Assembly (NCBI RefSeq): GCF_002494345.1
Contig: NZ_NXNI01000001.1
Span: 1,736,001 to 1,800,000 of the forward strand
Origin: Natrinema ejinorense
GTDB taxonomy: Archaea; Halobacteriota; Halobacteria; Halobacteriales; Natrialbaceae
Reading direction: 5' to 3'
DNA: 64,000 nucleotides
How positions within the stretch are numbered: the stretch's first letter is position 1; every line of letters begins with the position of its first letter. The notes under the pieces were generated by a model. The model was given only the letters and a program-made list of their open reading frames with translations, did not search any database and was not told the DNA's origin. Of the stretch, positions 1 through 64,000 are shown piece after piece. The translations under genes and the position numbers were made by a program.

Positions 1-2
1 CT

Positions 3-167
3 GGTATCGATGGGGTGATCGCCTTGTGCGACCACAACCGCGTTGTGGCCGTGTGCGTCAGCTGCGACTCGGTATACGCAGCGAAGGAGCTCTTGGACGG
101 CCGTATCCGACCCATCGGAACGCCGGCTTGTTCCTGTGGGTCGACGGAGTTCCAAGCGCTCGGGTGA
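3..167 (+). CDS. C-terminal part of a small zinc-ribbon-like protein (clipped by window edge)
   Basis: An open frame runs from the window edge to a TGA at 165-167; a GTG at 15 could be an internal or true start, so the upstream limit is unknown. The readable part is about 50 residues, with one CxxC pair (CVSC) near the middle and a second cysteine pair (CSC) near the end, the layout of a short zinc ribbon. Codon use is typical of the GC-rich core. No function is assigned. Confidence 0.5.
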   Translation, partial: GIDGVIALCDHNRVVAVCVSCDSVYAAKELLDGRIRPIGTPACSCGSTEFQALG

Positions 168-289
168 ATCGTCCCGCTTGCAAATACGGGCCGTCGGCCG
201 CGACCGACGTCCCGTTTTCGACTGCAGTACACGGGAGCGATGCCGTAAATAAGGAAATAGTATATTACTTCCCGATGCTTACAGTTCCC

Positions 290-658
290 ATGGGATACAC
301 TGTCATTGATGCGACGGCCGTCGAACCGAGGGACGGCCTGTCGGGCGACCACTACTATCTCGACGATGCGGTCGATCTGGATCGGCTTTCCGTCCAACTC
401 GTCGAGGCCGACCCCGGCGAGTCGTTCGCGCCGTATCACTCGCATCGGGAGAGCGAAGAGGTGTTTTACGTACTGGACGGCCACCTGCACGTCGAGACGC
501 CCGACGAGGAGTACGTCGTTGCCGGCGGCGAGTGGTTCGCCGTCGAACCGGGCCACCCGCTCCGTCCGTTCAATCCCGCCGATGCCGAGGGCACCGTTCG
601 TGCCCTGCTGTTGAACGCCAAACTCGACGACTTCGATCCGTACGAGCCGGATCGCTGA
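290..658 (+). CDS. Cupin-domain protein
   Basis: A 122-residue single-domain cupin. The barrel motif is visible as HSHRESEEVFYVLDGHLHV followed by a GEWFAVEPGHPLRPFN segment, which supplies the His/Glu metal ligands of the two cupin motifs. The ATG at 290 was preferred over 275 and over a much longer upstream extension, because residues upstream are low-complexity and lack haloarchaeal acidity. The AT-rich stretch at 247-272 (AAATAAGGAAATAGTATATTA) supplies a plausible TATA region. Substrate unknown; proteins of this size and type are widespread in haloarchaea. Confidence 0.75.
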   Translation: MGYTVIDATAVEPRDGLSGDHYYLDDAVDLDRLSVQLVEADPGESFAPYHSHRESEEVFYVLDGHLHVETPDEEYVVAGGEWFAVEPGHPLRPFNPADAEGTVRALLLNAKLDDFDPYEPDR

Positions 659-803
659 GACGGGTGACCCGAGGAAAGCGACGCCGGAAGTGCAGTCACG
701 AGCCGCGAGCGCTGAGCGGCGACCCCGGCGGTTCGTCGAACGGACCGACCCGCTACGGCGACGACCGAAACCCAATTCATCCCGCGAGCACCACTAGTCA
801 CCC

Positions 804-1550
804 GTGAGAGAACTCGTCTTCGCCCTCGAGTACGATCCCGGAACGAACCCGGTCGCGGACACCCTCGAGTCGCATCCGGAGACGACGGTTCGGTCGCTGT
901 CGTGTCACGTCACGCCCGAGAGCCTCTGGCGGGTCGACCACGCGACCGGGTCCGCGGCGGGGATCGAAGCCCTCGAAGACGCCTACCGCGAGCCGACGTT
1001 CTGTGCGGACTGTCTGGTTCGAGACAACTGCGGAGCCGACTGCGAAACGCAGGTCCTCGATCGCGGCAACGACGAACTCGTCGTCTACACCTACTGGGAT
1101 CGGACGGACGTCTGTACGTCGGTCCCCCACCTCGCCCTCGAGCGCTTGGGCGAAGGGCTGTTGTTCGAGACCTACCGGGAGGGGCGGCGCTACCGCTGGC
1201 GGATCGTCCTCGGGAGCGACGCACCGGTCCACGAGTTTTTCGACGCACTCGGCGACGAGGTCGGCGAGTGTACCGGCATGGAGATGCTGCGGCTGACCGA
1301 CCTCGATCCGGACCGCGACCGACTCGAGGCCGAGGACGCGCTCCCGGCCGAACAGCGGGACGCACTGCGGGCCGCCGTCGAACACGGCTACTACGAGACG
1401 CCCCGGCGGATCGACCTCTCCGAACTCGCGGCCGAACTCGACGTGCCGCGGTCGACGCTCTCCTACCGGCTCCGCCGGGCCGAAGCGAGCCTCGCGACGA
1501 CGTTCGTCGACGAGGACGACTCGCTCGAGACGCTCGCAGCGGGCCACTGA
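804..1550 (+). CDS. HTH-10 (bat-type) regulator with a cysteine cluster, upstream of a metal ATPase
   Basis: A 248-residue protein starting with GTG. The C-terminal part (about residues 165-235) reads LPAEQRDALRAAVEHGYYETPRR followed by SELAAELDVPRSTLSYRLRRAE, the standard bacterio-opsin-activator type HTH-10 domain. The N-terminal part carries Cys67, Cys70, Cys76 and Cys80 (CxxC-x5-C-x3-C), plus Cys34. That cluster is not a general feature of HTH-10 proteins and looks like a metal site. The gene lies 85 bp upstream of a Zn/Cd-type P-type ATPase on the same strand. Inference: it is the metal-responsive regulator of that exporter. A redox sensor is an alternative. Confidence 0.8.
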   Translation: MRELVFALEYDPGTNPVADTLESHPETTVRSLSCHVTPESLWRVDHATGSAAGIEALEDAYREPTFCADCLVRDNCGADCETQVLDRGNDELVVYTYWDRTDVCTSVPHLALERLGEGLLFETYREGRRYRWRIVLGSDAPVHEFFDALGDEVGECTGMEMLRLTDLDPDRDRLEAEDALPAEQRDALRAAVEHGYYETPRRIDLSELAAELDVPRSTLSYRLRRAEASLATTFVDEDDSLETLAAGH

Positions 1551-1635
1551 TCGGGACCGAGTTTCTCGTGCGACGAAGGGGAAGTTGGCGCACGCCGAAT
1601 AACCGGTATAGGTAACGAGTGAGTAGGGACAGGTA

Positions 1636-4215
1636 ATGAGTGACGCTTCACCACCGACACCGCCGGGATCGGCCGCTGACGACGCGGGCTCGAGTCGGAC
1701 CCTCGAGCTTCGCGTCCCCGACATGGACTGTCCGTCCTGTGCCGGGAAGGTAACGAACAGCGTCGAGCGACTCGAGGGGATCGACGACCTCGACGCGCGA
1801 GTGACCAGCGGTCGGCTCGTCGTCGACTACGATCCGACCCGGACGAGCGACGACGCGATCCGCGAGCGGGTTCGTGCGGCCGGCTACGAGATCGTCGCCG
1901 CGGACACGGAGCTGACGGTCTCCGTCCCCGGCATGGACTGTGCCTCGTGTGCGACCAAGGTCGAAAACGCCCTCGAGGGCGTCGACGGGATCGGAACGAT
2001 CGAGACCCGACCCACCACCGGCCGCGTGACGGTGACGGTCGACGAGACGGTCGATCCCGAGCGGGTCGTCGACGCGATCGGGGCCGCAGGCTACGACGCG
2101 ACGCCGATCGGGGAGACCGGCAACGGGATCGGCGACGAGCAACCCGTCTGGCGGAGTCGGCGAGCCGTCATTACGGGCGTCGGTGCCGTCCTCGTGGCCG
2201 TCGGGATGGCCCTCGAGTTCGTCTTCACCGGGGCCGACCCGACCCTCTTTAGCGTCGTCGGCCGGAACTACGACCTCTCGTCGCTGCTCTTTATCCTCAC
2301 TGCGGCCGTCGCCGGCGTGCCGATCTTCCGGAACGGCTACTACTCCGTCCGCAATCGGAGCCTCGATATCGACTTCCTGATGAGCGTCGGCATCATCGCC
2401 GCGGTCGGGGCCCACCACCCCTTCGAGGGGGCCACGCTGGCCGTCCTCTTCAGCGTCGCCGAACTCCTCGAGCAGTACTCGATGGACCGGGCGCGGGACT
2501 CCCTGCGGGAGCTGATGGATCTCTCGCCGGACACGGCCACCGTCAAGCGTGCGGACGGCTCCGAGGAGACGATCCCGGCGGCCGAGCTGGCGATCGGCGA
2601 CGTCGTCACGGTTCGGCCGGGCGAGAAGATTCCCGCCGACGGCACCGTCCTCGCGGGCGAGAGCGCGGTCGATCAGTCGCCGATCACCGGCGAGAGCGTC
2701 CCCGTCGATAGGAGCGAGGGCGACGAGGTCTTCGCCGGGACCATCGCCGAGTCGGGCTATCTCGAGGTCGAGGTCGAGCAGGCGGCCGAGGACTCGACGA
2801 TCGCCCGGATCGTCCGGCTGGTCGAGGACGCCGAGCGCGAGGGGACGAAACGCGAGCAGTTCGTCGACCGCTTCGCGAGCGTCTATACGCCGATCGTCGT
2901 CGTCCTCGCGATCGCGGTCGCCGCCGGCCCGCCGCTGCTCGTGGACGCGTCGTGGAACACGTGGTTCCTGCGCGGGCTGACCCTCCTGGTCATCGCCTGC
3001 CCCTGTGCGTTCGTCATCTCGACGCCGGTCAGCGTCGTCTCCGGGATCACGAGCGCCGCGCGTAACGGCGTGCTGATCAAAGGGGGTCGCCACCTCGAGG
3101 CGGTCGCCGAGAGCGACACCCTCGCGGTCGACAAGACGGGGACCCTCACGACGGGCGATCTGTCGGTGACCGACGTCATCCCGCTGGAAGGAGCCGACGA
3201 GGACGACGTCCTTCGGCGTGCGAGCGCGGCCGAGCGTCGGAGCGAGCACCCCCTCGGGCGGGCGATCGTCGGCTACGCCGAGGAACGGGGGATCGACCCG
3301 GCCGAGCCGGAGGTCTCGGCGTTCGAAGCGCTGACCGGCAAGGGCGTGCGAACCGACATCGACGGAGAGACCCACTACGTCGGGAAACCCGCCCTCTTCG
3401 AGGGGCTTGCGGACCTCGAGCACACGCACGCGACGACCGACGGCGGGACGATCCTCGAGTCGGCCGACGCCCGACCGGACTGCGAGCGCGAGGGCTGTCT
3501 CGACGTGGCGAGCGACATCGTCCCGACGCTCGAGGCCGAGGGCAAGACCGTGGTGGTCGTCGGCACCGAGGACGGCCCGCTGGGGGTCATCGGCGTCGCG
3601 GACCGGGTCCGGCCCGAAGCCGAGTGGGCCGTCTCGCGGCTGCAGGAACGGGGGATCCGCGTCGTGATGCTCACCGGCGACAACGAGGGGACCGCCCGCG
3701 CGATCGCCGAGCAGGTCGGGATCGACGAGTACCACGCCGAGTTGCTCCCCGACGAGAAACTCGAGTGGATCGAGCGACTCGACGGCGACGACGGCGGCGA
3801 TGGGGACGGGAGCCGCGTCGCGATGATCGGCGACGGGATCAACGACGCGCCGGCCCTCGCGACGGCGGGCGTCGGCATCGCGATGGGCGCGGCGGGGACA
3901 GATACGGCCCTCGAGACGGCCGACGTCGCGCTGATGGGCGACGATCTCACGCGCTTGCCGTACCTCTACCGGCTCTCGAACACGGCCAACGGCGTCATTC
4001 GGCAGAACATCTGGGCGAGTCTGGCTGTGAAGGCCGTCCTCGCCGTCGGTGCGGTGCCCGGCATCGTGACGGTCATCCACGCGGTCGTCATCGGCGACAT
4101 GGGGATGAGCCTCGGCGTGACGGGCAACGCGATGCGGCTGGCGAACGTCGAGCCGGAGCTCCCGGCGGCTCTGGCCGACGGCGACGGGGACGCGATCGAA
4201 CCCGCCGACGAGTGA
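1636..4215 (+). CDS. Heavy-metal P1B-type ATPase, Zn/Cd/Pb class
   Basis: An 859-residue metal exporter. Two HMA domains come first, with MDCPSC (Cys32/Cys35) and MDCASC (Cys102/Cys105). Then follow the transmembrane region, the actuator motif SPITGESVPV, CPC at 455-457, the phosphorylation motif DKTGTLTTG (Asp near 499) and GDGINDAPA. CPC is followed by AFVISTP, as in ZntA/CadA, rather than the CPCALGLATP of copper pumps, and the last helices contain IGDMGMSLGVTGNAMRL, like the Zn-class DxG motif. I therefore favour Zn/Cd/Pb export over Cu. An insert in the nucleotide-binding domain (HTHATT to CEREGC) adds His and Cys residues and may be an extra metal site. It sits just downstream of the cysteine-bearing regulator. 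Confidence 0.92.
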   Translation: MSDASPPTPPGSAADDAGSSRTLELRVPDMDCPSCAGKVTNSVERLEGIDDLDARVTSGRLVVDYDPTRTSDDAIRERVRAAGYEIVAADTELTVSVPGMDCASCATKVENALEGVDGIGTIETRPTTGRVTVTVDETVDPERVVDAIGAAGYDATPIGETGNGIGDEQPVWRSRRAVITGVGAVLVAVGMALEFVFTGADPTLFSVVGRNYDLSSLLFILTAAVAGVPIFRNGYYSVRNRSLDIDFLMSVGIIAAVGAHHPFEGATLAVLFSVAELLEQYSMDRARDSLRELMDLSPDTATVKRADGSEETIPAAELAIGDVVTVRPGEKIPADGTVLAGESAVDQSPITGESVPVDRSEGDEVFAGTIAESGYLEVEVEQAAEDSTIARIVRLVEDAEREGTKREQFVDRFASVYTPIVVVLAIAVAAGPPLLVDASWNTWFLRGLTLLVIACPCAFVISTPVSVVSGITSAARNGVLIKGGRHLEAVAESDTLAVDKTGTLTTGDLSVTDVIPLEGADEDDVLRRASAAERRSEHPLGRAIVGYAEERGIDPAEPEVSAFEALTGKGVRTDIDGETHYVGKPALFEGLADLEHTHATTDGGTILESADARPDCEREGCLDVASDIVPTLEAEGKTVVVVGTEDGPLGVIGVADRVRPEAEWAVSRLQERGIRVVMLTGDNEGTARAIAEQVGIDEYHAELLPDEKLEWIERLDGDDGGDGDGSRVAMIGDGINDAPALATAGVGIAMGAAGTDTALETADVALMGDDLTRLPYLYRLSNTANGVIRQNIWASLAVKAVLAVGAVPGIVTVIHAVVIGDMGMSLGVTGNAMRLANVEPELPAALADGDGDAIEPADE

Positions 4216-4438
4216 CGATCGAAACCCGGTCTCGGTCGACTCGAGCGGCGATATCGGTGGCCAAAGCCGGATACAGGAGGGCCGTCGTCGAGCGATTCTC
4301 AGGCCGCCCACGACCGATCGGACCGAGTAGTTTCGGTGAATTACACAGCACTCAGAAGATATATCGCCGACCAGTTCGCTTTCCCGGAGTGGTGCAACCG
4401 TCCCAACTACTATGACAGATACATAAGAAGACCAGTGT

Positions 4439-4885
4439 ATGAGACGTGCCCTCCGTAGCCACCTCCTCGGCAACCGGTTTGAGCGAAATCTCACGTTTCT
4501 CGCCGCACCTATCGTCTTCTTCGGGACTTTCGCCGCGTACGCGATCGGATTGTTCACCGTAGCGGGTGGGGTCATTTTTCTCCCAGCTACTGCAACGTCC
4601 GTCGGGCTCATCGTGGCTGCCACCGTTGGATACCGGCGTGGTGGCTTGATCGCTGCGTGGGTCTCGCTATTCGCCGCCTACCAAGGATTTTACGCTGAGT
4701 GGGCGTTCCTCGGACTTTCAAGTCATTCGTTCGTCGGACAACTCGCGTTTCTCCTCGATCCAGTCGGACTTGCGGTCGCTGCAGGCGCGTCGATCGTCTT
4801 CGGTACGATCGCATACATCGGTGGTGTCCTCGTCCATCGTGGACGCGATTTCGTACGGCACCGAAACGAACCCACGCAAACGTGA
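4439..4885 (+). CDS. Small integral membrane protein, unknown function
   Basis: A 148-residue protein with about four hydrophobic helices (roughly residues 18-40, 47-70, 72-92 and 103-132), a basic N-terminus and a basic tail. The gene has its own AT-rich upstream region (ACTATGACAGATACATAAG just before the start), so it is probably transcribed alone. No catalytic motif is visible. It resembles the many uncharacterised haloarchaeal membrane proteins. Confidence 0.7.
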   Translation: MRRALRSHLLGNRFERNLTFLAAPIVFFGTFAAYAIGLFTVAGGVIFLPATATSVGLIVAATVGYRRGGLIAAWVSLFAAYQGFYAEWAFLGLSSHSFVGQLAFLLDPVGLAVAAGASIVFGTIAYIGGVLVHRGRDFVRHRNEPTQT

Positions 4886-5189
4886 GCGGAGCCGCTCCGA
4901 TCGGAACGGTCGATAGTAGCAACTGAAGCTCGTACACCAGATCGCACGACGGCGTTGCGATCAGTGTGGAAACCGTTTCAGTTGCGACGACAGTGGCCGC
5001 CCGAGTGTCGCAGGCGAGAACGGCCAGTTCGCTCGTGTCCGTCCGGGCTGATCCAGCGCGATCTGTCGTCGGAGGAGAGACGGGGCTCGTTCGTTGCTAC
5101 TCGTTTGGAGCGCCCGAACTCTCGGGAAGCCACTGCAGGACGGACGGTCGAGCAACGACTGCCCTCCCTCGAGCGGGCAGCCGATGTCG
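4886..5189. other. Intergenic region carrying a palindromic repeat
   Basis: This 304-bp gap lies between a plus-strand membrane protein gene and the 3' end of cbiE. I see no convincing gene. It contains one copy of a palindrome family described separately (about 4936-4967); the rest is GC-rich with no codon bias. Confidence 0.5.
4936..4967. repeat. REP-like palindrome, copy A
   Basis: The sequence reads CAGATCGCACGAC, then GGCG, then TTGCGATCAGTG: imperfect arms around a short centre. Two relatives occur near 13069-13099 (reverse orientation) and 43775-43813. The shared core is close to CTGATCGCACGACRGC followed by TGYGATCAG. All three are intergenic. Confidence 0.6.
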
Positions 5190-6032
5190 TCAGCGTCGAA
5201 CTGCCAGCACGACCAGATCGGAGAACGGCGTGTCGTCCGTCCCGCTCCCACCGGCGTGAGCCGACAACTCGTCGAGCGTGAACCGATGGATCGCCTCGTC
5301 GTCGTGGGTCAACTTCTCGAGGACCAGCGCCTCGAGGTCGGGATCGGCACCCGACTCGAGCAGGAACGCCGCGATGTCGCCGGGCATCCGGTCGTAGGGT
5401 CGCGGGAGCACGAGCAGGTGGCGCTCGCCCACCGCGGCGGCGAGCCTGTCCATCTCCGACTCGAGGTCGCCGCTTTTGTGCAGCGTGACGAACTCGGTGT
5501 CCTCCATGGGCGTCCGGGCGCGGCTGGCGGCCACCTGGAGCGACGAGATGCCGGGGACGACGCGGACGAGTCTCGGATCGGCCCCTCGATTCCCCGCCTC
5601 CCGCTCGACGGCAGCCTGGACCTTGCCGACGAACTGGTAGCCCGAGTGGTTGGGATCGCCCATCGCGACCGCGGTTCCCGACTCGCCGGCGGCGACGCGC
5701 TCGGCGAACTCCTCGAGCGCCTCGGCTTCGTCCCTGTAGCCACAGGTCAGCAGGTCGGCGTCGGTCAGGTCCTCGATGAACTCCACGACGGTCGTGAAGC
5801 CGACGACGACGTCCGCCTCGCGGATCGCCCGCTCGCCGCGGGGCGTGAGATACTCCTGATTGCCGGGGCCGACGCCGACGGCGTAGACGGGGTCGTCGGC
5901 TTCGGCGGTTTCACCGCCTCCGTCTCGCTGCCCCTCCGGCGCAGCGCCCTCCTCGTCGATATCGGGCTCTGCAGCGTCCGCGGCGAACGTCGCCGGATCC
6001 GGTCCCGCGTCGAGGTCGTACTCGTCGCTCAT
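5190..6032 (-). CDS. cbiE: Cobalt-precorrin-7 C5-methyltransferase (CbiE-type)
   Basis: A 280-residue tetrapyrrole methyltransferase. After an acidic N-terminal extension of about 45 residues comes VGVGPGNQEYLTPRGERAI, the SAM-binding start of the CbiE/CbiH superfamily. AMGDPNHSG, VPGISSLQ and LEALVLEKLTHDDE follow in the order typical of CbiE. It transfers a methyl group in the late corrin-ring steps. Its start overlaps the end of cbiC by 4 bp, so the two are almost certainly cotranscribed. CbiE versus CbiH was decided on the C-terminal pattern; a related methyltransferase step is possible. Confidence 0.8.
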   Translation of the reverse strand: MSDEYDLDAGPDPATFAADAAEPDIDEEGAAPEGQRDGGGETAEADDPVYAVGVGPGNQEYLTPRGERAIREADVVVGFTTVVEFIEDLTDADLLTCGYRDEAEALEEFAERVAAGESGTAVAMGDPNHSGYQFVGKVQAAVEREAGNRGADPRLVRVVPGISSLQVAASRARTPMEDTEFVTLHKSGDLESEMDRLAAAVGERHLLVLPRPYDRMPGDIAAFLLESGADPDLEALVLEKLTHDDEAIHRFTLDELSAHAGGSGTDDTPFSDLVVLAVRR

Positions 6033-6775
6033 CGGTTCCGGCCGTCCGCGGCCCGCGTCTCCGCGTCCATCTCGAGGTCGATCTCGTCGGTTCGGGCGTC
6101 CGTCGCGACGTGGATCAGTTCGTTCGTCAGGGCCGCGGCGAGGCCGCTGCCGCCGCGGCGGCCGCGGTGGGTGATCGCGGGCACGCCGTACTCCTCGCTG
6201 ACCTCGCGGATGCGCCCGCGGCTCTCCTCGGCCTTGACGAAGCCGACCGGGTTCGCGACGACGACCGCCGGGCGCGTTCCCTGCTCGATGCAGTCCGCCA
6301 GCGCCAGCGCGGCCGTGGGCGCGTTCCCGATCGTGACGATCGCGTCCTCGAAGGCGTCCTCCTTGTCGAGTTCGAGCATCGCCGCGGCGGTTCGGGTCAT
6401 TCCGGTTTCGGCGGCGAGTTCCTTCCCGTGACCGATGGCCTTCGAGACGTCGCAGTCGTGGCCCCGGCCCGTGACGCCGGCTTTCACCATCGTGATGTCC
6501 GTGAAGATGTCGGCCGTCTCGAGTACGGCTCGCGCGCCGGCACGAACCGGCGCGTCCTCGTCGGCACCGAGGTCGTCGCTCCCCGTGAACTCGATGAGAT
6601 GCTGGAACTCGATGTCGCCCATCGAGTGGACCGATTTCTGTCGCACGCGGTCGGCCAGCGTCTCGTCGGGCGTGAACTGCCTGACGATGTCCATGCTCGT
6701 CTCCGCGATGTCCATCGCGTTCTGCGTCGTTGCTCCCAGATCGGCGTACTCCTCTTCGAAGTCCTGATCAGTCAT
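6029..6775 (-). CDS. cbiC: Precorrin-8X methylmutase (CbiC/CobH)
   Basis: A 248-residue enzyme that moves the methyl group from C11 to C12 of the corrin precursor. Diagnostic stretches are MVKAGVTGR, TIGNAPTAALALAD, VVVANPVGFVKAEESR and ITHRGRRGGSGLAAALTNE. It lies between cobN (69 bp upstream) and cbiE (4-bp overlap) on the same strand, forming a cobN-cbiC-cbiE operon. The C-terminal acidic extension after the catalytic core is typical of haloarchaea. Confidence 0.92.
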   Translation of the reverse strand: MTDQDFEEEYADLGATTQNAMDIAETSMDIVRQFTPDETLADRVRQKSVHSMGDIEFQHLIEFTGSDDLGADEDAPVRAGARAVLETADIFTDITMVKAGVTGRGHDCDVSKAIGHGKELAAETGMTRTAAAMLELDKEDAFEDAIVTIGNAPTAALALADCIEQGTRPAVVVANPVGFVKAEESRGRIREVSEEYGVPAITHRGRRGGSGLAAALTNELIHVATDARTDEIDLEMDAETRAADGRNR

Positions 6776-6844
6776 CGGGTATCACTCGCTCGGTAGCGGC
6801 TATCGGCTGTCGGCCGAATCCGTTCGGTCGCCGGTTCGATTCCG

Positions 6845-9800
6845 TTAGTCATCGGTCGCTGCCCCCACGGCCTCGTTTGTCGTCCGCGCCTCGAGGTCGC
6901 CCTCCACCGCGAGGTTGAGATCGCGCAGTCGGTCGACCGTCTCGTCGTCGGCGTCCCACAGGTCGCGCTCGATGGCCTCGAGGAGCGTGTCCGTGATGGA
7001 CTCGAGCGCCCACGGGTTCACGTCGCGCATCCAGTCCTGTCGGTCGTCGTCGAAGGCGAACTTCTCGGCGACCTCCTCCCAGATGGTGTCGCTCACGACG
7101 CCGGTGGTCGCATCCCAACCAAGCGTCACGTCGACCGTCGTCGAGAGATCGCCCGCGCCCTTGTAGCCGTGGTCCTCCATCGACTCGAGCCAGTCGGGAT
7201 TGAGCACGCGCGAGCGCATCGCCTTGCGAACCTTCTCCTCGTTCGTGTAGACGTCGACGTTGTCCGGGTCGGACGAGTCGCCGACGTAAGAAGCCGGTTC
7301 CGCGCCGGAAATCTCGGACACGGCGGAGATGAAGCCGCCGTGGAAGGCGTACCAGTCCGAGGAGTCGAACTCGTCCTGTTCCATCGTGTCCTCGAGCTTG
7401 ACCGTCGCGTCGACGCTCGAGAGGCGACGCTCGAAGGCGTCGTGGGCGTCGGACACCCGACCGCGGGAGCCCATCGCGTAGCCGCCCCACTGGACGTAGA
7501 CGTCGGCGAGATCCGAGCGGTCGTCCCAGTTACCCTCGTCGACGGCCTTGTTCGTCCCGGCACCGTAGCCGCCGGGCCGGGTCGTGAAGACGCGGTGTTT
7601 CGCCGCCTTCCGAGCGTCGGATTCGTCGAGTCCTTCCTCGTCCTCGAGTTCCGCCTGCTCTTCCTCGACGTGTTTCTTCACGTAGTTCATTTCGTGGGGT
7701 TCCTCGAGGTCGACGACCGCGTCCACGGCGTCGTGGATGACGCCCGCCGCGGCCGGGAACGCGTCGCGGAACAGTCCCGAGACGCGCGTCGTCACGTCGA
7801 TTCGGGGCCGGTCGAGTTCCTCGAGCGGGATCGGTTCGACGTCGTCGATCCGCCCGGCGTCGGTCCACTGGGGCTCGACCCCAAGCATCGCGAGTACTTG
7901 CGCGATGGTCTCGCCCCGAGTGCGCACGGTCGGGGTCCCCCAGGCGACCACGCCGATCTCCTCTGGGTACTCGCCGGTTTCGCTGTGGTGGCGCTCTAAG
8001 ACGCCCTCCGCGACCTCGCTCCCGACCTGCCAGGCGGCCTTCGCCGGTACCTTGCGGGGGTCGAGCGTGTAGAAGTTCCGCGCGGTCGGCAGCAGGTCGA
8101 CGCCGCCCCGCGTCGGCGCGCCGGAGCCGCCCGGCGGCACGTACTCGCCCGAGAGGGCGTCCGCGGTTCTGGGGATCTCGTCTTCGGCCCCTTGTACGCG
8201 GGGCTGGGCCTCCTCGCAGATGTACGCGAGGACCTCCCGGAGGTCGTTGTGTGCTCCCGACTTCGCGCGCCCGTCGCCGATCGTCTCGAGGTCGACGATG
8301 AGCAGGTTGACGTTCACCTCGTCGTCGGGGCCGGCCTCCCGCTCCGAGACCGGGATGTCGAAGTCGTGTTCGGCGAGCGTCTCGATCAGGTCGACGCTGG
8401 TCTCGTAGACCTCGTCGGCGGCCTCGGCGTAGGTCATTCCGAGGTCGTCGTCGTACTCGCCGGGCGCGTTCAACATTTTCTCGTAGTCGACCCCCAGTGC
8501 ACCGGCGACGCTCTCGCGCAGGCTCGGCGCGCCGGGGTTCTCGAGTCGCGTCAGCGCGACCAGATACTCCGTCAGGCGCTCGCCCGCCGGCGGCTCGGAC
8601 ATCGTGTGCAGCCCGAGCCGGATCTGGGTCGTCTTCACGTCCGTGAGGTACTCGTGGATGCGCTCGACGAGTTCGTCGATGTCGACCTCGTCGCCATCGA
8701 TTTCGCCTTCGGCGAGGCTCGAGCCGGCCTCGTCGGGTCCGCGAACGTCGGCCTTCTCGTCGATCGTCCCCGTGATGCCGAGTTCGACGGCGAGGTCGAG
8801 TTCCTCGACTTTCTCCCGCATGAGGGCCTCGAGGTGCTGGCCGTCGTCGGCGCGGGCGTCCTCCATTCCGGCTTCGCGGTACTGGTTTGCCAGTTCCTCG
8901 AGTTCCGAGAGTTCGTCGTACGTCCCGGCGTTTCGCATGACGGGCGTCAGGTAGTCGACGATCGCGGCGTAGGAACGGCGTTTTGCCTGCGTTCCTTCCC
9001 CCGGATTGTTGACGATGTAGGGGTAGACGTTCGGGATGTCGTCGATCAGCTGGTCGGGCGCGCTCTCGCCGTCGAGCCCGACGGTCTTCCCGGGGAGCCA
9101 CTCGAGGCTGCCGTGGGTCCCGAGGTGGACCACTGCATCGGTCTCGAACGTATTTCGAAGCCAGCCGTAGAAGGCGTAGTAGTCGTGTGGCGGCTGCAGG
9201 TCCGAGTCGTGGTAGACCTTCGAGGGATCCATGCCGAACCCACGGGGCGGCTGGACGGTGACGAGCACGTTCCCGAACTCGACGCCGGGAATCGCGAACG
9301 GGCGGTCCGGAACCTCGCCCCACTCTTCGACGATGTTCTCCTGAAACCGCTCGTCGGCGTCGTCGAACCACGCTTCGTACGTCTCCGGTGAGACCACGTC
9401 GACCGAGCGGTCGCGCACGTCCTCCGGGGCGACCCACCGGTCATCGAGCGTGAGCTGTGCGGTCAGTTTTTCGACGAGCGACTGCCCGTCCTCTGGTATC
9501 TCGTCGCCGAGATCGTACCCTCGAGCGTCGAGTTCCGCGAGCAGATTGACCGTCGACTCCGGCGAATCGAGGCCGAACGCGGTGCCGATCCCGTCGTCGC
9601 TGGGCGGGTAGTTGTGGAGGACCACGGCGACCTGCTTGTCCTCGTTCGGCGTGTGGCGCAGTTCGGCCCAGTTGACGGCGAGGCGGGTCGCGTGGTCGAT
9701 CCGATCCTCGATGGGGAAGTGGTGTTTCGGCGCGGAGCCGATGCCGGCCTCGTCGTCGGTGCGCTCCTTCCCCGAGATGGGGTGGGTAATCACGTTCCCG

Positions 9801-10732
9801 TCGAACTCCGGCAGTGCGACCGAGAGGGCGAGTTCGAAGCCCATCACGCCCGTATCGCTGGATTCGTAGCGCGAGCGCGAGCGCATCGTGGTGACCGTCT
9901 GCAGGACGGGCACGCCGAGCCGATCGAGGAAGACGTCCTCCGCACTGCTTCCTTCGTCGCTGGCGCTGCGGCCGCGCTCGTCCATCGAGAGAGAGAACAT
10001 AAACGAGGAGAGCACGGCGTCGACGACGGACTGGCCGTCATCGAGCAGCCAGTTGTCGGTCACCCACTCGGCGTCTTCCTGTTCGTCCGTATCGGTGGCC
10101 GGGTTACAGAAGATCGGCAGGGCGTTGGCACCCTGTTCCTCGAGCGCCCGGACCTGGGCGTCGACGTAGCGGGTGTTCTCGTGCGTCCAGTGCGATTCGT
10201 AGAACCAGACCGCGACCGTCGGCTTGTCGGGGTCGTGAGTTTCGAGGAGTTCCTCGTACTCGATTCCCGGATGGTCGGGGTGGTAGACGCCCTCCGTGGG
10301 GAGTTCCGTCGGTTCGTCGTACGCCACGTCCCGACCCTCGTACTCGGCGGCGAGGAACCGACACAGGTTCTCGACGTTGATCGTCCCGCCCTTCTCGAGG
10401 TAGTCGTAGACGCGATCCCGATGGGCGTCCGAGACCGTCGTGTCCTCGAACGCGAAGGCGTCACCAGTCGCTTTCACGATCAGCGGGACGCCCGCCTCCG
10501 CGAGGGCACCCGTCGCGTAGTCGTAGCCTGGCATGCTGTCTTCGGCACCGTGCAGCCAGAAAATCGCTGCCGCGGCGTCGTGCAATTCCTCGACGAACTC
10601 CTCGACGTCGGCCTCGTCCTCGAGGTCGCTCTCCGAGCGGACCTCGAGTTCGACGTCCTCGAGACGCCCGGCGGCCCGGCCGATCGAGCCGAGTTCGTTC
10701 TCCGTCGCGGTATATATCCCGATCGTTGTCAT
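6845..10732 (-). CDS. cobN: Cobaltochelatase large subunit CobN
   Basis: A 1,295-residue protein of the CobN/ChlH family, which holds the tetrapyrrole and inserts cobalt with help from an AAA+ motor. The family signature HLGTHGSLEWLPGKTVGLD is near residue 535. PYIVNNPGEGTQAKRR follows, and VWAWGTPTVRTRGETIAQ-like motifs lie in the C-terminal half. The length is normal for CobN. It is first in a minus-strand operon with cbiC and cbiE. The chelatase ATPase gene starts only 34 bp away on the other strand, so the pair share one regulatory region. Confidence 0.95.
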   Translation of the reverse strand: MTTIGIYTATENELGSIGRAAGRLEDVELEVRSESDLEDEADVEEFVEELHDAAAAIFWLHGAEDSMPGYDYATGALAEAGVPLIVKATGDAFAFEDTTVSDAHRDRVYDYLEKGGTINVENLCRFLAAEYEGRDVAYDEPTELPTEGVYHPDHPGIEYEELLETHDPDKPTVAVWFYESHWTHENTRYVDAQVRALEEQGANALPIFCNPATDTDEQEDAEWVTDNWLLDDGQSVVDAVLSSFMFSLSMDERGRSASDEGSSAEDVFLDRLGVPVLQTVTTMRSRSRYESSDTGVMGFELALSVALPEFDGNVITHPISGKERTDDEAGIGSAPKHHFPIEDRIDHATRLAVNWAELRHTPNEDKQVAVVLHNYPPSDDGIGTAFGLDSPESTVNLLAELDARGYDLGDEIPEDGQSLVEKLTAQLTLDDRWVAPEDVRDRSVDVVSPETYEAWFDDADERFQENIVEEWGEVPDRPFAIPGVEFGNVLVTVQPPRGFGMDPSKVYHDSDLQPPHDYYAFYGWLRNTFETDAVVHLGTHGSLEWLPGKTVGLDGESAPDQLIDDIPNVYPYIVNNPGEGTQAKRRSYAAIVDYLTPVMRNAGTYDELSELEELANQYREAGMEDARADDGQHLEALMREKVEELDLAVELGITGTIDEKADVRGPDEAGSSLAEGEIDGDEVDIDELVERIHEYLTDVKTTQIRLGLHTMSEPPAGERLTEYLVALTRLENPGAPSLRESVAGALGVDYEKMLNAPGEYDDDLGMTYAEAADEVYETSVDLIETLAEHDFDIPVSEREAGPDDEVNVNLLIVDLETIGDGRAKSGAHNDLREVLAYICEEAQPRVQGAEDEIPRTADALSGEYVPPGGSGAPTRGGVDLLPTARNFYTLDPRKVPAKAAWQVGSEVAEGVLERHHSETGEYPEEIGVVAWGTPTVRTRGETIAQVLAMLGVEPQWTDAGRIDDVEPIPLEELDRPRIDVTTRVSGLFRDAFPAAAGVIHDAVDAVVDLEEPHEMNYVKKHVEEEQAELEDEEGLDESDARKAAKHRVFTTRPGGYGAGTNKAVDEGNWDDRSDLADVYVQWGGYAMGSRGRVSDAHDAFERRLSSVDATVKLEDTMEQDEFDSSDWYAFHGGFISAVSEISGAEPASYVGDSSDPDNVDVYTNEEKVRKAMRSRVLNPDWLESMEDHGYKGAGDLSTTVDVTLGWDATTGVVSDTIWEEVAEKFAFDDDRQDWMRDVNPWALESITDTLLEAIERDLWDADDETVDRLRDLNLAVEGDLEARTTNEAVGAATDD

Positions 10733-10736
10733 CGCG

Positions 10737-10745
10737 TTTTTAAAC
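10737..10745 (+). promoter_or_regulatory. Probable TATA box for the chelatase ATPase gene
   Basis: TTTTTAAAC is centred about 26 nt upstream of the ATG at 10767, the spacing expected for a leaderless haloarchaeal transcript. The whole divergent spacer to cobN is only 34 nt. Confidence 0.5.
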
Positions 10746-10766
10746 CTCTATTGTATTAGCTCAAGT

Positions 10767-12968
10767 ATGGTTGCAAACGCCGGGGGCAAAAAGCTGTCGT
10801 CACTCCCCTTTCCGGCGATCGTCGGACAGGACGACTTAAAACGCGTGTTGCTCACCGTCGCGGCCAACGACGGCCTCGACGGGGCCCTGATCGTCGGCGA
10901 GAAAGGGACCGCGAAGTCGACGGCCGTTCGGGCGCTCGTCGATCTCCTGCCCGAGCAGCGGGCCGTCGCCGACTGCCCCTACGGCTGTTCGCCCGACGAT
11001 TCGACCAACCAGTGTGCGGACTGTCGCGACCGCGACTCCGAGGAGTTGCCGATCGAGACGCGACCCGTCCCCCTCGTGACCCTGCCGCTGGGGGCGACTC
11101 GAGACCGGGTCGTCGGCACCCTCTCCGTCGAGGACGCGCTGGCGGGCGAGGCCGACTTCGATCCCGGACTGCTGGCTCGCGCGAATCGCGGCATCCTCTA
11201 CGTCGACGAGGTCAACCTGCTCGACGACCACCTCGTGGATGTCGTCCTCGATGCGGCCGCCAGCGGCGTCAACACCGTCGAGCGCGACGGGATCAGCGTC
11301 TCCCACCCCGCGGAGTTCACCCTGATCGGGACGATGAACCCCGAGGAGGGCGATCTGCGTCCCCAACTGCGGGACCGCTTTGCCCTCCAGGCCAGCGTCG
11401 AGGGCTGCCGGGAGATCGACGATCGGGTCGAAATCATCGATCGGGCACTCGAGGCCGATGGCGGGAGTGAAACGGACGCCGGGACGGACTATACCGACGA
11501 GATCGAGCGGCTCCGCAACGACCTGGCCGCGGCACGGGACCGCCTCTCGAGCGTCGACCTCCCGAGCGATTTCAAAGCCGAGATCGCCCAACTCTGTCTC
11601 GAGGCCGGCGTCGACGGCCACCGCGGCGACGTCGCGACCGCTCGAACCGCCATGACCCTGGCCGCACTCGAGGGGCGAGAAACCGTCATCGAGTCCGACG
11701 TGTACGAGGCGGCGACCTACGCGCTCCCACACCGCCTGCGGAGCACGCCCTTCGAAGACGAACCGGAGCTCGACGACCTGCTCGAGGACCGGTTCGACGA
11801 CGGGTCGCCCGACGAGGGGGATGGGGACGGGACCGAAAGCGACGCGGACGACGGTGACGGCGATGAAGCCGACGACGAGTCCGACCCCGAACCCGGGGAC
11901 GGTGACGAACGCGGTGATCGCGGCGAGGGAAACGGAGACGAGGGCCCCGACGACGGTGCGGACGGTGACGAAGTTGGCGACGAGTCCGACGGCGACTCCG
12001 AACCCGAGCAGCGACCGCAGGGCGGCGACGAACCGGCCTCGCCGAATCAGTCACCCGCCGATACCGGTGGGGAGGGGTCGGACGACGACTCGAGCGAGCA
12101 GGAGTCGGATGCGGACGAGTCGCCAGCGGACGCCGAGGACGAAACCGGCCAGCCGCTGGTCCCCGGCCAGCAACGCGCCGGCGTGGGCGACGCACGGGCA
12201 CCGGACCTCGAGACGCCGACCACCGAGCGCACCGGGAACGCGGCAGCGACGGGAACCCGGGCGAGTACGACACCGAGTACGGACAACCGGGGCGCTCGGA
12301 TCCGCACCGAACCCGCCTCCGGCGACGGTGCGATCGACGCCGCGGCGTCGGTCCGGTCGGCAGCGAGCCGGGGCGAGTCTCGAGTCGCGGACCGGGACCT
12401 CCGACAGTCCGTTCGGACCGGCGAGACCGCCGTAACGATCGTCTTCGCCGTCGACGCCAGCGCCTCGATGCGCCCGGCGATGCGGACCGCGAAAGGCGTG
12501 GTCCTCGAACTCCTGCGGGACAGCTACGAACACCGCGATCAGGTCGCCTTCGTCGCCTTCGCCGGCGACGACGCCGACGTCCTGCTTCCGCCGACCGACA
12601 GCGTCTCGCTGGCGGCTCGGCACCTCAAGGACCTTCCCTCGGGGGATCGGACGCCGCTGCCGGCCGGCCTCGAGACCTCGCGGCGAGTCCTCGAGCGTGC
12701 CGACACCGACGTCTCGGTCGTCGTCCTCGTCACTGATGGGCGGGCAAACGTCGCCGACGGGAGCCCGACCGAAGCGACGCGAACCGCGGCACGAGGGCTC
12801 GCCGCGAGCGATACTCGCGTGATCGTCGTCGACGCCGGCGACGACTCCCGCGCCGGTCTCTCGGATCTGGTCGCAAGCGAGACCGACGGCGAACTGGTCG
12901 ACCTCGCCTCGTTGTCGGTCGACACGGTTCGGGCTGCCGCCGAGAGCGCAGCCGACGAGCGCCAGTAG
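10767..12968 (+). CDS. Fused ChlI/ChlD-type chelatase ATPase (AAA+ plus VWA)
   Basis: A 733-residue protein. The AAA+ domain has Walker A GEKGTAKST near residue 44, a four-cysteine cluster (CPYGC ... CADC) near 72-90, and Walker B LYVDEVNLLDDHL. A very acidic Asp/Glu/Gly linker of about 200 residues follows. The C-terminal VWA domain has the MIDAS motif DASAS near residue 565. The fusion joins the motor (ChlI/CobS-like) and platform (ChlD/CobT-like) subunits that drive metal insertion by CobN. The ATG at 10767 was chosen because the upstream in-frame extension is antisense to cobN and low-complexity. Annotated elsewhere as magnesium chelatase, but cobalt chelation is likely given the neighbour. 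Confidence 0.9.
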   Translation: MVANAGGKKLSSLPFPAIVGQDDLKRVLLTVAANDGLDGALIVGEKGTAKSTAVRALVDLLPEQRAVADCPYGCSPDDSTNQCADCRDRDSEELPIETRPVPLVTLPLGATRDRVVGTLSVEDALAGEADFDPGLLARANRGILYVDEVNLLDDHLVDVVLDAAASGVNTVERDGISVSHPAEFTLIGTMNPEEGDLRPQLRDRFALQASVEGCREIDDRVEIIDRALEADGGSETDAGTDYTDEIERLRNDLAAARDRLSSVDLPSDFKAEIAQLCLEAGVDGHRGDVATARTAMTLAALEGRETVIESDVYEAATYALPHRLRSTPFEDEPELDDLLEDRFDDGSPDEGDGDGTESDADDGDGDEADDESDPEPGDGDERGDRGEGNGDEGPDDGADGDEVGDESDGDSEPEQRPQGGDEPASPNQSPADTGGEGSDDDSSEQESDADESPADAEDETGQPLVPGQQRAGVGDARAPDLETPTTERTGNAAATGTRASTTPSTDNRGARIRTEPASGDGAIDAAASVRSAASRGESRVADRDLRQSVRTGETAVTIVFAVDASASMRPAMRTAKGVVLELLRDSYEHRDQVAFVAFAGDDADVLLPPTDSVSLAARHLKDLPSGDRTPLPAGLETSRRVLERADTDVSVVVLVTDGRANVADGSPTEATRTAARGLAASDTRVIVVDAGDDSRAGLSDLVASETDGELVDLASLSVDTVRAAAESAADERQ

Positions 12969-13068
12969 TCGGTCGCTCGAGCGAACGGGCACCGTGACCG
13001 AGCGATTCGTGCGACGACGCTCGGGTGGACGGGACGACAGCTCTCGGAACCCCCGAAACGATTGCTCC

Positions 13069-13099
13069 ACTGATCACAACGCTGTCGTGCGATCAGGTG
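13069..13099. repeat. REP-like palindrome, copy B
   Basis: ACTGATCACAACGC, then TGTCGTGCGATCAGGTG. The reverse complement matches copy A (about 4936) and copy C (about 43775) around the core GATCGCACGACAGCG. It lies between the chelatase gene and the permease gene. Confidence 0.6.
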
Positions 13100-13183
13100 A
13101 CGTCAGGGGCTACCATACCTCTCGAAATCGAGGGCGTACCAACGCCCCTTTGAGTACCCACGATCGTTTTCCGACGAGAATCG

Positions 13184-14779
13184 ATGACGGGGGAGGAACC
13201 AGTGGCCGACGAGGCCGTCGGTGACGGTATCGAATACGGGATCGACGAACAGCCGCCGCTGGGCGAATCGATCGTGCTGGGGATGCAACACTATCTGACG
13301 ATGGTGGGGGCGAACATCGCGGTGCCACTGATCCTCGCGAGCGCGATGGGAATGACGGAGTATCCCGGCGTGACCGCGCGGTTCATCGGGACGTTCTTCG
13401 TCGTCTCCGGGATCGCGACGCTCGCCCAGACGACGTTCGGCAACCGATATCCGATCGTACAGGGTGCGCCGTTCTCGATGCTGGCCCCGGCACTGGCGAT
13501 CGTCGGCGTCGTGACGGCCGGCGGCGTTTCGGGCGGCTCCGGCTGGGAAACCGCGCTGTTGCAGTTACAGGGGGCGATCATCGTCGCCGCGGTCGTCGAG
13601 GTCGCGATGGGATACTTCGGACTGGTCGGCCGACTCCGTCGCTTCCTCTCACCGGTCGTCATCGCGCCGACGATCGCGCTGATCGGCCTGGCGCTGTTCA
13701 ACGCGCCCCAGATCACTGCGGCGAACCAGAGCTGGGGCCTGCTCGGCCTCACGCTCGGCCTCATCCTGCTGTTCTCACAGTATCTCAACGTAATGCACAG
13801 AGCGTTCCGCCTCTATCCGGTCATCCTGGCGCTGGCCATCGCCTGGTTCGTCGCGGCTGCGCTGTCCGTCCTCGGCGTGATCGGCGGGAGCCATCCGGGC
13901 TTCGTCGATCTCGAGCGGGTTACGGATACCCAGCCACTGCTGGTGATCTACCCCTTCCAGTGGGGCGTCCCGCAGGTGACGACCGCGTTCGTCGTCGGCA
14001 TGTTCGCCGGCGTCCTCGCCTCGATCGTCGAGAGCATCGGCGACTACTACGCGGTGGCGAACCTCTCGGGAGCGGGCGCTCCGAGCGAGAAACGGATCAA
14101 TCACGGCATCGGGATGGAGGGGCTGATGAACGTCTTCTCGGGTGTGATGGGCACCGCCGGTTCGACCTCCTACTCGGAGAACATCGGCGCGATCGGCCTC
14201 ACCGGCGTCGCCTCGCGATACGTCGTCCAGATCGGCGCGGTCATCATGTTGTTCGTCGGCTTCGTCGGCTACTTCGGCCAGCTGATCGCGACGATTCCGG
14301 ACCCGATCGTCGGCGGCCTCTTCATCGCAATGTTCGGCCAGATCGTCGCCGTCGGGATCTCGAACCTGCGCCACGTCGATCTCACCTCCTCCCGTAACAC
14401 CTTCATCATCGGCTTTGCCCTCTTCGTCGGGCTGGCGATTCCGGCGTACATGGGCAACTTCGAGAGTACGATCGCGTTCCGCGAAGCCGTCGGCCTCGAG
14501 GCGACGATCACGACGCTGGTCGAGGCGACCGGACTCGCGGCGACGGGTGGCGCTGGCTGGGTCTCGGCCATCGGACTGGCCGTCGTCGACACCGTCTACA
14601 TCATCGGCTCGACCGGGATGGCCATCGGCGGACTCGCGGCGCTCGTCCTCGACAACACCGTCCCCGGCTCTCGCGAAGAACGCGGGCTCGCGGCGTGGGA
14701 CCGCGTTACCGAAGACGAGTCCGACTTCGACTCGTTCTGGGACCGCTGGGTTTCGACCGACTCGACCCAGGAGCGGTGA
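13184..14779 (+). CDS. NCS2-family nucleobase (uracil/xanthine) permease
   Basis: A 531-residue membrane protein with about 14 hydrophobic segments. Family signatures are GMQHYLTMVGANIAVPLIL at the N-terminus, QGAPFSMLAPALAIVGV, the acidic transport residue in VESIGDYYAVANLSG, and GSTSYSENIGAIGLTGVASR. It should cotransport a nucleobase with H+ or Na+ across the cytoplasmic membrane. The substrate (uracil, xanthine or other) cannot be chosen from sequence alone. Monocistronic by spacing. Confidence 0.9.
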   Translation: MTGEEPVADEAVGDGIEYGIDEQPPLGESIVLGMQHYLTMVGANIAVPLILASAMGMTEYPGVTARFIGTFFVVSGIATLAQTTFGNRYPIVQGAPFSMLAPALAIVGVVTAGGVSGGSGWETALLQLQGAIIVAAVVEVAMGYFGLVGRLRRFLSPVVIAPTIALIGLALFNAPQITAANQSWGLLGLTLGLILLFSQYLNVMHRAFRLYPVILALAIAWFVAAALSVLGVIGGSHPGFVDLERVTDTQPLLVIYPFQWGVPQVTTAFVVGMFAGVLASIVESIGDYYAVANLSGAGAPSEKRINHGIGMEGLMNVFSGVMGTAGSTSYSENIGAIGLTGVASRYVVQIGAVIMLFVGFVGYFGQLIATIPDPIVGGLFIAMFGQIVAVGISNLRHVDLTSSRNTFIIGFALFVGLAIPAYMGNFESTIAFREAVGLEATITTLVEATGLAATGGAGWVSAIGLAVVDTVYIIGSTGMAIGGLAALVLDNTVPGSREERGLAAWDRVTEDESDFDSFWDRWVSTDSTQER

Positions 14780-14884
14780 GCCGCGACGCCGGACGCCCGA
14801 TCGCGCCGGCACCGACTCGAGCGCGCATACGGGTCCGTCACCCGCAACCCGTTATTGTAAGAGCGATCGGGCCTTAGTCGTCGC

Positions 14885-15709
14885 ATGGCAGAACTCGAAC
14901 TCGAAGACGGGACCATCTGGTACGAGACGAACGGCGACGGCCCGCCGCTGGTGTTCGTCCACGGCGGCTGGATGGACGGCACGGCCTGGGAACCCCAGGT
15001 CGAGCACTTCGCCGACGACTATCGAGTCGTCACGCCCGACGTTCGGGGCCACGGAGAGACCGGTCGAACGGAGCCCGGCCAGTACTCGATCGGGCTCTTT
15101 ACCGACGACCTCGAGGCGCTGTGTTCGGAACTCGCGATCGACCGGCCGATCCTCTGTGGCCTCTCGCTGGGATCGATGGTCGTCCAGGAGTATCTGGATC
15201 GGCATCCCGACGGCGCGGCGGGCGCGATTCTCGGCGGCGCAGTGCGGTCGATGCCCCCGATCGAACTGCCGACGGACGTGAAGTCGTTCTGGTCACCGCT
15301 CCCGGCGCTGTCCGCGTCGCTGTCGCTATCGGGAACCGAAGCCACGTTCCGATCGATGCTGTATTCGATTCAGGCGACGACCGGGCAACGGTGGTTGTCG
15401 GTCGATCCCGAGATCAGGGCCGACGCGATCGGGGAGGTCGGCGACATCTCGACCGCCGAGTTTCGGAAGATCTTCGACGCCCTCTATCGGTACGAACCGC
15501 CCGCGCTGACCGGTGTCGAAACGCCGACGCTGGTGGTCCACGGCGAGCAGGAAGCCCCGCTTGTCAAGCGACAGGGGCAACAGATCGTCTCGGCGGTCGC
15601 CGACGGCGACCAACTGGAGCTCGATAATTCGGGACACCTCGTCAATCGAGACCGCCCTCGTGCGTTCAACGCGGCAACGAGTGACTTTCTCGCGGGGCTC
15701 CCGGCGTAG
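14885..15709 (+). CDS. Alpha/beta hydrolase
   Basis: A 274-residue alpha/beta-hydrolase fold protein. The oxyanion motif is HGGWMDG, the nucleophile elbow GLSLGS places Ser94, and the histidine is His251 in NSGHLVN. The acid position falls in HGEQE (Glu221 or Glu223), where Asp is more usual. The N-terminus (MAELELEDGTIWYETNGDG) is a clean start. Substrate unknown: esterase, lactonase or similar. Confidence 0.85.
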   Translation: MAELELEDGTIWYETNGDGPPLVFVHGGWMDGTAWEPQVEHFADDYRVVTPDVRGHGETGRTEPGQYSIGLFTDDLEALCSELAIDRPILCGLSLGSMVVQEYLDRHPDGAAGAILGGAVRSMPPIELPTDVKSFWSPLPALSASLSLSGTEATFRSMLYSIQATTGQRWLSVDPEIRADAIGEVGDISTAEFRKIFDALYRYEPPALTGVETPTLVVHGEQEAPLVKRQGQQIVSAVADGDQLELDNSGHLVNRDRPRAFNAATSDFLAGLPA

Positions 15710-16061
15710 GCCACGCATCGCGGACGGCAGTAGCGCCGTCCCGATCGATCACGCGCCCTGCCAGATGCTTCCTCGAAGACTGCAGTAGAACCCGGCCGTC
15801 TTCCGTCCGTTCGATCACCCGGCTGTCGCTCCTCCGTTCGATTTCCGGGGCTCCTCTCCCACGGCTTCGACCGAGCACAGACCAGCGCCGTCCGGAAGCA
15901 ACTGTTCGGCGTGAAGCGATCGGAGGCGCAGGGAACCGGTCAGCGGTCGGGAGAGTACCACCCAACCAACCAATATACTTTGGCGACACGACAAAGGCAG
16001 CGACCGTACTAGCTCTATTCGGAATCGCGCCTCCCGCCGAACGGGACTTCCCACAACACCT
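15710..16061. other. Intergenic region, likely promoter of the MaoC gene
   Basis: I see no gene in these 352 bp. The stretch CAACCAATATACTTTGG at about 15967-15983 is the only AT-rich box and could be a TATA element, with an untranslated leader of roughly 60 nt before the ATG at 16062. Confidence 0.4.
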
Positions 16062-16718
16062 ATGAGTAGTCAATGTCCGGACGCCGACACCGATACCCCC
16101 CTTCCAGCGGCCGAGCAGTGGTCCAGCATCTCGAAACACGTCGTCAATAGCTACGTCGAGGCCAACAACGCGCTCCTCGCCGCGATGGGGTTCAGCCCCT
16201 CGGTTGGAGACGCGTCCGCTACCCAACCGGAGGTCGACTCGACGACGTCGACACCGGCTGTGGAGATCGCGTTCGGCGACGAAACCTGGGTCATGGAGCG
16301 CTCGACGGATGACTACGACTTGCTCGGGATCGGCGACTACGTCCGTTTTCGGAAACCGATCACGGACGCCGACGTCACCGCCTTCGCACAGGTCTCCGGC
16401 GACACCAACCGGCTTCACCTCGAGCCCGAGTTCGCCGACGCCACTCGGTTCGAGGGGCGGATCGCCCACGGGACGCTCGTCGCCGGAACGATCAGCGCCG
16501 CGCTCGCACGGTTCCCCGGCGTAACGGTCTATCTTTCCCAGGATCTCGAGTTCACGGGCCCGGTGCGCATCGGCGAGTACGTCACCGCCGAGTGCGAAAT
16601 CGTCGAGAGCCTCGGCGGGGATCAGTATCGGTTGCGGACGATAGTCAGCGACGAGGACGGCGAGACGGTCATCGATGGCGAGGCCGTCGTCATGATCAAC
16701 GAGTTGCCCGCCGAATGA
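16062..16718 (+). CDS. MaoC-family (R)-specific hydratase/dehydratase
   Basis: A 218-residue protein. An N-terminal helical segment (SSISKHVVNSYVEANNALL) of about 75 residues precedes a hot-dog MaoC domain (about 85-215). The hydratase-2 motif is FAQVSGDTNRLHLE followed by RIAHGTLVAG; Asp and His of the dyad are present, but the usual Pro after Asn is Arg. Such proteins hydrate enoyl-CoA and in haloarchaea often sit near polyhydroxyalkanoate genes, but none is seen here. A role in PHA precursor supply is possible, not shown. Confidence 0.85.
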   Translation: MSSQCPDADTDTPLPAAEQWSSISKHVVNSYVEANNALLAAMGFSPSVGDASATQPEVDSTTSTPAVEIAFGDETWVMERSTDDYDLLGIGDYVRFRKPITDADVTAFAQVSGDTNRLHLEPEFADATRFEGRIAHGTLVAGTISAALARFPGVTVYLSQDLEFTGPVRIGEYVTAECEIVESLGGDQYRLRTIVSDEDGETVIDGEAVVMINELPAE

Positions 16719-16941
16719 CGGTCGAGTAGTCGGACTGCCCCACACCGAGACCACTGTAGTGCGATCCCCACGGTCGGAACAGAGACGCGCAGGTAGCAGT
16801 GACGACGAGAGCATCCGATTTACTCGTGTCCCACGGAGCCGCCAGCCCGGCCGCTGCCCCTGGCGGGATAGCTGACGGCCCCGCTGTTCAGCCCGAATAC
16901 ACCACTGTTAATACTCCCTGGCCCAGATCCAGCGTCCGAGA

Positions 16942-17265
16942 ATGACCGATCGGCCGCCATCCCCGCCGACACCGACATCCGGACCCGCAATCGCCGATAC
17001 CACCCTCGAGGGCGATATCGTCACAACGACCTCCCAACTGGCCGCGTCGATCGAAGAATCGCTGGGGTGTCGCCTCGACGAATCCGTATTCGAGACGCTC
17101 TTGCTCGAGTTGGATCGCCACGGCTACGTCGAGTGGGTCTCCATCACCGGGACCGGCGACTACGTCTGGGACCTCTCCGACGCGCCCGACCGAATCGGCG
17201 ACGCCATCGCACGAGCAGTCATCGCTCGCCTCGAGTCGTGGCTCGAGGGCAACGCAGCGGCCTGA
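16942..17265 (+). CDS. Small hypothetical protein
   Basis: A 107-residue acidic protein. After a Pro/Thr-rich N-terminus, residues 35-85 look like a small helical or winged-helix-like fold (LAASIEESLG ... LLLELDRHGYVEWVSITG ... YVWDLSD). No catalytic or metal-binding motif is seen. The core-like codon use suggests a resident gene. Confidence 0.6.
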   Translation: MTDRPPSPPTPTSGPAIADTTLEGDIVTTTSQLAASIEESLGCRLDESVFETLLLELDRHGYVEWVSITGTGDYVWDLSDAPDRIGDAIARAVIARLESWLEGNAAA

Positions 17266-17273
17266 TACCCTTC

Positions 17274-17289
17274 CACGGCTAGCCGTGGG
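17274..17289. repeat. Perfect palindrome resembling an IS200/IS605 end hairpin
   Basis: CCACGGCTAGCCGTGG is a perfect 16-bp palindrome followed by a short G/T run. Subterminal hairpins of this kind (xCACGGCT...AGCCGTGx) mark the ends of IS200/IS605 elements in haloarchaea. No transposase is present, so this would be a remnant. Confidence 0.4.
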
Positions 17290-17409
17290 GTTCCCCCACT
17301 GTTCTACGACGAGGCGAACCTCGAGTCGTTTCGCGAGGAGTACGAGGCCATGCCCCTCCACCGGAAGGCGCTGGAGAACGTGCCACTCGCCGCGAGCGGC
17401 GTACTCTGA
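17290..17409 (+). pseudogene. C-terminal gene fragment after the hairpin
   Basis: A frame ending in TGA at 17407 reads LFYDEANLESFREEYEAM, then PLHRKALENVPLAASGVL. It is acidic and codon-biased like a real protein C-terminus, but has no start or body: it begins at the palindrome. I do not recognise the parent family. The most likely reading is a remnant left by a mobile element or deletion. Confidence 0.4.
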
Positions 17410-17598
17410 GACGAGCCCAGACCGTTTGCTCTACCCCGCGTGCGACGACGGGGACAGCGACATCGCTCCCTGGGTACTCCCCTCCCGTGTCCCCGCCGCT
17501 GGTGGCTCACCGCCGTTCGGCCCGTTCACGTTCCTGCGCGAAGGGTGCCACAAGATACAGTTATGCATCGATCGCCCGTCTCATCAGTCACTACTGTC

Positions 17599-18612
17599 AT
17601 GGCAGACACTACCACATCACCCGATCCGGCCGAGTTTCCGTCGGCGAAACCGATAGCGGCACAGGCGAGATTCCTCCTCGACTATGCGATTCTGGCGCCA
17701 TCGAGCCACAACTCTCAGCCGTGGGCCTTCGAGGTCACGGAGAACGCGATCCGAGTCTATGCCGACCTGTCGCGTCAACTCACCGTCGCGGATCCGGACG
17801 GCCGGGAGTTGTTCCTCAGCGTGGGCTGTGCCATCGAGAACCTCCTGATCGCTGCCGAACGGTTCGGGCTCGAATACACCCTCGAGTACGTGGCGACCGA
17901 TGATACGCAACCAGCGGGGGACGACGGACTACGACATGTTGCGACAGTCGGGCTCGATTCGGGCTCGTCGTCACCCTCTGAGACGGACTCGGCGCTGTTC
18001 GAAGCCATCACCGATCGGCACACGAACCATCGTCCCTTCGAATCCACGACGGTTCCAGAGCCGCTCCTCGCGCGGCTCGAGCGATACGCAAACGCGGCCG
18101 GGCTGGGGCTCGAACTGGTCACGGATCCCGCGAAGCGAGCGGAGATCGCGGCTTTACAGACCAGTGCCGACGAGCGACAGTTCGCGGACCCGGAGTACCG
18201 CGCGGAGTTGGGCTACTGGATCGGATCGGGGGCCCTCGGTACGAAGTGGCTCACGGCCCGGCTCAGCCAGCTTGCAGTCCGCCACCTCGACATGGGCGAA
18301 CGCGAGGGCCGAAAGAACTCGACGCTCGTCACGAGCGCTCCCGTCATCGGGGTGCTCACTGCAGCGTCGGACGACGAAGCGGCCCGACTCCGGGCCGGGC
18401 AAGCGTTCGAACGAATCGCGCTGACCGCCGCAAGCGAGGGCCTCGCGGTCCACCCGATGAGTCAGATCCTGGAAGTCGGCGAGTTTCGCGACGATCTGGC
18501 GGCGCTGCTCGCGCTCGAGGAGGGGAGCCCACTGCATCTCTTCCGGCTCGGGTATGCGGAGCCGGAGACGACTCGAACACCTCGGCGGCCCCTCGAAGAG
18601 GTCCTTCGGTAA
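17599..18612 (+). CDS. Acg-like nitroreductase-family flavoprotein
   Basis: A 337-residue protein. DYAILAPSSHNSQPWAFEV near the N-terminus is the FMN-binding signature of the nitroreductase fold, and a second half (RHTNHRPFESTTVPE; IGSGALGTKWLTARL; EGLAVHPMSQILEV) gives the double-domain architecture of mycobacterial Acg/Rv2032-like proteins. These may sequester FMN rather than catalyse turnover. An ATG at 17563 would add 12 residues; 17599 was taken because homology begins soon after it. Confidence 0.8.
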   Translation: MADTTTSPDPAEFPSAKPIAAQARFLLDYAILAPSSHNSQPWAFEVTENAIRVYADLSRQLTVADPDGRELFLSVGCAIENLLIAAERFGLEYTLEYVATDDTQPAGDDGLRHVATVGLDSGSSSPSETDSALFEAITDRHTNHRPFESTTVPEPLLARLERYANAAGLGLELVTDPAKRAEIAALQTSADERQFADPEYRAELGYWIGSGALGTKWLTARLSQLAVRHLDMGEREGRKNSTLVTSAPVIGVLTAASDDEAARLRAGQAFERIALTAASEGLAVHPMSQILEVGEFRDDLAALLALEEGSPLHLFRLGYAEPETTRTPRRPLEEVLR

Positions 18613-18977
18613 CGCTCGGTGTCCAAGCGGGGAGACGTCGGCCGATCGGCGATACGTCCATCTCTCGCGGTGATCTGGGGACCGGAGACGCTCAGGAACG
18701 CCGAAGCAGCGCCTCGACCGCCCGTTACTGTCGACCGGAACTCCGGTCGAAGCTGACGGAGTGACCCCTCGAGCAGCGCCGTGGCTGCCCGCGCTCGGTT
18801 GTCCGAAGACTCTGTCGGCCAGAGCAGTCGCTGAAGACACGGCGCGGAGCTTGCAGCCATTTCAGCTTCGGGCCGAATCGGGCGGCCGGATCTGGCAGGG
18901 TCGGTGTTTAGATGGGCACCGACCAACGGTCACACATGCAGTGGCAAAGACGGCGTGACCTGGAAGGAGGAAAGGAA
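18613..18977. other. Intergenic region with one hairpin
   Basis: No gene is seen in these 365 bp. GGTCGGTG at 18899-18906 and CACCGACC at 18917-18924 form an 8-bp stem just upstream of the next gene; it could be a small regulatory hairpin or be incidental. Confidence 0.35.
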
Positions 18978-19193
18978 ATGGGTGTCTGGTTACTCCTCGA
19001 CGACGGGAGTGTCGAGGAGGAACTCTACGTCGAGTCCCACGAGTACCGGGGCGGGGATTTCGACGTGTATGTCGCGACTCCCGACGGAGAGTGGGATCAC
19101 AGAGGGACCTTCGAGGCGGCCGACGACGCGTTCGACGCGGCCCTGGCGTATATAAACGAGAGCCAGTCACCCGTCGAGGGCGCGGCGGAGTAA
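18978..19193 (+). CDS. Small haloarchaeal protein, unknown function
   Basis: A 71-residue acidic protein (MGVWLLLDDGSVEEELYV ...). The start at 18978 is supported by a strong Shine-Dalgarno sequence, GGAGG at 18966-18970, 7 nt upstream; an in-frame ATG at 18912 has none and would add a basic segment. The sequence looks like a small beta-sheet protein (VESHEYRGGDFDVYVATPDGEW). No function is proposed. Confidence 0.65.
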   Translation: MGVWLLLDDGSVEEELYVESHEYRGGDFDVYVATPDGEWDHRGTFEAADDAFDAALAYINESQSPVEGAAE

Positions 19194-19321
19194 CCCCCGT
19201 TCTCCGCAGACTAACCCACAACCGGCGCGTCCATCCGTTTTATTTAGCGGAGTGGCTCTGACAGTATCGGGACGGTTCGATCCAGTTCTGCTACGGAGAC
19301 GGCACGGATGACTCACGATAG

Positions 19322-19654
19322 TCACGGCTCATCGTGTTCGATGTTCTGACCCCAGTAGCCCGGGTGTTTCCGAACGACGAGGTCGTCCTCGATCTGGAGT
19401 TGACACGCTAACCGGAGCCCGGAGTCGGGACTGTGAGGCGGGAATCTGAGACGGCGGCGCTCTTTCTTTGTGGGATCGGCAACCTCGCCCGCGACGATTT
19501 CGACGGCACACGTTCCGCAGATCCCGTTGCCGTGACAGTTCGTATACTGTGCTTTCCCGTTGTGCGGGGTAAGCCCGGCATCGAGGAGTGTTCGACGGAG
19601 GTCGTCCCCGGTGTTGGCCTCGAGCGTTTCACCCTCGAATTCGATTGTAGGCAT
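19322..19654 (-). CDS. [2Fe-2S] ferredoxin
   Basis: A 110-residue plant-type ferredoxin. Cluster ligands are Cys40, Cys46 and Cys49 (TNCHGNGICGTC) with the fourth at Cys84 (LACQ). The start MPTIEFEGE at 19654 was preferred over 19681 because the beta-grasp domain begins there. It would be an electron carrier in the cytoplasm; the partner is not evident from neighbours. C-x5-C-x2-C spacing is normal, but it lacks the long insertion of the main haloarchaeal halophilic ferredoxin. Confidence 0.88.
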   Translation of the reverse strand: MPTIEFEGETLEANTGDDLRRTLLDAGLTPHNGKAQYTNCHGNGICGTCAVEIVAGEVADPTKKERRRLRFPPHSPDSGLRLACQLQIEDDLVVRKHPGYWGQNIEHDEP

Positions 19655-19772
19655 GTGAAACGCTGCCACTCCCACGCACAAATACGTTTGACCGACCCTT
19701 CCACTCTATTCAACAGGACACACGGAATCACATCTGTGACGAACGACCCAGGCCGAGAAATCACGTGTGGCA

Positions 19773-19781
19773 TTTATTATG
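19773..19781 (+). promoter_or_regulatory. Probable TATA box
   Basis: TTTATTATG is centred about 29 nt upstream of the ATG at 19806, consistent with a leaderless transcript and arguing against the longer upstream starts. Confidence 0.45.
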
Positions 19782-19805
19782 ATCGATGATGTAAAATCCC
19801 TCGTC

Positions 19806-20135
19806 ATGTCCGACCCAACCGATAGCGAACGCCTCAGAGAGCACGGGGTCGAGTTCGGCCCCCTCGCCCACCAGCTCGATCAACACGAGTACCCGACGAC
19901 GTGTGAAGAACTGGTCGAGGCATACGGGAGTTCGATCCTCCGGTTCCAAGACGGCGAACAGACGCTGGAGGAGGTGCTGAACCCGGTGCCCGAAGAGCAA
20001 TTCGATTCGCCCGCGGAGGCCCGTACAGCCATCTTCAGCAACGTCTCCGAGGGCGCCATCGGACGGAAAGGCTACAGTGATCGCACGCCGCCGGCGCTCG
20101 GTGAGCAAACCGAGGAACCGGACGAATCGTTCTGA
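19806..20135 (+). CDS. DUF5789-like small protein
   Basis: A 109-residue acidic protein: LREHGVEFGPLAHQLDQHEYPTT, then CEELVEAYGSSIL, then EGAIGRKGYSDRTPP. The pattern 'YP.t..ELve.YG' plus a C-terminal GRKGYSDR matches a haloarchaea-restricted family of unknown function. The start is set by the TATA box 29 nt upstream. Confidence 0.7.
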   Translation: MSDPTDSERLREHGVEFGPLAHQLDQHEYPTTCEELVEAYGSSILRFQDGEQTLEEVLNPVPEEQFDSPAEARTAIFSNVSEGAIGRKGYSDRTPPALGEQTEEPDESF

Positions 20136-20210
20136 GTCCTCCTGAACGACCATTCCGGATATTCACCACGGCGATCCTGAAAGGACCTGGAGGCACCCTG
20201 GTTTGTAATC

Positions 20211-20410
20211 GCTTATCCAGCGTCTGCGGAGGACTGATCGTCGATCGATGCGTGACGCTCTCCGTCCTGACCAGTTTGGATGGTCGCAAATCCCGGTGAC
20301 GCCCACTCGCCCACTCGAGCATCGAACCAGAGCACCGGTGTTGCGTTCAATCGAACGCAGCCCCGCCGCTGTCGGGCTATACCATCCTCGAAACGATGGG
20401 CGCTGCAGGG
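20211..20410 (+). repeat. 200-bp degenerate direct repeat, copy 1
   Basis: It starts GCTTATCCAGCG and ends at the att core. The last 110 bp align with 23221-23328 at roughly three quarters identity, for example ACTCGCCCACTCGAGCATCGA against ACTCGCTCGTTCGACCATCGA, and CCGCCGCTGTCG against CACCGCTGTCG. Both copies have the same length and end in the tRNA-derived core, so they look like homologous element arms. Confidence 0.6.
20395..20409 (-). repeat. att-like copy of the tRNA-Arg 3' end (site 1)
   Basis: GATGGGCGCTGCAGG is identical to 36446-36460, where it covers the 3' end of tRNA-Arg(TCG) and 3 bp beyond. The orientation is the same as in the tRNA. The flank to its right matches the flank of site 3 at 27205. 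Confidence 0.7.
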
Positions 20411-20576
20411 GCCGGTTCGACCGTCGACCGAATCGGCTTCTGTGGCTCGAGACGGCCGAATTCGAGGGTCTGAAAATGAGGGATGTCCCAGCTTGGAAGC
20501 CAGTTCGCCGTCGTCCCGTAAGAGAGTGGGCGCGTATTCGTTACTGAGAGAGGAAACTGAACACGTCCGGCTGTCG

Positions 20577-21977
20577 TTAGGCCGTGGGCTTGATGTTCTG
20601 GTTGAGACTGAAGAGGTTCGTCGGATCGTACTCGTCTTTTACCGCAACCAACCGTTCGTACGTCGACCCGAACGTGGATTCTATCAACTCGTCATTGTCC
20701 TCCAGAAATCCCGGAAAGTTCAGGTAGACCGAACCGTCGGAGAACTGCCGCATGTCGGCCAGACAGTCGCGGACCCACCCGATGTTGGCATCGTCGTTCG
20801 TGGGTTCCTCCCAGTTCGCCTCGACACCGAGAAGGAACGGTGCGTGCCTGCCTGCGAAGGAACTCTCATCGATACCGACCGCTGTGATCGCGCCGCCCAA
20901 TTCCCAGACATCAACAGTCGATAGCGGCGACGGGGCGGCGTCTGCCCAGTAGCAGATCCGCTCGATGGCTGATTCGGAGAGCCCATCGAGATAGAGCGAT
21001 TTCCAGTAATATCGCATCCCATCCGGGTAGTCGTCGTCGAGCATCTGTTGGAACTCGGTATAGGGCACCGTTCCGCTGAAATCGGCGATCGGCTCGGCAA
21101 ACGCTCGGAGCGGCGCAAGCACGTCCTCACCTTCTTCAGGTGGTCCCGCATAACACCCCAGGAAGCCGATCTTGAGATCGTCCAGTACGTCTTCTGAGAA
21201 GAGTTCCTCGTCGAGCATTATGCCAGTCGAGGTGAGCGTGCTAACCTCGTTAGGCGCTGTCGAGGTGTACTCACGATACGCCCGCAGACAGTCAGCCGCC
21301 CTGTCGCCCGGATACAACACGAAACAGGTCGCAACATCCGGTCCGACGGGATGGAGGTCGAACTCGAATCCGGTGGCGATCCCGAAGTTGCCACCGCCCC
21401 CTCGAAGACCCCAGAAGAGATCCTCGTTCTCGTCTTTGTTGGCGGTCAAGTACTCGCCATCCGCCGTGACGACATCGACGGACGCGAGGTTGTCACAGCT
21501 CAATCCGTATTTACACCGGAGGTGGCCGATGCCACCACCGAGAGTGAGTCCCGCAACGCCCGTCTCCGAAACGACGCCGCCGGGCGTCGCCAGGCCGAAC
21601 GCCTGTGTTTCGTGGTCGACGTCAGCCCACGTGGCACCCCCCTGGACCAACGCCTTTCGTTCGTCAGGGTCTACCCACACACCCGTCATCTCCGAAAGGT
21701 CGATAACGAGGCCATCGTCACAGACGGCCGTACCGGCAACGTTGTGACCGCCGCCCCGGACCGCCACACGGAGATCGTTCTCGCGAGCGAACTCGACTGC
21801 ATGGATGACGTCTGCCGTGCCTCGACAGCGGACGAGTAGGTTCGGATACTTGTCGATCATCCCGTTCCAGACCGTCCGGGCATCGTCGTAGTCGACATCA
21901 TCGGGCCGAACCACGTCCCCGTGCACGCTTGCTCGAAACAGTTCGATCCGTTCGTCGCCGATAATCGATTGTGCCAT
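20577..21977 (-). CDS. FAD-binding oxidoreductase, berberine-bridge-enzyme-like
   Basis: A 466-residue PCMH-type FAD oxidase. RVAVRGGGHNVAG holds the histidine that usually carries covalent FAD. GVAGLTLGGGIGHLRCKYGLSCDNL is the second FAD loop, and the C-terminus YDPTNLFSLNQNI is the BBE domain tail. Such enzymes oxidise alcohols, sugars or amine rings with O2. The ATG at 22016 would add 13 residues. The FilR1-type regulator is divergently transcribed about 150 bp away, suggesting local control. It lies in the first island segment, between the two 200-bp direct repeats. Confidence 0.88.
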   Translation of the reverse strand: MAQSIIGDERIELFRASVHGDVVRPDDVDYDDARTVWNGMIDKYPNLLVRCRGTADVIHAVEFARENDLRVAVRGGGHNVAGTAVCDDGLVIDLSEMTGVWVDPDERKALVQGGATWADVDHETQAFGLATPGGVVSETGVAGLTLGGGIGHLRCKYGLSCDNLASVDVVTADGEYLTANKDENEDLFWGLRGGGGNFGIATGFEFDLHPVGPDVATCFVLYPGDRAADCLRAYREYTSTAPNEVSTLTSTGIMLDEELFSEDVLDDLKIGFLGCYAGPPEEGEDVLAPLRAFAEPIADFSGTVPYTEFQQMLDDDYPDGMRYYWKSLYLDGLSESAIERICYWADAAPSPLSTVDVWELGGAITAVGIDESSFAGRHAPFLLGVEANWEEPTNDDANIGWVRDCLADMRQFSDGSVYLNFPGFLEDNDELIESTFGSTYERLVAVKDEYDPTNLFSLNQNIKPTA

Positions 21978-22127
21978 ATACACACGGTCGGCTGCGGAGC
22001 TGTTAGCCTCATTCACCGAGAAGCGTTCGGCAGCATCCGCACGGTTTCAGGTCGTGAGACGGATCTCGCTTCGTGGACGGGATAGAATTACAACCTGTGC
22101 CATCGTTTGACAAGCTAGTGAGTTCCC

Positions 22128-23033
22128 ATGGAGTTCCAAGAAGACGAACAACCGACCGATGACGGACGCCCACCACCTGGCTCACCGGTCTTGGAGGCCC
22201 TCCTAGAGAACGCTCGAAATCAGCAGTATCTCGGACAGCGCCTCGGTGCGGCGGGCGATCGTGTTGAGACGGATCTGCTCGGCGATATCGTGCGACACAG
22301 GCCGGTCTTGGAGGCTCTCCGCACGGAACCGCTCGACCGCCGGGAGATCGAACAAAACCTCGACGTCTCGCGGGCGACGAGCCACCGCTTTACGCAGTGG
22401 CTCGACGAACAGGGCTTCGTCGAGAAGGTCGACGGCCGATTCGAGTTGACCGGGCGAGGTGAGGCCGTCGCCGACGAGGTACTCCGGTTCGAGGCGAACG
22501 TACAGACTGTCCACCGGCTCGCTCCACTACTGGACATCATCTGTGAGGACCACCAGGAGTTCATCGTCGAACCATTCGTAGACGCGAGGGTAACCCATGC
22601 TGAACCGGAGGATCCCTATCAACCGATCGAGCGATTCCTCTCGTTGCTCAGCGAGTCGGAAAGGTTCCGCGGGTTCAACACGACGCACATGGCACCACTC
22701 ATCCTCGGGGAGTTCCACCAGCAGATCTTCGAAGAGACCGACACTGAAATCGTCTCCCTTCCCCATATCGTCGAGAACCTATTCGAGACGTACCCGGAGC
22801 GCGCTCGAGAGGCGATCGATCGCGGGCACTTAGCCCTCCGAACGCGTGATGACCTGCCGTATGGCCTCGCAATTTTCGACGAACGCGTTGGTATCGGTGG
22901 CTACGACGATGCCACCGGGCTCATGCAGGTGTTCGTCGATACGGACGCACCGATCGCGTGTGAGTGGGCCGAGCGGGTCTACACCTCGGTCAAAGCGGAT
23001 TCCGACCCACTCAACAGAACGGATTCGACCTGA
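22128..23033 (+). CDS. Winged-helix regulator with FilR1-type middle domain
   Basis: A 301-residue protein. Residues about 55-115 form a winged helix (LRTEPLDRREIEQNLDVSR, then ATSHRFTQWLDEQGFVEKV). The C-terminal part (about 190-290) includes LPYGLAIFDERVGIGGYDD and GLMQVFVDTDAP, the pattern of the FilR1 middle domain common in haloarchaeal regulators. It is divergent from the flavin oxidase, so that gene is its probable target. A ligand-sensing role for the C-terminal domain is inferred. Confidence 0.85.
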   Translation: MEFQEDEQPTDDGRPPPGSPVLEALLENARNQQYLGQRLGAAGDRVETDLLGDIVRHRPVLEALRTEPLDRREIEQNLDVSRATSHRFTQWLDEQGFVEKVDGRFELTGRGEAVADEVLRFEANVQTVHRLAPLLDIICEDHQEFIVEPFVDARVTHAEPEDPYQPIERFLSLLSESERFRGFNTTHMAPLILGEFHQQIFEETDTEIVSLPHIVENLFETYPERAREAIDRGHLALRTRDDLPYGLAIFDERVGIGGYDDATGLMQVFVDTDAPIACEWAERVYTSVKADSDPLNRTDST

Positions 23034-23128
23034 TGTTCTGCACCCAGCGAAGACGTAGGCTACTGACTACAGCCGCTATAGTTAGCAGGCGTTTCCGACA
23101 GAATTTGAGCGGATCCCGGCCTGCTATT

Positions 23129-23328
23129 GCTATCCAGCGCAAGCAGGAGACTGCTCGCCACTCGGCGAATTATTCCCCACGTGGGAGACGAGTGGGGTTT
23201 AGACGAGCACCAGTGGCACTTACTCGCTCGTTCGACCATCGAACGAGAGCAACGGCGCTGCGCTCGAGTGGAAGACAACCCCACCGCTGTCGATCGATTG
23301 CTTCCTCGAGAATATGGGCGTTGCAGGG
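23129..23328 (+). repeat. 200-bp degenerate direct repeat, copy 2
   Basis: The partner of 20211-20410 has the same length and the same ending in a GGGCGYTGCAGGGG core. It closes the flavin oxidase/regulator segment on the right. Confidence 0.6.
23313..23327 (-). repeat. Degenerate att-like site (site 2)
   Basis: TATGGGCGTTGCAGG differs from the tRNA-Arg 3'-end copy at two positions (G to T at the first base, C to T in the core). Position and flanking homology to site 1 support it as a decayed att site. Confidence 0.5.
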
Positions 23329-23483
23329 GCGTTATCACCCATATCATGATATCTCCGACGCAAAAACCACTCGTTTGACAGGGTGTATACCTAGGGTGTG
23401 AACTATTCCCTCTTGTGTTCGTTTCACTCCACTTGGACTGAACTATCCGTTCTCTACACGTGCAGACTGAACGGCTTACTAGA

Positions 23484-23918
23484 CTACTGGCTAGCTTTAT
23501 TGGCATGGATATACCAATGGATATGTACACCGGGATGTTGGTGGTCGAGATGTTCCCGGAGTAGTGCTCCTGTTTCGAATTCGATGTTACAGATGTCACA
23601 GTAATACTGATGGTGTGGCCATGGCGCGGTCTCTTTCTGAAAATTACCGGGTGGATTCTTGTTTTGGATACTCTCGTGGCCGAGGATTGATGAACTGATT
23701 CGCATCGATATCACATCAAAATGCAGGAACTTTGGGTGGTCAACAATAAGCTCTGAGATTATGGCAAACGGAATTGCGATTACCACCACTACTACTACGA
23801 GATCGAATGACAGTTGTGCATCAGTAGCAATCAAGACGGCGAGGACATCTTCGGCTACACCGAATACGATCCCTATTATGAAGAATTCAAGCAAACGCTT
23901 GATTTGCCCTTGGGTCAT
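23484..23918 (-). CDS. Membrane protein with a C-terminal C2H2 zinc finger
   Basis: A 144-residue protein. Two hydrophobic helices occupy about residues 9-31 and 39-59. A soluble linker leads to YYCDICNIEFETGALLREH at about 106-124: Cys107, Cys110, His123 and His126/His128, a classical C2H2 finger. A membrane-anchored C2H2 finger is unusual. It lies in the AT-richer second segment of the island. Function unknown; the finger could bind a protein partner or nucleic acid at the membrane. Confidence 0.65.
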   Translation of the reverse strand: MTQGQIKRLLEFFIIGIVFGVAEDVLAVLIATDAQLSFDLVVVVVVIAIPFAIISELIVDHPKFLHFDVISMRISSSILGHESIQNKNPPGNFQKETAPWPHHQYYCDICNIEFETGALLREHLDHQHPGVHIHWYIHANKASQ

Positions 23919-24249
23919 GTTCTATGATCGATCTATCACTACATTATTCGACCACCATCTCTCTCGCCCGTGACATTCGATCTGACTAGCACTCTATCTC
24001 AGCCAGAGTCAGCCAAACCGTAGTAGAACGGTATGTTGTTCTTCTGCACTGAGCGATAATTACAGATACGTAGTTATCATTCAAATAATGTAAAAATCGA
24101 TATATTCAAAAACCGGCGTGCGAGATACAGAGGGTAGAGTCACCAGAACGTTCTGACGGCCAGATGGAATACCGACCGGGACCCATAGGGCATCAAGGGC
24201 AGACCAACATTGAATAGGCCGGATTTCTTAAACGCTTTAGAGAGCTACT
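23919..24249. other. AT-rich intergenic region
   Basis: No gene is seen in these 331 bp. The stretch around 24087-24112 (AATGTAAAAATCGATATATT) could carry promoter elements for the sensory gene that starts at 24250. Confidence 0.4.
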
Positions 24250-25206
24250 ATGGATGATTCGCTCAGTTATGCAGTGATATTGGCTGTAGCTGACGCCGAG
24301 GGTGCCGATCCGACTGATCTCTCGCCCCTCTCCGATGCCATCGACCCTGAGGCCCTTGATCTATTATTATCCAAGAATGAGAGCCAAGTTCGATTCAACT
24401 ATCATGGATATACGGTGACTGTAGATCATCGAGGTGTTGTCAACATCGAATCTGTGAATAGCAAACCATCTCAGGGCCGGAAGTCCGTTGACGCGCACCG
24501 GGTGATGGAAACCGCCCGGGAGGGGATGAGCCTTGTCAGGTCCGATGGAACGTTCGCGTTTGTGAACTCGGCGTTCGCGAACTTGTTCGGATACAATCGC
24601 CACGAGTTACTCGGAGAACATTGGACCGTGTTGTATCACGAGGGGGAGGCGAAGCGGTTAGAAGAAGACATTCTCCCAGCCGTCCGAGAAACCGGGTATT
24701 GGTCGGGTGAGACGGTCCGGCTCACGAAACACGGCGAGCCACGCGTTACGGATCACCGCCTCGCGCTCACCGACGAGGACGTAATTCTCTGCACCGCCAC
24801 CGACATCACACTTGATAGGACCGCATCTGGGTTAGATGCGCGCGATTTTGACGGCATGGTCGACAATATGGAGGAGAGCGCATTCTTCACTCTCGATCAC
24901 GAGGGCTATGTCACCCGATGGAACGAAGAAACAGGGCGCCTCGAAGGATATGAACCGTGCGAGATTCTCGGGGAACACGTATCGAAATTTTTCCCCGACG
25001 AAGACCGGGATCAGGGCCTCCCCGAGCGGCTCCTCGAGACCGCGAAAAACCAAGGTAGGGTGACTGACGAGGGATGGCGGGTCCGGAACGACGGAACTCA
25101 GTTCTGGGCCGATATGACGATGGTTGCGAGTTACGACGACGCGGGGACGATTCGAGGGTTCGGGACGGTGATTAGTGAAACGTCTGAACTATCCGTTAGT
25201 TCGTAA
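24250..25206 (+). CDS. HalOD1-PAS-PAS sensory protein
   Basis: A 318-residue protein. Residues 1-70 (LSYAVILAVADAEGADPTDL; IDPEALDLLL; YHGYTVTVDHRG) match the haloarchaeal HalOD1 output domain. Two PAS domains follow: about 85-190 (AREGMSLVRSDGTFAFVNSA, then LFGYNRHELLGEHW) and about 205-310 (FFTLDHEGYVTRWNEETGR, then LEGYEPCEILGEHV; RNDGTQFWADMTM). No kinase or receiver domain is present. HalOD1 is thought to be an output module, so this would be a one-component sensor, perhaps for redox or light through a PAS cofactor. The receiver-only regulator lies downstream. Confidence 0.85.
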   Translation: MDDSLSYAVILAVADAEGADPTDLSPLSDAIDPEALDLLLSKNESQVRFNYHGYTVTVDHRGVVNIESVNSKPSQGRKSVDAHRVMETAREGMSLVRSDGTFAFVNSAFANLFGYNRHELLGEHWTVLYHEGEAKRLEEDILPAVRETGYWSGETVRLTKHGEPRVTDHRLALTDEDVILCTATDITLDRTASGLDARDFDGMVDNMEESAFFTLDHEGYVTRWNEETGRLEGYEPCEILGEHVSKFFPDEDRDQGLPERLLETAKNQGRVTDEGWRVRNDGTQFWADMTMVASYDDAGTIRGFGTVISETSELSVSS

Positions 25207-25524
25207 ACTGGGAGACATTCCGTGAGGTTCGTCGGGGTACGATCCCTGAACTCACTGGTTCGTGAGAGGGATTCACGGCCAGCCCACATGACGGTTGATT
25301 CGTGACGCATCGTATGGCCGGTGATCACGCGCACTGTATTCATCACTTCAGTATTACCAATAGACGAATGGGTTGTATGAAGTCCGATACCTATCTACTC
25401 TATACTGAACGGCAACTACGTGTGCAGACTGAACGTAGATTGATTCTCCCAGTTAATCAAAACACAGCGAGTTGGTGAAAATGTCAGGAGCATAAGGGCC
25501 GTCGCCTCCTACGCTTCGGTAGAG
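25207..25524. other. Intergenic region with short repeats
   Basis: No gene is seen. GTGCAGACTGAACG at 25422-25435 repeats a sequence at 23460-23473, and CTATACTGAACGGC at about 25411 is similar. These may be shared control sites within the island. Confidence 0.4.
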
Positions 25525-25719
25525 ATGGCTAGTAATAATGAAATACAGAAGGTAGTAGTCGTGTGTGATAACTGTGGAACTGGTCTTACAGCACATTTCG
25601 ACCCTGACGGCGAAATACGGCTAATTTGGACTAGAAGGGGGCCAGCTTGCTCATGTAGAAATGACGAACTTCGTATCATGAGCAACGACAGGACTGTTCT
25701 CGAAGACGTAGACATGTAG
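25525..25719 (+). CDS. Small zinc-ribbon-like protein
   Basis: A 64-residue protein with VVVCDNCGTGLTAHFDPDG and a later PACSCRNDE, i.e. CxxC plus CxC, fitting a minimal zinc ribbon. Its codon use is AT-richer than the core, like the rest of the island. Function unknown. Confidence 0.6.
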   Translation: MASNNEIQKVVVVCDNCGTGLTAHFDPDGEIRLIWTRRGPACSCRNDELRIMSNDRTVLEDVDM

Positions 25720-25966
25720 CAGTTGGGTGAATTAACTCAAAAGAATGTTTGAAAACAATTGTTCTGTGAATCGCCTGAACTGACCGTTATTGGGTTGTTT
25801 TGATAATCAGAGTGATATCTTCCCGGTCTTTATACGTGGCCAGCCCCAGTAGTCTATAGCGAGAGATTTTGCACTGTGCGTCTCCCTTTGCAGAAAGGGA
25901 GTCTGCCGGTGAATGGTCGTGTAACAATCACGGGCGCATCACAGATACCATACTCGCCCATCTACC

Positions 25967-26425
25967 ATGTACGACACTCCTTCCTACCAGTCCTACAGCG
26001 ACGATAAGATCGATATTTTGCTTGTCGAAGATAACCCCGTCGACGTCCGTCTCACTGAAGAGGCATTCAAAACAGCCGAACAAGAGATAGCACTACAGAC
26101 AGTCACCAATGGAGACGACGCTGTGGAATTTTTGCAGCAGTCCTCAGATACCGATCTTCCAGATTTGGTCTTACTGGATCTGAACCTTCCCGGGCGAGAT
26201 GGATGCGATGTCCTCGAAGTAATCCGGGATGATCCCCGGCTCAGACCACTTCCTGTGCTTATGCTCACGAGTTCAGAGGCAGACGAGGATGTTGCGCGGT
26301 GCTATGATGCCCGTGCTAATTCCTATCTGACAAAGCCAACAGATCCTGCTGAGTTTATCTCTCTTGTAGATATTTTTGCACGGTTCTGGGTTGAGAAGGT
26401 ACATCTCCCACCAATTCCGCAATAA
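25967..26425 (+). CDS. Receiver-only response regulator (Rcp1-like)
   Basis: A 152-residue single REC domain: acidic pocket Glu21-Asp22 (ILLVEDNPVDVRLTEEAF), phosphoacceptor Asp71 (LVLLDLNLPGRDG), LMLTSSE and the Lys in YLTKPTD. The 'DNPvD.rL..EAf' pattern is that of Rcp1-type regulators paired with phytochrome-like or hybrid kinases. There is no output domain, so it should act by protein contact or as a phosphate shuttle. A TATA-like CTTTATACGTGG about 25829-25840 lies upstream. Confidence 0.9.
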   Translation: MYDTPSYQSYSDDKIDILLVEDNPVDVRLTEEAFKTAEQEIALQTVTNGDDAVEFLQQSSDTDLPDLVLLDLNLPGRDGCDVLEVIRDDPRLRPLPVLMLTSSEADEDVARCYDARANSYLTKPTDPAEFISLVDIFARFWVEKVHLPPIPQ

Positions 26426-26471
26426 CGTTCACCTTTTACGGATGTCAGACCTGTACTGAGTGATTGACTCA

Positions 26472-26882
26472 TTATTGCAGATCTTCTACACAGATGTAGT
26501 CACCTTCCTCTGCACGAATCCATATCGTTTCAAGTTGCTCGTCAGTCGTATCCGCGGGATAGAGAATACACACATCGGCCGAATTTGCGTCTTCAGTCAC
26601 AACAGCATTCACTTCTATTGGACTCAGCTTTTCAAATCTCGAGTTCATTTTAGAGACTATCGTCTGATCTGTGGAATGTCTCTGCACGGAATAGATGAGA
26701 TCATCCAATAAACAGTTAATCGCTTTCTCGTGTGCTTCTTTCCTACAATGAATGTGAGTCGGGTAAACCGATTGTGCGTCGTAGGCGGCAAATGCACTAG
26801 TGGAGAGTGTATCTTCCTGTTCAAGATAGCTGCGTATTTCCAACAACAATGCATGCATATGTAGGAGTTCTTGTTTTCTCAT
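26472..26882 (-). CDS. UPF0058-family protein
   Basis: A 136-residue protein. MRKQELLHMHALLLEIRSYLEQ at the N-terminus, then YPTHIHCRKEAHEKAINCLLDDL, is the conserved haloarchaeal UPF0058 pattern, in which paired His/Cys residues may bind metal. The second half (about 80-136) is a less conserved acidic extension. Function unknown. Confidence 0.75.
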   Translation of the reverse strand: MRKQELLHMHALLLEIRSYLEQEDTLSTSAFAAYDAQSVYPTHIHCRKEAHEKAINCLLDDLIYSVQRHSTDQTIVSKMNSRFEKLSPIEVNAVVTEDANSADVCILYPADTTDEQLETIWIRAEEGDYICVEDLQ

Positions 26883-27322
26883 GATCTCATATAACGCACT
26901 CTCTCTTCTTAGAGTTTCTTGGTGAAATCTTTGGGTGTAATCATCTGGGTGAAGAATAAAATGTTATATTTAAATCATAATAAATTTTGACGTGTTTTTG
27001 TGAGGTTAGCAGCCACTCTATGACCCGTACTGATCGTTTGTCTTGGAGTTGCGGAGAAGGTGTTCAAACCGTTTCTAGACACCCTCTGTATACCCGTTAT
27101 ACTACTGCTGCCTGCCCTTCCTCTTCGTCGTCCTCGTCATCCTCGTCCTCATCTGTGTCGTCCAGCAGACCCATGAACTCCTACAGGAGCGATGTCAGGA
27201 ATACGATGGGCGCTGCAGGCTCCGGTTCGAGTGTCGAACGAATCGACCTTTGAGGCGTGAGGCGACCGAAATCGGCTGTCTCAAAATGGTGTTTCTGACG
27301 GGGGCTCGTGTGGAGACGACCA
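26883..27322. other. Junction of island segments 2 and 3
   Basis: It begins with a very AT-rich stretch (26930-26995). At 27100-27174 a short minus-strand frame encodes MGLLDD followed by an Asp/Glu run (about 25 aa), too short and simple to call. It ends with att site 3 and a leader of about 100 bp before the integrase pseudogene. Confidence 0.5.
27205..27219 (-). repeat. att-like copy of the tRNA-Arg 3' end (site 3)
   Basis: GATGGGCGCTGCAGG is identical to 36446-36460 in tRNA-Arg. It lies 104 bp upstream of the integrase start, the usual place for an integrase next to its att site. The sequence to its right matches that right of site 1. Confidence 0.75.
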
Positions 27323-28330
27323 ATGAGTCTCGAACCAATCAACCCCGACCACGCACTCGAACTGTACTTAGCCGACCGTGAAAACAGTGTAACCCAGGCC
27401 ACGCTCTACTCCCACCGATCACGATTGGGCCACTTCATCCGTTGTACAACGGGGAAGGCATCGAGAGCCTGAACAAACTGAGCGGACGGCAGCTCCACAA
27501 GTTCCGCATCTGGCGACGCATCGAAGGCGATCTGGCTCCGGCTACCGAGAAGACCCAGATGGACACGTTACGGGTGTTCATCAAATGGCTGGAGTCGATA
27601 GACGGTATCGAACAGGATTTGCACACGAAAGTGCTGTCCCCAACGCTGACCGGCAACTAATATTAGGAGTGTAATGCTAGACACAGAACGAGCCAATCAT
27701 ATTCTGGCATATCTACGGAAATATGAGTACGCGTCACGGCCCCACGTCACGTTGGAACTGATGTGGCACACAATGCTGCGAGTCGGTGCAGTCCACGCGC
27801 TGGACTGTGCTGACTACGATCCCGCGAACCAAGCACTCGAAGTAATCCATCGACCAGAGACTGGAACGCCATTGAAGAATGGTGAGACAGGACAGCGGTT
27901 TGTCGCACTCTCGGAAGATGTCTGTGAGGTACTGGACAACTGGATCGAGCACCAACGCCCGGCGGTCACCGACGAACACGGCCGCGAACCACTCGTGACA
28001 ACGCTGGAAGGGCGCGCTCATACGACGACACTTCGTGGAGACTACTATAGATACACTCGCCCGTGTATACCGACAATGGAGTGTCCCCACGGACGTGATA
28101 TCGATGAGTGTTCAGCGGCTGACTACGACGGTGCTTCTGAGTGACCTTCCTCTGTGAGTCCTCATGCTCTTCGACGGGGTGGCATCACACACGCGCTCTC
28201 AGAAGATTGGCCAATGAAGGCGGTTGGGGACCGGGCGAACGTCTCAGAAACCGTACTCTCGATGCACTATGATTCGCGTTCAGAGGAAGAAAAAATGGAA
28301 CAGCGGAGGGATTACTTAGACGATCTCTGA
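27323..28330 (+). pseudogene. Tyrosine recombinase/integrase, broken by frameshifts
   Basis: The start MSLEPINPDHALELYLADR is intact. The frame then shifts near 27440, before GIESLNKLSGRQLHKFRIW, again near 27655, before VMLDTERANHILAYLRKYEY, and again near 28140, before the catalytic tail. Conserved residues survive: LRVGAVHALD (first Arg), PHALRRGGITHALS (HxxR box) and SETVLSMHYD (Tyr nucleophile). Joined, the pieces make about 335 residues, normal for haloarchaeal XerC/D-type integrases of integrative elements. It sits 104 bp from att site 3, so it was the integrase of segment 3; as written it cannot be made as one protein. Confidence 0.85.
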
Positions 28331-28335
28331 CGCAG

Positions 28336-28875
28336 TCAGGACTCGATATACTCTATTGCATCCCAGATGCTGAGTACTCGAATTCGCCCCTCATAATACG
28401 TATTGTCGATCACACCAGAAATCGCCCGCTCAGCGTTCCGGTCGTCAATCAAAATCCCGACGGACTCATGCACTGTCGAACCAAGAAGCATCACGGCAGC
28501 CGCTGGAAGTTCTGAATCAGTCTTCCTCAGCTCGTCTGGATCTGTCTGCTCAAACTTCGCCAGTCGCTCATGAACCCGATCCATGATCTCCCCAGCACGC
28601 AGCCCGTTGTGGACCCGAACCCCTGGCTGCACGGTATCGATGAGATTGATCCACGCTGTTGTGTCCGCTCGGTCAACCCAATCGATACTAATGTATCCGC
28701 GTTGTTCCGCGAGTTCCTCCACGATACCTGGTGTTAGATACAGATCACTTCCCTCCTCTCTGACGTACTGTATGAATGTTTGATACGAGGAGGATTCTGT
28801 CCCCCCGATGGTTCGAAGAAAGCTTGTATCGAGAATAAGGGCTGTCGGGAACGGAGACGGATGCTCTTCACTCAT
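28336..28875 (-). CDS. PIN-domain protein, candidate toxin
   Basis: A 179-residue protein with the acidic constellation of PIN nucleases: Asp16 (ALILDTSFL), Glu53/54 (GIVEELAEQ), Asp120 (KTDSELPAAAVML) and Asp144/145 (ILIDDRNAERAI). PIN nucleases cleave RNA. Its start overlaps the end of the HTH gene by 8 nt, so they are translated as a coupled pair. Inference: toxin of an HTH/PIN toxin-antitoxin module. Longer than VapC (about 130 aa), so an untypical subtype. Confidence 0.75.
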   Translation of the reverse strand: MSEEHPSPFPTALILDTSFLRTIGGTESSSYQTFIQYVREEGSDLYLTPGIVEELAEQRGYISIDWVDRADTTAWINLIDTVQPGVRVHNGLRAGEIMDRVHERLAKFEQTDPDELRKTDSELPAAAVMLLGSTVHESVGILIDDRNAERAISGVIDNTYYEGRIRVLSIWDAIEYIES

Positions 28876-29497
28876 CGGCTCGCTGGTACGGTCCCTGTTT
28901 GATTGCGCGGTCGTGAACGTCCACCTCGAACGTGATGTCGCTGAGGGTTGGGTCGTGGTCTTTCACCAGAGCAATGATCCGCTCAATTGCTTGGGTGACC
29001 GCGATGGCCTCCACAGCAGGGACACTGAGTTCATCCGCGACGCCACGACGCGTTGTCTCACCCTGTAGATAAGTGAGCGTCGCCATGACCGCGGGTGCGA
29101 GTGCCGCTTTCCCGTGGCGGTCAACGAAGAGTTCGAGATCGTCGTCAACGCTGGTCGCCCCATAGACGGAGATGATGGCAGGTCCCAGTTCGAGGGTTGT
29201 TTCGTCTGTCCAGTCTCCACTCACGGGGTCGGCACGCCAAAGTGAAGAGCCATCTTCGTACTCATCCAATTCCTCTGCGACACCCAACTCGGCCAGTGTA
29301 TTCGCGTACTTGTAGGCAGTACTCTTGGAGAAGCCTTGACGTTCACGGGCTGCCTTGACCGTTGTCGGGGAGTTGATCAAGAGATCTGTGTAGAGCCGCG
29401 CGAGATCAGGAGTCCCCAGCAGGTCTTGGATGACGAAAAACCGCTGTGCAGTGTGTCCCGCGTCTGGTGGTTGGTTTGGGGTTGGAGCGTTCGACAT
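28868..29497 (-). CDS. HTH DNA-binding protein, candidate antitoxin/autorepressor
   Basis: A 209-residue protein. Residues about 30-80 (DLARLYTDLLINSPTTVKAA, then RERQGFSKSTAYKYANTLAELGVAEE) form a winged helix. The remainder is helical with no catalytic motif and resembles haloarchaeal HTH proteins that precede PIN genes. A perfect 7-bp inverted repeat sits between its TATA-like box and start codon, as expected for autoregulation. It overlaps the PIN gene by 8 nt. Confidence 0.75.
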   Translation of the reverse strand: MSNAPTPNQPPDAGHTAQRFFVIQDLLGTPDLARLYTDLLINSPTTVKAARERQGFSKSTAYKYANTLAELGVAEELDEYEDGSSLWRADPVSGDWTDETTLELGPAIISVYGATSVDDDLELFVDRHGKAALAPAVMATLTYLQGETTRRGVADELSVPAVEAIAVTQAIERIIALVKDHDPTLSDITFEVDVHDRAIKQGPYQRADE

Positions 29498-29500
29498 AGT

Positions 29501-29529
29501 CCATAGTACGCGAACTATGGTCTAAAGTG
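29501..29529 (-). promoter_or_regulatory. Palindromic operator and TATA-like box of the HTH/PIN pair
   Basis: CCATAGT (29501-29507), six bases, then ACTATGG (29514-29520): a perfect inverted repeat ending 3 bp from the start codon. On the minus strand CACTTTAGA (29521-29529) lies about 28 nt upstream of the ATG, in TATA position. A bound dimer would block transcription initiation. Confidence 0.65.
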
Positions 29530-29766
29530 TTCCGGGAATTTCGAACCAGCCAACTACGGCTCTCACACCAATTGGAGTCGGCTGAACACTCCTCGTACGA
29601 TATTCTTTCGACTGAAACAGTCGTTAAATAGGTATGCGAACTGACCACTAAGAGTTCTCTCGGGTATGACTCATATCTATAGTACCGTGCTGAATAGAGA
29701 ATGCGTTTACAGCTTGCTAACGAGGTTAGAATTATCCGGCACGTTGTCTCGGTGGTCCAACTCGTG

Positions 29767-30126
29767 TCATTCCGAGTAAGAGGAATAGGGTTGGTCGGAG
29801 AGCATCTCGGCAAGTTCAGCCAGCAGTTCCTCGGCCGAATCATGGCCACGGTATCGGACGTGGTGCGTACGAGTATCGTACTCGGCCCACCCGTTCGATT
29901 CGAGCTTTGGGAGGTGGCTGTGCGTTAGTTCGAGAGAGACTTGTTCGTGATCCATCTCGGGGACACGCTGGGCAATATGTGTGGCCAAATCCTCCACGGT
30001 GGCTGTATTCTTTGACTCGATATTCTCGAAATAGCGGATGACTTCCCGGCGGAGATTGTGACACAATGTATTCAGCAATTGATTCGTCCTCGGGGCCTTC
30101 TCCGGGTAACACTCTGTTTGGTCCAT
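29767..30126 (-). CDS. DUF7344-like HTH protein
   Basis: A 119-residue protein starting MDQTECYPEKAPRTNQLLN; the 36 in-frame upstream residues are not acidic and were dropped. LCHNLRREVIRYFENIES ... TATVEDLATHIAQRVP ... LELTHSHLPKLESNGWAEYD ... VRYRGHD is the haloarchaeal short winged-helix pattern (DUF7344 type). It is probably a small transcription regulator; the adjacent kinase gene is a possible target. Confidence 0.7.
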   Translation of the reverse strand: MDQTECYPEKAPRTNQLLNTLCHNLRREVIRYFENIESKNTATVEDLATHIAQRVPEMDHEQVSLELTHSHLPKLESNGWAEYDTRTHHVRYRGHDSAEELLAELAEMLSDQPYSSYSE

Positions 30127-30305
30127 GGTGGCTGTTAACATGGGAGAGAGTAATAATAGTTGTTCCCAACGCTTCGAAATCGGCAGTACCAATTGAGAAC
30201 AATCTGCTGGATACAACCTCTGGACTGACTGCAACCAGAGGAAATATGCCAGATACTGAAGTTTTCAACAGAGCCTGGAAAGAGAAGACTGAAACTGCTT
30301 GTCGG

Positions 30306-31970
30306 CTAGAGTTGCGTAGGATCGTGTATCGGGAGTTTCACGACGAATACTGACCCGGTCGGTTCGTTGTCTTCGACCCAAACATCACCGTCAAACTGGT
30401 CCATTAGTGTGTAGACAAGATAGAGTCCAATTCCGGAACCAGGGCTATCAACCCCTTTCTCACCTTTCCCAAAAATATGCTCTTTCTGTTCGTCTGGAAT
30501 TCCCGGCCCATTATCAGCAACCCGTATTTGGACAGAGTTTCCATTAAGGCACCCAGTGACGGTGATTTCTGGTACTGCTTTGTCGTTGTGTCGAACGGCG
30601 TTCCCCAATAGGTTCCTGAACACTGACGACAGCATTTCATTCGCCTGCACAGTGACTTGTGGGAACCCGCTGACGATCTCGAAGTGCGCATCGAAATGTG
30701 TTTCTTGGACTGTGGTGAGTTCCGCCTCTATTGTGCTACGTAAGTTAACTGGTTTCAATTTTACAGTACTATCGCCTGTAAGAGATTCGACGAAAACGCG
30801 TGCAGTATCAGTCAACTCAACCACATGGCTAGAACTCTGAAGGACATGTTCGAGTGCTGCTTCACCGTCTTCGTCCACGTGATCTCGCAAGGTTTCTGCC
30901 CATCCGAGAACCACGGCCATATCGTTCCGGATATCGTGACGGACGACCCGATTTAATGCTTCAAGCTGTTCGGTTTTCTGTTCAAGTTGCTTGCGATAGG
31001 TCTCCCTATCCGTAACATCAGTGATGGTCACCAGTCGTCCAGTTTCTATTTCTCCCGACAAGAATGAGGTTGTGGTGACCTCGTAATACCGTGTCTCTCC
31101 ATTTTCTGTAACGGGTACAACGCCTGGTTCTGAGATGTGGTCTGCGAGCGTAGAGCTGATGTCGTCAATCGAGTCTCCAATTGCGTCGGTAAGTGCCGGA
31201 AAAATTGCTTCTGCAGCTTGGTTGTAGTCTCGAACTCGCTTCGATTGGTCAAGGTAGATCGTTGGGTCAGTTGCCCCACCAGTTAGCCGGATTGCCTCGA
31301 ACCGGTCGAAGTACACGAACAGTGTGCCAACAGCGAACACCGCCACACCAGGTGGCTCATACATGAGAGGAAGTAGTGTTTCTACTTGGCTGCTCAGAAT
31401 CGTAGCGAGTGCTGGGACACCCGTAATTCCAAACAGAATAGCGAGTGGGCGGCTATCTGTCCCGGTATGGTACAGCCGCTCAGCGAGCATGAAGAACCCG
31501 ACCATAATGACCGAGTATGAAAGTCCAAGAACAACCCAGTACAATAACTGATGATTGATTGCAAGATGCGGGAACGGCTCTGTCGTCCACTCAGTCGTGA
31601 AGTAGAGGTTGTGCAGCGGGTTCGTGATCTTGAGTACGATGAAGAAGAGAAAAACAGCTAGTGCTGGGTAGAGAAATGGCATGTCTTGTACTGATCGTCC
31701 GGTATACTCCACACAAAAGCATACCCATGCACCGACCGCGACGAACGCGGAGATGAATCCGATAGTGTACAGCGCGACTTTGCTTGCCGTCGTTGGTGCA
31801 AGCAAGTAGCCAAGATATCCACCACACCACAGTGCGGCGGAGACGAAAAAGACGATGAGTGCGTTCCGTGTTCCAGAATGTTGGATTGTCCGTGCGCGTG
31901 GAATACTAGCAAGACAAGCGACTCCAGAGAGACCAAAGAGTACGACATACACAAGAAGACTGAGTTCCAT
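30306..31970 (-). CDS. Membrane sensor histidine kinase with 7TM N-terminus
   Basis: A 554-residue protein. Residues 1-225 hold seven hydrophobic helices of the 'histidine kinase N-terminal 7TM' type. A PAS-like region (about 235-325) includes TRYYEVTTTSF and TITDVTDRETYRKQLEQK. The phosphoacceptor is His345 (NRVVRHDIRNDM), and the ATPase domain has FRNLLGNAVRHND, VADNGPGIP and GSGIGLYLVYTL. No receiver is fused. It is divergent from the soluble PAS kinase 177 bp away. The signal is unknown; a membrane-embedded ligand is likely. Confidence 0.9.
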   Translation of the reverse strand: MELSLLVYVVLFGLSGVACLASIPRARTIQHSGTRNALIVFFVSAALWCGGYLGYLLAPTTASKVALYTIGFISAFVAVGAWVCFCVEYTGRSVQDMPFLYPALAVFLFFIVLKITNPLHNLYFTTEWTTEPFPHLAINHQLLYWVVLGLSYSVIMVGFFMLAERLYHTGTDSRPLAILFGITGVPALATILSSQVETLLPLMYEPPGVAVFAVGTLFVYFDRFEAIRLTGGATDPTIYLDQSKRVRDYNQAAEAIFPALTDAIGDSIDDISSTLADHISEPGVVPVTENGETRYYEVTTTSFLSGEIETGRLVTITDVTDRETYRKQLEQKTEQLEALNRVVRHDIRNDMAVVLGWAETLRDHVDEDGEAALEHVLQSSSHVVELTDTARVFVESLTGDSTVKLKPVNLRSTIEAELTTVQETHFDAHFEIVSGFPQVTVQANEMLSSVFRNLLGNAVRHNDKAVPEITVTGCLNGNSVQIRVADNGPGIPDEQKEHIFGKGEKGVDSPGSGIGLYLVYTLMDQFDGDVWVEDNEPTGSVFVVKLPIHDPTQL

Positions 31971-32147
31971 ATCTGTTATGAGTATTTGCTAGGTGTCTGT
32001 TAGTGGTTTTGATAGCCGTTCTCTGGGTCCTGTGTTTATCCGGACACGACCTCTTCATTGATGCTGGTATCAGAATCAAGAATATGTGATTCCGGTGTAG
32101 TTCACGGAAGGTTATTCGTTCTCGGGAACGAAGTAACTACCAACTAA

Positions 32148-33146
32148 ATGACAGACATCTCAACACAGGCCGCCGTGGGAAAGAGGGCTATGGCCCTTAT
32201 ACAGAATTTTCCGAACGGCGTCCTCGTTCTCTTCGACGACGACTTGCGATATCGGGTTGTCGGTCCCGATATACTCCCGTTCTCGAATACAGAGGCGACC
32301 AAATTACTCGGACAGTCCATTCATGAACTGTTTCCAGAACACACTGTCAGTCGTCTCCAACCGAAGATGCGAGCGACAGTTCAGGGCGAATCATGCTCCT
32401 TCGACGTTGAGTACGGTGACCACGTCCACCACATCGAAACGAAGCCCGTAGAGATCGACGACGACGCGTACGGTGTTCTTGTCACACAGGATGTGACTCA
32501 GGAACGCGAGACCGCAACTGCGTTGCAGCAACAGAATGAACGCCTCGATCAGTTTGCGAGCATGATCTCACACGACCTGCGAAACCCACTTTTTATCGCT
32601 ACCGGACACTTAGAACTGTATCAGGAAACTGGTGACACCGATCATCTGAGACAAGTCGAAGAGACACTCTCCCGCCTTGATGAACTCACAAAAGATCTCT
32701 TGGCGCTTACCCAGTCGAACGACTCGAATCCCACCTCCGAGACAGTCGCGCTTAATATAGTTGCACATAACGCGTGGGAGATGATCGATACCCGCGATGC
32801 AACCCTAGACGTCTCGGAGTTCCAGATTCAGGCAGACCACGGACAACTGCAAGCACTCTTCGAAAATCTGTTCCGGAACGCAATCGGCCACGGCGGTAAC
32901 GATGTCACGATTCGAATCGACCCCATTGACGACGGCTTCTACGTCGAAGACACAGGGTCAGGAATTCCTAAAGAGAAGCGCGAGAATATTTTCGAGCACG
33001 GGTTTTCAACAGGATACGGCGGCAACGGTGTCGGGCTCACCATCGTCAGTCGCATTGCTAATCATCATGGCTGGTCGATTGAGCTGAGCGAGGAGGCGTC
33101 CGGCGGCGCACGCTTCGATTTCACCGGTGTCGAACTCGCTGAGTAA
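32148..33146 (+). CDS. Soluble PAS-domain histidine kinase
   Basis: A 332-residue protein. The PAS domain (about 15-120) reads FPNGVLVLFDDDLRYRVVGP and LVTQDVTQERE. His142 is in SMISHDLRNPLF, and the HATPase domain has FENLFRNAIGHGG, VEDTGSGIPKEKR and GYGGNGVGLTIVSRIA. There are no membrane segments, so it is cytoplasmic. The REC-PAS gene ends 18 bp beyond it in the opposite direction, so the two may form a signalling pair. Confidence 0.9.
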   Translation: MTDISTQAAVGKRAMALIQNFPNGVLVLFDDDLRYRVVGPDILPFSNTEATKLLGQSIHELFPEHTVSRLQPKMRATVQGESCSFDVEYGDHVHHIETKPVEIDDDAYGVLVTQDVTQERETATALQQQNERLDQFASMISHDLRNPLFIATGHLELYQETGDTDHLRQVEETLSRLDELTKDLLALTQSNDSNPTSETVALNIVAHNAWEMIDTRDATLDVSEFQIQADHGQLQALFENLFRNAIGHGGNDVTIRIDPIDDGFYVEDTGSGIPKEKRENIFEHGFSTGYGGNGVGLTIVSRIANHHGWSIELSEEASGGARFDFTGVELAE

Positions 33147-33163
33147 CTGTTACGCGGGTGCCG

Positions 33164-33937
33164 TTAGTGCGCCACCTCTTGAACAGACCCAACGATCCGG
33201 ACAACAGCTCCGTCGTCGTCAAAGATTGGTTTGCTTTGTCCACGAACCCACCGCAGCCCCCGCTCCGGATGTATCACGCGATATTCGATCTCGTCCGGTT
33301 CCCCATTCGATAGTTTGTGCATTGATTCCCGCGCTTTTTCGCGGTCATTCTCGTGAATCTGATCGAGGAACATCTCTGGATTTTTCTCAAGTGCCTCGGC
33401 TGGAACCCCCCAAAGATCTTCGAACGAGGAATTGATGAAGAGTAACTCTCTCCAATCGGCAGTAAAACTGAACAGGATGTCATCCGAGTTCTCCGCGAGT
33501 TCCGAGAAGCACTGTTCTGCTTTTCGGGTCGATTCCTGTGCATTGTAGCTGGCAACGACGTTTTTGATTCGATTGGCGAGGATTGCGTACTGGCTAGTTC
33601 CGATTTCCTTCTGAAGATAGTCGGTAACACCAGCGGAGATAGCCTCACTTGCAACATCCTCGCTCCCCTTCCCCGTATACAGAATAAATGGGATACGAGG
33701 GTGTGTTTCTCGGAGTGTTGTGAGAAAATCAATGCCTGTCTGTCCTGGCATATCGTAGTCCGAGACGATACAGTGGAAATCCCCCGCCGCGAACTTCTCT
33801 AGACCCTCGGTCACGTTTGTCGCCGATTCGACGGCAAAGCGATCATCTTCTCGATGAAGAAACGTCGCTGTTAGTTCTGCCAGACTCGGTTCATCATCAA
33901 CATGGAGAACACGAATTTCGGGCGGAAGAGAATCCAT
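33164..33937 (-). CDS. REC-PAS signalling protein
   Basis: A 257-residue protein. The receiver domain (1-120) has Asp14-Asp15 (LHVDDEPSLAELT), phosphoacceptor Asp60 (CIVSDYDMPGQTG) and LYTGKGSEDVASEAI. A PAS domain follows (about 145-255: LFSFTADWRELLFINSSFED; YRVIHPERGLRWVRG). There is no kinase or DNA-binding domain. The start MDSLPPEIRV was chosen because the upstream 62 residues are not conserved-looking. It is convergent with the PAS kinase, a plausible phosphodonor. Confidence 0.88.
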   Translation of the reverse strand: MDSLPPEIRVLHVDDEPSLAELTATFLHREDDRFAVESATNVTEGLEKFAAGDFHCIVSDYDMPGQTGIDFLTTLRETHPRIPFILYTGKGSEDVASEAISAGVTDYLQKEIGTSQYAILANRIKNVVASYNAQESTRKAEQCFSELAENSDDILFSFTADWRELLFINSSFEDLWGVPAEALEKNPEMFLDQIHENDREKARESMHKLSNGEPDEIEYRVIHPERGLRWVRGQSKPIFDDDGAVVRIVGSVQEVAH

Positions 33938-34200
33938 TATGCAACGACAAGTTGCTGGACCAATATAATCACGTAGGGTATGTGTTCTGATACACTGTGA
34001 ATGACTAGGTGACTGAAAACTAAAGGTATCTGGCTCTGTTGAGGTTCTATTCTTCAGATGTACTTTAGCGAGGAATGCGTGTACGCTACACGTGCGTATG
34101 GAACGCTTAGGTATCTCCGTCATAAGGAGAGTGACCTGTTCTGGACCGTATTCGGGCGACGATACATTTGGAGAGCCCTAAAAGTAGAACCACTGGGTCG

Positions 34201-34636
34201 TTAGGCACGAGTTCGAGCGCGGTCTGGCGCGTCGGCCTTCCCGTTCGCGTATGCGTTGTAGGCGGAGAGCGCTGCAACGACTAACCCTGCGATGAGTGTG
34301 CCCGTCGCCAGTGAGTCGCTTCCCATCTCGATGACGTTTGGTGAGAGGAGCGCCCACAGCCCGCAGGACAGCCAACGAGGCAACGCCAACGCTTGCTAGC
34401 CGGTCTTTCGACAACCGGTAGAAGTTGTAGCCAGCGAGCAAGAAGATCGCCGTCCCGACCATGGTATTGTTCCAGACGGCTGTCTCTGTGGCTTCGAAGA
34501 CAAACGGCGAAGCGACGAGCCACAGCCCGACCAGCGCAACGAGCGCGCTCAGCCACTGTATTACGTCCGTGTTCAAGGTATCACGACTGGTTCCGGATTC
34601 GGTATTTGTTCGTCTGTTAGTCGGTGTGCCACTCAT
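34201..34636 (-). pseudogene. SPW-repeat membrane protein, frameshifted
   Basis: The frame starting at 34636 gives IQWLSALVALVGLWLVASP ... AVWNNTMVGTAIFLLAGYNF, the first SPW repeat. After SLAVL (near 34370) it leaves the coding frame. The next frame continues with GLWALLSPNVIEMGSDSL ... GTLIAGLVVAALSAYNAYANGK to a stop at 34201, the second repeat. One missing base explains both halves. Full-length it would be a four-helix membrane protein. An IS5-type element abuts its start, so promoter loss may have preceded decay; a sequencing error is the alternative. Confidence 0.75.
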
Positions 34637-34669
34637 AGGCTGTGTTGAATCGCCATACAGCGGTGGATT

Positions 34670-35506
34670 TCACTGTTTGACAGCCCGCTTGATGTTATAG
34701 ACGACACACATCAGGGTAATTTCACGGAACTCTCGATACCAGGTACGCGCTCGCACGGCGTAGCCGAGCGAGCGCTTGATGGCGGAGTTCACGGTTTCAG
34801 TCATTGATCGCTGAGCGTACCGATCTTCGTCAATACGAGCGTTGTGAGCGTGATCGTAGGGAGCGAAGATCCGGTGTTTGATCAGCGGGCGAATGTCGAG
34901 TTTGCGGAGCTGGTCGCGGAGCGCTTGCTTATCGTAGCCCTTGTCAGCGGCAAGGGATCGCAGATCGCCCGCGTTCCGGCGGGCGATCTGCTCGGCGAGG
35001 TCTGCGTCGCTTCCTTCTAACGTCGTCGAGCAGTGAAGATCGAGAACAGCTTGCGTTGCTGTATCGACGAGTTTTGTAACTTTGAGCGTTTGAACGCGGT
35101 AATTGGTTCGGTGGCAGTAGTGGCGGCTCGCACGATCACGTTCGTAGAATGTTGCGTCGATAGCAGCGTGTTCAGAGGGGTTGTGCAACTGCGCCGACTG
35201 GTGCAGTAGCACTCGACAGACACTCATTTCGATCCGATCAAACGCCTTACACAGCGTAGATGGAGCGGGGAGATCGGCCACGTCAAGGCCGATATCCCCT
35301 GTTATTTGCGGCATTTCCTTCAACAGATCGATCGTCATCCGGTAGGACGTATCGAGGTAAATCCGGAGGCAATGCAGCGAAATGAGGGCATAGTCGGCGA
35401 ATCCGCCGCCACCAGTCGGGGCGGCGGATTCGCCTCGTTCACCCGTAACTCTTTGTGCAATCGAGACGCAACGCTCGGTGAAGCGGGAGATTTGTGTCAT
35501 GGACAA
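34670..35506 (-). CDS. IS5-family transposase
   Basis: A 278-residue DDE transposase. The first Asp is in HAAIDATFYERDRASRHY, the second in SLAADKGYDKQALRDQL, and the Glu region is DRYAQRSMTETVNSAIKR. YALISLHCLRIYLDTSYR and MTIDLLKEMP at the N-terminus are typical of haloarchaeal IS5 proteins. It is full length and uninterrupted, so it may be active. A perfect 14-bp inverted repeat lies inside its early coding region (35397-35410 and 35420-35433). Confidence 0.9.
   Translation of the reverse strand: MSMTQISRFTERCVSIAQRVTGERGESAAPTGGGGFADYALISLHCLRIYLDTSYRMTIDLLKEMPQITGDIGLDVADLPAPSTLCKAFDRIEMSVCRVLLHQSAQLHNPSEHAAIDATFYERDRASRHYCHRTNYRVQTLKVTKLVDTATQAVLDLHCSTTLEGSDADLAEQIARRNAGDLRSLAADKGYDKQALRDQLRKLDIRPLIKHRIFAPYDHAHNARIDEDRYAQRSMTETVNSAIKRSLGYAVRARTWYREFREITLMCVVYNIKRAVKQ
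35397..35433. repeat. Perfect 14-bp inverted repeat inside the transposase gene
   Basis: GCGAATCCGCCGCC, nine bases, then GGCGGCGGATTCGC. In the mRNA this gives a very stable hairpin about 75 nt after the start codon, which could limit translation of the transposase. Confidence 0.7.
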
Positions 35507-35535
35507 CCAAATTTTCCCGCTTCAACTCCTTCGAT

Positions 35536-35976
35536 TTACTGACCTTCCCCGACGCCATCTAGTGATTCAACGCAGCCATTGAGAGTGATCGAGAGGGAGT
35601 AAGATGCCGGATACTTGAACTCGTAGGACGTGTATCTGTCGCCCCCCAATTCGACTGTCTCCTCGTAGATCACCTCTGAACGGACAGACACTTCGATTCT
35701 GACTGACGTGGGCTCCTGATTATCGACGAGCAGATATACCCAATGCTCGCCGTCACCCGCCCCGAACTCCATCGCACTCACCGGGGTTGCCAGTGACTCT
35801 TCCTGAGAGACATCACAATCTAACTCGTCGTACCCCGTCAAATTACCTGCTCGGTCAGCCTCTCTCACTACCGTTGCCGGGCTACCGATGATTGGAATAT
35901 CATGACGAGAAACGCACCCAGCACAGGACGCGACACTACCGATAGCACACGCCCTGAGGAGGGTTCGCCGGTCCAT
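35536..35976 (-). CDS. Secreted lipoprotein, unknown function
   Basis: A 146-residue protein starting MDRRTLLRACAIGSVASCAGCVS: twin arginine, hydrophobic stretch and a lipobox ending at Cys, so a Tat lipoprotein anchored outside the membrane. The mature part is an all-beta domain (EHWVYLLVDNQEPTSVRIEV ... VELGGDRYTSYEFKYPASY). The longer start at 36015 would add 13 residues before the twin arginines. It lies between the IS and the right end of the island. Confidence 0.75.
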   Translation of the reverse strand: MDRRTLLRACAIGSVASCAGCVSRHDIPIIGSPATVVREADRAGNLTGYDELDCDVSQEESLATPVSAMEFGAGDGEHWVYLLVDNQEPTSVRIEVSVRSEVIYEETVELGGDRYTSYEFKYPASYSLSITLNGCVESLDGVGEGQ

Positions 35977-36015
35977 GCCGAATAGTGTGAAGGTGACTAC
36001 TATATGCTTTATCAC

Positions 36016-36448
36016 AACTATTCAATTTATAGATACTTCGTTCAATTCGCACGTTTACTAAGCGGATTGTTCGCCAGTTCGGCGTAAAACAACGAAGGTA
36101 TCGTGCTGACCTCATGCTCTGTATTCAGCACGGCTTCTGTAATCTATCACCGACTGAGGGTTTCAACAAGGCTCTCTATTTCTTTTCTTCAGTAGCCTAC
36201 CAGCAGTCCGACGACCAACCACCGCGGGCCATATCCCTGACCTGCGAATCCAACAATGTTATTGAAAGTCATTGCCGCGTCGACAAGAATGATAATCTTG
36301 CCGCGTTTTGTATTACTCGAATCGACATGCGGCGACAAGGGCGACCCGATACAACTTGCGCTCTGGCATCATCAGAATGATATGTGTTTAAATAACCCCC
36401 ATGCCGTACTGCGCTTTCTTCTGGATTTGGAGAAAGCGACTGAAGGAT
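36016..36448. other. Right end of the island, no gene seen
   Basis: These AT-richer 433 bp lead into the tRNA gene. I find no codon-biased frame and no obvious similarity to the 200-bp repeats seen at sites 1 and 2. Confidence 0.5.
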
Positions 36449-36460
36449 GGGCGCTGCAGG
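36446..36460 (-). repeat. att core at the tRNA-Arg 3' end (site 4)
   Basis: GATGGGCGCTGCAGG: the last 12 bases are the 3' end of the tRNA on the minus strand. Identical copies at 20395 and 27205 and a degenerate one at 23313 mark earlier or nested insertions. Confidence 0.75.
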
Positions 36461-36522
36461 ATTTGAACCCGCGGCAGCTTGGTCCGAAGCCAAGTACTCT
36501 GTCCAGGCTGAGCTAAGCGCCC
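36449..36522 (-). tRNA. tRNA-Arg(TCG)
   Basis: 74 nt, read on the minus strand. The acceptor arms GGGCGCT/AGCGCCC pair; D-stem GCTC/GAGT; anticodon arm CTTGG-CTTCGGA-CCAAG gives anticodon TCG; T arm GCGGG-TTCAAAT-CCTGC. No intron and no encoded CCA. It remains intact because the inserted element restored its 3' end. Confidence 0.95.
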
Positions 36523-36671
36523 GCATCGCGTTATTCCGGGCGGGTCCGTATAAGTCACTCGATTTGCACCGAATGAGACAGGGACCGACACACCCCCTCT
36601 CGAGGAGTTTTCAGCCGGTGACAATCGGCTCCGGGGGTCTTTAGGTTGGGGCGCCACGGACGATGTGGGCC

Positions 36672-36854
36672 ATGACTAGAAACGAGACCCAAGTCCCAGA
36701 CGAGACGCAGTCCGGCGTGACACCCCTTGAGTTGCTCTCGGACGACGAGGGTGTCTGGACCGCCGTCCCCGCAGACGCCAGCGGCGACGAGCGGGTACGC
36801 GAGTGGCTCGAGATCGAGAGTGGCGGGCTCTGTGATCTCGAAGCGTGGCGCTGA
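36672..36854 (+). CDS. Small haloarchaeal protein, unknown function
   Basis: A 60-residue acidic protein: VTPLELLSDDEGVWTAVPADASGDERVREW, then LEIESGGLCDLEAWR. A 'TPLELL.DDEG.WT..P.d..gde....WL' pattern recurs in many haloarchaeal genomes as a short uncharacterised family. An ATG at 36663 would add three residues. Confidence 0.6.
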   Translation: MTRNETQVPDETQSGVTPLELLSDDEGVWTAVPADASGDERVREWLEIESGGLCDLEAWR

Positions 36855-37054
36855 GACGCCGGGTCGGAGCAGTGCGGTCTCCAGGGTGGGGTCCGACGCT
36901 ATTTGCGGTCGTATGTCCGTTCGAAACCGCGCGGTATGTGCCCTGAGCGCGACGAATAATACTTATTGATGGCGGTTCGGGCTGGGAGCGGAGAGACCGA
37001 GGCCGATGCTCGCGGACCGTACCGTTTAACCAGCCTGAATGACCACTGCCGGGT

Positions 37055-37909
37055 ATGACTGCCGGGGAGACGGGTCGCGGGTTGCTCGAGTTGACACGGC
37101 CGGTAAACGTGATCGCAGCGAGCGTGTTGACGTTCATCGGCTCGTTCGTCGCAGGCGGCCTCGCCGAGAAGCCGCTTGCGACCGCCACGGCGGTCGGCGC
37201 GACGGCGCTGGCGGTCGGTGCGGGCAACGCGATCAACGACTACTTCGACCGGGAGATCGACCGGATCAATCAGCCCGAGCGGGCGATCCCCCGCGGTGCG
37301 GTGAGTCCCCGCGGCGCGCTCGCGTTCAGCCTCCTGTTGTTCGCCGGTGCGGTCGCGCTCGCGGTTACCCTTCCCACGTTGGCGATCGCCATTGCGGCCG
37401 TCAATCTCTTCGCGTTGATCGCGTATACGGAACTGTTCAAGGGACTGCCCGGCCTCGGGAACGCGCTCGTCGCGTATCTGGTCGGCAGCACGTTCCTCTT
37501 CGGGGCAGCGGCGGTCGAGGAGATCGGTCCGGCGGTCGTGCTCTTCGTCCTCGCGGCAGTCGCGACGTTGACTCGAGAGATAGTCAAAGACGTCGAGGAC
37601 ATCGAGGGAGACCGCGCGGAAGGGTTGAACACGCTCCCGATCGCGATCGGGGAACGGCGAGCGCTCACCGTCGCTGCTGGCCTCCTCGTCGTCGCCGTCG
37701 TCGCGAGTCCCGTCCCCTACCTCCGTGGTGACTTCGGGCTTGCCTATCTAGTGGTCGTCGTCCCGGCTGATGCCGTCATGCTTGTCGCCGCATACGAGAG
37801 TTTCGCGGATCCAAGCAGCGGCCAATCACGTCTCAAGTACGGGATGTTTCTCGCTGCACTGGCGTTTATCGTCGGCCGCGGCGTCCGAGCCCTCCCGATC
37901 TCGCTATAG
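37055..37909 (+). CDS. Digeranylgeranylglyceryl phosphate synthase (UbiA family)
   Basis: A 284-residue membrane prenyltransferase. The first aspartate motif is NAINDYFDREIDRINQPER (Asp62, Asp65, Asp69) and the second is KDVEDIEGDRAEG near 183. About eight helices span the rest. Archaeal members with the NQPxRxIPRGxVS continuation attach the second geranylgeranyl chain to geranylgeranylglyceryl phosphate in ether-lipid synthesis. Single gene, own promoter region. Confidence 0.9.
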   Translation: MTAGETGRGLLELTRPVNVIAASVLTFIGSFVAGGLAEKPLATATAVGATALAVGAGNAINDYFDREIDRINQPERAIPRGAVSPRGALAFSLLLFAGAVALAVTLPTLAIAIAAVNLFALIAYTELFKGLPGLGNALVAYLVGSTFLFGAAAVEEIGPAVVLFVLAAVATLTREIVKDVEDIEGDRAEGLNTLPIAIGERRALTVAAGLLVVAVVASPVPYLRGDFGLAYLVVVVPADAVMLVAAYESFADPSSGQSRLKYGMFLAALAFIVGRGVRALPISL

Positions 37910-38091
37910 CAACGGGGTCGAGACGGGACGGCGCCCGAAGCCGTCCCATCGGCTTACATATGCGCTATCGGTTTTATAATCAAAAGTACTATATGCCGCT
38001 TCGCGTATTTCAATAACAACACGCCGGACACCGGAGTGGGCTATGGAACCAGTAACGGTCGCTGCCACGGCGATGGATGTGAGTATCTCGT

Positions 38092-38724
38092 ATGTATGAC
38101 CTCGCAGATGTCCTTCCGGATGCCGAACTCGATCCGGGGACGAACGTACTCGTCGCAGGCCCGCCACTGACGGGGAAACGACGGATCGCCTTCGATATCC
38201 TCGCGAGCGGCGCGAACCGCGGTGACGGGTCGATCATCGTCACCACGAAAGACAGCGCCGACAAGGTCCTCGAGAGCTTCGCCGATACCGTCTCCGAGGG
38301 GATCGAACCGGATATCGGCGTCGTTGACTGCGTCACGAAACAGCGTGGCATCGGGACGATCGACGACGACCCGCGGATCAAGTACGCCTCCTCCCCCGTC
38401 GACATGACCGGAATCGGAATCAAGCTCTCGGAGTTCCTCCAGGAGTTCTACGAGAGTCGAGGGCTCACGGAAAACCGGGTCCTCTTGCATTCGGTCTCGA
38501 CGCTGTTGATGTACTCCGACCTCCAGACGGTCTTCCGGTTCCTTCACGTCTTTACGGGACGGATCCAGAGCGCCGACGCGCTGGGGGTCTACGTCATCGA
38601 CTCGACCGCCCACGACGACCAGACGATGAACACGCTCAAACAGCTGTTCGACGCCGTCATCGAACTCGAGGAGTCGGCCGACGGCGACGAGCCCACGATT
38701 CGGACTGCCGGTCTCTCACCGTAG
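38092..38724 (+). CDS. RAD55/KaiC-like RecA-superfamily ATPase
   Basis: A 210-residue protein with Walker A GPPLTGKRR near residue 24 and a RecA-type core (LLHSVSTLLMYSDLQTVFRF; VYVIDSTAHDDQ). Haloarchaea carry several such short KaiC-like proteins, some acting as transcription or signalling factors. There is no DNA-binding extension. Strong acidic core-type codon use. Function not assigned. Confidence 0.8.
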   Translation: MYDLADVLPDAELDPGTNVLVAGPPLTGKRRIAFDILASGANRGDGSIIVTTKDSADKVLESFADTVSEGIEPDIGVVDCVTKQRGIGTIDDDPRIKYASSPVDMTGIGIKLSEFLQEFYESRGLTENRVLLHSVSTLLMYSDLQTVFRFLHVFTGRIQSADALGVYVIDSTAHDDQTMNTLKQLFDAVIELEESADGDEPTIRTAGLSP

Positions 38725-38892
38725 TGGAACGCGAGCGCTGGGCCGACGACTCGCTCGGGACTGTCGACTGACACGGTTTGCTGTCCCGATGTCCCGGTGA
38801 GACCGCAGGGTGGTCCCGGTCCCACCGGCACTGACGGACAGGAGACCGAATGAACCCCGAGAGGTTTACTGATCGAACCCATACGGTCACGC

Positions 38893-39303
38893 ATGCCAGT
38901 TGACTCCCCGGAGGAACTCGAGGAGATACTCGCGTACGACACCATCGCCGTCGTCGGCTGCTCGAGCACACCTGGAAAAGCGGCCCACGACGTGCCGAAG
39001 TACCTGCTCGAACACGGCTACGACGTCATTCCGGTCAACCCGTTCGCCGACGAAATCTTCGGCCGGGACGTCTACGACTCCCTCGCGGACGTCGAGGCAG
39101 AGATCGACGTGGTCTGTATTTTTCGACCCAGCGACGAGGTCAGTGAGATCGTCGATGCAGCCCTCGAGCGCGACGACGTGGCGGCGATTTGGACCCAGCA
39201 AGGCATTCGCGACGACGAGGCAGCGGCCCGCGCGGAAACCGACGGTCGGGCCGTCGTTCAGGATCAGTGTATGAAGGTACAACACCGGCGGCTCGTCGCC
39301 TGA
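38893..39303 (+). CDS. CoA-binding-domain protein
   Basis: A 136-residue Rossmann protein: TIAVVGCSSTPGKAAHDVPK, YLLEHGYDVIPVNPFADEI, VCIFRPSDEV and AIWTQQGI. This is the CoA_binding_2 family (YccU-like), often annotated as a succinyl-CoA synthetase-like CoA-binding protein. It has no catalytic domain and its physiological role is not settled. Confidence 0.88.
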   Translation: MPVDSPEELEEILAYDTIAVVGCSSTPGKAAHDVPKYLLEHGYDVIPVNPFADEIFGRDVYDSLADVEAEIDVVCIFRPSDEVSEIVDAALERDDVAAIWTQQGIRDDEAAARAETDGRAVVQDQCMKVQHRRLVA

Positions 39304-39405
39304 GGAGGAATCCGGCGCGACGAACGGGCCGTCGACGCTGCGTCCGACTCGATTCGACCGCGCCGACGCGTTTTCGACGGCGGAGAGGCGGCACGTCCCG
39401 TGGCG

Positions 39406-39747
39406 CTATTCTGCCGGCGTGTCGGCTGTGGTCGCGTCGTCCGTTGACTCCGAGTTCGCCGTCGTTTCGGCGTCCTCGGCGTCGGCGTCGGCCTCGAGTT
39501 CGGCGTCGTCGATCGCCGCGTCGGCCAGGATCGCCTCCCCATCGATCCCCTGCTCGTCGGCGATCGCGAGCAAGAGCGCGCGCTGCTCGGTGAGTTGGTG
39601 GTCCATGCGCGTGACCGTATCGTGGGTTTCGTCCGTCTTCTCTTCCAGCCCGGTGACCCGTTGCTGGAGTTTCTGTACCTGTTTGTACATCGCTTCGGCC
39701 CGGTCCGAAAGCGCCTGAATCTTCTTTGCAGTGCTGCCGAGTCCCAT
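39406..39747 (-). CDS. DUF5798-like coiled-coil protein
   Basis: A 113-residue protein. MGLGSTAKKIQALSDRAEAM and YKQVQKLQQRVTGLEEKTDET form a continuous coiled coil (about 3-65), then an acidic Asp/Glu/Ala/Thr tail. The start at 39747 was chosen over an upstream ATG because the coiled coil begins there. Haloarchaea-restricted; function unknown. Confidence 0.7.
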   Translation of the reverse strand: MGLGSTAKKIQALSDRAEAMYKQVQKLQQRVTGLEEKTDETHDTVTRMDHQLTEQRALLLAIADEQGIDGEAILADAAIDDAELEADADAEDAETTANSESTDDATTADTPAE

Positions 39748-39892
39748 ACCTGTCCGATGTGTTGGGGAACTAATGGGCCTTTTCCTCCGTTGCAGTCGAT
39801 CGACTGGAACGTCATATGCTACCAATGGACATTATCCGATGAATTTATCACGAAGCGCCGACAATCATCTACTGAATTCGAGGTGATTAGCC

Positions 39893-40261
39893 ATGGTGCG
39901 AACGAGCCCACCAAGCACATGGATGCAAGGCCTCGACCTGCCCTCCCAACTGTTCGGTGACGCTGGTGGCAGCGACTACGAACTGTACGAGGAGGACGAC
40001 GAGTTCGTCCTCACGATCGACATGCCGGGCTTCGAAACCGACGAGATCGATCTGGCGTGGGACGACGGCATCCTGAACGTCGCCGCCGAGCACTCCGACG
40101 AGAGTCGCGGCCGGAAGAAGACCTACCATCGTCGGTTCCGCTTCCCCAAGGTGATCGACGACGAGGAGATCGCCGCCGAGTACACGAACGGCGTCCTCGA
40201 GGTCCGGCTGCCGACCGCCGACTCGACCACCCAGGGGAAGGAGATCCCACTCGAGGGGTAA
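39893..40261 (+). CDS. Hsp20/alpha-crystallin small heat-shock protein
   Basis: A 122-residue protein. The alpha-crystallin domain spans about 30-115: YELYEEDDEFVLTIDMPGFE, ILNVAAEHSDESRG, YHRRFRFPKVIDDEEIAAEY and NGVLEVRLPTA. It would hold unfolding proteins in the cytoplasm. Internal Met11 (39923) is a possible shorter start. Confidence 0.9.
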   Translation: MVRTSPPSTWMQGLDLPSQLFGDAGGSDYELYEEDDEFVLTIDMPGFETDEIDLAWDDGILNVAAEHSDESRGRKKTYHRRFRFPKVIDDEEIAAEYTNGVLEVRLPTADSTTQGKEIPLEG

Positions 40262-40480
40262 CCGCCCCCGAACTCGGCACGGGCGAACCGAGCGTCGCCG
40301 TTGCCACCACGTCCACTCCGGTGAATCGTTTCCCGGGACCACCCCAGTGAACCACCTCCGCGTCGACCGTTCGACTCTCGCACGTCGGCCGGTCGGCTCC
40401 TGTCCTGAATCCGTCGTTTGACGTTCGACCGCGTCGACGAACGGCACCGATACGAACGTCCAAAGCACGCCACAGTGTCC

Positions 40481-41061
40481 ATGCGACTCCGCGTGAAACC
40501 ACTCGAACGGAAGGACGCAGGCAGTGGCCTGGCCGCGATCGACCGCGAGACGATGGCCGAACTCGGGGTCTCGAGCGGCGAGTTCGTCGCGATCGAGGGT
40601 CCCGACGGGCGCGTCGTCGCGCGCGTCTGGCCAGGGCGTAGCGAGGACACCGGTCGGGGTATCGTCCGCATCGACGGCCGGCTCCGACAGGCCGCCGGCG
40701 TTCGGATCGACGATGCGGTGACGGTCGAGGCGGCCGACATCGAACAGGCCGAGCGAATCGCGCTCGCGCTGCCCGGGAACGTTCGCAGTCAGGGCGACGT
40801 CGGCTCCTACCTGGAGGACAAACTCTCCGAGCGAGCCGTCAGCGCCGGCGACACGTTCTCGCTGTCGCTTGGCTTCGGCCTCATCTCGACGCGCTCCGGC
40901 CGGCAGCTGCCGATCACGGCCGTCGTATCGGTCCCGGCGATTCCCTGTCGGTCGATGTCGGCGATCGCGACGAGTGGCACGTCGTCCTCTCGGGAACGGT
41001 TCCCGGAACCGACGAGCGCTGGACCGAGTTCAACGTCGGTCCCGAGCGGTTCGACGGGTGA
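40481..41061 (+). pseudogene. Orphan CDC48 N-domain protein with an apparent frameshift
   Basis: MRLRVKPLERKDAGSGLAAI begins a double-psi barrel (LGVSSGEFVAIEG; GRGIVRIDGRLRQAAGV; IDDAVTVE), followed by the second CDC48 N subdomain (RIALALPGNV; YLEDKLSERAVSAGDTFSLS). No AAA ATPase follows. Near 40915 coding character switches frame: the original frame turns Ser/Pro-rich, while the next frame reads RIGPGDSLSVDVGDRDEWHV, then VLSGTVPGTDERW, to a stop at 41061. One base change would join them. If the frame is kept open the protein runs to 41176. It could be a true single N-domain adaptor or a decayed gene. Confidence 0.6.
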
Positions 41062-41172
41062 TCGAAGATGGACCGAGCCATCGACTCCCACGGGCGTATC
41101 GCTCTCGGGGGTGGTTCACCGGCCATCGACCGGACGGTTCCCCCGCAAACCGACAGTAATTTTACCGAATGG

Positions 41173-41535
41173 ATGACGGATACGGACGACGTGACGGCGG
41201 AGTTAGACTTCAAGACGCTCGCCGAGGTGCTCGACGACGACTACGCCAGGGACGTGTTACGGGCGACGAGTCGCACCCCAATGACCGTCCAAGAGTTACG
41301 GGACGTGTCGGAGGCATCGCCGTCGACGCTGTACCGCCGCGTCGAGCGGTTGCAGCGGGTCGGTCTCCTCGAGCGACAGACGCGGCCGCGACGCGACGGT
41401 CACCACGATACGGTGTATGCGGCGAACCTGTCGGGGATCCACATTACGTTAGACGACGGCCACTTCGAGTTCGAACTGGACCGGCCGAGCGAGGACGTCG
41501 CGGACAGGCTTCAGCAGCTCTGGAGTGATTTCTGA
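41173..41535 (+). CDS. Winged-helix regulator
   Basis: A 120-residue ArsR-like wHTH: LAEVLDDDYARDVLRATSRT, PMTVQELRDVSEASPSTLYRRVERLQ and VGLLERQTRPRRDGHHDTVY. Its stop codon overlaps the ATG of the small membrane protein by one base (TGATG), a two-gene cassette seen often in haloarchaea. It probably regulates its own operon in response to the membrane partner. Confidence 0.85.
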   Translation: MTDTDDVTAELDFKTLAEVLDDDYARDVLRATSRTPMTVQELRDVSEASPSTLYRRVERLQRVGLLERQTRPRRDGHHDTVYAANLSGIHITLDDGHFEFELDRPSEDVADRLQQLWSDF

Positions 41536-41861
41536 TGGCCCTGGAACGGATCGTCTTCGGCCTTCGCGTGGTCGAACTCCTCGCCGGCGTCTTCGCGGCC
41601 GGGTCAGCCGGCGTCGGCCTCTACATCGGCTATCAGGCGTTCAGGGGTCTGCAACGCCACAGTGATCCGTCGATGTGGTATCTCGGCGTCGGACTGATCC
41701 TGCTGACGACCGTGACCTACACGTTCACCTTTCTTGGGTCCCTGCTGGTTCACTTGCGTCTCATGTCCCTTCCACAGCAAGATTACTTCTCGACGGTCGC
41801 CCACGTCCTGCAGTTCGCCGGACTGTGCTGTCTCGCGTATGCGATGCACCGGCGAGGGTAG
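41535..41861 (+). CDS. Small membrane protein paired with wHTH (DUF7521-like)
   Basis: A 108-residue protein with three hydrophobic helices (about 8-32, 45-68 and 84-105). It is translationally coupled to the preceding regulator (overlap of one base). The pairing is common in haloarchaea; function unknown, perhaps a membrane signal input. Confidence 0.75.
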   Translation: MALERIVFGLRVVELLAGVFAAGSAGVGLYIGYQAFRGLQRHSDPSMWYLGVGLILLTTVTYTFTFLGSLLVHLRLMSLPQQDYFSTVAHVLQFAGLCCLAYAMHRRG

Positions 41862-41941
41862 CGGACAGGAAGCGGATGCCGCCCGTTTCCGGCCTCGACC
41901 TGCTTCGACTGCTCGTTCGAAACCGAAGCGGAGGTGCCTCG

Positions 41942-42793
41942 TCAGGCTCCCGTCGACGGCCGCACCGGACGGCAGCGCTTGTGACTCGTCCGCTCGGACC
42001 ACGTCTCGAGTCGCTCGATTAGTTTCACGTCGACGCCGGCCCGTTCGGCGACGACTGCCGCATCGACGCCCTCGTCGATTCTGCAACGAAGGATTCGATC
42101 GACGGTTTCGGGGTCGACATCGAGTTCCGTCGCCGGCGATTCGCCCGGGTGAAGCGGCGACCCCGACGTCTCGACGGTCAACTCCTCGGGGATCCCGACG
42201 GCTCGAGCGAGCGCCTCGACTTCGGTTCGGTAGAGGTCGCCGAACAGGAGGCAGTCGGCACCCGTCTCGCCGTGTTTCGTGACCGAGCCGAGAAGCGACT
42301 GCGTGCGGTTGACCGTTCCCACGACGAGCGCGTTCGTCGTGTTCGCGACGTAGTACGCACAGGCCATCCGAAGCCGTGACAGCGCGTTGTTCGTCGCGAC
42401 CAGGTCGTCGGCCGGTCCGTCGGAGCCACCGACCGTCTCCTGAAACGCGGCCAAGACCGGCTGGAGTTGCATGCGCCTGTGTTCGATGCCAAGCGCCGTC
42501 GCGATCGCCTCCGCGTTTCGGGACACCGCCTCGTGACTCAGAAACGCCGGCATCACGAGACCCGTTACGCGATCCTGTCCGACAGCCTCGACTGCGAACG
42601 TCGCTGCCAACGCCGTCTCGACGCCGCCGTCGAGGCTCACGACCAGACGGTCCGCGCCGGCATCGGCGACCCGTTCCTCGAGGAACCGGGGGAGTCGCTC
42701 CCGGAGCCGTGCCAGCGCGTCGTCGGTGGTCGCGAGTCCGTCCGAACTGCGGGGGAGATCGGCGAGGGGCGCGTCGGAATCGGCCATCGTCAT
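41942..42793 (-). CDS. NadE-family protein with degraded active-site motifs
   Basis: A 283-residue protein of the NAD synthetase fold. The PP-loop, usually SGGxDS, reads LVVSLDGGVETALAATF, so both serines and the aspartate are replaced (Asp, Glu, Thr). The later GNRSE...TKYGD motif reads GTVNRTQSLLGSVTKHGET. Overall family order (LYRTEV; GSPLHPGESPATELD; LDVDPETVDRIL) is kept. It is probably a non-canonical paralogue rather than the cell's main NAD synthetase, or a pseudoenzyme. No partner gene is adjacent. Confidence 0.8.
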   Translation of the reverse strand: MTMADSDAPLADLPRSSDGLATTDDALARLRERLPRFLEERVADAGADRLVVSLDGGVETALAATFAVEAVGQDRVTGLVMPAFLSHEAVSRNAEAIATALGIEHRRMQLQPVLAAFQETVGGSDGPADDLVATNNALSRLRMACAYYVANTTNALVVGTVNRTQSLLGSVTKHGETGADCLLFGDLYRTEVEALARAVGIPEELTVETSGSPLHPGESPATELDVDPETVDRILRCRIDEGVDAAVVAERAGVDVKLIERLETWSERTSHKRCRPVRPSTGA

Positions 42794-43321
42794 CGGACTG
42801 GCGAGGCGACGACCCCTCGAGCGACGGTCCTCCGTTGGACGCCGGGACGGTCACAGCGATCTCCCGGCCAGAGGCCGGAGAACGGACGGTCGACGGCTAT
42901 ATCGTGGAGTCGATAGCTCATCGTTCACTCGAGGGAGGCCGGTCACGCGATATAACAGTTTCTGACCAAATGATTAGCCAATTGCCGAGGATTGGTGGAC
43001 TATACTACAATATATATCCGGAAAAGTATTGTAACATCCAAAATATTCGGCCACAAAAAAAAAAGATGAACGAACTCGACGCGGGCCGGGTCGATTCCGA
43101 GACGGAATCGTCCCGCGGTGTCAATCGGTGTTCGTCCCGCTCGATATTCACTCCGGCGTGCCGACCGGCGTCCCTACCGGACGCGATCTCGTGCCGCGAG
43201 CGACGGTCTGGCGGGGGATTCGCACCAACCGCCTGTGGTACCCCTCGAATCGCTCGATCGCCGCTGGCTCGGGCGGTTCGCGAGACGAAAGGCCCTTAAG
43301 TACCAGTCGTCTACAATGAGA
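42794..43321. other. Intergenic region upstream of the SRP RNA
   Basis: No convincing gene is seen. An AT-rich stretch at 42950-43070 ends in ten consecutive A (43055-43064), which on the minus strand would be a T-run terminator, but no minus-strand gene precedes it. The last 40 bp are the SRP RNA promoter. Confidence 0.5.
43286..43302 (+). promoter_or_regulatory. Promoter (BRE/TATA) of the SRP RNA
   Basis: CTTAAGTA at 43295-43302 lies about 24 nt upstream of the predicted RNA 5' end, preceded by the purine-rich CGAAAGG expected of a BRE. Confidence 0.6.
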
Positions 43322-43627
43322 TGGACTAGGTCGGGCAGTTTGGCCCTGCTCGTTACCCGCGCTATGGTCATCAGCGGGGACCGAACACCGTGGGCGTCCG
43401 GTCAGACCGGCCGGGGCCTCGGGAGCCAACATGGAAGCCTCGTCCGTCGGGGACAGCGGTCTACGATGGCCGTCCGCAGGGACGACCCATCGTGGTTAGT
43501 CGGCGACAGCCCATCAGGCGCGGAAGCGAGCAGTGGACCGCCGGACACCTGTCGCTCGACGGGTCGCGGGGTGGAGAAGGCAACCGAGATTCCCCCGTCC
43601 GGAACGCCGGGCAACCGTGGCCGTCCA
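43322..43627 (+). ncRNA. 7S signal recognition particle RNA
   Basis: About 306 nt. TGGAC at the 5' end pairs with GTCCA at the 3' end. The helix 8 signature CAGGCGCGGAAGCGAGCAG (43515-43533) has the GGAA tetraloop and asymmetric loop bound by SRP54. CGAACACCGTGGGCGTCCGG and the long complementary 5' and 3' strands (helix 5) match haloarchaeal 7S RNA. It targets ribosomes making membrane proteins to the Sec channel. The ends are inferred from pairing, so may be off by a few bases. Confidence 0.88.
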
Positions 43628-43774
43628 CACTCATACTATTTCGAGTCCGACAGTACTATTCGATTGCTGAGTCCGATCTCCGCGACGGCGTCGACGGAAC
43701 CCGGTACGAGTTGCGCCACGCTCGAGGCGAGGCCGCGTCGAGAGCCGGACTCCTCTAGTAACAACTGTACCGAT

Positions 43775-43813
43775 GTACGCCTGATCGCACGACAGCTGTG
43801 CGATCAGGCGTGC
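43775..43813. repeat. REP-like palindrome, copy C (perfect stem)
   Basis: ACGCCTGATCGCAC, loop GACAGCT, GTGCGATCAGGCGT: a perfect 14-bp stem. It is the cleanest of three related palindromes in the window and lies between the SRP RNA and the BKACE operon. Confidence 0.75.
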
Positions 43814-43876
43814 ATTGCCTTGCAGTGGCTCCGGGAGAACGACGGTTGTTAACACCCTTCTGTCGTACCGGACCGT

Positions 43877-44110
43877 ATGGTGTGTCCATACCTGGAATAC
43901 AGGGACGAGTCGGCCGACCGCGGTCCGTTCGACGAGGCGCGGGCGTACTGTACGGCGGCAGATCGGTTCGTCCAGCCGATGCGGGCCGACATCTGTACCG
44001 ATCGCTACGAGCTCGTCCACGAGCGCGACTGCGAGATCTATCGCGACCACGACGACGGACTCGCGGAGAACGACCCTCGAGCGACGGCCCCGGAGGACGA
44101 TCACGAATGA
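43877..44110 (+). CDS. Small cysteine-containing protein coupled to a BKACE gene
   Basis: A 77-residue protein with four cysteines (Cys3 in MVCPYLEYR, Cys25, Cys40, Cys52) at regular spacing, suggesting a metal or cluster site. Its TGA overlaps the ATG of the downstream enzyme (ATGA), so the two are translationally coupled and probably function together. I do not recognise the family. Confidence 0.7.
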   Translation: MVCPYLEYRDESADRGPFDEARAYCTAADRFVQPMRADICTDRYELVHERDCEIYRDHDDGLAENDPRATAPEDDHE

Positions 44111-44949
44111 CCTACGGGGACTTCCTCGCCGGCGAGCCCTGCATCGTCACCGCGGCGTTGACCGGCGGCGTCCACGGCAAGGAAACGACGCCACAGCTCC
44201 CCGAGACGCCCGCGGAAATCGGGCGGGCGGCAGCCAGGGCGGAAGCCGCTGGAGCTGCCGTCGTCCACGTCCACGCGCGCCGTCCGAACGGCGAGCGGAC
44301 CTTCGCGACCGAGCGGTTCCAGGAGATCGACGACGCCATCCGCAGCCACGCCGACGACGTGATCATCCAGCACTCCACCGGCGGGACGGCAGCACCGGAC
44401 GAGGCCCGGCATCTCCCGCTACGAACCGATCCCGCACCGGAGATGGCCTCGCTCGATATGGGGCCGCTGAACCGCTACGACCACCTCACCAGCGAGAACA
44501 CGCGTGGACTGGTCGACTCGCTCCACGCGGAGATGGTCGACCGAGGGATCAAGCCCGAACTCGAGGTGTTCAACGACGGCCACCTGAACGAGGTTCACGG
44601 CCTGCTCGACCGTCGTGATCTCGCCGCCCCCGTCTACGCGACGCTGATCTTCGGACCCGGTACGTTGACCCCGCCCCGGCCGCGGAACTTCCTGAACGCG
44701 GTCGACAACCTGCCCGAGGGGGCACGGTTCAACACGCTCGGCTTTGGCCGCCATCAGTTGCCGTTCGCCACGCTGGGGCTACTCCTCGGGGGTCACGTTC
44801 GCGTGGGACTCGAGGATAACGTCTACTACCGGCAGGGGGAACTCGCGGAGAGCAACGCGCAACTGGTCGAACGCGTCGGCCGCGTCGCCGAGGAACTGGG
44901 CCGGGAGGTCGCGACGCCGGCACGAGCGCGGGAGATCCTCGGCCTCTGA
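44107..44949 (+). CDS. BKACE-family (DUF849) beta-keto acid cleavage enzyme
   Basis: A 280-residue TIM-barrel protein: CIVTAALTGGVHGKETTPQL, AGAAVVHVHARRPNGERTF, IIQHSTGG, LDMGPLNRYD, PELEVFNDGHLNE and GGHVRVGLEDNVYYRQGELA. These are the metal-binding and catalytic segments of enzymes that cleave beta-keto acids with acetyl-CoA (3-keto-5-aminohexanoate cleavage type). The actual substrate cannot be told from the sequence. Overlap with the Cys-rich gene suggests a shared job. Confidence 0.88.
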   Translation: MTYGDFLAGEPCIVTAALTGGVHGKETTPQLPETPAEIGRAAARAEAAGAAVVHVHARRPNGERTFATERFQEIDDAIRSHADDVIIQHSTGGTAAPDEARHLPLRTDPAPEMASLDMGPLNRYDHLTSENTRGLVDSLHAEMVDRGIKPELEVFNDGHLNEVHGLLDRRDLAAPVYATLIFGPGTLTPPRPRNFLNAVDNLPEGARFNTLGFGRHQLPFATLGLLLGGHVRVGLEDNVYYRQGELAESNAQLVERVGRVAEELGREVATPARAREILGL

Positions 44950-45100
44950 AATCGGCGTTACCGTCGTCCCACGAACCCCGCGTCGTGACGGACCGTCTGA
45001 CACTCGAGACCCTCGTGTTCGTGGATCGATCCACCGTCCGAATCGGGCGGAGTCGGTCCCGAGCCCAAACCATTAGCCGATACCCGCAACAAGGAGCGAT

Positions 45101-45850
45101 ATGGACGTCTTCGAGGCACTTCGGGCGGAGTCGGGGGTCGTCGCCGTCGTCGGTGCGGGCGGGAAGAAGACGACGCTCTACACGCTGGCTGAGCGGACGA
45201 GGGGCGATTCGGCTCGTCGAGCGGTCGTGACGGCGACGGTCCGGATCCCCATCTTCGATCGCCACGTCGAGGCGGTCGTCGTGACCGACGACCCGGTTAC
45301 AGCCCTCGCGCAAACGGACACGTGGCCAGTCGGCGTCGTCCCGGAGCGAGAGCGCGAGGACCGGTACGTGGGATACGACCCCGCGATCATCGACGATCTC
45401 GCGGCGGCCGACGCCGCTGATCTCGTCCTCGTCAAAGCCGACGGTGCGCGGACGCGGGAGTTCAAAGCGCCCGACGACGACGAACCCCAACTTCCCCAGC
45501 GGGTCGACACCGTGGTCCCGATCGCGAGCGTCCACGCCGTCGGGAAGCCGCTCTCGACCGAGTACGTCCACCGACCGGAGCGGGTGGCAGCGATCACCGG
45601 ACTCGAACTCGGCGATCCGGTCCGACCAGCGGACGTGGTTCGTGTGCTCGCGAGCGAGCGTGGCGGGCTGAACGGCGTTCCCGACGGGGCGACGGTCGTC
45701 CCGCTGCTCAACAAGGTGGACGATCCCGACCGACGAGCGATCGCCGAGGAGATCGCGGCGGGGGTACTCGAGCGAGCGCCGCGCGTCACGCGAGTCGTCC
45801 TGACGCGGATGATCGCCGACGAACCGGTCGTCGACGTACTCGAGAGATAG
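45101..45850 (+). CDS. yqeC: YqeC-family selenium/molybdenum cofactor protein
   Basis: A 249-residue P-loop protein: VVAVVGAGGKKTTLYTLAER at the N-terminus, KADGARTREFKAP, VDTVVPIASVHAVGKPLS and LLNKVDDP. YqeC is linked to maturation of selenium-dependent molybdenum hydroxylases. The convergent neighbour is mobA, supporting a molybdenum-cofactor context, though no Mo hydroxylase is seen nearby. Confidence 0.8.
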   Translation: MDVFEALRAESGVVAVVGAGGKKTTLYTLAERTRGDSARRAVVTATVRIPIFDRHVEAVVVTDDPVTALAQTDTWPVGVVPEREREDRYVGYDPAIIDDLAAADAADLVLVKADGARTREFKAPDDDEPQLPQRVDTVVPIASVHAVGKPLSTEYVHRPERVAAITGLELGDPVRPADVVRVLASERGGLNGVPDGATVVPLLNKVDDPDRRAIAEEIAAGVLERAPRVTRVVLTRMIADEPVVDVLER

Positions 45851-45963
45851 CCGTCGCTGACGGTCAGCGAGCGCGCGCTCGCGAACCGGGGGCAAGCGAC
45901 CCCGGCACTGGCCGTTCAGGTAGGAGCGGTGGAAGTCGGCTCGCCGACGACTGTGGTGTCAAC

Positions 45964-46608
45964 TCACTCATCACCGAGTCGATCGATTGCCGCCTCGAGC
46001 TCCGTGCGGGTGTTGACGTTCTCGAACGTCTCGAGGGCCGCATACTCGCGAATTTCGTCCTCGTCGACGACGACGTAGTCGAGTTCCAGCAGGGGTTCGA
46101 CGATCCGTCGCTCGTCGCGCTCGAGAGCGCGCTCGCAGGCGGCGAGCATCGGCTCGACGCTATAGACGGCCTGGGTCGTCTGGAACCACTGGTCGTCGAG
46201 CCGGGGCACCGCGGCCTCGTGGTCGGCCGCCCGATCGAAGAGATGGGCGGCGAGGTCGGGATCGACGAAGGGCATATCGCAAGCGACGACGAACGCGTCC
46301 GCTCCGCCGGCTGCTCGAAGCCCCGTCGTGATACCCGCCATGGGTCCGCGATCGGGAATCGGGTCGACCGCAAACGACGCGTCCGGTTCGGGGTTCCCCT
46401 CCAGGGCGTCTCGGATCGCTGGCACCTGCTCTTCCCGACAGTTGACGACGAGGTCGTCGACGACGGGCTCGATCCGGTCGACGACGCGGCGGATCATCGG
46501 CGTCCCGGCGAGGTGGGCGACGGCTTTGTCCGCCTCGCCGAAGCGAGTCGAGTAGCCACCCGCGAGGACGATAGCCGTTCGCTCGGTTCGACCGGTCTCG
46601 AGGGTCAT
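45964..46608 (-). CDS. mobA: Molybdenum cofactor guanylyltransferase (MobA)
   Basis: A 214-residue nucleotidyltransferase. IVLAGGYSTRFGEADKAV is the GTP-binding signature; DRGPMAGITTGLRAAGGAD and VVACDMPFVDPDL supply the metal-binding aspartate. It adds GMP to Mo-molybdopterin. The start at 46608 was taken because the upstream 45 residues are basic and out of character. It is convergent with yqeC. Confidence 0.88.
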   Translation of the reverse strand: MTLETGRTERTAIVLAGGYSTRFGEADKAVAHLAGTPMIRRVVDRIEPVVDDLVVNCREEQVPAIRDALEGNPEPDASFAVDPIPDRGPMAGITTGLRAAGGADAFVVACDMPFVDPDLAAHLFDRAADHEAAVPRLDDQWFQTTQAVYSVEPMLAACERALERDERRIVEPLLELDYVVVDEDEIREYAALETFENVNTRTELEAAIDRLGDE

Positions 46609-46812
46609 GGTCGACCGTTCGTCCAGCGATACGAAAAACGTCCGGTCGAATAGCCGGGCTATAGCCGACTTCGTTTGCGTAGTTCGAGCGTCCGTCGAAG
46701 CCACGAAAGAGCGTCCACAGGCCGCGTTCGAACCGATCGACAACTGAACGACATCGCTCGAGGCAACCGCTCCTCCGAGGGAAAATCGACAGGAAACGAA
46801 CGTGATCGTCGT

Positions 46813-47082
46813 TTACGCGCCGGCCGATTCGAGGGCGTCTTCGATGTCGTCGCGCTGGGTGACACCGACGAAGCGTTCGACGATGCCGTCGTCGTTCTCG
46901 ATGATGAGCGTCGGCAGCGATCGTACCTGGTACTCGTTTGCGATGTCCTGTTGTTCGTCGACGTTTACTTTCTCGACTTCGAATCGGCCCTCCCAGTCGT
47001 CCTCGAGCTCCTCGAGGATCGGATCCTGGGTCTTGCAGGGGCCACACCAGTCCGCGTAGAAGTCCTTGAGTGTGACAGTCAT
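46813..47082 (-). CDS. Thioredoxin
   Basis: An 89-residue thioredoxin with the redox pair in DFYADWCGPCKTQDP (Cys13, Cys16) and the cis-proline in VRSLPTLII. It begins close to the active site, so the usual first beta strand and helix are missing; this short form occurs in archaea. A cytoplasmic disulfide reductant. Confidence 0.88.
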   Translation of the reverse strand: MTVTLKDFYADWCGPCKTQDPILEELEDDWEGRFEVEKVNVDEQQDIANEYQVRSLPTLIIENDDGIVERFVGVTQRDDIEDALESAGA

Positions 47083-47201
47083 ACGGTTCAGCGCTAGTTG
47101 CCACGCGCCGCGCATAAGGGTTTCCCACTGCCACTGCATTGCCGTCATCGCCGACGGCGTCCGGTCGAAAGGTTTAGTTTCAGGGGCACATAGGAACGGG
47201 T

Positions 47202-47363
47202 ATGGATAAAGGACAGAACACGGGCGGCCTGATGTCCAGTGCCGGACTCGTCCGGTACTTCGACTCCGAGGACTCGAACGCGATCCGTATCGACCCCAAG
47301 ACGGTCATCGCGTTCGGCGTCATGCTGGGTGTACTGGTCCAGCTACTGACGTTCGTTTCGTAA
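47202..47363 (+). CDS. secG: Preprotein translocase subunit SecG (Sec61-beta)
   Basis: A 53-residue protein: [20 protein letters not shown], then [20 protein letters not shown], then one C-terminal membrane helix. The pattern is that of haloarchaeal Sec61-beta. It is the tail-anchored third subunit of the SecYEG channel. A monocistronic gene, divergent from thioredoxin. Confidence 0.9.
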
Positions 47364-47481
47364 CGCCGCCTTCTTCCGAAATCGCTTCGCCGTAGCGCCA
47401 GCGCCGGACCGTCGTTCCGGCTGCTAACCGTTCGTCGTAGTACTCTACCCGCTCGGAGAAAACGGCGGTACTCGAGGGGGG

Positions 47482-48036
47482 CTATCGCGACTCGCAGATC
47501 GCCAGGAAGTTCTCGAAGATTTCGTCGCCCTCCTCGGTGTGGGCGACCTCGGGGTGCCACTGGACGCCGTAGAGGTCCCGGTCAGTGTCGCTCATCGCCT
47601 CGACGTCGCAGACGTCGCTTTTCGCGGTTAGCTCGAACCCGTCGGGCAGTTCAGTGACCTCGTCCGCGTGGCTCGCCCAGACGCGGGTTTCGGGATGCAG
47701 CGTGCCGGTCAGCGGATCCTCCTCGTCGACGATATCGACGGTGACGTCGGCATAGCCGCCGTACTCGCCGCTCTCGACGCGGCCGCCGAGTTCCTCGGCG
47801 ATCAGTTGCATCCCCAGACAGATACCAAGGACCGGCACGTCGGCCGCGAGGTAGTCGGTCGACTTCCCGATCCGATCCATGTCCGGCCCGCCCGAGAGGA
47901 CGACGCCGTCCGCGTCGACGTCTTCGGGTGGCGTGTCGTTGTCGATCAGTTCCGTATCGACGCCGAGGTCACGAAGCGCCCGGCGCTCGAGGTGGGTGAA
48001 CTGTCCGTGGTTGTCCACCACGACGATCTTCGTCAT
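47482..48036 (-). CDS. guaAA: GMP synthase glutaminase subunit (GuaAa)
   Basis: A 184-residue class I glutamine amidotransferase: IVVVDNHGQFTHLERRALRD, VVLSGGPDMDRIG, nucleophile Cys73 (LGICLGMQLIAEE), and His161/Glu163 (YGVQWHPEVAHTEEG). In archaea this is a separate subunit that supplies ammonia to the GMP synthase ATPase subunit, which is not in this window. Confidence 0.92.
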   Translation of the reverse strand: MTKIVVVDNHGQFTHLERRALRDLGVDTELIDNDTPPEDVDADGVVLSGGPDMDRIGKSTDYLAADVPVLGICLGMQLIAEELGGRVESGEYGGYADVTVDIVDEEDPLTGTLHPETRVWASHADEVTELPDGFELTAKSDVCDVEAMSDTDRDLYGVQWHPEVAHTEEGDEIFENFLAICESR

Positions 48037-48189
48037 TGCGTGCTCGTAGCGGGCCACCCGATAAAAGGAGTCCGAAAATCGATCTCGAGTCCGACGAGCT
48101 GCCGGATCGATGTCACCACGCGCAAATAACGGACGCACCACTCGATGGAACGATTTTTGAGTACCTGCTCCAATCCCGCCATAGAACCA

Positions 48190-48411
48190 ATGAATCGACC
48201 GCGTGTGGATGCCGGCGATATGCGGTGGGGGTGGCGCTGTCCGGTGTGTGGGACGGACGCATCGGTCTCGAGGGATCCCGATTCCGGGACGTTCCGGTGG
48301 GAGTGTGACGCCGATCGATGCGACGCGGTCGGCTTTGGTTTCACCTCGCGGCGACAGGCCCGGCTCGCTCTTCGGGAGTTCCGTAAGCGGTATCGGGATA
48401 ACTATCGCTAG
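48190..48411 (+). CDS. Small zinc-ribbon protein
   Basis: A 73-residue protein: WRCPVCGTDASVSRDPDSG and WECDADRCDAVGFGF give two cysteine pairs for one zinc, followed by a basic helix (RRQARLALREFRKRYRDNYR). Possibly nucleic-acid binding. The ATG at 48190 was preferred to an upstream ATG at 48145. Confidence 0.7.
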   Translation: MNRPRVDAGDMRWGWRCPVCGTDASVSRDPDSGTFRWECDADRCDAVGFGFTSRRQARLALREFRKRYRDNYR

Positions 48412-48426
48412 TGACGGTCTTCCTGC

Positions 48427-48472
48427 ACTGCAGGGTCAAATCCGGTGGTCTGCTCTCCGCCGACCCTGCAGT
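48427..48472. repeat. 11-bp perfect inverted repeat after the zinc-ribbon gene
   Basis: ACTGCAGGGTC (48427-48437) and GACCCTGCAGT (48462-48472) with a 24-nt loop. It starts 16 bp after the stop codon and may shape the 3' end of that mRNA. Confidence 0.5.
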
Positions 48473-48578
48473 CGACGGGTGAAACGCGACTAGTTGCGAC
48501 CGGAATCGCAACGGTAAACGCTGCTTTTCGACTCGGAGTTCCGGTACGTTTATGCGTTCGTCACCGGATGGCAGACAC

Positions 48579-48716
48579 ATGGCAGTCGATCTCAGCGAAT
48601 TCGAGCATCCGTCGTGGCTCACTGCGGCAGGAACGGGCATCGGATACGTGCTAATCCTCGCAGCGTTGACGGTGGCCATGTTCATCGTGCCGTACCTCGT
48701 CTTCTCGGCGCTCTAG
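48579..48716 (+). CDS. Short single-helix membrane protein
   Basis: A 45-residue protein: MAVDLSEFEHPSWLTAAGTG, then one hydrophobic helix (YVLILAALTVAMFIVPYLVF). Typical of the many tiny haloarchaeal membrane proteins. No homology is claimed; support is codon bias and a clean start and stop. Confidence 0.55.
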   Translation: MAVDLSEFEHPSWLTAAGTGIGYVLILAALTVAMFIVPYLVFSAL

Positions 48717-48862
48717 CGGCGGACCGATAGACACTTTTTCCGACAACTACCGGTGTGTTCTCAAACATCGACATTTAATTCCTGCGTTCAGAGCGCGTCT
48801 GACTGCGGCTAATCCGCTTTGGCCCCAAGACTGAAGCCAGTGGTCGAATGAGAACGACATAC

Positions 48863-51457
48863 ATGTCTGAAAGAAATTCAGGTATGTTTATTAATAATAC
48901 GCGTCGTGAGTTGCTGAAAGTAGCAGGTGCTGGTGCACTCTTTAGTACGACTGGAATAGTCAGCGGGCAAGACGGGGGAGGCACGTCTGGTGGGGCGAAA
49001 CAGTGGACCTTCTCGACAGAGGGTGCCGTTCAAAGTTCACCAACGGTTGTTGATGGGACCGTTTTTGTTGGCAGTGATGACCATAATGTCTATGCATTAG
49101 ACGCGAACACAGGTGCCGAGAAATGGGACTCCCCGTTTGAAACGAGTGGTGATCTATACTCGTCGCCCGCAGTTACCAATAATTCGGTTTATATCGCTGA
49201 CGGGAGCGGGGTCGTGTATGCAATAAACGCCGACGATGGTACCGAACAGTGGCAGTACGAGACAGGAGCCAGCGACATCAATTCGTCACCAACAGTAGCG
49301 AATGGGACGGTCTATATCGGCGCGGGGGATCAGAACGTCTATGCAGTAGACGCTGCTGACGGGACCGAACGATGGGACTCACCGGTTTCGACTGACGGTG
49401 CCGTTGATTCGTCTCCGACAGTCAGTGACGGGACAGTTTATGTCGGAAGTAACGATAATAGCGTCTATGCCATTACTGCAGATGACGGGTCGGTGAAATG
49501 GTCGTTTGAGACGGGCGACTCCATCGTTTCGTCCCCAACGGTTGCTAACGGGACGGTCTATGTCGGAAGTTACGACTTCCACTTTTACGCGATCGACGCT
49601 GACAGTGGTGAGAAAGAATGGAGAACGAACATGGATTCCGGTGTCTACTCCTCACCAACGGTCGCTGATGGGGCAGTCTATGCAGCAGATTATTCGTTTG
49701 GGACGCTCTTCGAACTACAGGCCGATTCCGGTGAGAGAACACCAATTGCACCTGACGTAACGGCCAATCCAATCAGATCGTCGCCCACAGTCGCAGATGG
49801 GATCGTTTACATCGGTGACGGCGACGGAACGGTTTATGCGTTCGATCCAACGGCAAAGACCGCGGATCGAGTCGAACAGTGGCGGTTTTCAACTGACGGT
49901 GTAATTGATTCGTCTCCAACAGTCGTGGACGGCACCGTCTACGTCGGGAGCAACGATGGCACAGTCTATGCACTAGATGCGGGTGTCGAGGGTTCAAGCG
50001 AGGGCAGTCGCGTCACCCTTGGAACACTGGGGCACCACTCTAAGGCAGCGGATACAGGCTCTTCCGACTCTCCGCCTGCAGAAATCACGGTGGATCGTGA
50101 TACGCTCCAGTTCGGTGCAAACGTTGTTGGCGGAACGCCAACAAAAAAATTCACTATTACAAACGATTCCGAAAGAGAGGTTAGGATAACACCTGAATCA
50201 ATGGACGAAATCACGTTCATCGAGGAGTCGTGGATGGTCGACGAGTACGACTCGAGCGTTCCACCATTCGACATTCCAAAAGGAGAGACAGTCCCGCTAA
50301 CCGTCGAACTAGATACAACAGAAGCCTTGGAGAGCCAGGGGTCGGACGTTTCGCTCTCGATTCCGTTCTATGCGAACGAGAAAACGGTCGCGACGATCTC
50401 GGTTGAGGCGGCAATTCTCGACGATCCCGATACGCTGGACGAAATGGCAACGGCTGCCCAACGCACGGCAGAGATGTTTAGCAGCGAAGCTGCGAAAAAA
50501 GAAAGCGTCAAAGAACTCTCTAATGCATATATCAATATTGCTCAAATAACGTACGAGTTGAGCGACAAGGATTACAGTGATGCGGAAGACGAACTTACAG
50601 CTTTCCGCGACAATATAAACAATATTAGGCATTCGACCTCGATTGGTTCTGCACTTAACTATGCTCAAGGCTTTCAAGAGGACGACTATTACAATAAATA
50701 CACATCTGCTGCATCTAATTTCGAAACCGCTGCCACCAGACTCGAAGAAGATCATAGCAACCAGGAAGCAGCGAAGAAGTTCGATGATGGAATATCGAAA
50801 GTACGTGAACTCGCGGATGAATGGGTTGGTGATGGGGGACTGAACAGTGATAGACACGCGTTCAAAAAAGCACTGCAAAACGGAACTCCTGCAACTGCGG
50901 AGGATGTCCAAACGATCGTCGACGAATATACGACAGCGATCACGACGTTTGTAGATGTCACGGCACTCTCCTCATCGATGCTTACTCTTACGGCTTCACC
51001 AGTCAATACCACCGTTACGGATCCAGAGGGACGTGTCGTTGGTCCGGACCGAGTCGAAATCCCGAACGGGTCGTATCACGAGGTCACACTTGATGGAGCA
51101 GGATCAACGGAAGAGTTGATCGTGATACAGGATCGACAACCCGGATCGTATGATGTCGATGTAACGGCCGAACAGAACGCGGACACTACGGATAGCTATT
51201 CGATTGGTGTAAGTAGTGATGGCGGAGACACTCAGTTGGCCGACAAAGAGCAGATCCAGTCGATCCCGTCCGACGGCTATACTATTAGATCCCCTTCAAC
51301 CGTCGCCGATGACGGATTACCAACCGACCCTGGCGAACCGTCGTTCCAAGAGGTACTGGAAGTGCTTCAGGCCCACAATACTGGAGAACAGTATAATGGA
51401 GTAGATGTGGGATTCCAGGACGTTTTAGAGGTGGTTAGTGCGTATAATGCGGGTTAG
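48863..51457 (+). CDS. Large Tat-exported PQQ-propeller protein
   Basis: An 864-residue protein. The signal NTRRELLKVAGAGALFSTTG has twin arginines. About eight PQQ-type beta-propeller blades (roughly 40-385) repeat SSPTVxDGTVYVGSxDxxVYAxDA. A beta-sandwich follows (about 405-525: LQFGANVVGGTPTKKFTITN), of the type used for appended extracellular domains. Then come a long helical region (about 530-690) and a C-terminal pair of FQDVLEVxxAxN repeats (FQEVLEVLQAHN, FQDVLEVVSAYN) like dockerin-type tails. Codon use is AT-richer than flanking genes, suggesting transfer. It is probably a cell-surface scaffold or binding protein; no enzyme motif is seen. Confidence 0.85.
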   Translation: MSERNSGMFINNTRRELLKVAGAGALFSTTGIVSGQDGGGTSGGAKQWTFSTEGAVQSSPTVVDGTVFVGSDDHNVYALDANTGAEKWDSPFETSGDLYSSPAVTNNSVYIADGSGVVYAINADDGTEQWQYETGASDINSSPTVANGTVYIGAGDQNVYAVDAADGTERWDSPVSTDGAVDSSPTVSDGTVYVGSNDNSVYAITADDGSVKWSFETGDSIVSSPTVANGTVYVGSYDFHFYAIDADSGEKEWRTNMDSGVYSSPTVADGAVYAADYSFGTLFELQADSGERTPIAPDVTANPIRSSPTVADGIVYIGDGDGTVYAFDPTAKTADRVEQWRFSTDGVIDSSPTVVDGTVYVGSNDGTVYALDAGVEGSSEGSRVTLGTLGHHSKAADTGSSDSPPAEITVDRDTLQFGANVVGGTPTKKFTITNDSEREVRITPESMDEITFIEESWMVDEYDSSVPPFDIPKGETVPLTVELDTTEALESQGSDVSLSIPFYANEKTVATISVEAAILDDPDTLDEMATAAQRTAEMFSSEAAKKESVKELSNAYINIAQITYELSDKDYSDAEDELTAFRDNINNIRHSTSIGSALNYAQGFQEDDYYNKYTSAASNFETAATRLEEDHSNQEAAKKFDDGISKVRELADEWVGDGGLNSDRHAFKKALQNGTPATAEDVQTIVDEYTTAITTFVDVTALSSSMLTLTASPVNTTVTDPEGRVVGPDRVEIPNGSYHEVTLDGAGSTEELIVIQDRQPGSYDVDVTAEQNADTTDSYSIGVSSDGGDTQLADKEQIQSIPSDGYTIRSPSTVADDGLPTDPGEPSFQEVLEVLQAHNTGEQYNGVDVGFQDVLEVVSAYNAG

Positions 51458-51794
51458 GGCTACGAGGGCTGTAACCCATCGATCTCGAATCGAGACCCTG
51501 CCTATACAAGGATCAACCACCGTTCGTTCGGACGGAGTTCGAACAAATTAGGAAGCGATTCCAGTCAGCAGCACTCACCGTCACTGGTGCGATCCGGAGC
51601 AGATTCAGATCGTGTCCGAAATACTGGTTTCTTGGCACGCGCAACCGTCGTCTATCGAATACCGACGCCACTGGAGAAAACATACCTAAAGTTACGTTGC
51701 GTCGGTCGAGAAATAACCCGGTTGCCGAACCACTCCATCCAAACGAACGCACACAGAACGCAACGAGCCGCCGTCGATCTCGGAGGGAGGGGAC
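51458..51794. other. Intergenic region between convergent genes
   Basis: These 337 bp separate the 3' end of the propeller gene from the 3' end of PAN. I see no gene or clear terminator; base composition returns to the GC-rich core. Confidence 0.4.
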
Positions 51795-53012
51795 TCAGGC
51801 GAAGGTCTTCGAGACCTGTTCGCTCTCGTCGGATTCGGCCTGAACCTTGTCCCAGGCACTGCGGAAGTCCTCCATCCGGATTTCGGTGCGATCGTCGCGG
51901 ATCGCGAACATGCCGGCCTCGGTACAGACGGCCTTGATGTCGGCACCCGATGCCGCTTCGGCGTCGACCGCCAGTTCGGCGAAGTCGACGTCGTCGGCGA
52001 CGTTCATGCCGCGGGTGTGGATCTCGAAGATGATCTCGCGGCCCTCGGCGTTGGGCTTTGGGACCTCGATGAGACGGTCGAACCGGCCGGGTCGGAGAAT
52101 GGCGCGGTCGAGCATATCGAAGCGGTTGGTCGCGGCGATGATCCGGATCTCGCCCCGCTCCTCGAAGCCGTCCATTTCGCTCAGGAGCTGCATCATCGTC
52201 CGCTGGACCTCGGCGTCGCCGGAGGTCTTGGACTCGGTTCGCTTGGCGGCGATAGCGTCGATCTCGTCGATGAAGATGACCGCGGGTTCGTGCTCGCGGG
52301 CGACGTCGAAGAGGTCGCGGACGAGTTTTGCGCCCTCGCCGATGAACTTGTGGACCAGCTCCGAGCCGGCCATCTTGATGAAGGTAGCGTCGGTCTGGTT
52401 GGCGACGGCTTTGGCGAGCATCGTCTTGCCCGTCCCCGGCGGACCATAGAGGAGAACGCCGCTCGGCGGGTCGATCCCGACGTCGTCGAACATCTCGGGC
52501 TTCTCGAGGGGCATCTCGACGGTCTCGCGGACCTCCTGCATCTGCTCTTCGAGCCCGCCGATGTCCTCGTAGCTGACCTCGGGGCTCTCGGTGACTTCCA
52601 TCACGCGGGCGCGGACGTCCGTCTCGTTCGAGAGCGGTTTGACGATAGACAGCGAGTTGTTGACCGCGACCCGGGCGTCGGGCTCGAGGTCGTCGCGCAT
52701 CTCGTCGGTGACTTCGGTCAGCGCCTCCTGGTTGTTCCCGTGTTGTTTGATGATGACGCCCTCGTCCGTGACTTCCTGGACGGTGGCGACGAACAGCGGG
52801 GACTGCTTGAGTTTCTTGTTCTCGTGGGTGAGTCGCTCGAGTTTCTGCTGGTACTTGTTGTTCTCGGCGTTGGCATCGAGGAGTTTGTCGCGCATCTCCT
52901 CGTTTTGTGTCTCGAGGATCTCCAGCCGGTCCTCGAGCGCCTGGATCTTCTCCTGTTGGGACGCCTCGTCCTCGTCGTATGGGAGGTCGACGTCGTCCAC
53001 AGTATCGCTCAT
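51795..53012 (-). CDS. pan: Proteasome-activating nucleotidase (PAN)
   Basis: A 405-residue AAA+ ATPase. An N-terminal coiled coil (about 15-75) precedes the OB domain and a single AAA module: Walker A LYGPPGTGKTMLAKAVANQ, Walker B VIFIDEIDAIA, sensor IIAATNRFDMLD, Arg finger RPGRFDR. The SGADIKAVCTEAGMFAIRDDR segment is typical of proteasomal ATPases. It unfolds substrates for the 20S proteasome. The C-terminus ends KTFA, so the usual hydrophobic-Tyr-X motif is replaced by Thr-Phe-Ala. The start MSDTVDDVD at 53012 replaces a longer basic extension. Confidence 0.92.
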   Translation of the reverse strand: MSDTVDDVDLPYDEDEASQQEKIQALEDRLEILETQNEEMRDKLLDANAENNKYQQKLERLTHENKKLKQSPLFVATVQEVTDEGVIIKQHGNNQEALTEVTDEMRDDLEPDARVAVNNSLSIVKPLSNETDVRARVMEVTESPEVSYEDIGGLEEQMQEVRETVEMPLEKPEMFDDVGIDPPSGVLLYGPPGTGKTMLAKAVANQTDATFIKMAGSELVHKFIGEGAKLVRDLFDVAREHEPAVIFIDEIDAIAAKRTESKTSGDAEVQRTMMQLLSEMDGFEERGEIRIIAATNRFDMLDRAILRPGRFDRLIEVPKPNAEGREIIFEIHTRGMNVADDVDFAELAVDAEAASGADIKAVCTEAGMFAIRDDRTEIRMEDFRSAWDKVQAESDESEQVSKTFA

Positions 53013-53137
53013 TACCCGTCCTTTGGAAGTTGGTTCATAAGAGACTTCGGGTAGGTGCACTCGCGAACGCGATATAACTGCAAAGCATTAGAACGAATGG
53101 AAAATATTATTACCTCGTATTCGGAATGGGAGATACG

Positions 53138-53404
53138 ATGAGTGCTTCAGAGTCGCTTCGAGGGGAGACAAGCAATCGGGGAACATGGGACGACGTTCGG
53201 GAGCTGCCCCCGAGCGCGAAACTCGTCGCGAAAGTCCTCGAGTACAACGAGACGATGACCCAACAGCAGATCGCCGACGAGACGCTCCTGCCCTCGCGAA
53301 CGGTTCGGTACGCGCTCAATCGGCTCGACGAGAAAAACGTCATCGACTCCCGCTTTTCGTTCTCTGACGCTCGTAAGCGTTTGTATAGTCTCGAACTCGA
53401 GTAA
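53138..53404 (+). CDS. Winged-helix (MarR-like) regulator
   Basis: An 88-residue protein: PSAKLVAKVLEYNETMTQQQ, IADETLLPSRTVRYALNRLDEK and VIDSRFSFSDARKRLYSLEL. A minimal wHTH with no ligand domain. It is divergent from PAN; an AT-rich segment at 53099-53115 carries the promoter. A core haloarchaeal regulator type. Confidence 0.8.
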   Translation: MSASESLRGETSNRGTWDDVRELPPSAKLVAKVLEYNETMTQQQIADETLLPSRTVRYALNRLDEKNVIDSRFSFSDARKRLYSLELE

Positions 53405-53439
53405 TTGTGACCCTCCTCGACGGTCGTCTCGAACTCGAT

Positions 53440-54177
53440 CTATTTTCGTTCCGATTCGACACCACCGAGGCTCCGTTCGACGGCGCGAGCGGTGTGAAGT
53501 TCAGTTGTGTCGAAAAGCGGCGTTTCGGGACAGTCCGACTGTGAAACGAGGTCGGTGATCTCGGTACAACCGAGCACGACACCGTTCGCGCCATTTGCGA
53601 CGAGATCGTCGATAACATCGAGATACGTCGACCGTGACGGGTCTCGGATCCGTCCGCGGGTGAGTTCGTCGAAGACGATCCGGTCGATTTCCTCGCGAGA
53701 CCCTCGGTCCGGGACGACCACGTCGATTCCGTGGTCGGCAAACCGATCCCGGTAGAACTCCCCTTCCATCGTCGCTTGCGTCCCGAGCACGCCGACGGTA
53801 TCCAGACCGTCGTCACGGATCGCGTCAGCGGTCACGTCCACGATGTGGAGAAACGGTATCGAGAGTTGCTCGGCGAGCTGGGGTGCGACCCGGTGCATTG
53901 TGTTCGTCGCCATCACGACGAAGGCCGCACCGCCCGCCTCGAGGTCCATCACAGCGTCGGCGAGGTACTCGCCTGCGGCCTCCCACTGCTCGGTTCGTAT
54001 GTACCGGACGATACGCTCGAAATTGACGCTACGAACGAGCACGTTCGCGCTACTGTGTCCGCCGAGGGAATCGTTGATTCCCGCGTCGAGTAATCGGTAG
54101 TACTCGACCGTCGACTGGCTACTCATCCCACCGAGAACGCCGATCGTTCGAGGGGTCGCCGTGCGAGGATCGGTCAT
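53440..54177 (-). CDS. Aspartate/glutamate racemase family, YgeA-like
   Basis: A 245-residue protein: IGVLGGMSSQSTVEYYRLLD at the N-terminus, VVMATNTMHRVAPQL where the first catalytic position is Thr91, and GVVLGCTEITDL with Cys204. Thr plus Cys rather than Cys plus Cys is the pattern of YgeA-type broad-range amino-acid racemases. Substrate not assigned. A monocistronic gene. Confidence 0.85.
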   Translation of the reverse strand: MTDPRTATPRTIGVLGGMSSQSTVEYYRLLDAGINDSLGGHSSANVLVRSVNFERIVRYIRTEQWEAAGEYLADAVMDLEAGGAAFVVMATNTMHRVAPQLAEQLSIPFLHIVDVTADAIRDDGLDTVGVLGTQATMEGEFYRDRFADHGIDVVVPDRGSREEIDRIVFDELTRGRIRDPSRSTYLDVIDDLVANGANGVVLGCTEITDLVSQSDCPETPLFDTTELHTARAVERSLGGVESERK

Positions 54178-54329
54178 CGAGATCCCCCGTCGCGCTCTCC
54201 ATCCGTCCGTTCGATTCCGTCACTCGCCGGTTCCGGAGCGGTCGTCGGTCCGTGCATACCCGTTCCGACGCGATCGAGGATCGTTAGCGTCACCCTCACA
54301 TACGCGGGTCGCGGACCACCCGGTGCCGA

Positions 54330-55049
54330 TCAGTCGTCGAACGGATGTCGACCGAGCAATTCGGCTTCGGCTTTTCGGAGGTGCTCCAGATAGGTCGACT
54401 TCGAAACGCCGAGGTCCGTCGCCAGGTCACCCGCCGACACTCGTCGCGGCCACTCGTAGTAGCCTCGTCGACGTGCGACTGCGAGCGCTTCACGCTGGCG
54501 CGGCGTGAGACGCCGTTCCCGCCGATCGGGTGGCGAGGTCGGTGCCATCGTTCGTTCAGCCGTCGAGAGGTGTTCGAGCGAGATGTCCGCGTCACGGGCT
54601 CGTCGAATCTCGTCCAGCGATCGCTCGACCGACGACCGTGTCGTGTACACGAGGAGAGTCCACGTCTCGATGCCGTCCTCGATTCGGTAGCTGCTATCGA
54701 GGACGAATCCATGCGAGAGAACGGCTGATCCGATCCCCTCGTTCGCGTCGTACTCGATGAACACGTCCTGGGTCGATTGCCCCATCACGGGCCGGATCGC
54801 GTCCGCGGCGGATTCGAACGGATGAATCGTCCGAATGAACGAGAGTTCGTCCGCGACCGCGATCGCCTGCTCGAGTTGATCAGTCGTGTCGCCGTAGAGC
54901 GTACACCGTTCGTATCCGGAATCGCCGTCGATCGCCGCTCCGTGACCGACGATCCCAGTGCCCGTCCGATCCGTCGAGACGATGCCCCAACAGTCGGGGT
55001 GCCAGACATCGACGGTGACCTGAAGGAGTTCCGCGCTCGATTCGCTCAT
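54330..55049 (-). CDS. HTH-10 (bat-type) regulator
   Basis: A 239-residue protein. The N-terminal half (LLQVTVDVWHPDCWGIVST) is an uncharacterised input domain and the C-terminus (LTPRQREALAVARRRGYYEW; SAGDLATDLGVSKSTYLEHL, then RKAEAELL) is HTH-10. The start MSESSAELL at 55049 replaces a longer ATG at 55127. Unlike the regulator at 804, it has no cysteine cluster. Confidence 0.85.
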   Translation of the reverse strand: MSESSAELLQVTVDVWHPDCWGIVSTDRTGTGIVGHGAAIDGDSGYERCTLYGDTTDQLEQAIAVADELSFIRTIHPFESAADAIRPVMGQSTQDVFIEYDANEGIGSAVLSHGFVLDSSYRIEDGIETWTLLVYTTRSSVERSLDEIRRARDADISLEHLSTAERTMAPTSPPDRRERRLTPRQREALAVARRRGYYEWPRRVSAGDLATDLGVSKSTYLEHLRKAEAELLGRHPFDD

Positions 55050-55255
55050 GAGTACTATGGTAGATGGATTGTCATATAGTTGTGGGGCAGGCCGGATTGC
55101 ATCCGCGTTCGCTTCCGGTTCGGTCACAGATATTATCAGATGACTTTATTTAGACGTTAGATTTGTTTCCCAACCCATACTAATATATAATGTAATAGAC
55201 TGGCTCCAATTTAGATGTCAGCATATATGTCATTGGATACGGAACAGCGAACTAT

Positions 55256-55355
55256 ATGAATCGCCGTCAAGCCCTCCAACAAATCGCTGGAGTGGGTGTC
55301 GTCCTGACAGCCGGTTGCACTACTATACTTGAAAGTCCGGGATCATTTCATGGCG
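55256..55355 (+). pseudogene. Lipoprotein gene cut by an IS6 element
   Basis: MNRRQALQQIAGVGVVLTAGC is a Tat-lipoprotein signal with its lipobox Cys, followed by about 13 residues, then the IS left end at 55356. No continuation exists on the far side of the IS, where the sequence runs directly to the end of truD. The rest of the gene was lost. Confidence 0.7.
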
Positions 55356-56044
55356 GTGTTCAGATAAGGATGAAGGATGAGGCGGTTCGTTTTCTGAGTG
55401 ATCTATGCCCGAAAACGACCGCCTCAACGGTTGTTTAGACGAGATCAACTTAGAGTTTGTTGAACGAGAAGCGACACCGCGATTGCTGATGAAGCTCAGT
55501 ATTCAACTGCACCTCGCTGGACTTTCGCTTTCGAATACTGTCTCTGTTCTTGAGGTATTCGGTGTCAAACGCGCTCGGTCTACTGTTCACAATTGGGTAC
55601 ACAAGGCCGATCTACAGCCCGAATCTGGCCGGTGTCCGGATCACGTTGCGGTTGACGAGACCGTGATCCGACTGAACGATGAGCAGTATTGGCTGTACGC
55701 CGCAATCGATCCAGAGACAAACGAATTGCTCCATACAAAGCTTGAACCGACAACAACGAAGGTTCTCGCTCATTCGTTTCTTACGGAACTATCCGAGAAA
55801 CACAACGTCTCTGACGCCGTGTTTCTCGTTGATGGGTCGCACTCGTTACAAGATGCATGTCAGCGCCACGGCTTCGATTTCAGATACGAAAAGCATGGAA
55901 ATCGAAATGCTGTTGAACGTGTCTTTAGAGAGATAAAACGACGAACACTCTGCTTCTCAAACTGCTTCAGCAACGCCGAAGCAGAAACTGCCGACGACTG
56001 GCTCAGATCGTTCAGCTTCGCATGGAATCAGCTTATCTGAACAC
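55356..56044 (+). mobile_element. IS6-family insertion sequence, 689 bp
   Basis: Perfect 13-bp terminal inverted repeats: GTGTTCAGATAAG at 55356-55368 and CTTATCTGAACAC at 56032-56044. The flanking 8-mers (TCATGGCG and TACCATCG) do not match, so the target duplication is missing, implying a deletion or recombination at this site. Confidence 0.9.
55405..56040 (+). CDS. IS6-family transposase
   Basis: A 210-residue DDE transposase: DHVAVDETVIRLND, AVFLVDGSHSLQDACQRHGF, and the Glu in NAVERVFREIKRR. The N-terminal helical HTH (NTVSVLEVFGVKRARSTVHN) is intact. Length is normal for haloarchaeal IS6 (ISH15-like) elements; the stop codon lies within the right terminal repeat. Confidence 0.92.
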   Translation: MPENDRLNGCLDEINLEFVEREATPRLLMKLSIQLHLAGLSLSNTVSVLEVFGVKRARSTVHNWVHKADLQPESGRCPDHVAVDETVIRLNDEQYWLYAAIDPETNELLHTKLEPTTTKVLAHSFLTELSEKHNVSDAVFLVDGSHSLQDACQRHGFDFRYEKHGNRNAVERVFREIKRRTLCFSNCFSNAEAETADDWLRSFSFAWNQLI

Positions 56045-56055
56045 TACCATCGATC

Positions 56056-57423
56056 TCAACCGAGGTCGATCGGGTCCACCTTCAGATACTCACGCGAGAC
56101 GACCGTCGCGTACGACCCCTTCGGCAGCGCGAACGCGAGCGTCAGCGGCTCCGTCTCGAGGCGTAGATCCGTCCGCAAGAGCATCGCGCGCCGGGTCCCC
56201 GTCGAGCCGAACTCGCCGGGCAGATCGAAGGCCGCGGGCTCGAGGCCCAACTCATCGAGGACGGCGCGTTCGATCTCGCCCTGTTCGCCGTCGGCCAGTT
56301 CCGTTTCGGTGCCGACCAGCGGCGCGGTGACGAACGCCCGACCGCGCTCGCAGTGGCGGGTCACCGAGTCGACCCGGCGCTCGTCGACGCGCTGGAGCCG
56401 GTCGGTGTCGGGGAGTTCGAGCCCGTCGGGCGCGTCGGTATCGGCAAAACAGACGACGTCGCCGGCGACGGGGCGATCGAACGGGAGCCCGCGCTCGAGC
56501 CGTTCGGAGAGCATCAGGTTGAACGCGTAGGACTGTGCCGCGTGGACGAACAATCGCTGGAGGTTCGAGGGCACCCGCTCGAGGGCCTCCCGAAAGGCCT
56601 CGGGGCCTGGCTCGCCGTCGTGTTCCGCGAGGGCGTGGATCATCGAGCGCTCGTAGCGGAGCCGATGTGGCACTCGCTCGAGGGCCGCCTGCCAGTCGCG
56701 GGTGTCCTCGACGAACGCTCTGGCCTCCTGGGTCCCCGCCGGCTCCGCGTCGGTCGGGTTCCCGAGATAGGCCATCACCGCTCCTTCCCAGTCGTCGCGG
56801 GCGATCGCGAGGCCCACCCTATGCGTGACCGGCCGACGGCTGCCGAAGCGCTGCTGACCGAAGAAATTCGGAACGCCGATCGAACCGACCGAGTCGTCGG
56901 CGTCCACGCCATCGCCGTCGGTCTCGAGCCCGCCGAAGTTGCACAGTTCGTCGGTGATCGCCCCAGCGTTGTCGGGCCGCTCGGGATCGGTGACCACCAG
57001 TTCGAACGCGTTACCCGCGAGGTCGCCGAACTCGAGGTTTCGGCCGGCCTTGCCCAGTACTTCGATCTCGACATCGTCGATCTCGGGCAGGTCCTCGGGA
57101 TCAGCCCCGTAGACCGAGAACAGTTGCGTCGTCACGGCGTACTTGTCTTTCGTCCCAGCCCAGTTGACCCGCTCGCGAGAGATGCCGAGCGCGTTCGAGA
57201 GCCGCGAGGCGAAATCGTTGGTATCCCACCCCCGCAGCGTCGCTCGAAAGACGAGGTGGGGGTAGGCGTCCGTCGGCGCGTCGACGGGTTCGGTGTCGAA
57301 GCGCTCGAGTTCGCGGACCCGGAAGTCGGCGTCGTCCTCGCGGAGACGGCCGCCGACGCCGTCGGTGTCGCTGACGTAGTACTCCATCCCGACAGCCTGC
57401 TCCGTGGGGTGGCCTGGGCGCAT
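56056..57423 (-). CDS. truD: tRNA pseudouridine(13) synthase TruD
   Basis: A 455-residue protein. Catalytic Asp93 is in [18 protein letters not shown], and [20 protein letters not shown] is the second signature. It also has [19 protein letters not shown] and the TRRAMLLR stretch of archaeal TruD. It isomerises U13 in tRNAs. The gene ends 12 bp from the IS6 right end and is intact. Confidence 0.93.
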
Positions 57424-57507
57424 ACTGATTGGCGACGATTCGAGTGCCGCGCGTAAATCGGTTCGTTCTCGCAGGCGATCGGTCGCGGAGTCACCTGTGG
57501 GCCGCGG

Positions 57508-58281
57508 TCAGTCCGTTTGTGGGATCGACCGCGCACCCAACGCGAACGCGAGGACTGCGAGGACCGCGAGAATCGCGAGATTCGCGATCGCGGGGTCGAT
57601 CCCGGCGACTGCGGGCGTCTCCGCACCCGAATACGTCGCGGCCCGTACGCCGCGTGCGAAGTACGTCAGCGGCGAGAGGTGCACGAGCGGCTCGAACCAG
57701 GCCGGAAGCTGGGACAGCGGGACGAACGTCTCCGAGAGGAACAGGAGGGGAAGGCCGATCCCGTTGCTGGCGGCGACCGCACCGTCCTGTGAATCGGTGT
57801 AGCTGCCGAGCATCGCCCCGACGCCACAGAAACAAACGACGCCGACGAGGACGTAGGGGACCAGCAGCGGCGAGAAGACGATCGACGCGCCGGTCAGCAC
57901 GATTACCAGTCCGAGGATGAGCAGGCTCGCCAGTCCGATGATCGCCGCGTTGACGACGGTCTGGGCGAGCAGCCACTCTCCCCGCCCGAGCGGCGTCGTC
58001 GCGAGCTTCTCGAAGCGGCTCCCCTCGCGGTGGCGCGCGACCTCGCTGCCCATCCGCGAGAGGGGCGTGAAGAGGACGACGACGGCGAGATAGCCCGGCA
58101 CGTAGAACGCCGGGGGTTCGGTGAACAGCCCGCCACCCGTTGGATCGGTGCGGATCAACGCCCCGAAGATGACGATCAAGATAACGGGGAAGAAGAACGT
58201 AAAGAAGACCGCCGTCCGCCGGCGGACGAACGACCGCCAGCCGGCGCTCGTCTCGGACCGGACGCGTCCCATCCGGCTCAT
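57508..58281 (-). CDS. ABC-2 type transporter permease
   Basis: A 257-residue membrane protein with six hydrophobic helices. Its N-terminus (MSRMGRVRSETSAGWRSFVR, then RRTAVFFTFFFPVILIVIFG) and FLSETFVPLSQLPAWFEPLV and LSPLTYFARGVR are typical of ABC-2 drug/lipid exporters. It overlaps the upstream ATPase gene by 4 bp. Substrate unknown. Confidence 0.9.
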   Translation of the reverse strand: MSRMGRVRSETSAGWRSFVRRRTAVFFTFFFPVILIVIFGALIRTDPTGGGLFTEPPAFYVPGYLAVVVLFTPLSRMGSEVARHREGSRFEKLATTPLGRGEWLLAQTVVNAAIIGLASLLILGLVIVLTGASIVFSPLLVPYVLVGVVCFCGVGAMLGSYTDSQDGAVAASNGIGLPLLFLSETFVPLSQLPAWFEPLVHLSPLTYFARGVRAATYSGAETPAVAGIDPAIANLAILAVLAVLAFALGARSIPQTD

Positions 58282-59267
58282 GCCGTCTCACCCGCCCGTG
58301 CGAGATCCGACTCCCCCGCCCCACCGTCGTCGCTCTCGATGCGATCCGTCCGCGCCCGCTCGGTCGCGTCGGCCAGTTCGAGATAGACGTCCTCGAGGTC
58401 GGGTTCGGCCCACGAAAGCTGGGTGTACTCGACGTCGCGTGCCTCGAGGTAGTCGACCACCGTCCCGATCGCCGCGGGCTCGATGTCGCGGACGACGACC
58501 GCGCCGTCCGTACTTCGGCGTCGACCGCTCTCCGGGCGTTCGACCGGATACTCGAGGTCGACGAAGACCGCCGGATCGGCCGCGGTTTCGACGGTCAGCC
58601 GGCTCGAGCCGCCGTGGTCGCGGACCAGGCGTTCGGGGGAACCCTGTGCGACGAGCGAGCCGTCGGCCAGCAGGCCGACACGGTCGGCGAGGCGCTCGGC
58701 CTCGGCCATGTCGTGTGTCGTGAGCACGACGGTCGTTCCGCCGGCCGCGAGGTCCTCGATCAGCCGCCAGACGGTCCGGCGGCCGGCGGGGTCGATGCCG
58801 GTCGTCGGCTCGTCGAGGAAGAGCAGATCGGGGTCGTTGACCAGCGCGGAGCCGACGCAGACCCGTCGTTGCTGCCCGCCCGAGAGGTCCTCGTACCAGG
58901 TGTCGCCGGCGTCGACGAGGCCGACGTCGGCGAGAACGTCGTCGGGATCGCGCGGGTCGTCGTACAGCCCCGCGTAGTAGGACAGTAGCTCGCGAGCGCT
59001 GAGTCGCCCCGGCGGCGAGAAGTCCTGTGGCAACACGCCAAGGCGGTCGCGGTCGACTGCCGTCGGCGATTCGCCGAGGATCCGGGCCGTCCCGCTATCG
59101 GGGTCGGTCGTCCCCGTTAGCGCGCGGACGAGCGTCGTCTTGCCGGCCCCGTTCGGGCCAATCAGGCCGAAGACTTCGCCGCCCTCGACCGACAGCGAGG
59201 CCCCGGACAGGGCGACCGTCTCGCCGTAGGCCTTCTCGAGGTCCGTCGCTTCGACTACGGCTTCCAT
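58278..59267 (-). CDS. ABC exporter ATP-binding protein
   Basis: A 329-residue ATPase. Walker A LIGPNGAGKTTLVRALTG, signature DLSGGQQRRVCVGSAL, Walker B LLFLDEPTTGIDPAGRR and the His switch VLTTHDMAEAERLADRV. After the core there is a C-terminal extension of about 90 residues typical of ABC-2 partners. The start MEAVVEATDLEKAYGET at 59267 was chosen at the family N-terminus. It pairs with the permease. Confidence 0.92.
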   Translation of the reverse strand: MEAVVEATDLEKAYGETVALSGASLSVEGGEVFGLIGPNGAGKTTLVRALTGTTDPDSGTARILGESPTAVDRDRLGVLPQDFSPPGRLSARELLSYYAGLYDDPRDPDDVLADVGLVDAGDTWYEDLSGGQQRRVCVGSALVNDPDLLFLDEPTTGIDPAGRRTVWRLIEDLAAGGTTVVLTTHDMAEAERLADRVGLLADGSLVAQGSPERLVRDHGGSSRLTVETAADPAVFVDLEYPVERPESGRRRSTDGAVVVRDIEPAAIGTVVDYLEARDVEYTQLSWAEPDLEDVYLELADATERARTDRIESDDGGAGESDLARAGETA

Positions 59268-59513
59268 ACGGGTCGGTTCCGGCGCGGCGTGGGTAAGGGG
59301 TTCGGTTCGGTGTTCGAGTGGGCTCGCCGTCGACCGCGTACTGAATCGGGGATTCGGACACGGGTTCGAAGGCAACAACGCGCCCTGCTATCGTCGCAAC
59401 GCGGAATCGACGGTGCCGCGTTATTCGCCGTTGGCGCACCCGCTGGTCACGGTGTGGGGACAGCACGCGCCACCGCAGGCTGGATCTCGGTCGACGATAC
59501 TCCGAACTGCTCC

Positions 59514-59954
59514 TCAATTACTACTCGCAGGTGCTCGAAGCCGATCGATTCGGTTGCCCATCCACGCACCGGCTATGCTTCCCAGCGCTCCGAGTGCGCC
59601 ATAGAGGACGATATAGACGACACCGACAGCAGCCAGTCCGACGAGCATAAAGGCACCAGTAGAGGCGGTTCGAGCGGTTTCGGGAACCCGCGTCGAAAAG
59701 CCGGCTAGCCCCCACGAGAGGGCCAACCCACCGACGAGGCCGGTTCGCCAACCGACCCGTCTGCTCTCCGGTGGTCGGCTCCGAAACAGGTACCCGACGA
59801 ACGACCCGGCGACGAGTACCGGCGCGAGTATATAGTTATCCGCAGCGAGCGTCTGGAGGGCAAGCGTGAACGGAATGGACGCGAGACCCGCAATAATCGG
59901 GTAGCGCCACGCCTCTTCCGCCAGTATCGACCCGATCGTCTCGAGACGATCCAT
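59514..59954 (-). CDS. DUF5518-like membrane protein
   Basis: A 146-residue protein with four hydrophobic helices (about 19-36, 42-58, 75-92 and 105-135) and a short N-terminal cytosolic part (MDRLETIGSILAEEAWRYPI). Glycine-rich helices (VGVVYIVLYGALGALGSIAG) match a haloarchaeal DUF. Function unknown. Confidence 0.65.
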   Translation of the reverse strand: MDRLETIGSILAEEAWRYPIIAGLASIPFTLALQTLAADNYILAPVLVAGSFVGYLFRSRPPESRRVGWRTGLVGGLALSWGLAGFSTRVPETARTASTGAFMLVGLAAVGVVYIVLYGALGALGSIAGAWMGNRIDRLRAPASSN

Positions 59955-60112
59955 ACGCGGGTATTGTTGGCGATCCTCTATTAGATCCTCGCTCGAGTCG
60001 CTGTCCTGCCAGTGATCCCCACGGAGACGAGCCGAGTGGGCCGGTGATCGCCGCTCGCTCTTGCCCTCGCAGGTGCAACCGTTACCCGACGGTCCGTGGT
60101 AGCGGGTCGAGA

Positions 60113-61069
60113 ATGACCCACCTCGGGTACACCCTCTCGAGCGAGGAACACGGGCCGACGGAACTGGTCGACATCGCCCGTCGCGCCGAGGCGGCCGGCT
60201 TCGATTTCCTCTCGATTTCCGATCACTTCCATCCGTGGGTGTCCGCCCAGGGGGAGTCACCGTTCGTCTGGTCGACGCTCGGCGGGATCGCGACGGTGAC
60301 CGACGAGATCGAGGTCGGCGTCGGCGTCACCTGCCCGACGATCCGGATCCATCCGGTCAACGTCGCCCACGCGGTCGCCACCGTCGACGAGATGCTCGGC
60401 GACCGCTTCACCTTCGGCGTCGGGACCGGCGAGAACTTAAACGAACACGTCACCGGCGAACGCTGGCCCGAACACGACGTGCGCCTCGAGATGTTGGACG
60501 AGGCGATGGACGTGATGCGCTCGCTGTGGACCGGCGAGACGACGAGTCACCACGGCGAACACTACACGGTCGAGAACGCGCACCTCTACACCGCCCCCGA
60601 CGAGCAGCCGACGACGATCGGGAGCGCGTTCGGCCCGCAGACGGCCCAGTGGGTCGCCGAGACCGTCGACGGACTCTGGTGTTCCGGCCCGAAATCGGAG
60701 CCGGTCGAGGCCTACGAGGACGCCGGCGGCGACGGGCCGAAATACACCCAACTCCACGGCTGTTACGCCGACAGCGAGGCGGAAGCGATCGAAACGGTCC
60801 TCGAGCAGTGGCCCAACGGCTCGATTCCGGGCGAACTCGGACAGGAGTTGCCAACGCCGGCACACTTCGAGCAGGCGGCCCAGCTGGTCGAGAAGGCGGA
60901 CATCGCCGAGGCGGGCACCACCACCAAACCCGACCCGCAGGCCCACATCGACAGCATCGAGGGGGCGATCGACGCCGGCTACGACCACGTCTACTTCCAC
61001 CAGATCGGTCCGGAACAGGAGCAGGCGATCGAGTTCTACGAGGAGGAGGTACTGCCGTCGTTCGAGTGA
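60113..61069 (+). CDS. F420-dependent LLM-class oxidoreductase
   Basis: A 318-residue TIM-barrel flavin/F420 enzyme of the TIGR03557 type: HLGYTLSSEEHGPTELVDIA, FDFLSISDHFHPWVSAQGE, TFGVGTGENLNEHVTGERWP and AGYDHVYFHQIGPEQEQAIE. It uses reduced F420. The ATG at 60113 starts the fold; earlier residues are low-complexity. Substrate unknown. Confidence 0.88.
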   Translation: MTHLGYTLSSEEHGPTELVDIARRAEAAGFDFLSISDHFHPWVSAQGESPFVWSTLGGIATVTDEIEVGVGVTCPTIRIHPVNVAHAVATVDEMLGDRFTFGVGTGENLNEHVTGERWPEHDVRLEMLDEAMDVMRSLWTGETTSHHGEHYTVENAHLYTAPDEQPTTIGSAFGPQTAQWVAETVDGLWCSGPKSEPVEAYEDAGGDGPKYTQLHGCYADSEAEAIETVLEQWPNGSIPGELGQELPTPAHFEQAAQLVEKADIAEAGTTTKPDPQAHIDSIEGAIDAGYDHVYFHQIGPEQEQAIEFYEEEVLPSFE

Positions 61070-61191
61070 AACCGTTCCGGTAGTTTTGCTACTGGCCGAG
61101 TGCGGAGACCATCACAACTGCGACCGCCGGTGCGTGTCGGGTCCCGGTTGCGATGGCAGGGTTTACGTATCACACAGGTATAGGCGAGACA

Positions 61192-61761
61192 ATGGTCAAT
61201 GCGAACGACAATCCGATCGAACTCGTTCCAGCCAGACACGACGCGTGGTGCGAGTGCTTCGCCGCCGAACGCGACCGCGTGTCCGACGCGCTGACCAGCG
61301 CATCTCTCGAGACTGCCGTAGAGCGAATCGAACACGTCGGATCGACCGCCGTCCCCGACCTCGCCGCGAAAGATATCGTCGACCTCGATATCGTCGTCGC
61401 GGACGATGCGGTGAGCGATGTCTCGCTAGCGCTCGAGTCCGAACTCGGCGGTGGCCGCATCGAGAACGGCGACCACTGGCAGCCCGTGTTTCGACGCGAG
61501 AACGACCAGCGGTTCAACGACCACGTCTTCGCGGCGTCGGCCGACGGCTGGAAGATCAGCGTCGTCACGCGCGACGTCCTTCGCGCGTATCCCGCGTTCC
61601 GTTCGGAGTACGGAACCCTGAAACGGGATTTAGCAGACGATCACGACGACCTCGTCGCCTACTCCGAAGGGAAGACCGCGTTTATCGAGCGCATCCTCGA
61701 CGCCGCACGGACGGACGACGATCTGACGTTCGAGTTCCGGATTCCGACAGTTGAGTCATAG
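61192..61761 (+). CDS. GrpB/UPF0157-family nucleotidyltransferase-like protein
   Basis: A 189-residue protein: RIEHVGSTAVPDLAAKDIVD, LDIVV, HWQPVFRREND and RFNDHVFAASADGWK. The HVGSTAVPxLxAKxIxDxDxxV motif is the hallmark of GrpB. Role unsettled in the family. The 61153 ATG would add 13 residues. Confidence 0.88.
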   Translation: MVNANDNPIELVPARHDAWCECFAAERDRVSDALTSASLETAVERIEHVGSTAVPDLAAKDIVDLDIVVADDAVSDVSLALESELGGGRIENGDHWQPVFRRENDQRFNDHVFAASADGWKISVVTRDVLRAYPAFRSEYGTLKRDLADDHDDLVAYSEGKTAFIERILDAARTDDDLTFEFRIPTVES

Positions 61762-61808
61762 CTCGACCGAATCGATGGCGAACACTCTGAACCCCCTGTT
61801 CTCCCGTA

Positions 61809-63440
61809 TCAGCAAGCGAACGCGACGAACCGGTTGACTGCGTCGTCGCTCCCCGCGACGATCAGCATGTCGTCCTCGCGGACGACGAACTCCGACCCGA
61901 GATCGGTCAGCAGTTCCTCGCCGCGTTCGACCGCAACGATGGTACATCCGGTTCGCGCTCGCAGGTCAACCTCGCCGAGGCTTCGGCCGGCGATCCGGGG
62001 GGCGGTCGTCCTGATGAGTTCGAACTGGGTCTCGGGCGTGAGGATCTCTTCGTCCTCGATCAGGATGGAGCCGAGCATCCGGCCCGTCACCGTCGACAGC
62101 GAGAGGACGTACTCGGCTCCGGCCCGGTAGAACTTCGGAATGTTCTCGGTCTCGTTCGCTCGCGCGATGATTTCGACGTCGGGCGCGACCTGCTTGAGGA
62201 CCAGCGTCGCGTAGATCGTCGTCGCGTCGTCGTCGAGGGTGAGGATGATCGCTCGGGAGTCGTCGACGTCGGCGGCCTCGAGGACCGATTCGTCGGTGAC
62301 GTCACCGACGATGTCGACGCCCGGTTCGTCCGCGAGGTCGACGACGCAGGTCGAGACGCCGCCGGATGCGAGCGTTTCGACCGCGGTCCGTCCGACGACG
62401 CCGTAGCCGCCGACGACGACGCGGTCCGGGTTGTGTCGGAACGCCGATACCGTCCGCGATTTCAGCTCCGTGAGGTCGTCGCGACGGCCCGCAACGAGCA
62501 GGATCGTGTTCCCGTCGATCACGTTCTCGGAGCCGGGAACGGGGACGAACTCGCCGTTGAACCACGCGCCGATGACGGTGATCCCCATCCGATCGCGGAT
62601 GCCCGACTCGGGGATCGTCTGGCCGACGAGGTCGCTGTGGTCCTGGACGAGCAGTTCGGTCACCGCGAGGTCCTCGCTGAGTTCGATCGTGTCCCGGAGT
62701 TCGGCCGAGACGGTCGTCGTCGCCTTCGTCGCGAGGCTCTGGCCGAGTACGTGCCGCGGCCGGACGATCTCGTCGGCCCCGGCGTAGCGGTGATAGCTCG
62801 CGACCTCGGCGTCTTCGACCACGCTGACGAGTTCGAGGTCGCTCGAGAGTTCCCGCGCCGTGAGGATCACCATCGCGTTGGTCTCGTCGTCGATGTCGGT
62901 GACGAGCGCGTCGGCCCGTTCGGCGTTGGCGGCCCGCAGCGTCTCCTCCTGGTCCAGTTCGCCGTAGATGGCGTTCGTCCCCTCGTTGTTGAGGTCGACG
63001 ACGAGTTCGGCGTCGTCGTCGACGAAGACGTAGGGAACGTCCGCCGCCTCGAGTTCCCCCGCGAGGACGTCCGAGCGCGGCGTGTACGAACAGATGACGA
63101 CGTGGTCGGTGAGGTCGGTCGACTCCGGCGGCCGATCCTCGAGGGCCTGCTGAAAGAGCGGGACGACGATGAGCGGCAGGGCCAGAAAGACGAGCAAGAC
63201 GCCCGTGAGGTTCATCGCGACCACCATCAGGTTCATGGGGGTACTCTGCCAGTCGTCCGCGTCGCCGCCGAAGCCGGCCGTGGTCAGCGTCTCGATGACA
63301 GTCTGGATCGCCTGGGCGTACGTCTTCGCTTCACCCTCGAACGTGGCCATTCCCAGTTGGTAGAGCCACGCGTAGACGAGGACGAGGCCGAGAACGGCAA
63401 CCAGTGAGAGGACGATCCGCCGCCACCAGTGATTCATCAC
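61809..63440 (-). CDS. Two-TM potassium channel with two RCK domains
   Basis: A 543-residue protein. Two helices flank a pore loop (about 15-35 and 70-95) whose filter reads TTAGFGGD rather than the usual TVGYGD. RCK1 (HVVICSYTPRSDVLAGELEA) has no GxGxxG, while RCK2 (RVVVGGYGVVGRTAVETLAS) does, and each is followed by a TrkA-C segment. It would sense nucleotide or ions and gate K+. High-salt haloarchaea depend on K+ control. Confidence 0.88.
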   Translation of the reverse strand: MMNHWWRRIVLSLVAVLGLVLVYAWLYQLGMATFEGEAKTYAQAIQTVIETLTTAGFGGDADDWQSTPMNLMVVAMNLTGVLLVFLALPLIVVPLFQQALEDRPPESTDLTDHVVICSYTPRSDVLAGELEAADVPYVFVDDDAELVVDLNNEGTNAIYGELDQEETLRAANAERADALVTDIDDETNAMVILTARELSSDLELVSVVEDAEVASYHRYAGADEIVRPRHVLGQSLATKATTTVSAELRDTIELSEDLAVTELLVQDHSDLVGQTIPESGIRDRMGITVIGAWFNGEFVPVPGSENVIDGNTILLVAGRRDDLTELKSRTVSAFRHNPDRVVVGGYGVVGRTAVETLASGGVSTCVVDLADEPGVDIVGDVTDESVLEAADVDDSRAIILTLDDDATTIYATLVLKQVAPDVEIIARANETENIPKFYRAGAEYVLSLSTVTGRMLGSILIEDEEILTPETQFELIRTTAPRIAGRSLGEVDLRARTGCTIVAVERGEELLTDLGSEFVVREDDMLIVAGSDDAVNRFVAFAC

Positions 63441-63747
63441 CGGGTAGTGACTGTCGAGCGGTTTGTAGCTTCGGAAACCGGCTCCTGGATCGCAGGAGAC
63501 ACGGCTGTTCGTCGAGAGAAAAGTATCGCTCGCGGACGTATTCGGCTCTGTGTCTCGTCCGCTCGAGGAGTACTACGGAGCGTGGACCATGGAGAGGATG
63601 GTCGACCTCGAACGGATCGTTTCCGAACGCCGTACGCGCCGGTCGAACGGTCATCGACAACGCGGTCGTCGGATCGTCAACGCGCTCGAGTGACCGCCGT
63701 TCGCCGCTTCCCCATGCGTTTTGCACTCGGGGGGCGAACCCGCGTCC
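63441..63747. other. Intergenic region; one short doubtful frame
   Basis: A GTG-started frame at 63550-63693 would give 47 residues (VSRPLEEYYGAWTMERMV ...), basic and without clear family pattern. I do not call it; the rest shows no feature. Confidence 0.35.
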
Positions 63748-64000
63748 ATGGAGTACACGACGCTCGGAAATACGGGTACGACAGTATCGAAGCTCTGCTT
63801 CGGAACGTGGCGCTTTGGCAAGCAAAGCGACGGCACCGTCGAGACCGACCGCGAGGAAGCGCACGAACTGCTCGACGCCTGCTGGGAGCACGGCATCAAC
63901 TTCATCGACACCGCGAACGTCTACGGCAATCCCAACGGCAAAAGCGAGCGCTGGATCGGCGAGTGGCTCGAGGACCGGGGCCACCATCGGGAGGACCTCG
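63748..64000 (+). CDS. Aldo/keto reductase, N-terminal part (window ends)
   Basis: 84 residues are visible: MEYTTLGNTGTTVSKLCFGT, WRFGKQSD and NFIDTANVYGNPNGKSERWI. The Asp and Tyr of the AKR catalytic tetrad (DTANVYG) are present. The gene runs off the window, so the cofactor-binding C-terminus is unseen. Confidence 0.85.
   Translation, partial: MEYTTLGNTGTTVSKLCFGTWRFGKQSDGTVETDREEAHELLDACWEHGINFIDTANVYGNPNGKSERWIGEWLEDRGHHREDL

Follow-up and report, generated by a model that had tools for sequence, protein, structure and literature searches.

NAD synthetase (NadE) is essential in many organisms and is widely conserved. Here its residues are numbered by the B. subtilis NadE chain, aligned to the protein under study. 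In curated NadE annotation, S46-S51, T157, E162, K186 and T208 are the ATP/Mg positions, and R137, K170, D177, H257 and K258 the NaAD-binding residues. The closest described proteins are the archaeal NH3-dependent NadEs, such as P. horikoshii PH0182 (2e18) and M. jannaschii MJ1352. In the NadE literature, Mg is placed at the ATP pyrophosphate fingerprint, the ATP site is covered when the P2 loop closes and the NaAD site is located at the dimer interface (excerpts of PMC6946656); judging by their titles, the structures 5f23, 6c8q and 3hmq are of NadE with NAD+. In Salmonella NadE, a single substitution within the SGGXDST motif, S48N, makes the ammonia Km about 70 times higher (excerpt of PMC3376133). 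Elsewhere, a dead paralogue of trypanosomatid deoxyhypusine synthase raises the activity of its partner 3000-fold (excerpt of PMC3663545), and PII is a dissociable regulatory subunit of bacterial NadE2Gln, so that the output of NadE is set by a partner and by NAD feedback (excerpt of PMC7196632). Neither a NadE pseudoenzyme nor an archaeal NAD regulator appears in the titles and abstract openings of the best-ranked open-licence full-text matches, and the strings 'nad synth' and 'nad+ synth' are absent from the haloarchaeal annotation review PMC8305020.

Against these systems we set a gene found in a 64,000-nucleotide stretch of the Natrinema ejinorense genome (the window; contig NZ_NXNI01000001.1), which codes for a NadE paralogue with rewritten catalytic residues, termed NadE* below (Table 1). 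The earlier note, made from the letters of the window, had called it a NAD synthetase homologue, and the full-length reading frame, the profile matches and the predicted fold all bear this out. Residues 33-276 match PF02540 with 165.8 bits (cut-off 21), which places the protein in the NAD synthase superfamily. It also passes the cut-off of TIGR00552 nadE (138.4 bits versus 63.65), so automatic pipelines can label it a NAD(+) synthase; PRK13980, the NCBIfam NAD+ synthase equivalog, gives 200.5 bits, below its cut-off of 255, and the LarE sulfur transferase model TIGR00268 only 22.1 bits against a cut-off of 150. An AlphaFold2 model built from nine sequences (pLDDT 82, pTM 0.83) has P. horikoshii 2e18 as its best structural match (Z 29.1, 248 residues, rmsd 2.3); the best 38 matches are NAD or NMN synthetases, LarE following with Z 16.0. 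The predicted fold is thus an intact NadE fold, with a poor prediction for the P2-loop counterpart (about 209-218). By codon usage NadE* is an ordinary coding gene. The "core codon bias" ascribed to it earlier is better described as only fair: on home-made gene calls its GC3 is 0.81 (window range 0.67-0.92) and its per-codon score exceeds that of 7 of the 30 window genes longer than 150 aa.

Table 1. Coordinates of the features discussed. Plain positions are those of the window; positions preceded by an L number are those of other loci.
Feature	Position	Strand	Remarks
NadE* gene, NAD synthetase paralogue with rewritten catalytic residues	41942..42793	minus	283 aa, ATG start
N-terminal motif LPRxxxGLAT, characteristic of NadE*	42728..42757	minus	R15 in 37/39, L20 in 39/39, A21 in 37/39
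Rewritten PP-loop D55-G-G-V-E-T60 replacing SGGxDS	42614..42631	minus	position 46 D in 39/39, position 50 D in 0/39
Second motif N162-R-T-Q165 ... H-G-E176	42266..42310	minus	E162 to Q, D173 to E; K173 (=K170) kept
R189 at the NadE K186 position	42227..42229	minus	K in 48/48 canonical, 0/39 NadE*
H271-K272-R273 (=H257-K258-R259), retained	41975..41983	minus	39/39 NadE*
Short upstream ORF, TGA overlapping the NadE* ATG	42790..42921	minus	43 codons + stop
TATA-like TTATAT, 34 nt upstream of the upstream-ORF ATG	42950..42955	minus	alignment of nine upstream regions
YqeC (TIGR03172)	45101-45850
MobA-like protein	45964-46608
PF03444 winged-helix regulators	L085:5221-5739, L068:4083-4622, L103:8673-9203

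The loop that the earlier note had read as LDGGVET does read so, both in the ORF and in the alignment to B. subtilis NadE: it runs S53-L-D-G-G-V-E-T60, with S46 replaced by D55, D50 by E59 and S51 by T60, so that DGGVET stands where a functional NAD(+) synthase has its SGGxDS PP-loop. The alteration of the Glu and Asp of the second motif was likewise seen correctly, the equivalents of E162 and D173 being Q165 (NRTQ) and E176 (HGE). The rewriting extends further than had been claimed: K186 is replaced by Arg, and the P2 loop is changed too (T208 to G, D220 to P). A functional synthase would have E162 and K186, its Mg and ATP contacts; the window protein has Q and R.

These changes are shared by a whole group of proteins. 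At position 46, all 39 distinct NadE* sequences have D and all 48 canonical ones S, which argues that the rewritten loop did not arise by chance. Position 45 is L in 39/39, whereas position 48 is G in just 13. The expectation that LDGGVET would be conserved in relatives therefore holds for its invariant L-D-G and not for the exact string, which varies. Position 50 is E in 31, G in four, A in three and V in one; position 51 is S in 19 and T in another 19 of the 39; position 162 is D in 18, Q in 11, E in five, R in four and A in one; D173 is retained in five; and position 186 is R in 31, with other residues in eight sequences and K in none. Sixty columns are at least 90% conserved among the 48 canonical sequences, a set that excludes L085 as well as L043, L091 and L100 (these three being placed apart, two of them with S at 48) and in which G48 would be less than fully conserved if they were added. 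Of these columns, 35 are kept (the same residue in at least 90% of NadE*), 10 are partly kept and 15 are lost (another residue commonest), the lost ones including S46, G48, D50, S51, E162, D173, K186 and several P2-loop columns. With catalytic positions lost across the entire clade, the earlier suggestion of impaired adenylation gains ground, and the residue patterns make a loss of catalysis in NadE* well supported. As a separate observation, the NadE variants L043, L091 and L100 lie within stop-to-stop frames of about 580 aa, and L043 and L091 have an SGS-type loop.

The annotated NaAD site shows a different pattern. R137, K170, D177, H257 and K258 are unchanged in 39/39 NadE*, as they would be in a NadE, and N133, R139, Y144 and R259 are likewise kept in all 39. 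The pocket region is not untouched, because D173, F167, G174 and P180, which belong to the second motif or follow it, are also altered. NadE* has gained conserved residues of its own as well: the LPRxxxGLAT positions are variable in canonical NadE, and T164, R92, E95, D129 and W265 are newly conserved.

When the genome collection was scanned with patterns whose reach is limited to close relatives, seven loci came up, every one of them haloarchaeal. NadE* is carried by Natrinema salsiterrestre, N. thermotolerans, N. mahii, Salinadaptatus halalkaliphilus, Halopiger goleimassiliensis and archaeon HArc-gm2, and the seventh locus (L043, YIM A00010) is canonical-like rather than NadE*. In the window's family, NadE* occurs at 54% identity or above in 15 of 125 genomes, besides a remnant in genome G048. 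Class-wide its distribution is patchy, with 36 of 391 genomes at E 1e-62 or better, a count that may miss very divergent versions, since all 36 matches were read but only part of the weaker ones; the next match (G231, 1.9e-61) is canonical. In a maximum-likelihood tree of 92 rows, from which the G048 remnant (L023, also excluded from the column counts) and the duplicates L003, L091b and L100b were left out, the 39 haloarchaeal NadE* form one clade nested among canonical haloarchaeal NadEs (ultrafast bootstrap 100, SH-aLRT 98). This nesting suggests that NadE* was most likely born from a working NadE by duplication. The next branches outside the clade are L085 and then four canonical sequences of another family (L089, L094, L096, L098). 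L085 (L085:5870-6733) is an intermediate NadE whose loop reads LRGDVDS and whose second motif reads TRTD, and which has E in place of K186; its end branch is long (0.95) and is flagged as unsure by the tree tool.

Across 17 hand-picked close pairs of NadE* the dN/dS ratio runs from 0.07 to 0.48 (median 0.25), as against 0.10-0.30 in 10 canonical pairs. Together with the long reading frame kept throughout the clade of 39, these low ratios agree with the earlier view of a real, full-length protein, and NadE* is under purifying selection, the product neither of an error nor of decay. The highest ratio, 0.48, was obtained when the window sequence was paired with G060, its nearest relative, hinting at looser constraint there. 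The remnant in G048 (L081, L023) is a broken NadE* of 48% identity, with an unreadable PP-loop region and 97.7 bits to PF02540; that genome carries three high-scoring NadE hits beside it.

The earlier note had suggested looking for a second canonical nadE. The window genome (4,476,324 bases, 3 contigs, completeness 100) has two further full-length ones with normal motifs, one of 264 aa (L001; SGGIDS, GNRSE, YGDGA) and one of 291 aa (L002; SGGLDS, ANRSE, YGDGG); this being so, NadE* is not the sole nadE of its genome, as the refutation named in that note would require, and should not be needed for NAD synthesis. Elsewhere canonical NadE was judged by PF02540 score rather than by reading the sequence: each of the 38 other genomes with NadE* that were examined has a hit of at least 233.8 bits, as also do G146 (the L085 genome) and G048, whereas NadE* reaches at most 182.3.

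The region in front of the gene has a recurrent layout. The TTATAT element is a probable promoter, judging from the aligned upstream regions, and in the window it precedes the short ORF that runs into NadE*. Defined as an ATG 24-38 nt downstream of a TATA-like element, 13-45 codons and a TGA overlapping the start, this arrangement is found in 23/39 NadE* and 2/48 canonical genes, a comparison that is not an independent test, as the criteria were set after viewing the NadE* regions and the 39 sequences are related. The exceptions include L061, L106 and L101-L104. Conservation does not extend to the upstream peptide (pN/pS 0.6-1.1 where measurable), and hence the position and coupling of the ORF may matter, rather than its product. 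The layout suggests translation of the upstream ORF coupled to that of NadE*, from a nearly leaderless transcript.

NadE* is a solitary gene in the window: the gene downstream of it is convergent, and the next calls upstream include none on its strand. Neighbour lists are approximate throughout, as the home-made codon-based caller overlooks some genes, the NadE of L081 and that of L106 among them. The neighbours differ between lineages and none is common to most. More telling than the other neighbours is a gene for a PF03444 winged-helix protein. Six of the 28 long-flank loci, counting the G048 remnant, have it within 5 kb of NadE*, and by whole-genome coordinates 7/41 genomes do. It is 50 bp downstream of NadE* in L101-L103, adjoins the NadE of L085 and is divergent, within 0.6 kb, in 4/4 canonical sister loci (L089, L094, L096, L098), compared with none of the 27 remaining NadE loci outside the NadE* group. 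It is absent from 22 of the 28 long-flank loci, a few of them cut by contig ends, and from the neighbourhood of the window NadE*, in whose genome the only copy is a distant one (39%). Presence alone was rejected as a measure of linkage, being too common (219/391 genomes at 1e-45), and proximity only was used; this proximity could also reflect a single ancestral arrangement that a few lineages have retained. In genus g36, which we guess to be Haloarcula, all 15 genomes have a 5'-deoxyadenosine-deaminase-like gene close to NadE*, and in G076 and G077 such a gene is 2-3 kb away. We rejected it as a general partner, since it is found in only 26/41 genomes (E 1e-120 or better), is absent from the window's and lies at a distance elsewhere. 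Urease-accessory-like neighbours were seen by eye at the NadE* loci L042, L076 and L080, one narrow group, and at the canonical NadE of L043.

Membership in the selenium-dependent molybdenum hydroxylase pathway is another role that the neighbourhood might suggest: in the window, NadE* has yqeC and a mobA-like gene nearby and, in genus g36, a maturation set for such hydroxylases (YqeC, MocA-like, SelD, YqeB; L078:9428-15623). The YqeC profile, however, matches 273/391 genomes and yet is unmatched in 11 checked carriers of NadE* (G246, G328, G228, G334, G211, G169, G157, G296, G358, G011 and G107), and we reject this link as highly improbable. Two further features of the window may be recorded here. 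A 231-aa ORF at 40481-41176 matches the CDC48 N-terminal domain (PF02359, 84.8 bits) but no ATPase domain; its second half looks unrelated by eye, and it is perhaps a disrupted remnant. The stretch from about 23000 to 36600 has three short genes in about 13.5 kb by the home-made codon-usage caller and is possibly foreign or degraded.

Taken together, these observations lead us to propose the following scenario. NadE* would have had a single origin, by duplication of a catalytically intact haloarchaeal NadE. MgATP binding and adenylation would then have been lost via S46D, D50E/G/A/V and the changes at E162, K186 and the P2 loop, and the fold would have been kept along with the residues that hold the dinucleotide NaAD at the dimer interface, where NAD can sit too. 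The protein has the marks of a pseudoenzyme: its catalytic residues are lost next to an active paralogue (present by score outside the window genome), and the dN/dS values of the 17 pairs point to purifying selection. We see an even chance that it is a NadE pseudoenzyme which no longer uses MgATP, keeps the dinucleotide pocket at the dimer interface and, in response to NAD/NaAD, partners active NadE or a regulator. Probably NadE* is a regulator or sensor and not an enzyme. It would tune NAD production in one of two ways: paired with a canonical NadE as its non-catalytic subunit, or working with a neighbouring winged-helix regulator and sensing the ligand for it. The predicted fold, the clade, the residues lost and kept, the low dN/dS, the presence of canonical NadE beside NadE* and the neighbour linkage in some lineages are observed here; the regulatory role, the partner, the binding of NaAD or NAD and the absence of ATP-dependent activity are inferred. 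A fuller version, that NadE* senses NAD or NaAD, controls haloarchaeal NAD production via a NadE:NadE* dimer or a PF03444 regulator and is expressed through a short leaderless coupling ORF, we advance tentatively and with some doubt.

The same residues invite other readings. NadE* might be an altered enzyme, in which the new D55 and its neighbours, in place of the MgATP site, would serve a different reaction with a dinucleotide or nucleotide as substrate. Such an enzyme would account for a loop conserved in a new form, with D at 46 and L at 45 without exception, and for the newly conserved T164, R92, E95, D129 and W265; it would also have a precedent in the Francisella NadE homologue that switched substrate to become an NMN synthetase (excerpt of PMC3376133; 3fiu, Z 26.1). 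Yet the other old ATP-site positions examined, apart from D55 and G56, vary (50, 162, 186), no neighbour is common to most lineages and the deaminase-like gene is seen in two groups only, and we regard an altered enzyme as unlikely. The variation at 50, 162 and 186 likewise disfavours a new ATP ligase. Invariant NaAD residues coupled with drift at E162, K186 and D50 speak for a pseudoenzyme or regulator that binds a ligand, more than for an ATP ligase with a changed substrate; among the options that the earlier note had left side by side (pseudoenzyme, altered-substrate ligase, regulator), it is the ligase that loses ground.

Less likely still, NadE* might be a working NAD synthetase, perhaps slow or of low affinity, as the intact predicted fold and NaAD residues, the TIGR00552 score and the conservative nature of D50E, K186R and D173E in the window protein would allow. 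Against this stand the invariance of S46D in the clade, G, A or V at position 50 in 8/39, Q, R or A at 162 in 16/39 and a residue other than R at 186 in 8/39, besides the steep cost of S48N alone in the Salmonella enzyme. That NadE* is a decaying duplicate without a role appears yet more doubtful. The patchy distribution (36/391), the broken remnant in G048 (L023/L081) and the ratio of 0.48 for the window sequence would fit such decay, but a long frame in 39 distinct sequences, newly invariant residues and a median dN/dS near that of canonical NadE do not. If the fuller version given above, with NadE* as a NAD or NaAD sensor, were true, an archaeal NAD control system would have been built from the last enzyme of the pathway itself. 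A stable, separately evolving copy, seemingly without ATP use but with a dinucleotide site, would indicate how archaea might sense or tune NAD.

In comparison with known systems, NadE* has whole-length homology, the fold and the annotated NaAD residues in common with the archaeal NH3-dependent NadEs; it differs from them in the rewritten PP-loop Ser and Asp, E162, K186 and P2 loop, and in the added LPRxxxGLAT. The nearest branches of the tree, the canonical sister group and L085, share the PF03444 neighbour with some NadE*; unlike NadE*, the four sister sequences keep SGGLDS and NRSE, and L085, with its changed loop and second motif, is a partial intermediate. PII, although a regulator of a NAD synthetase, is not a NadE homologue, and its target is the glutamine-dependent enzyme. 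The likeness to trypanosomatid deoxyhypusine synthase is one of analogy, in that an inactive paralogue of a multimeric enzyme stands beside an active one; the families are unrelated, and for NadE* a heteromer and activation are only proposed. Finally, the Francisella NMN synthetase (3fiu) is, like NadE*, a NadE homologue with a changed role, but it is an active enzyme (PMC3376133, as excerpted).
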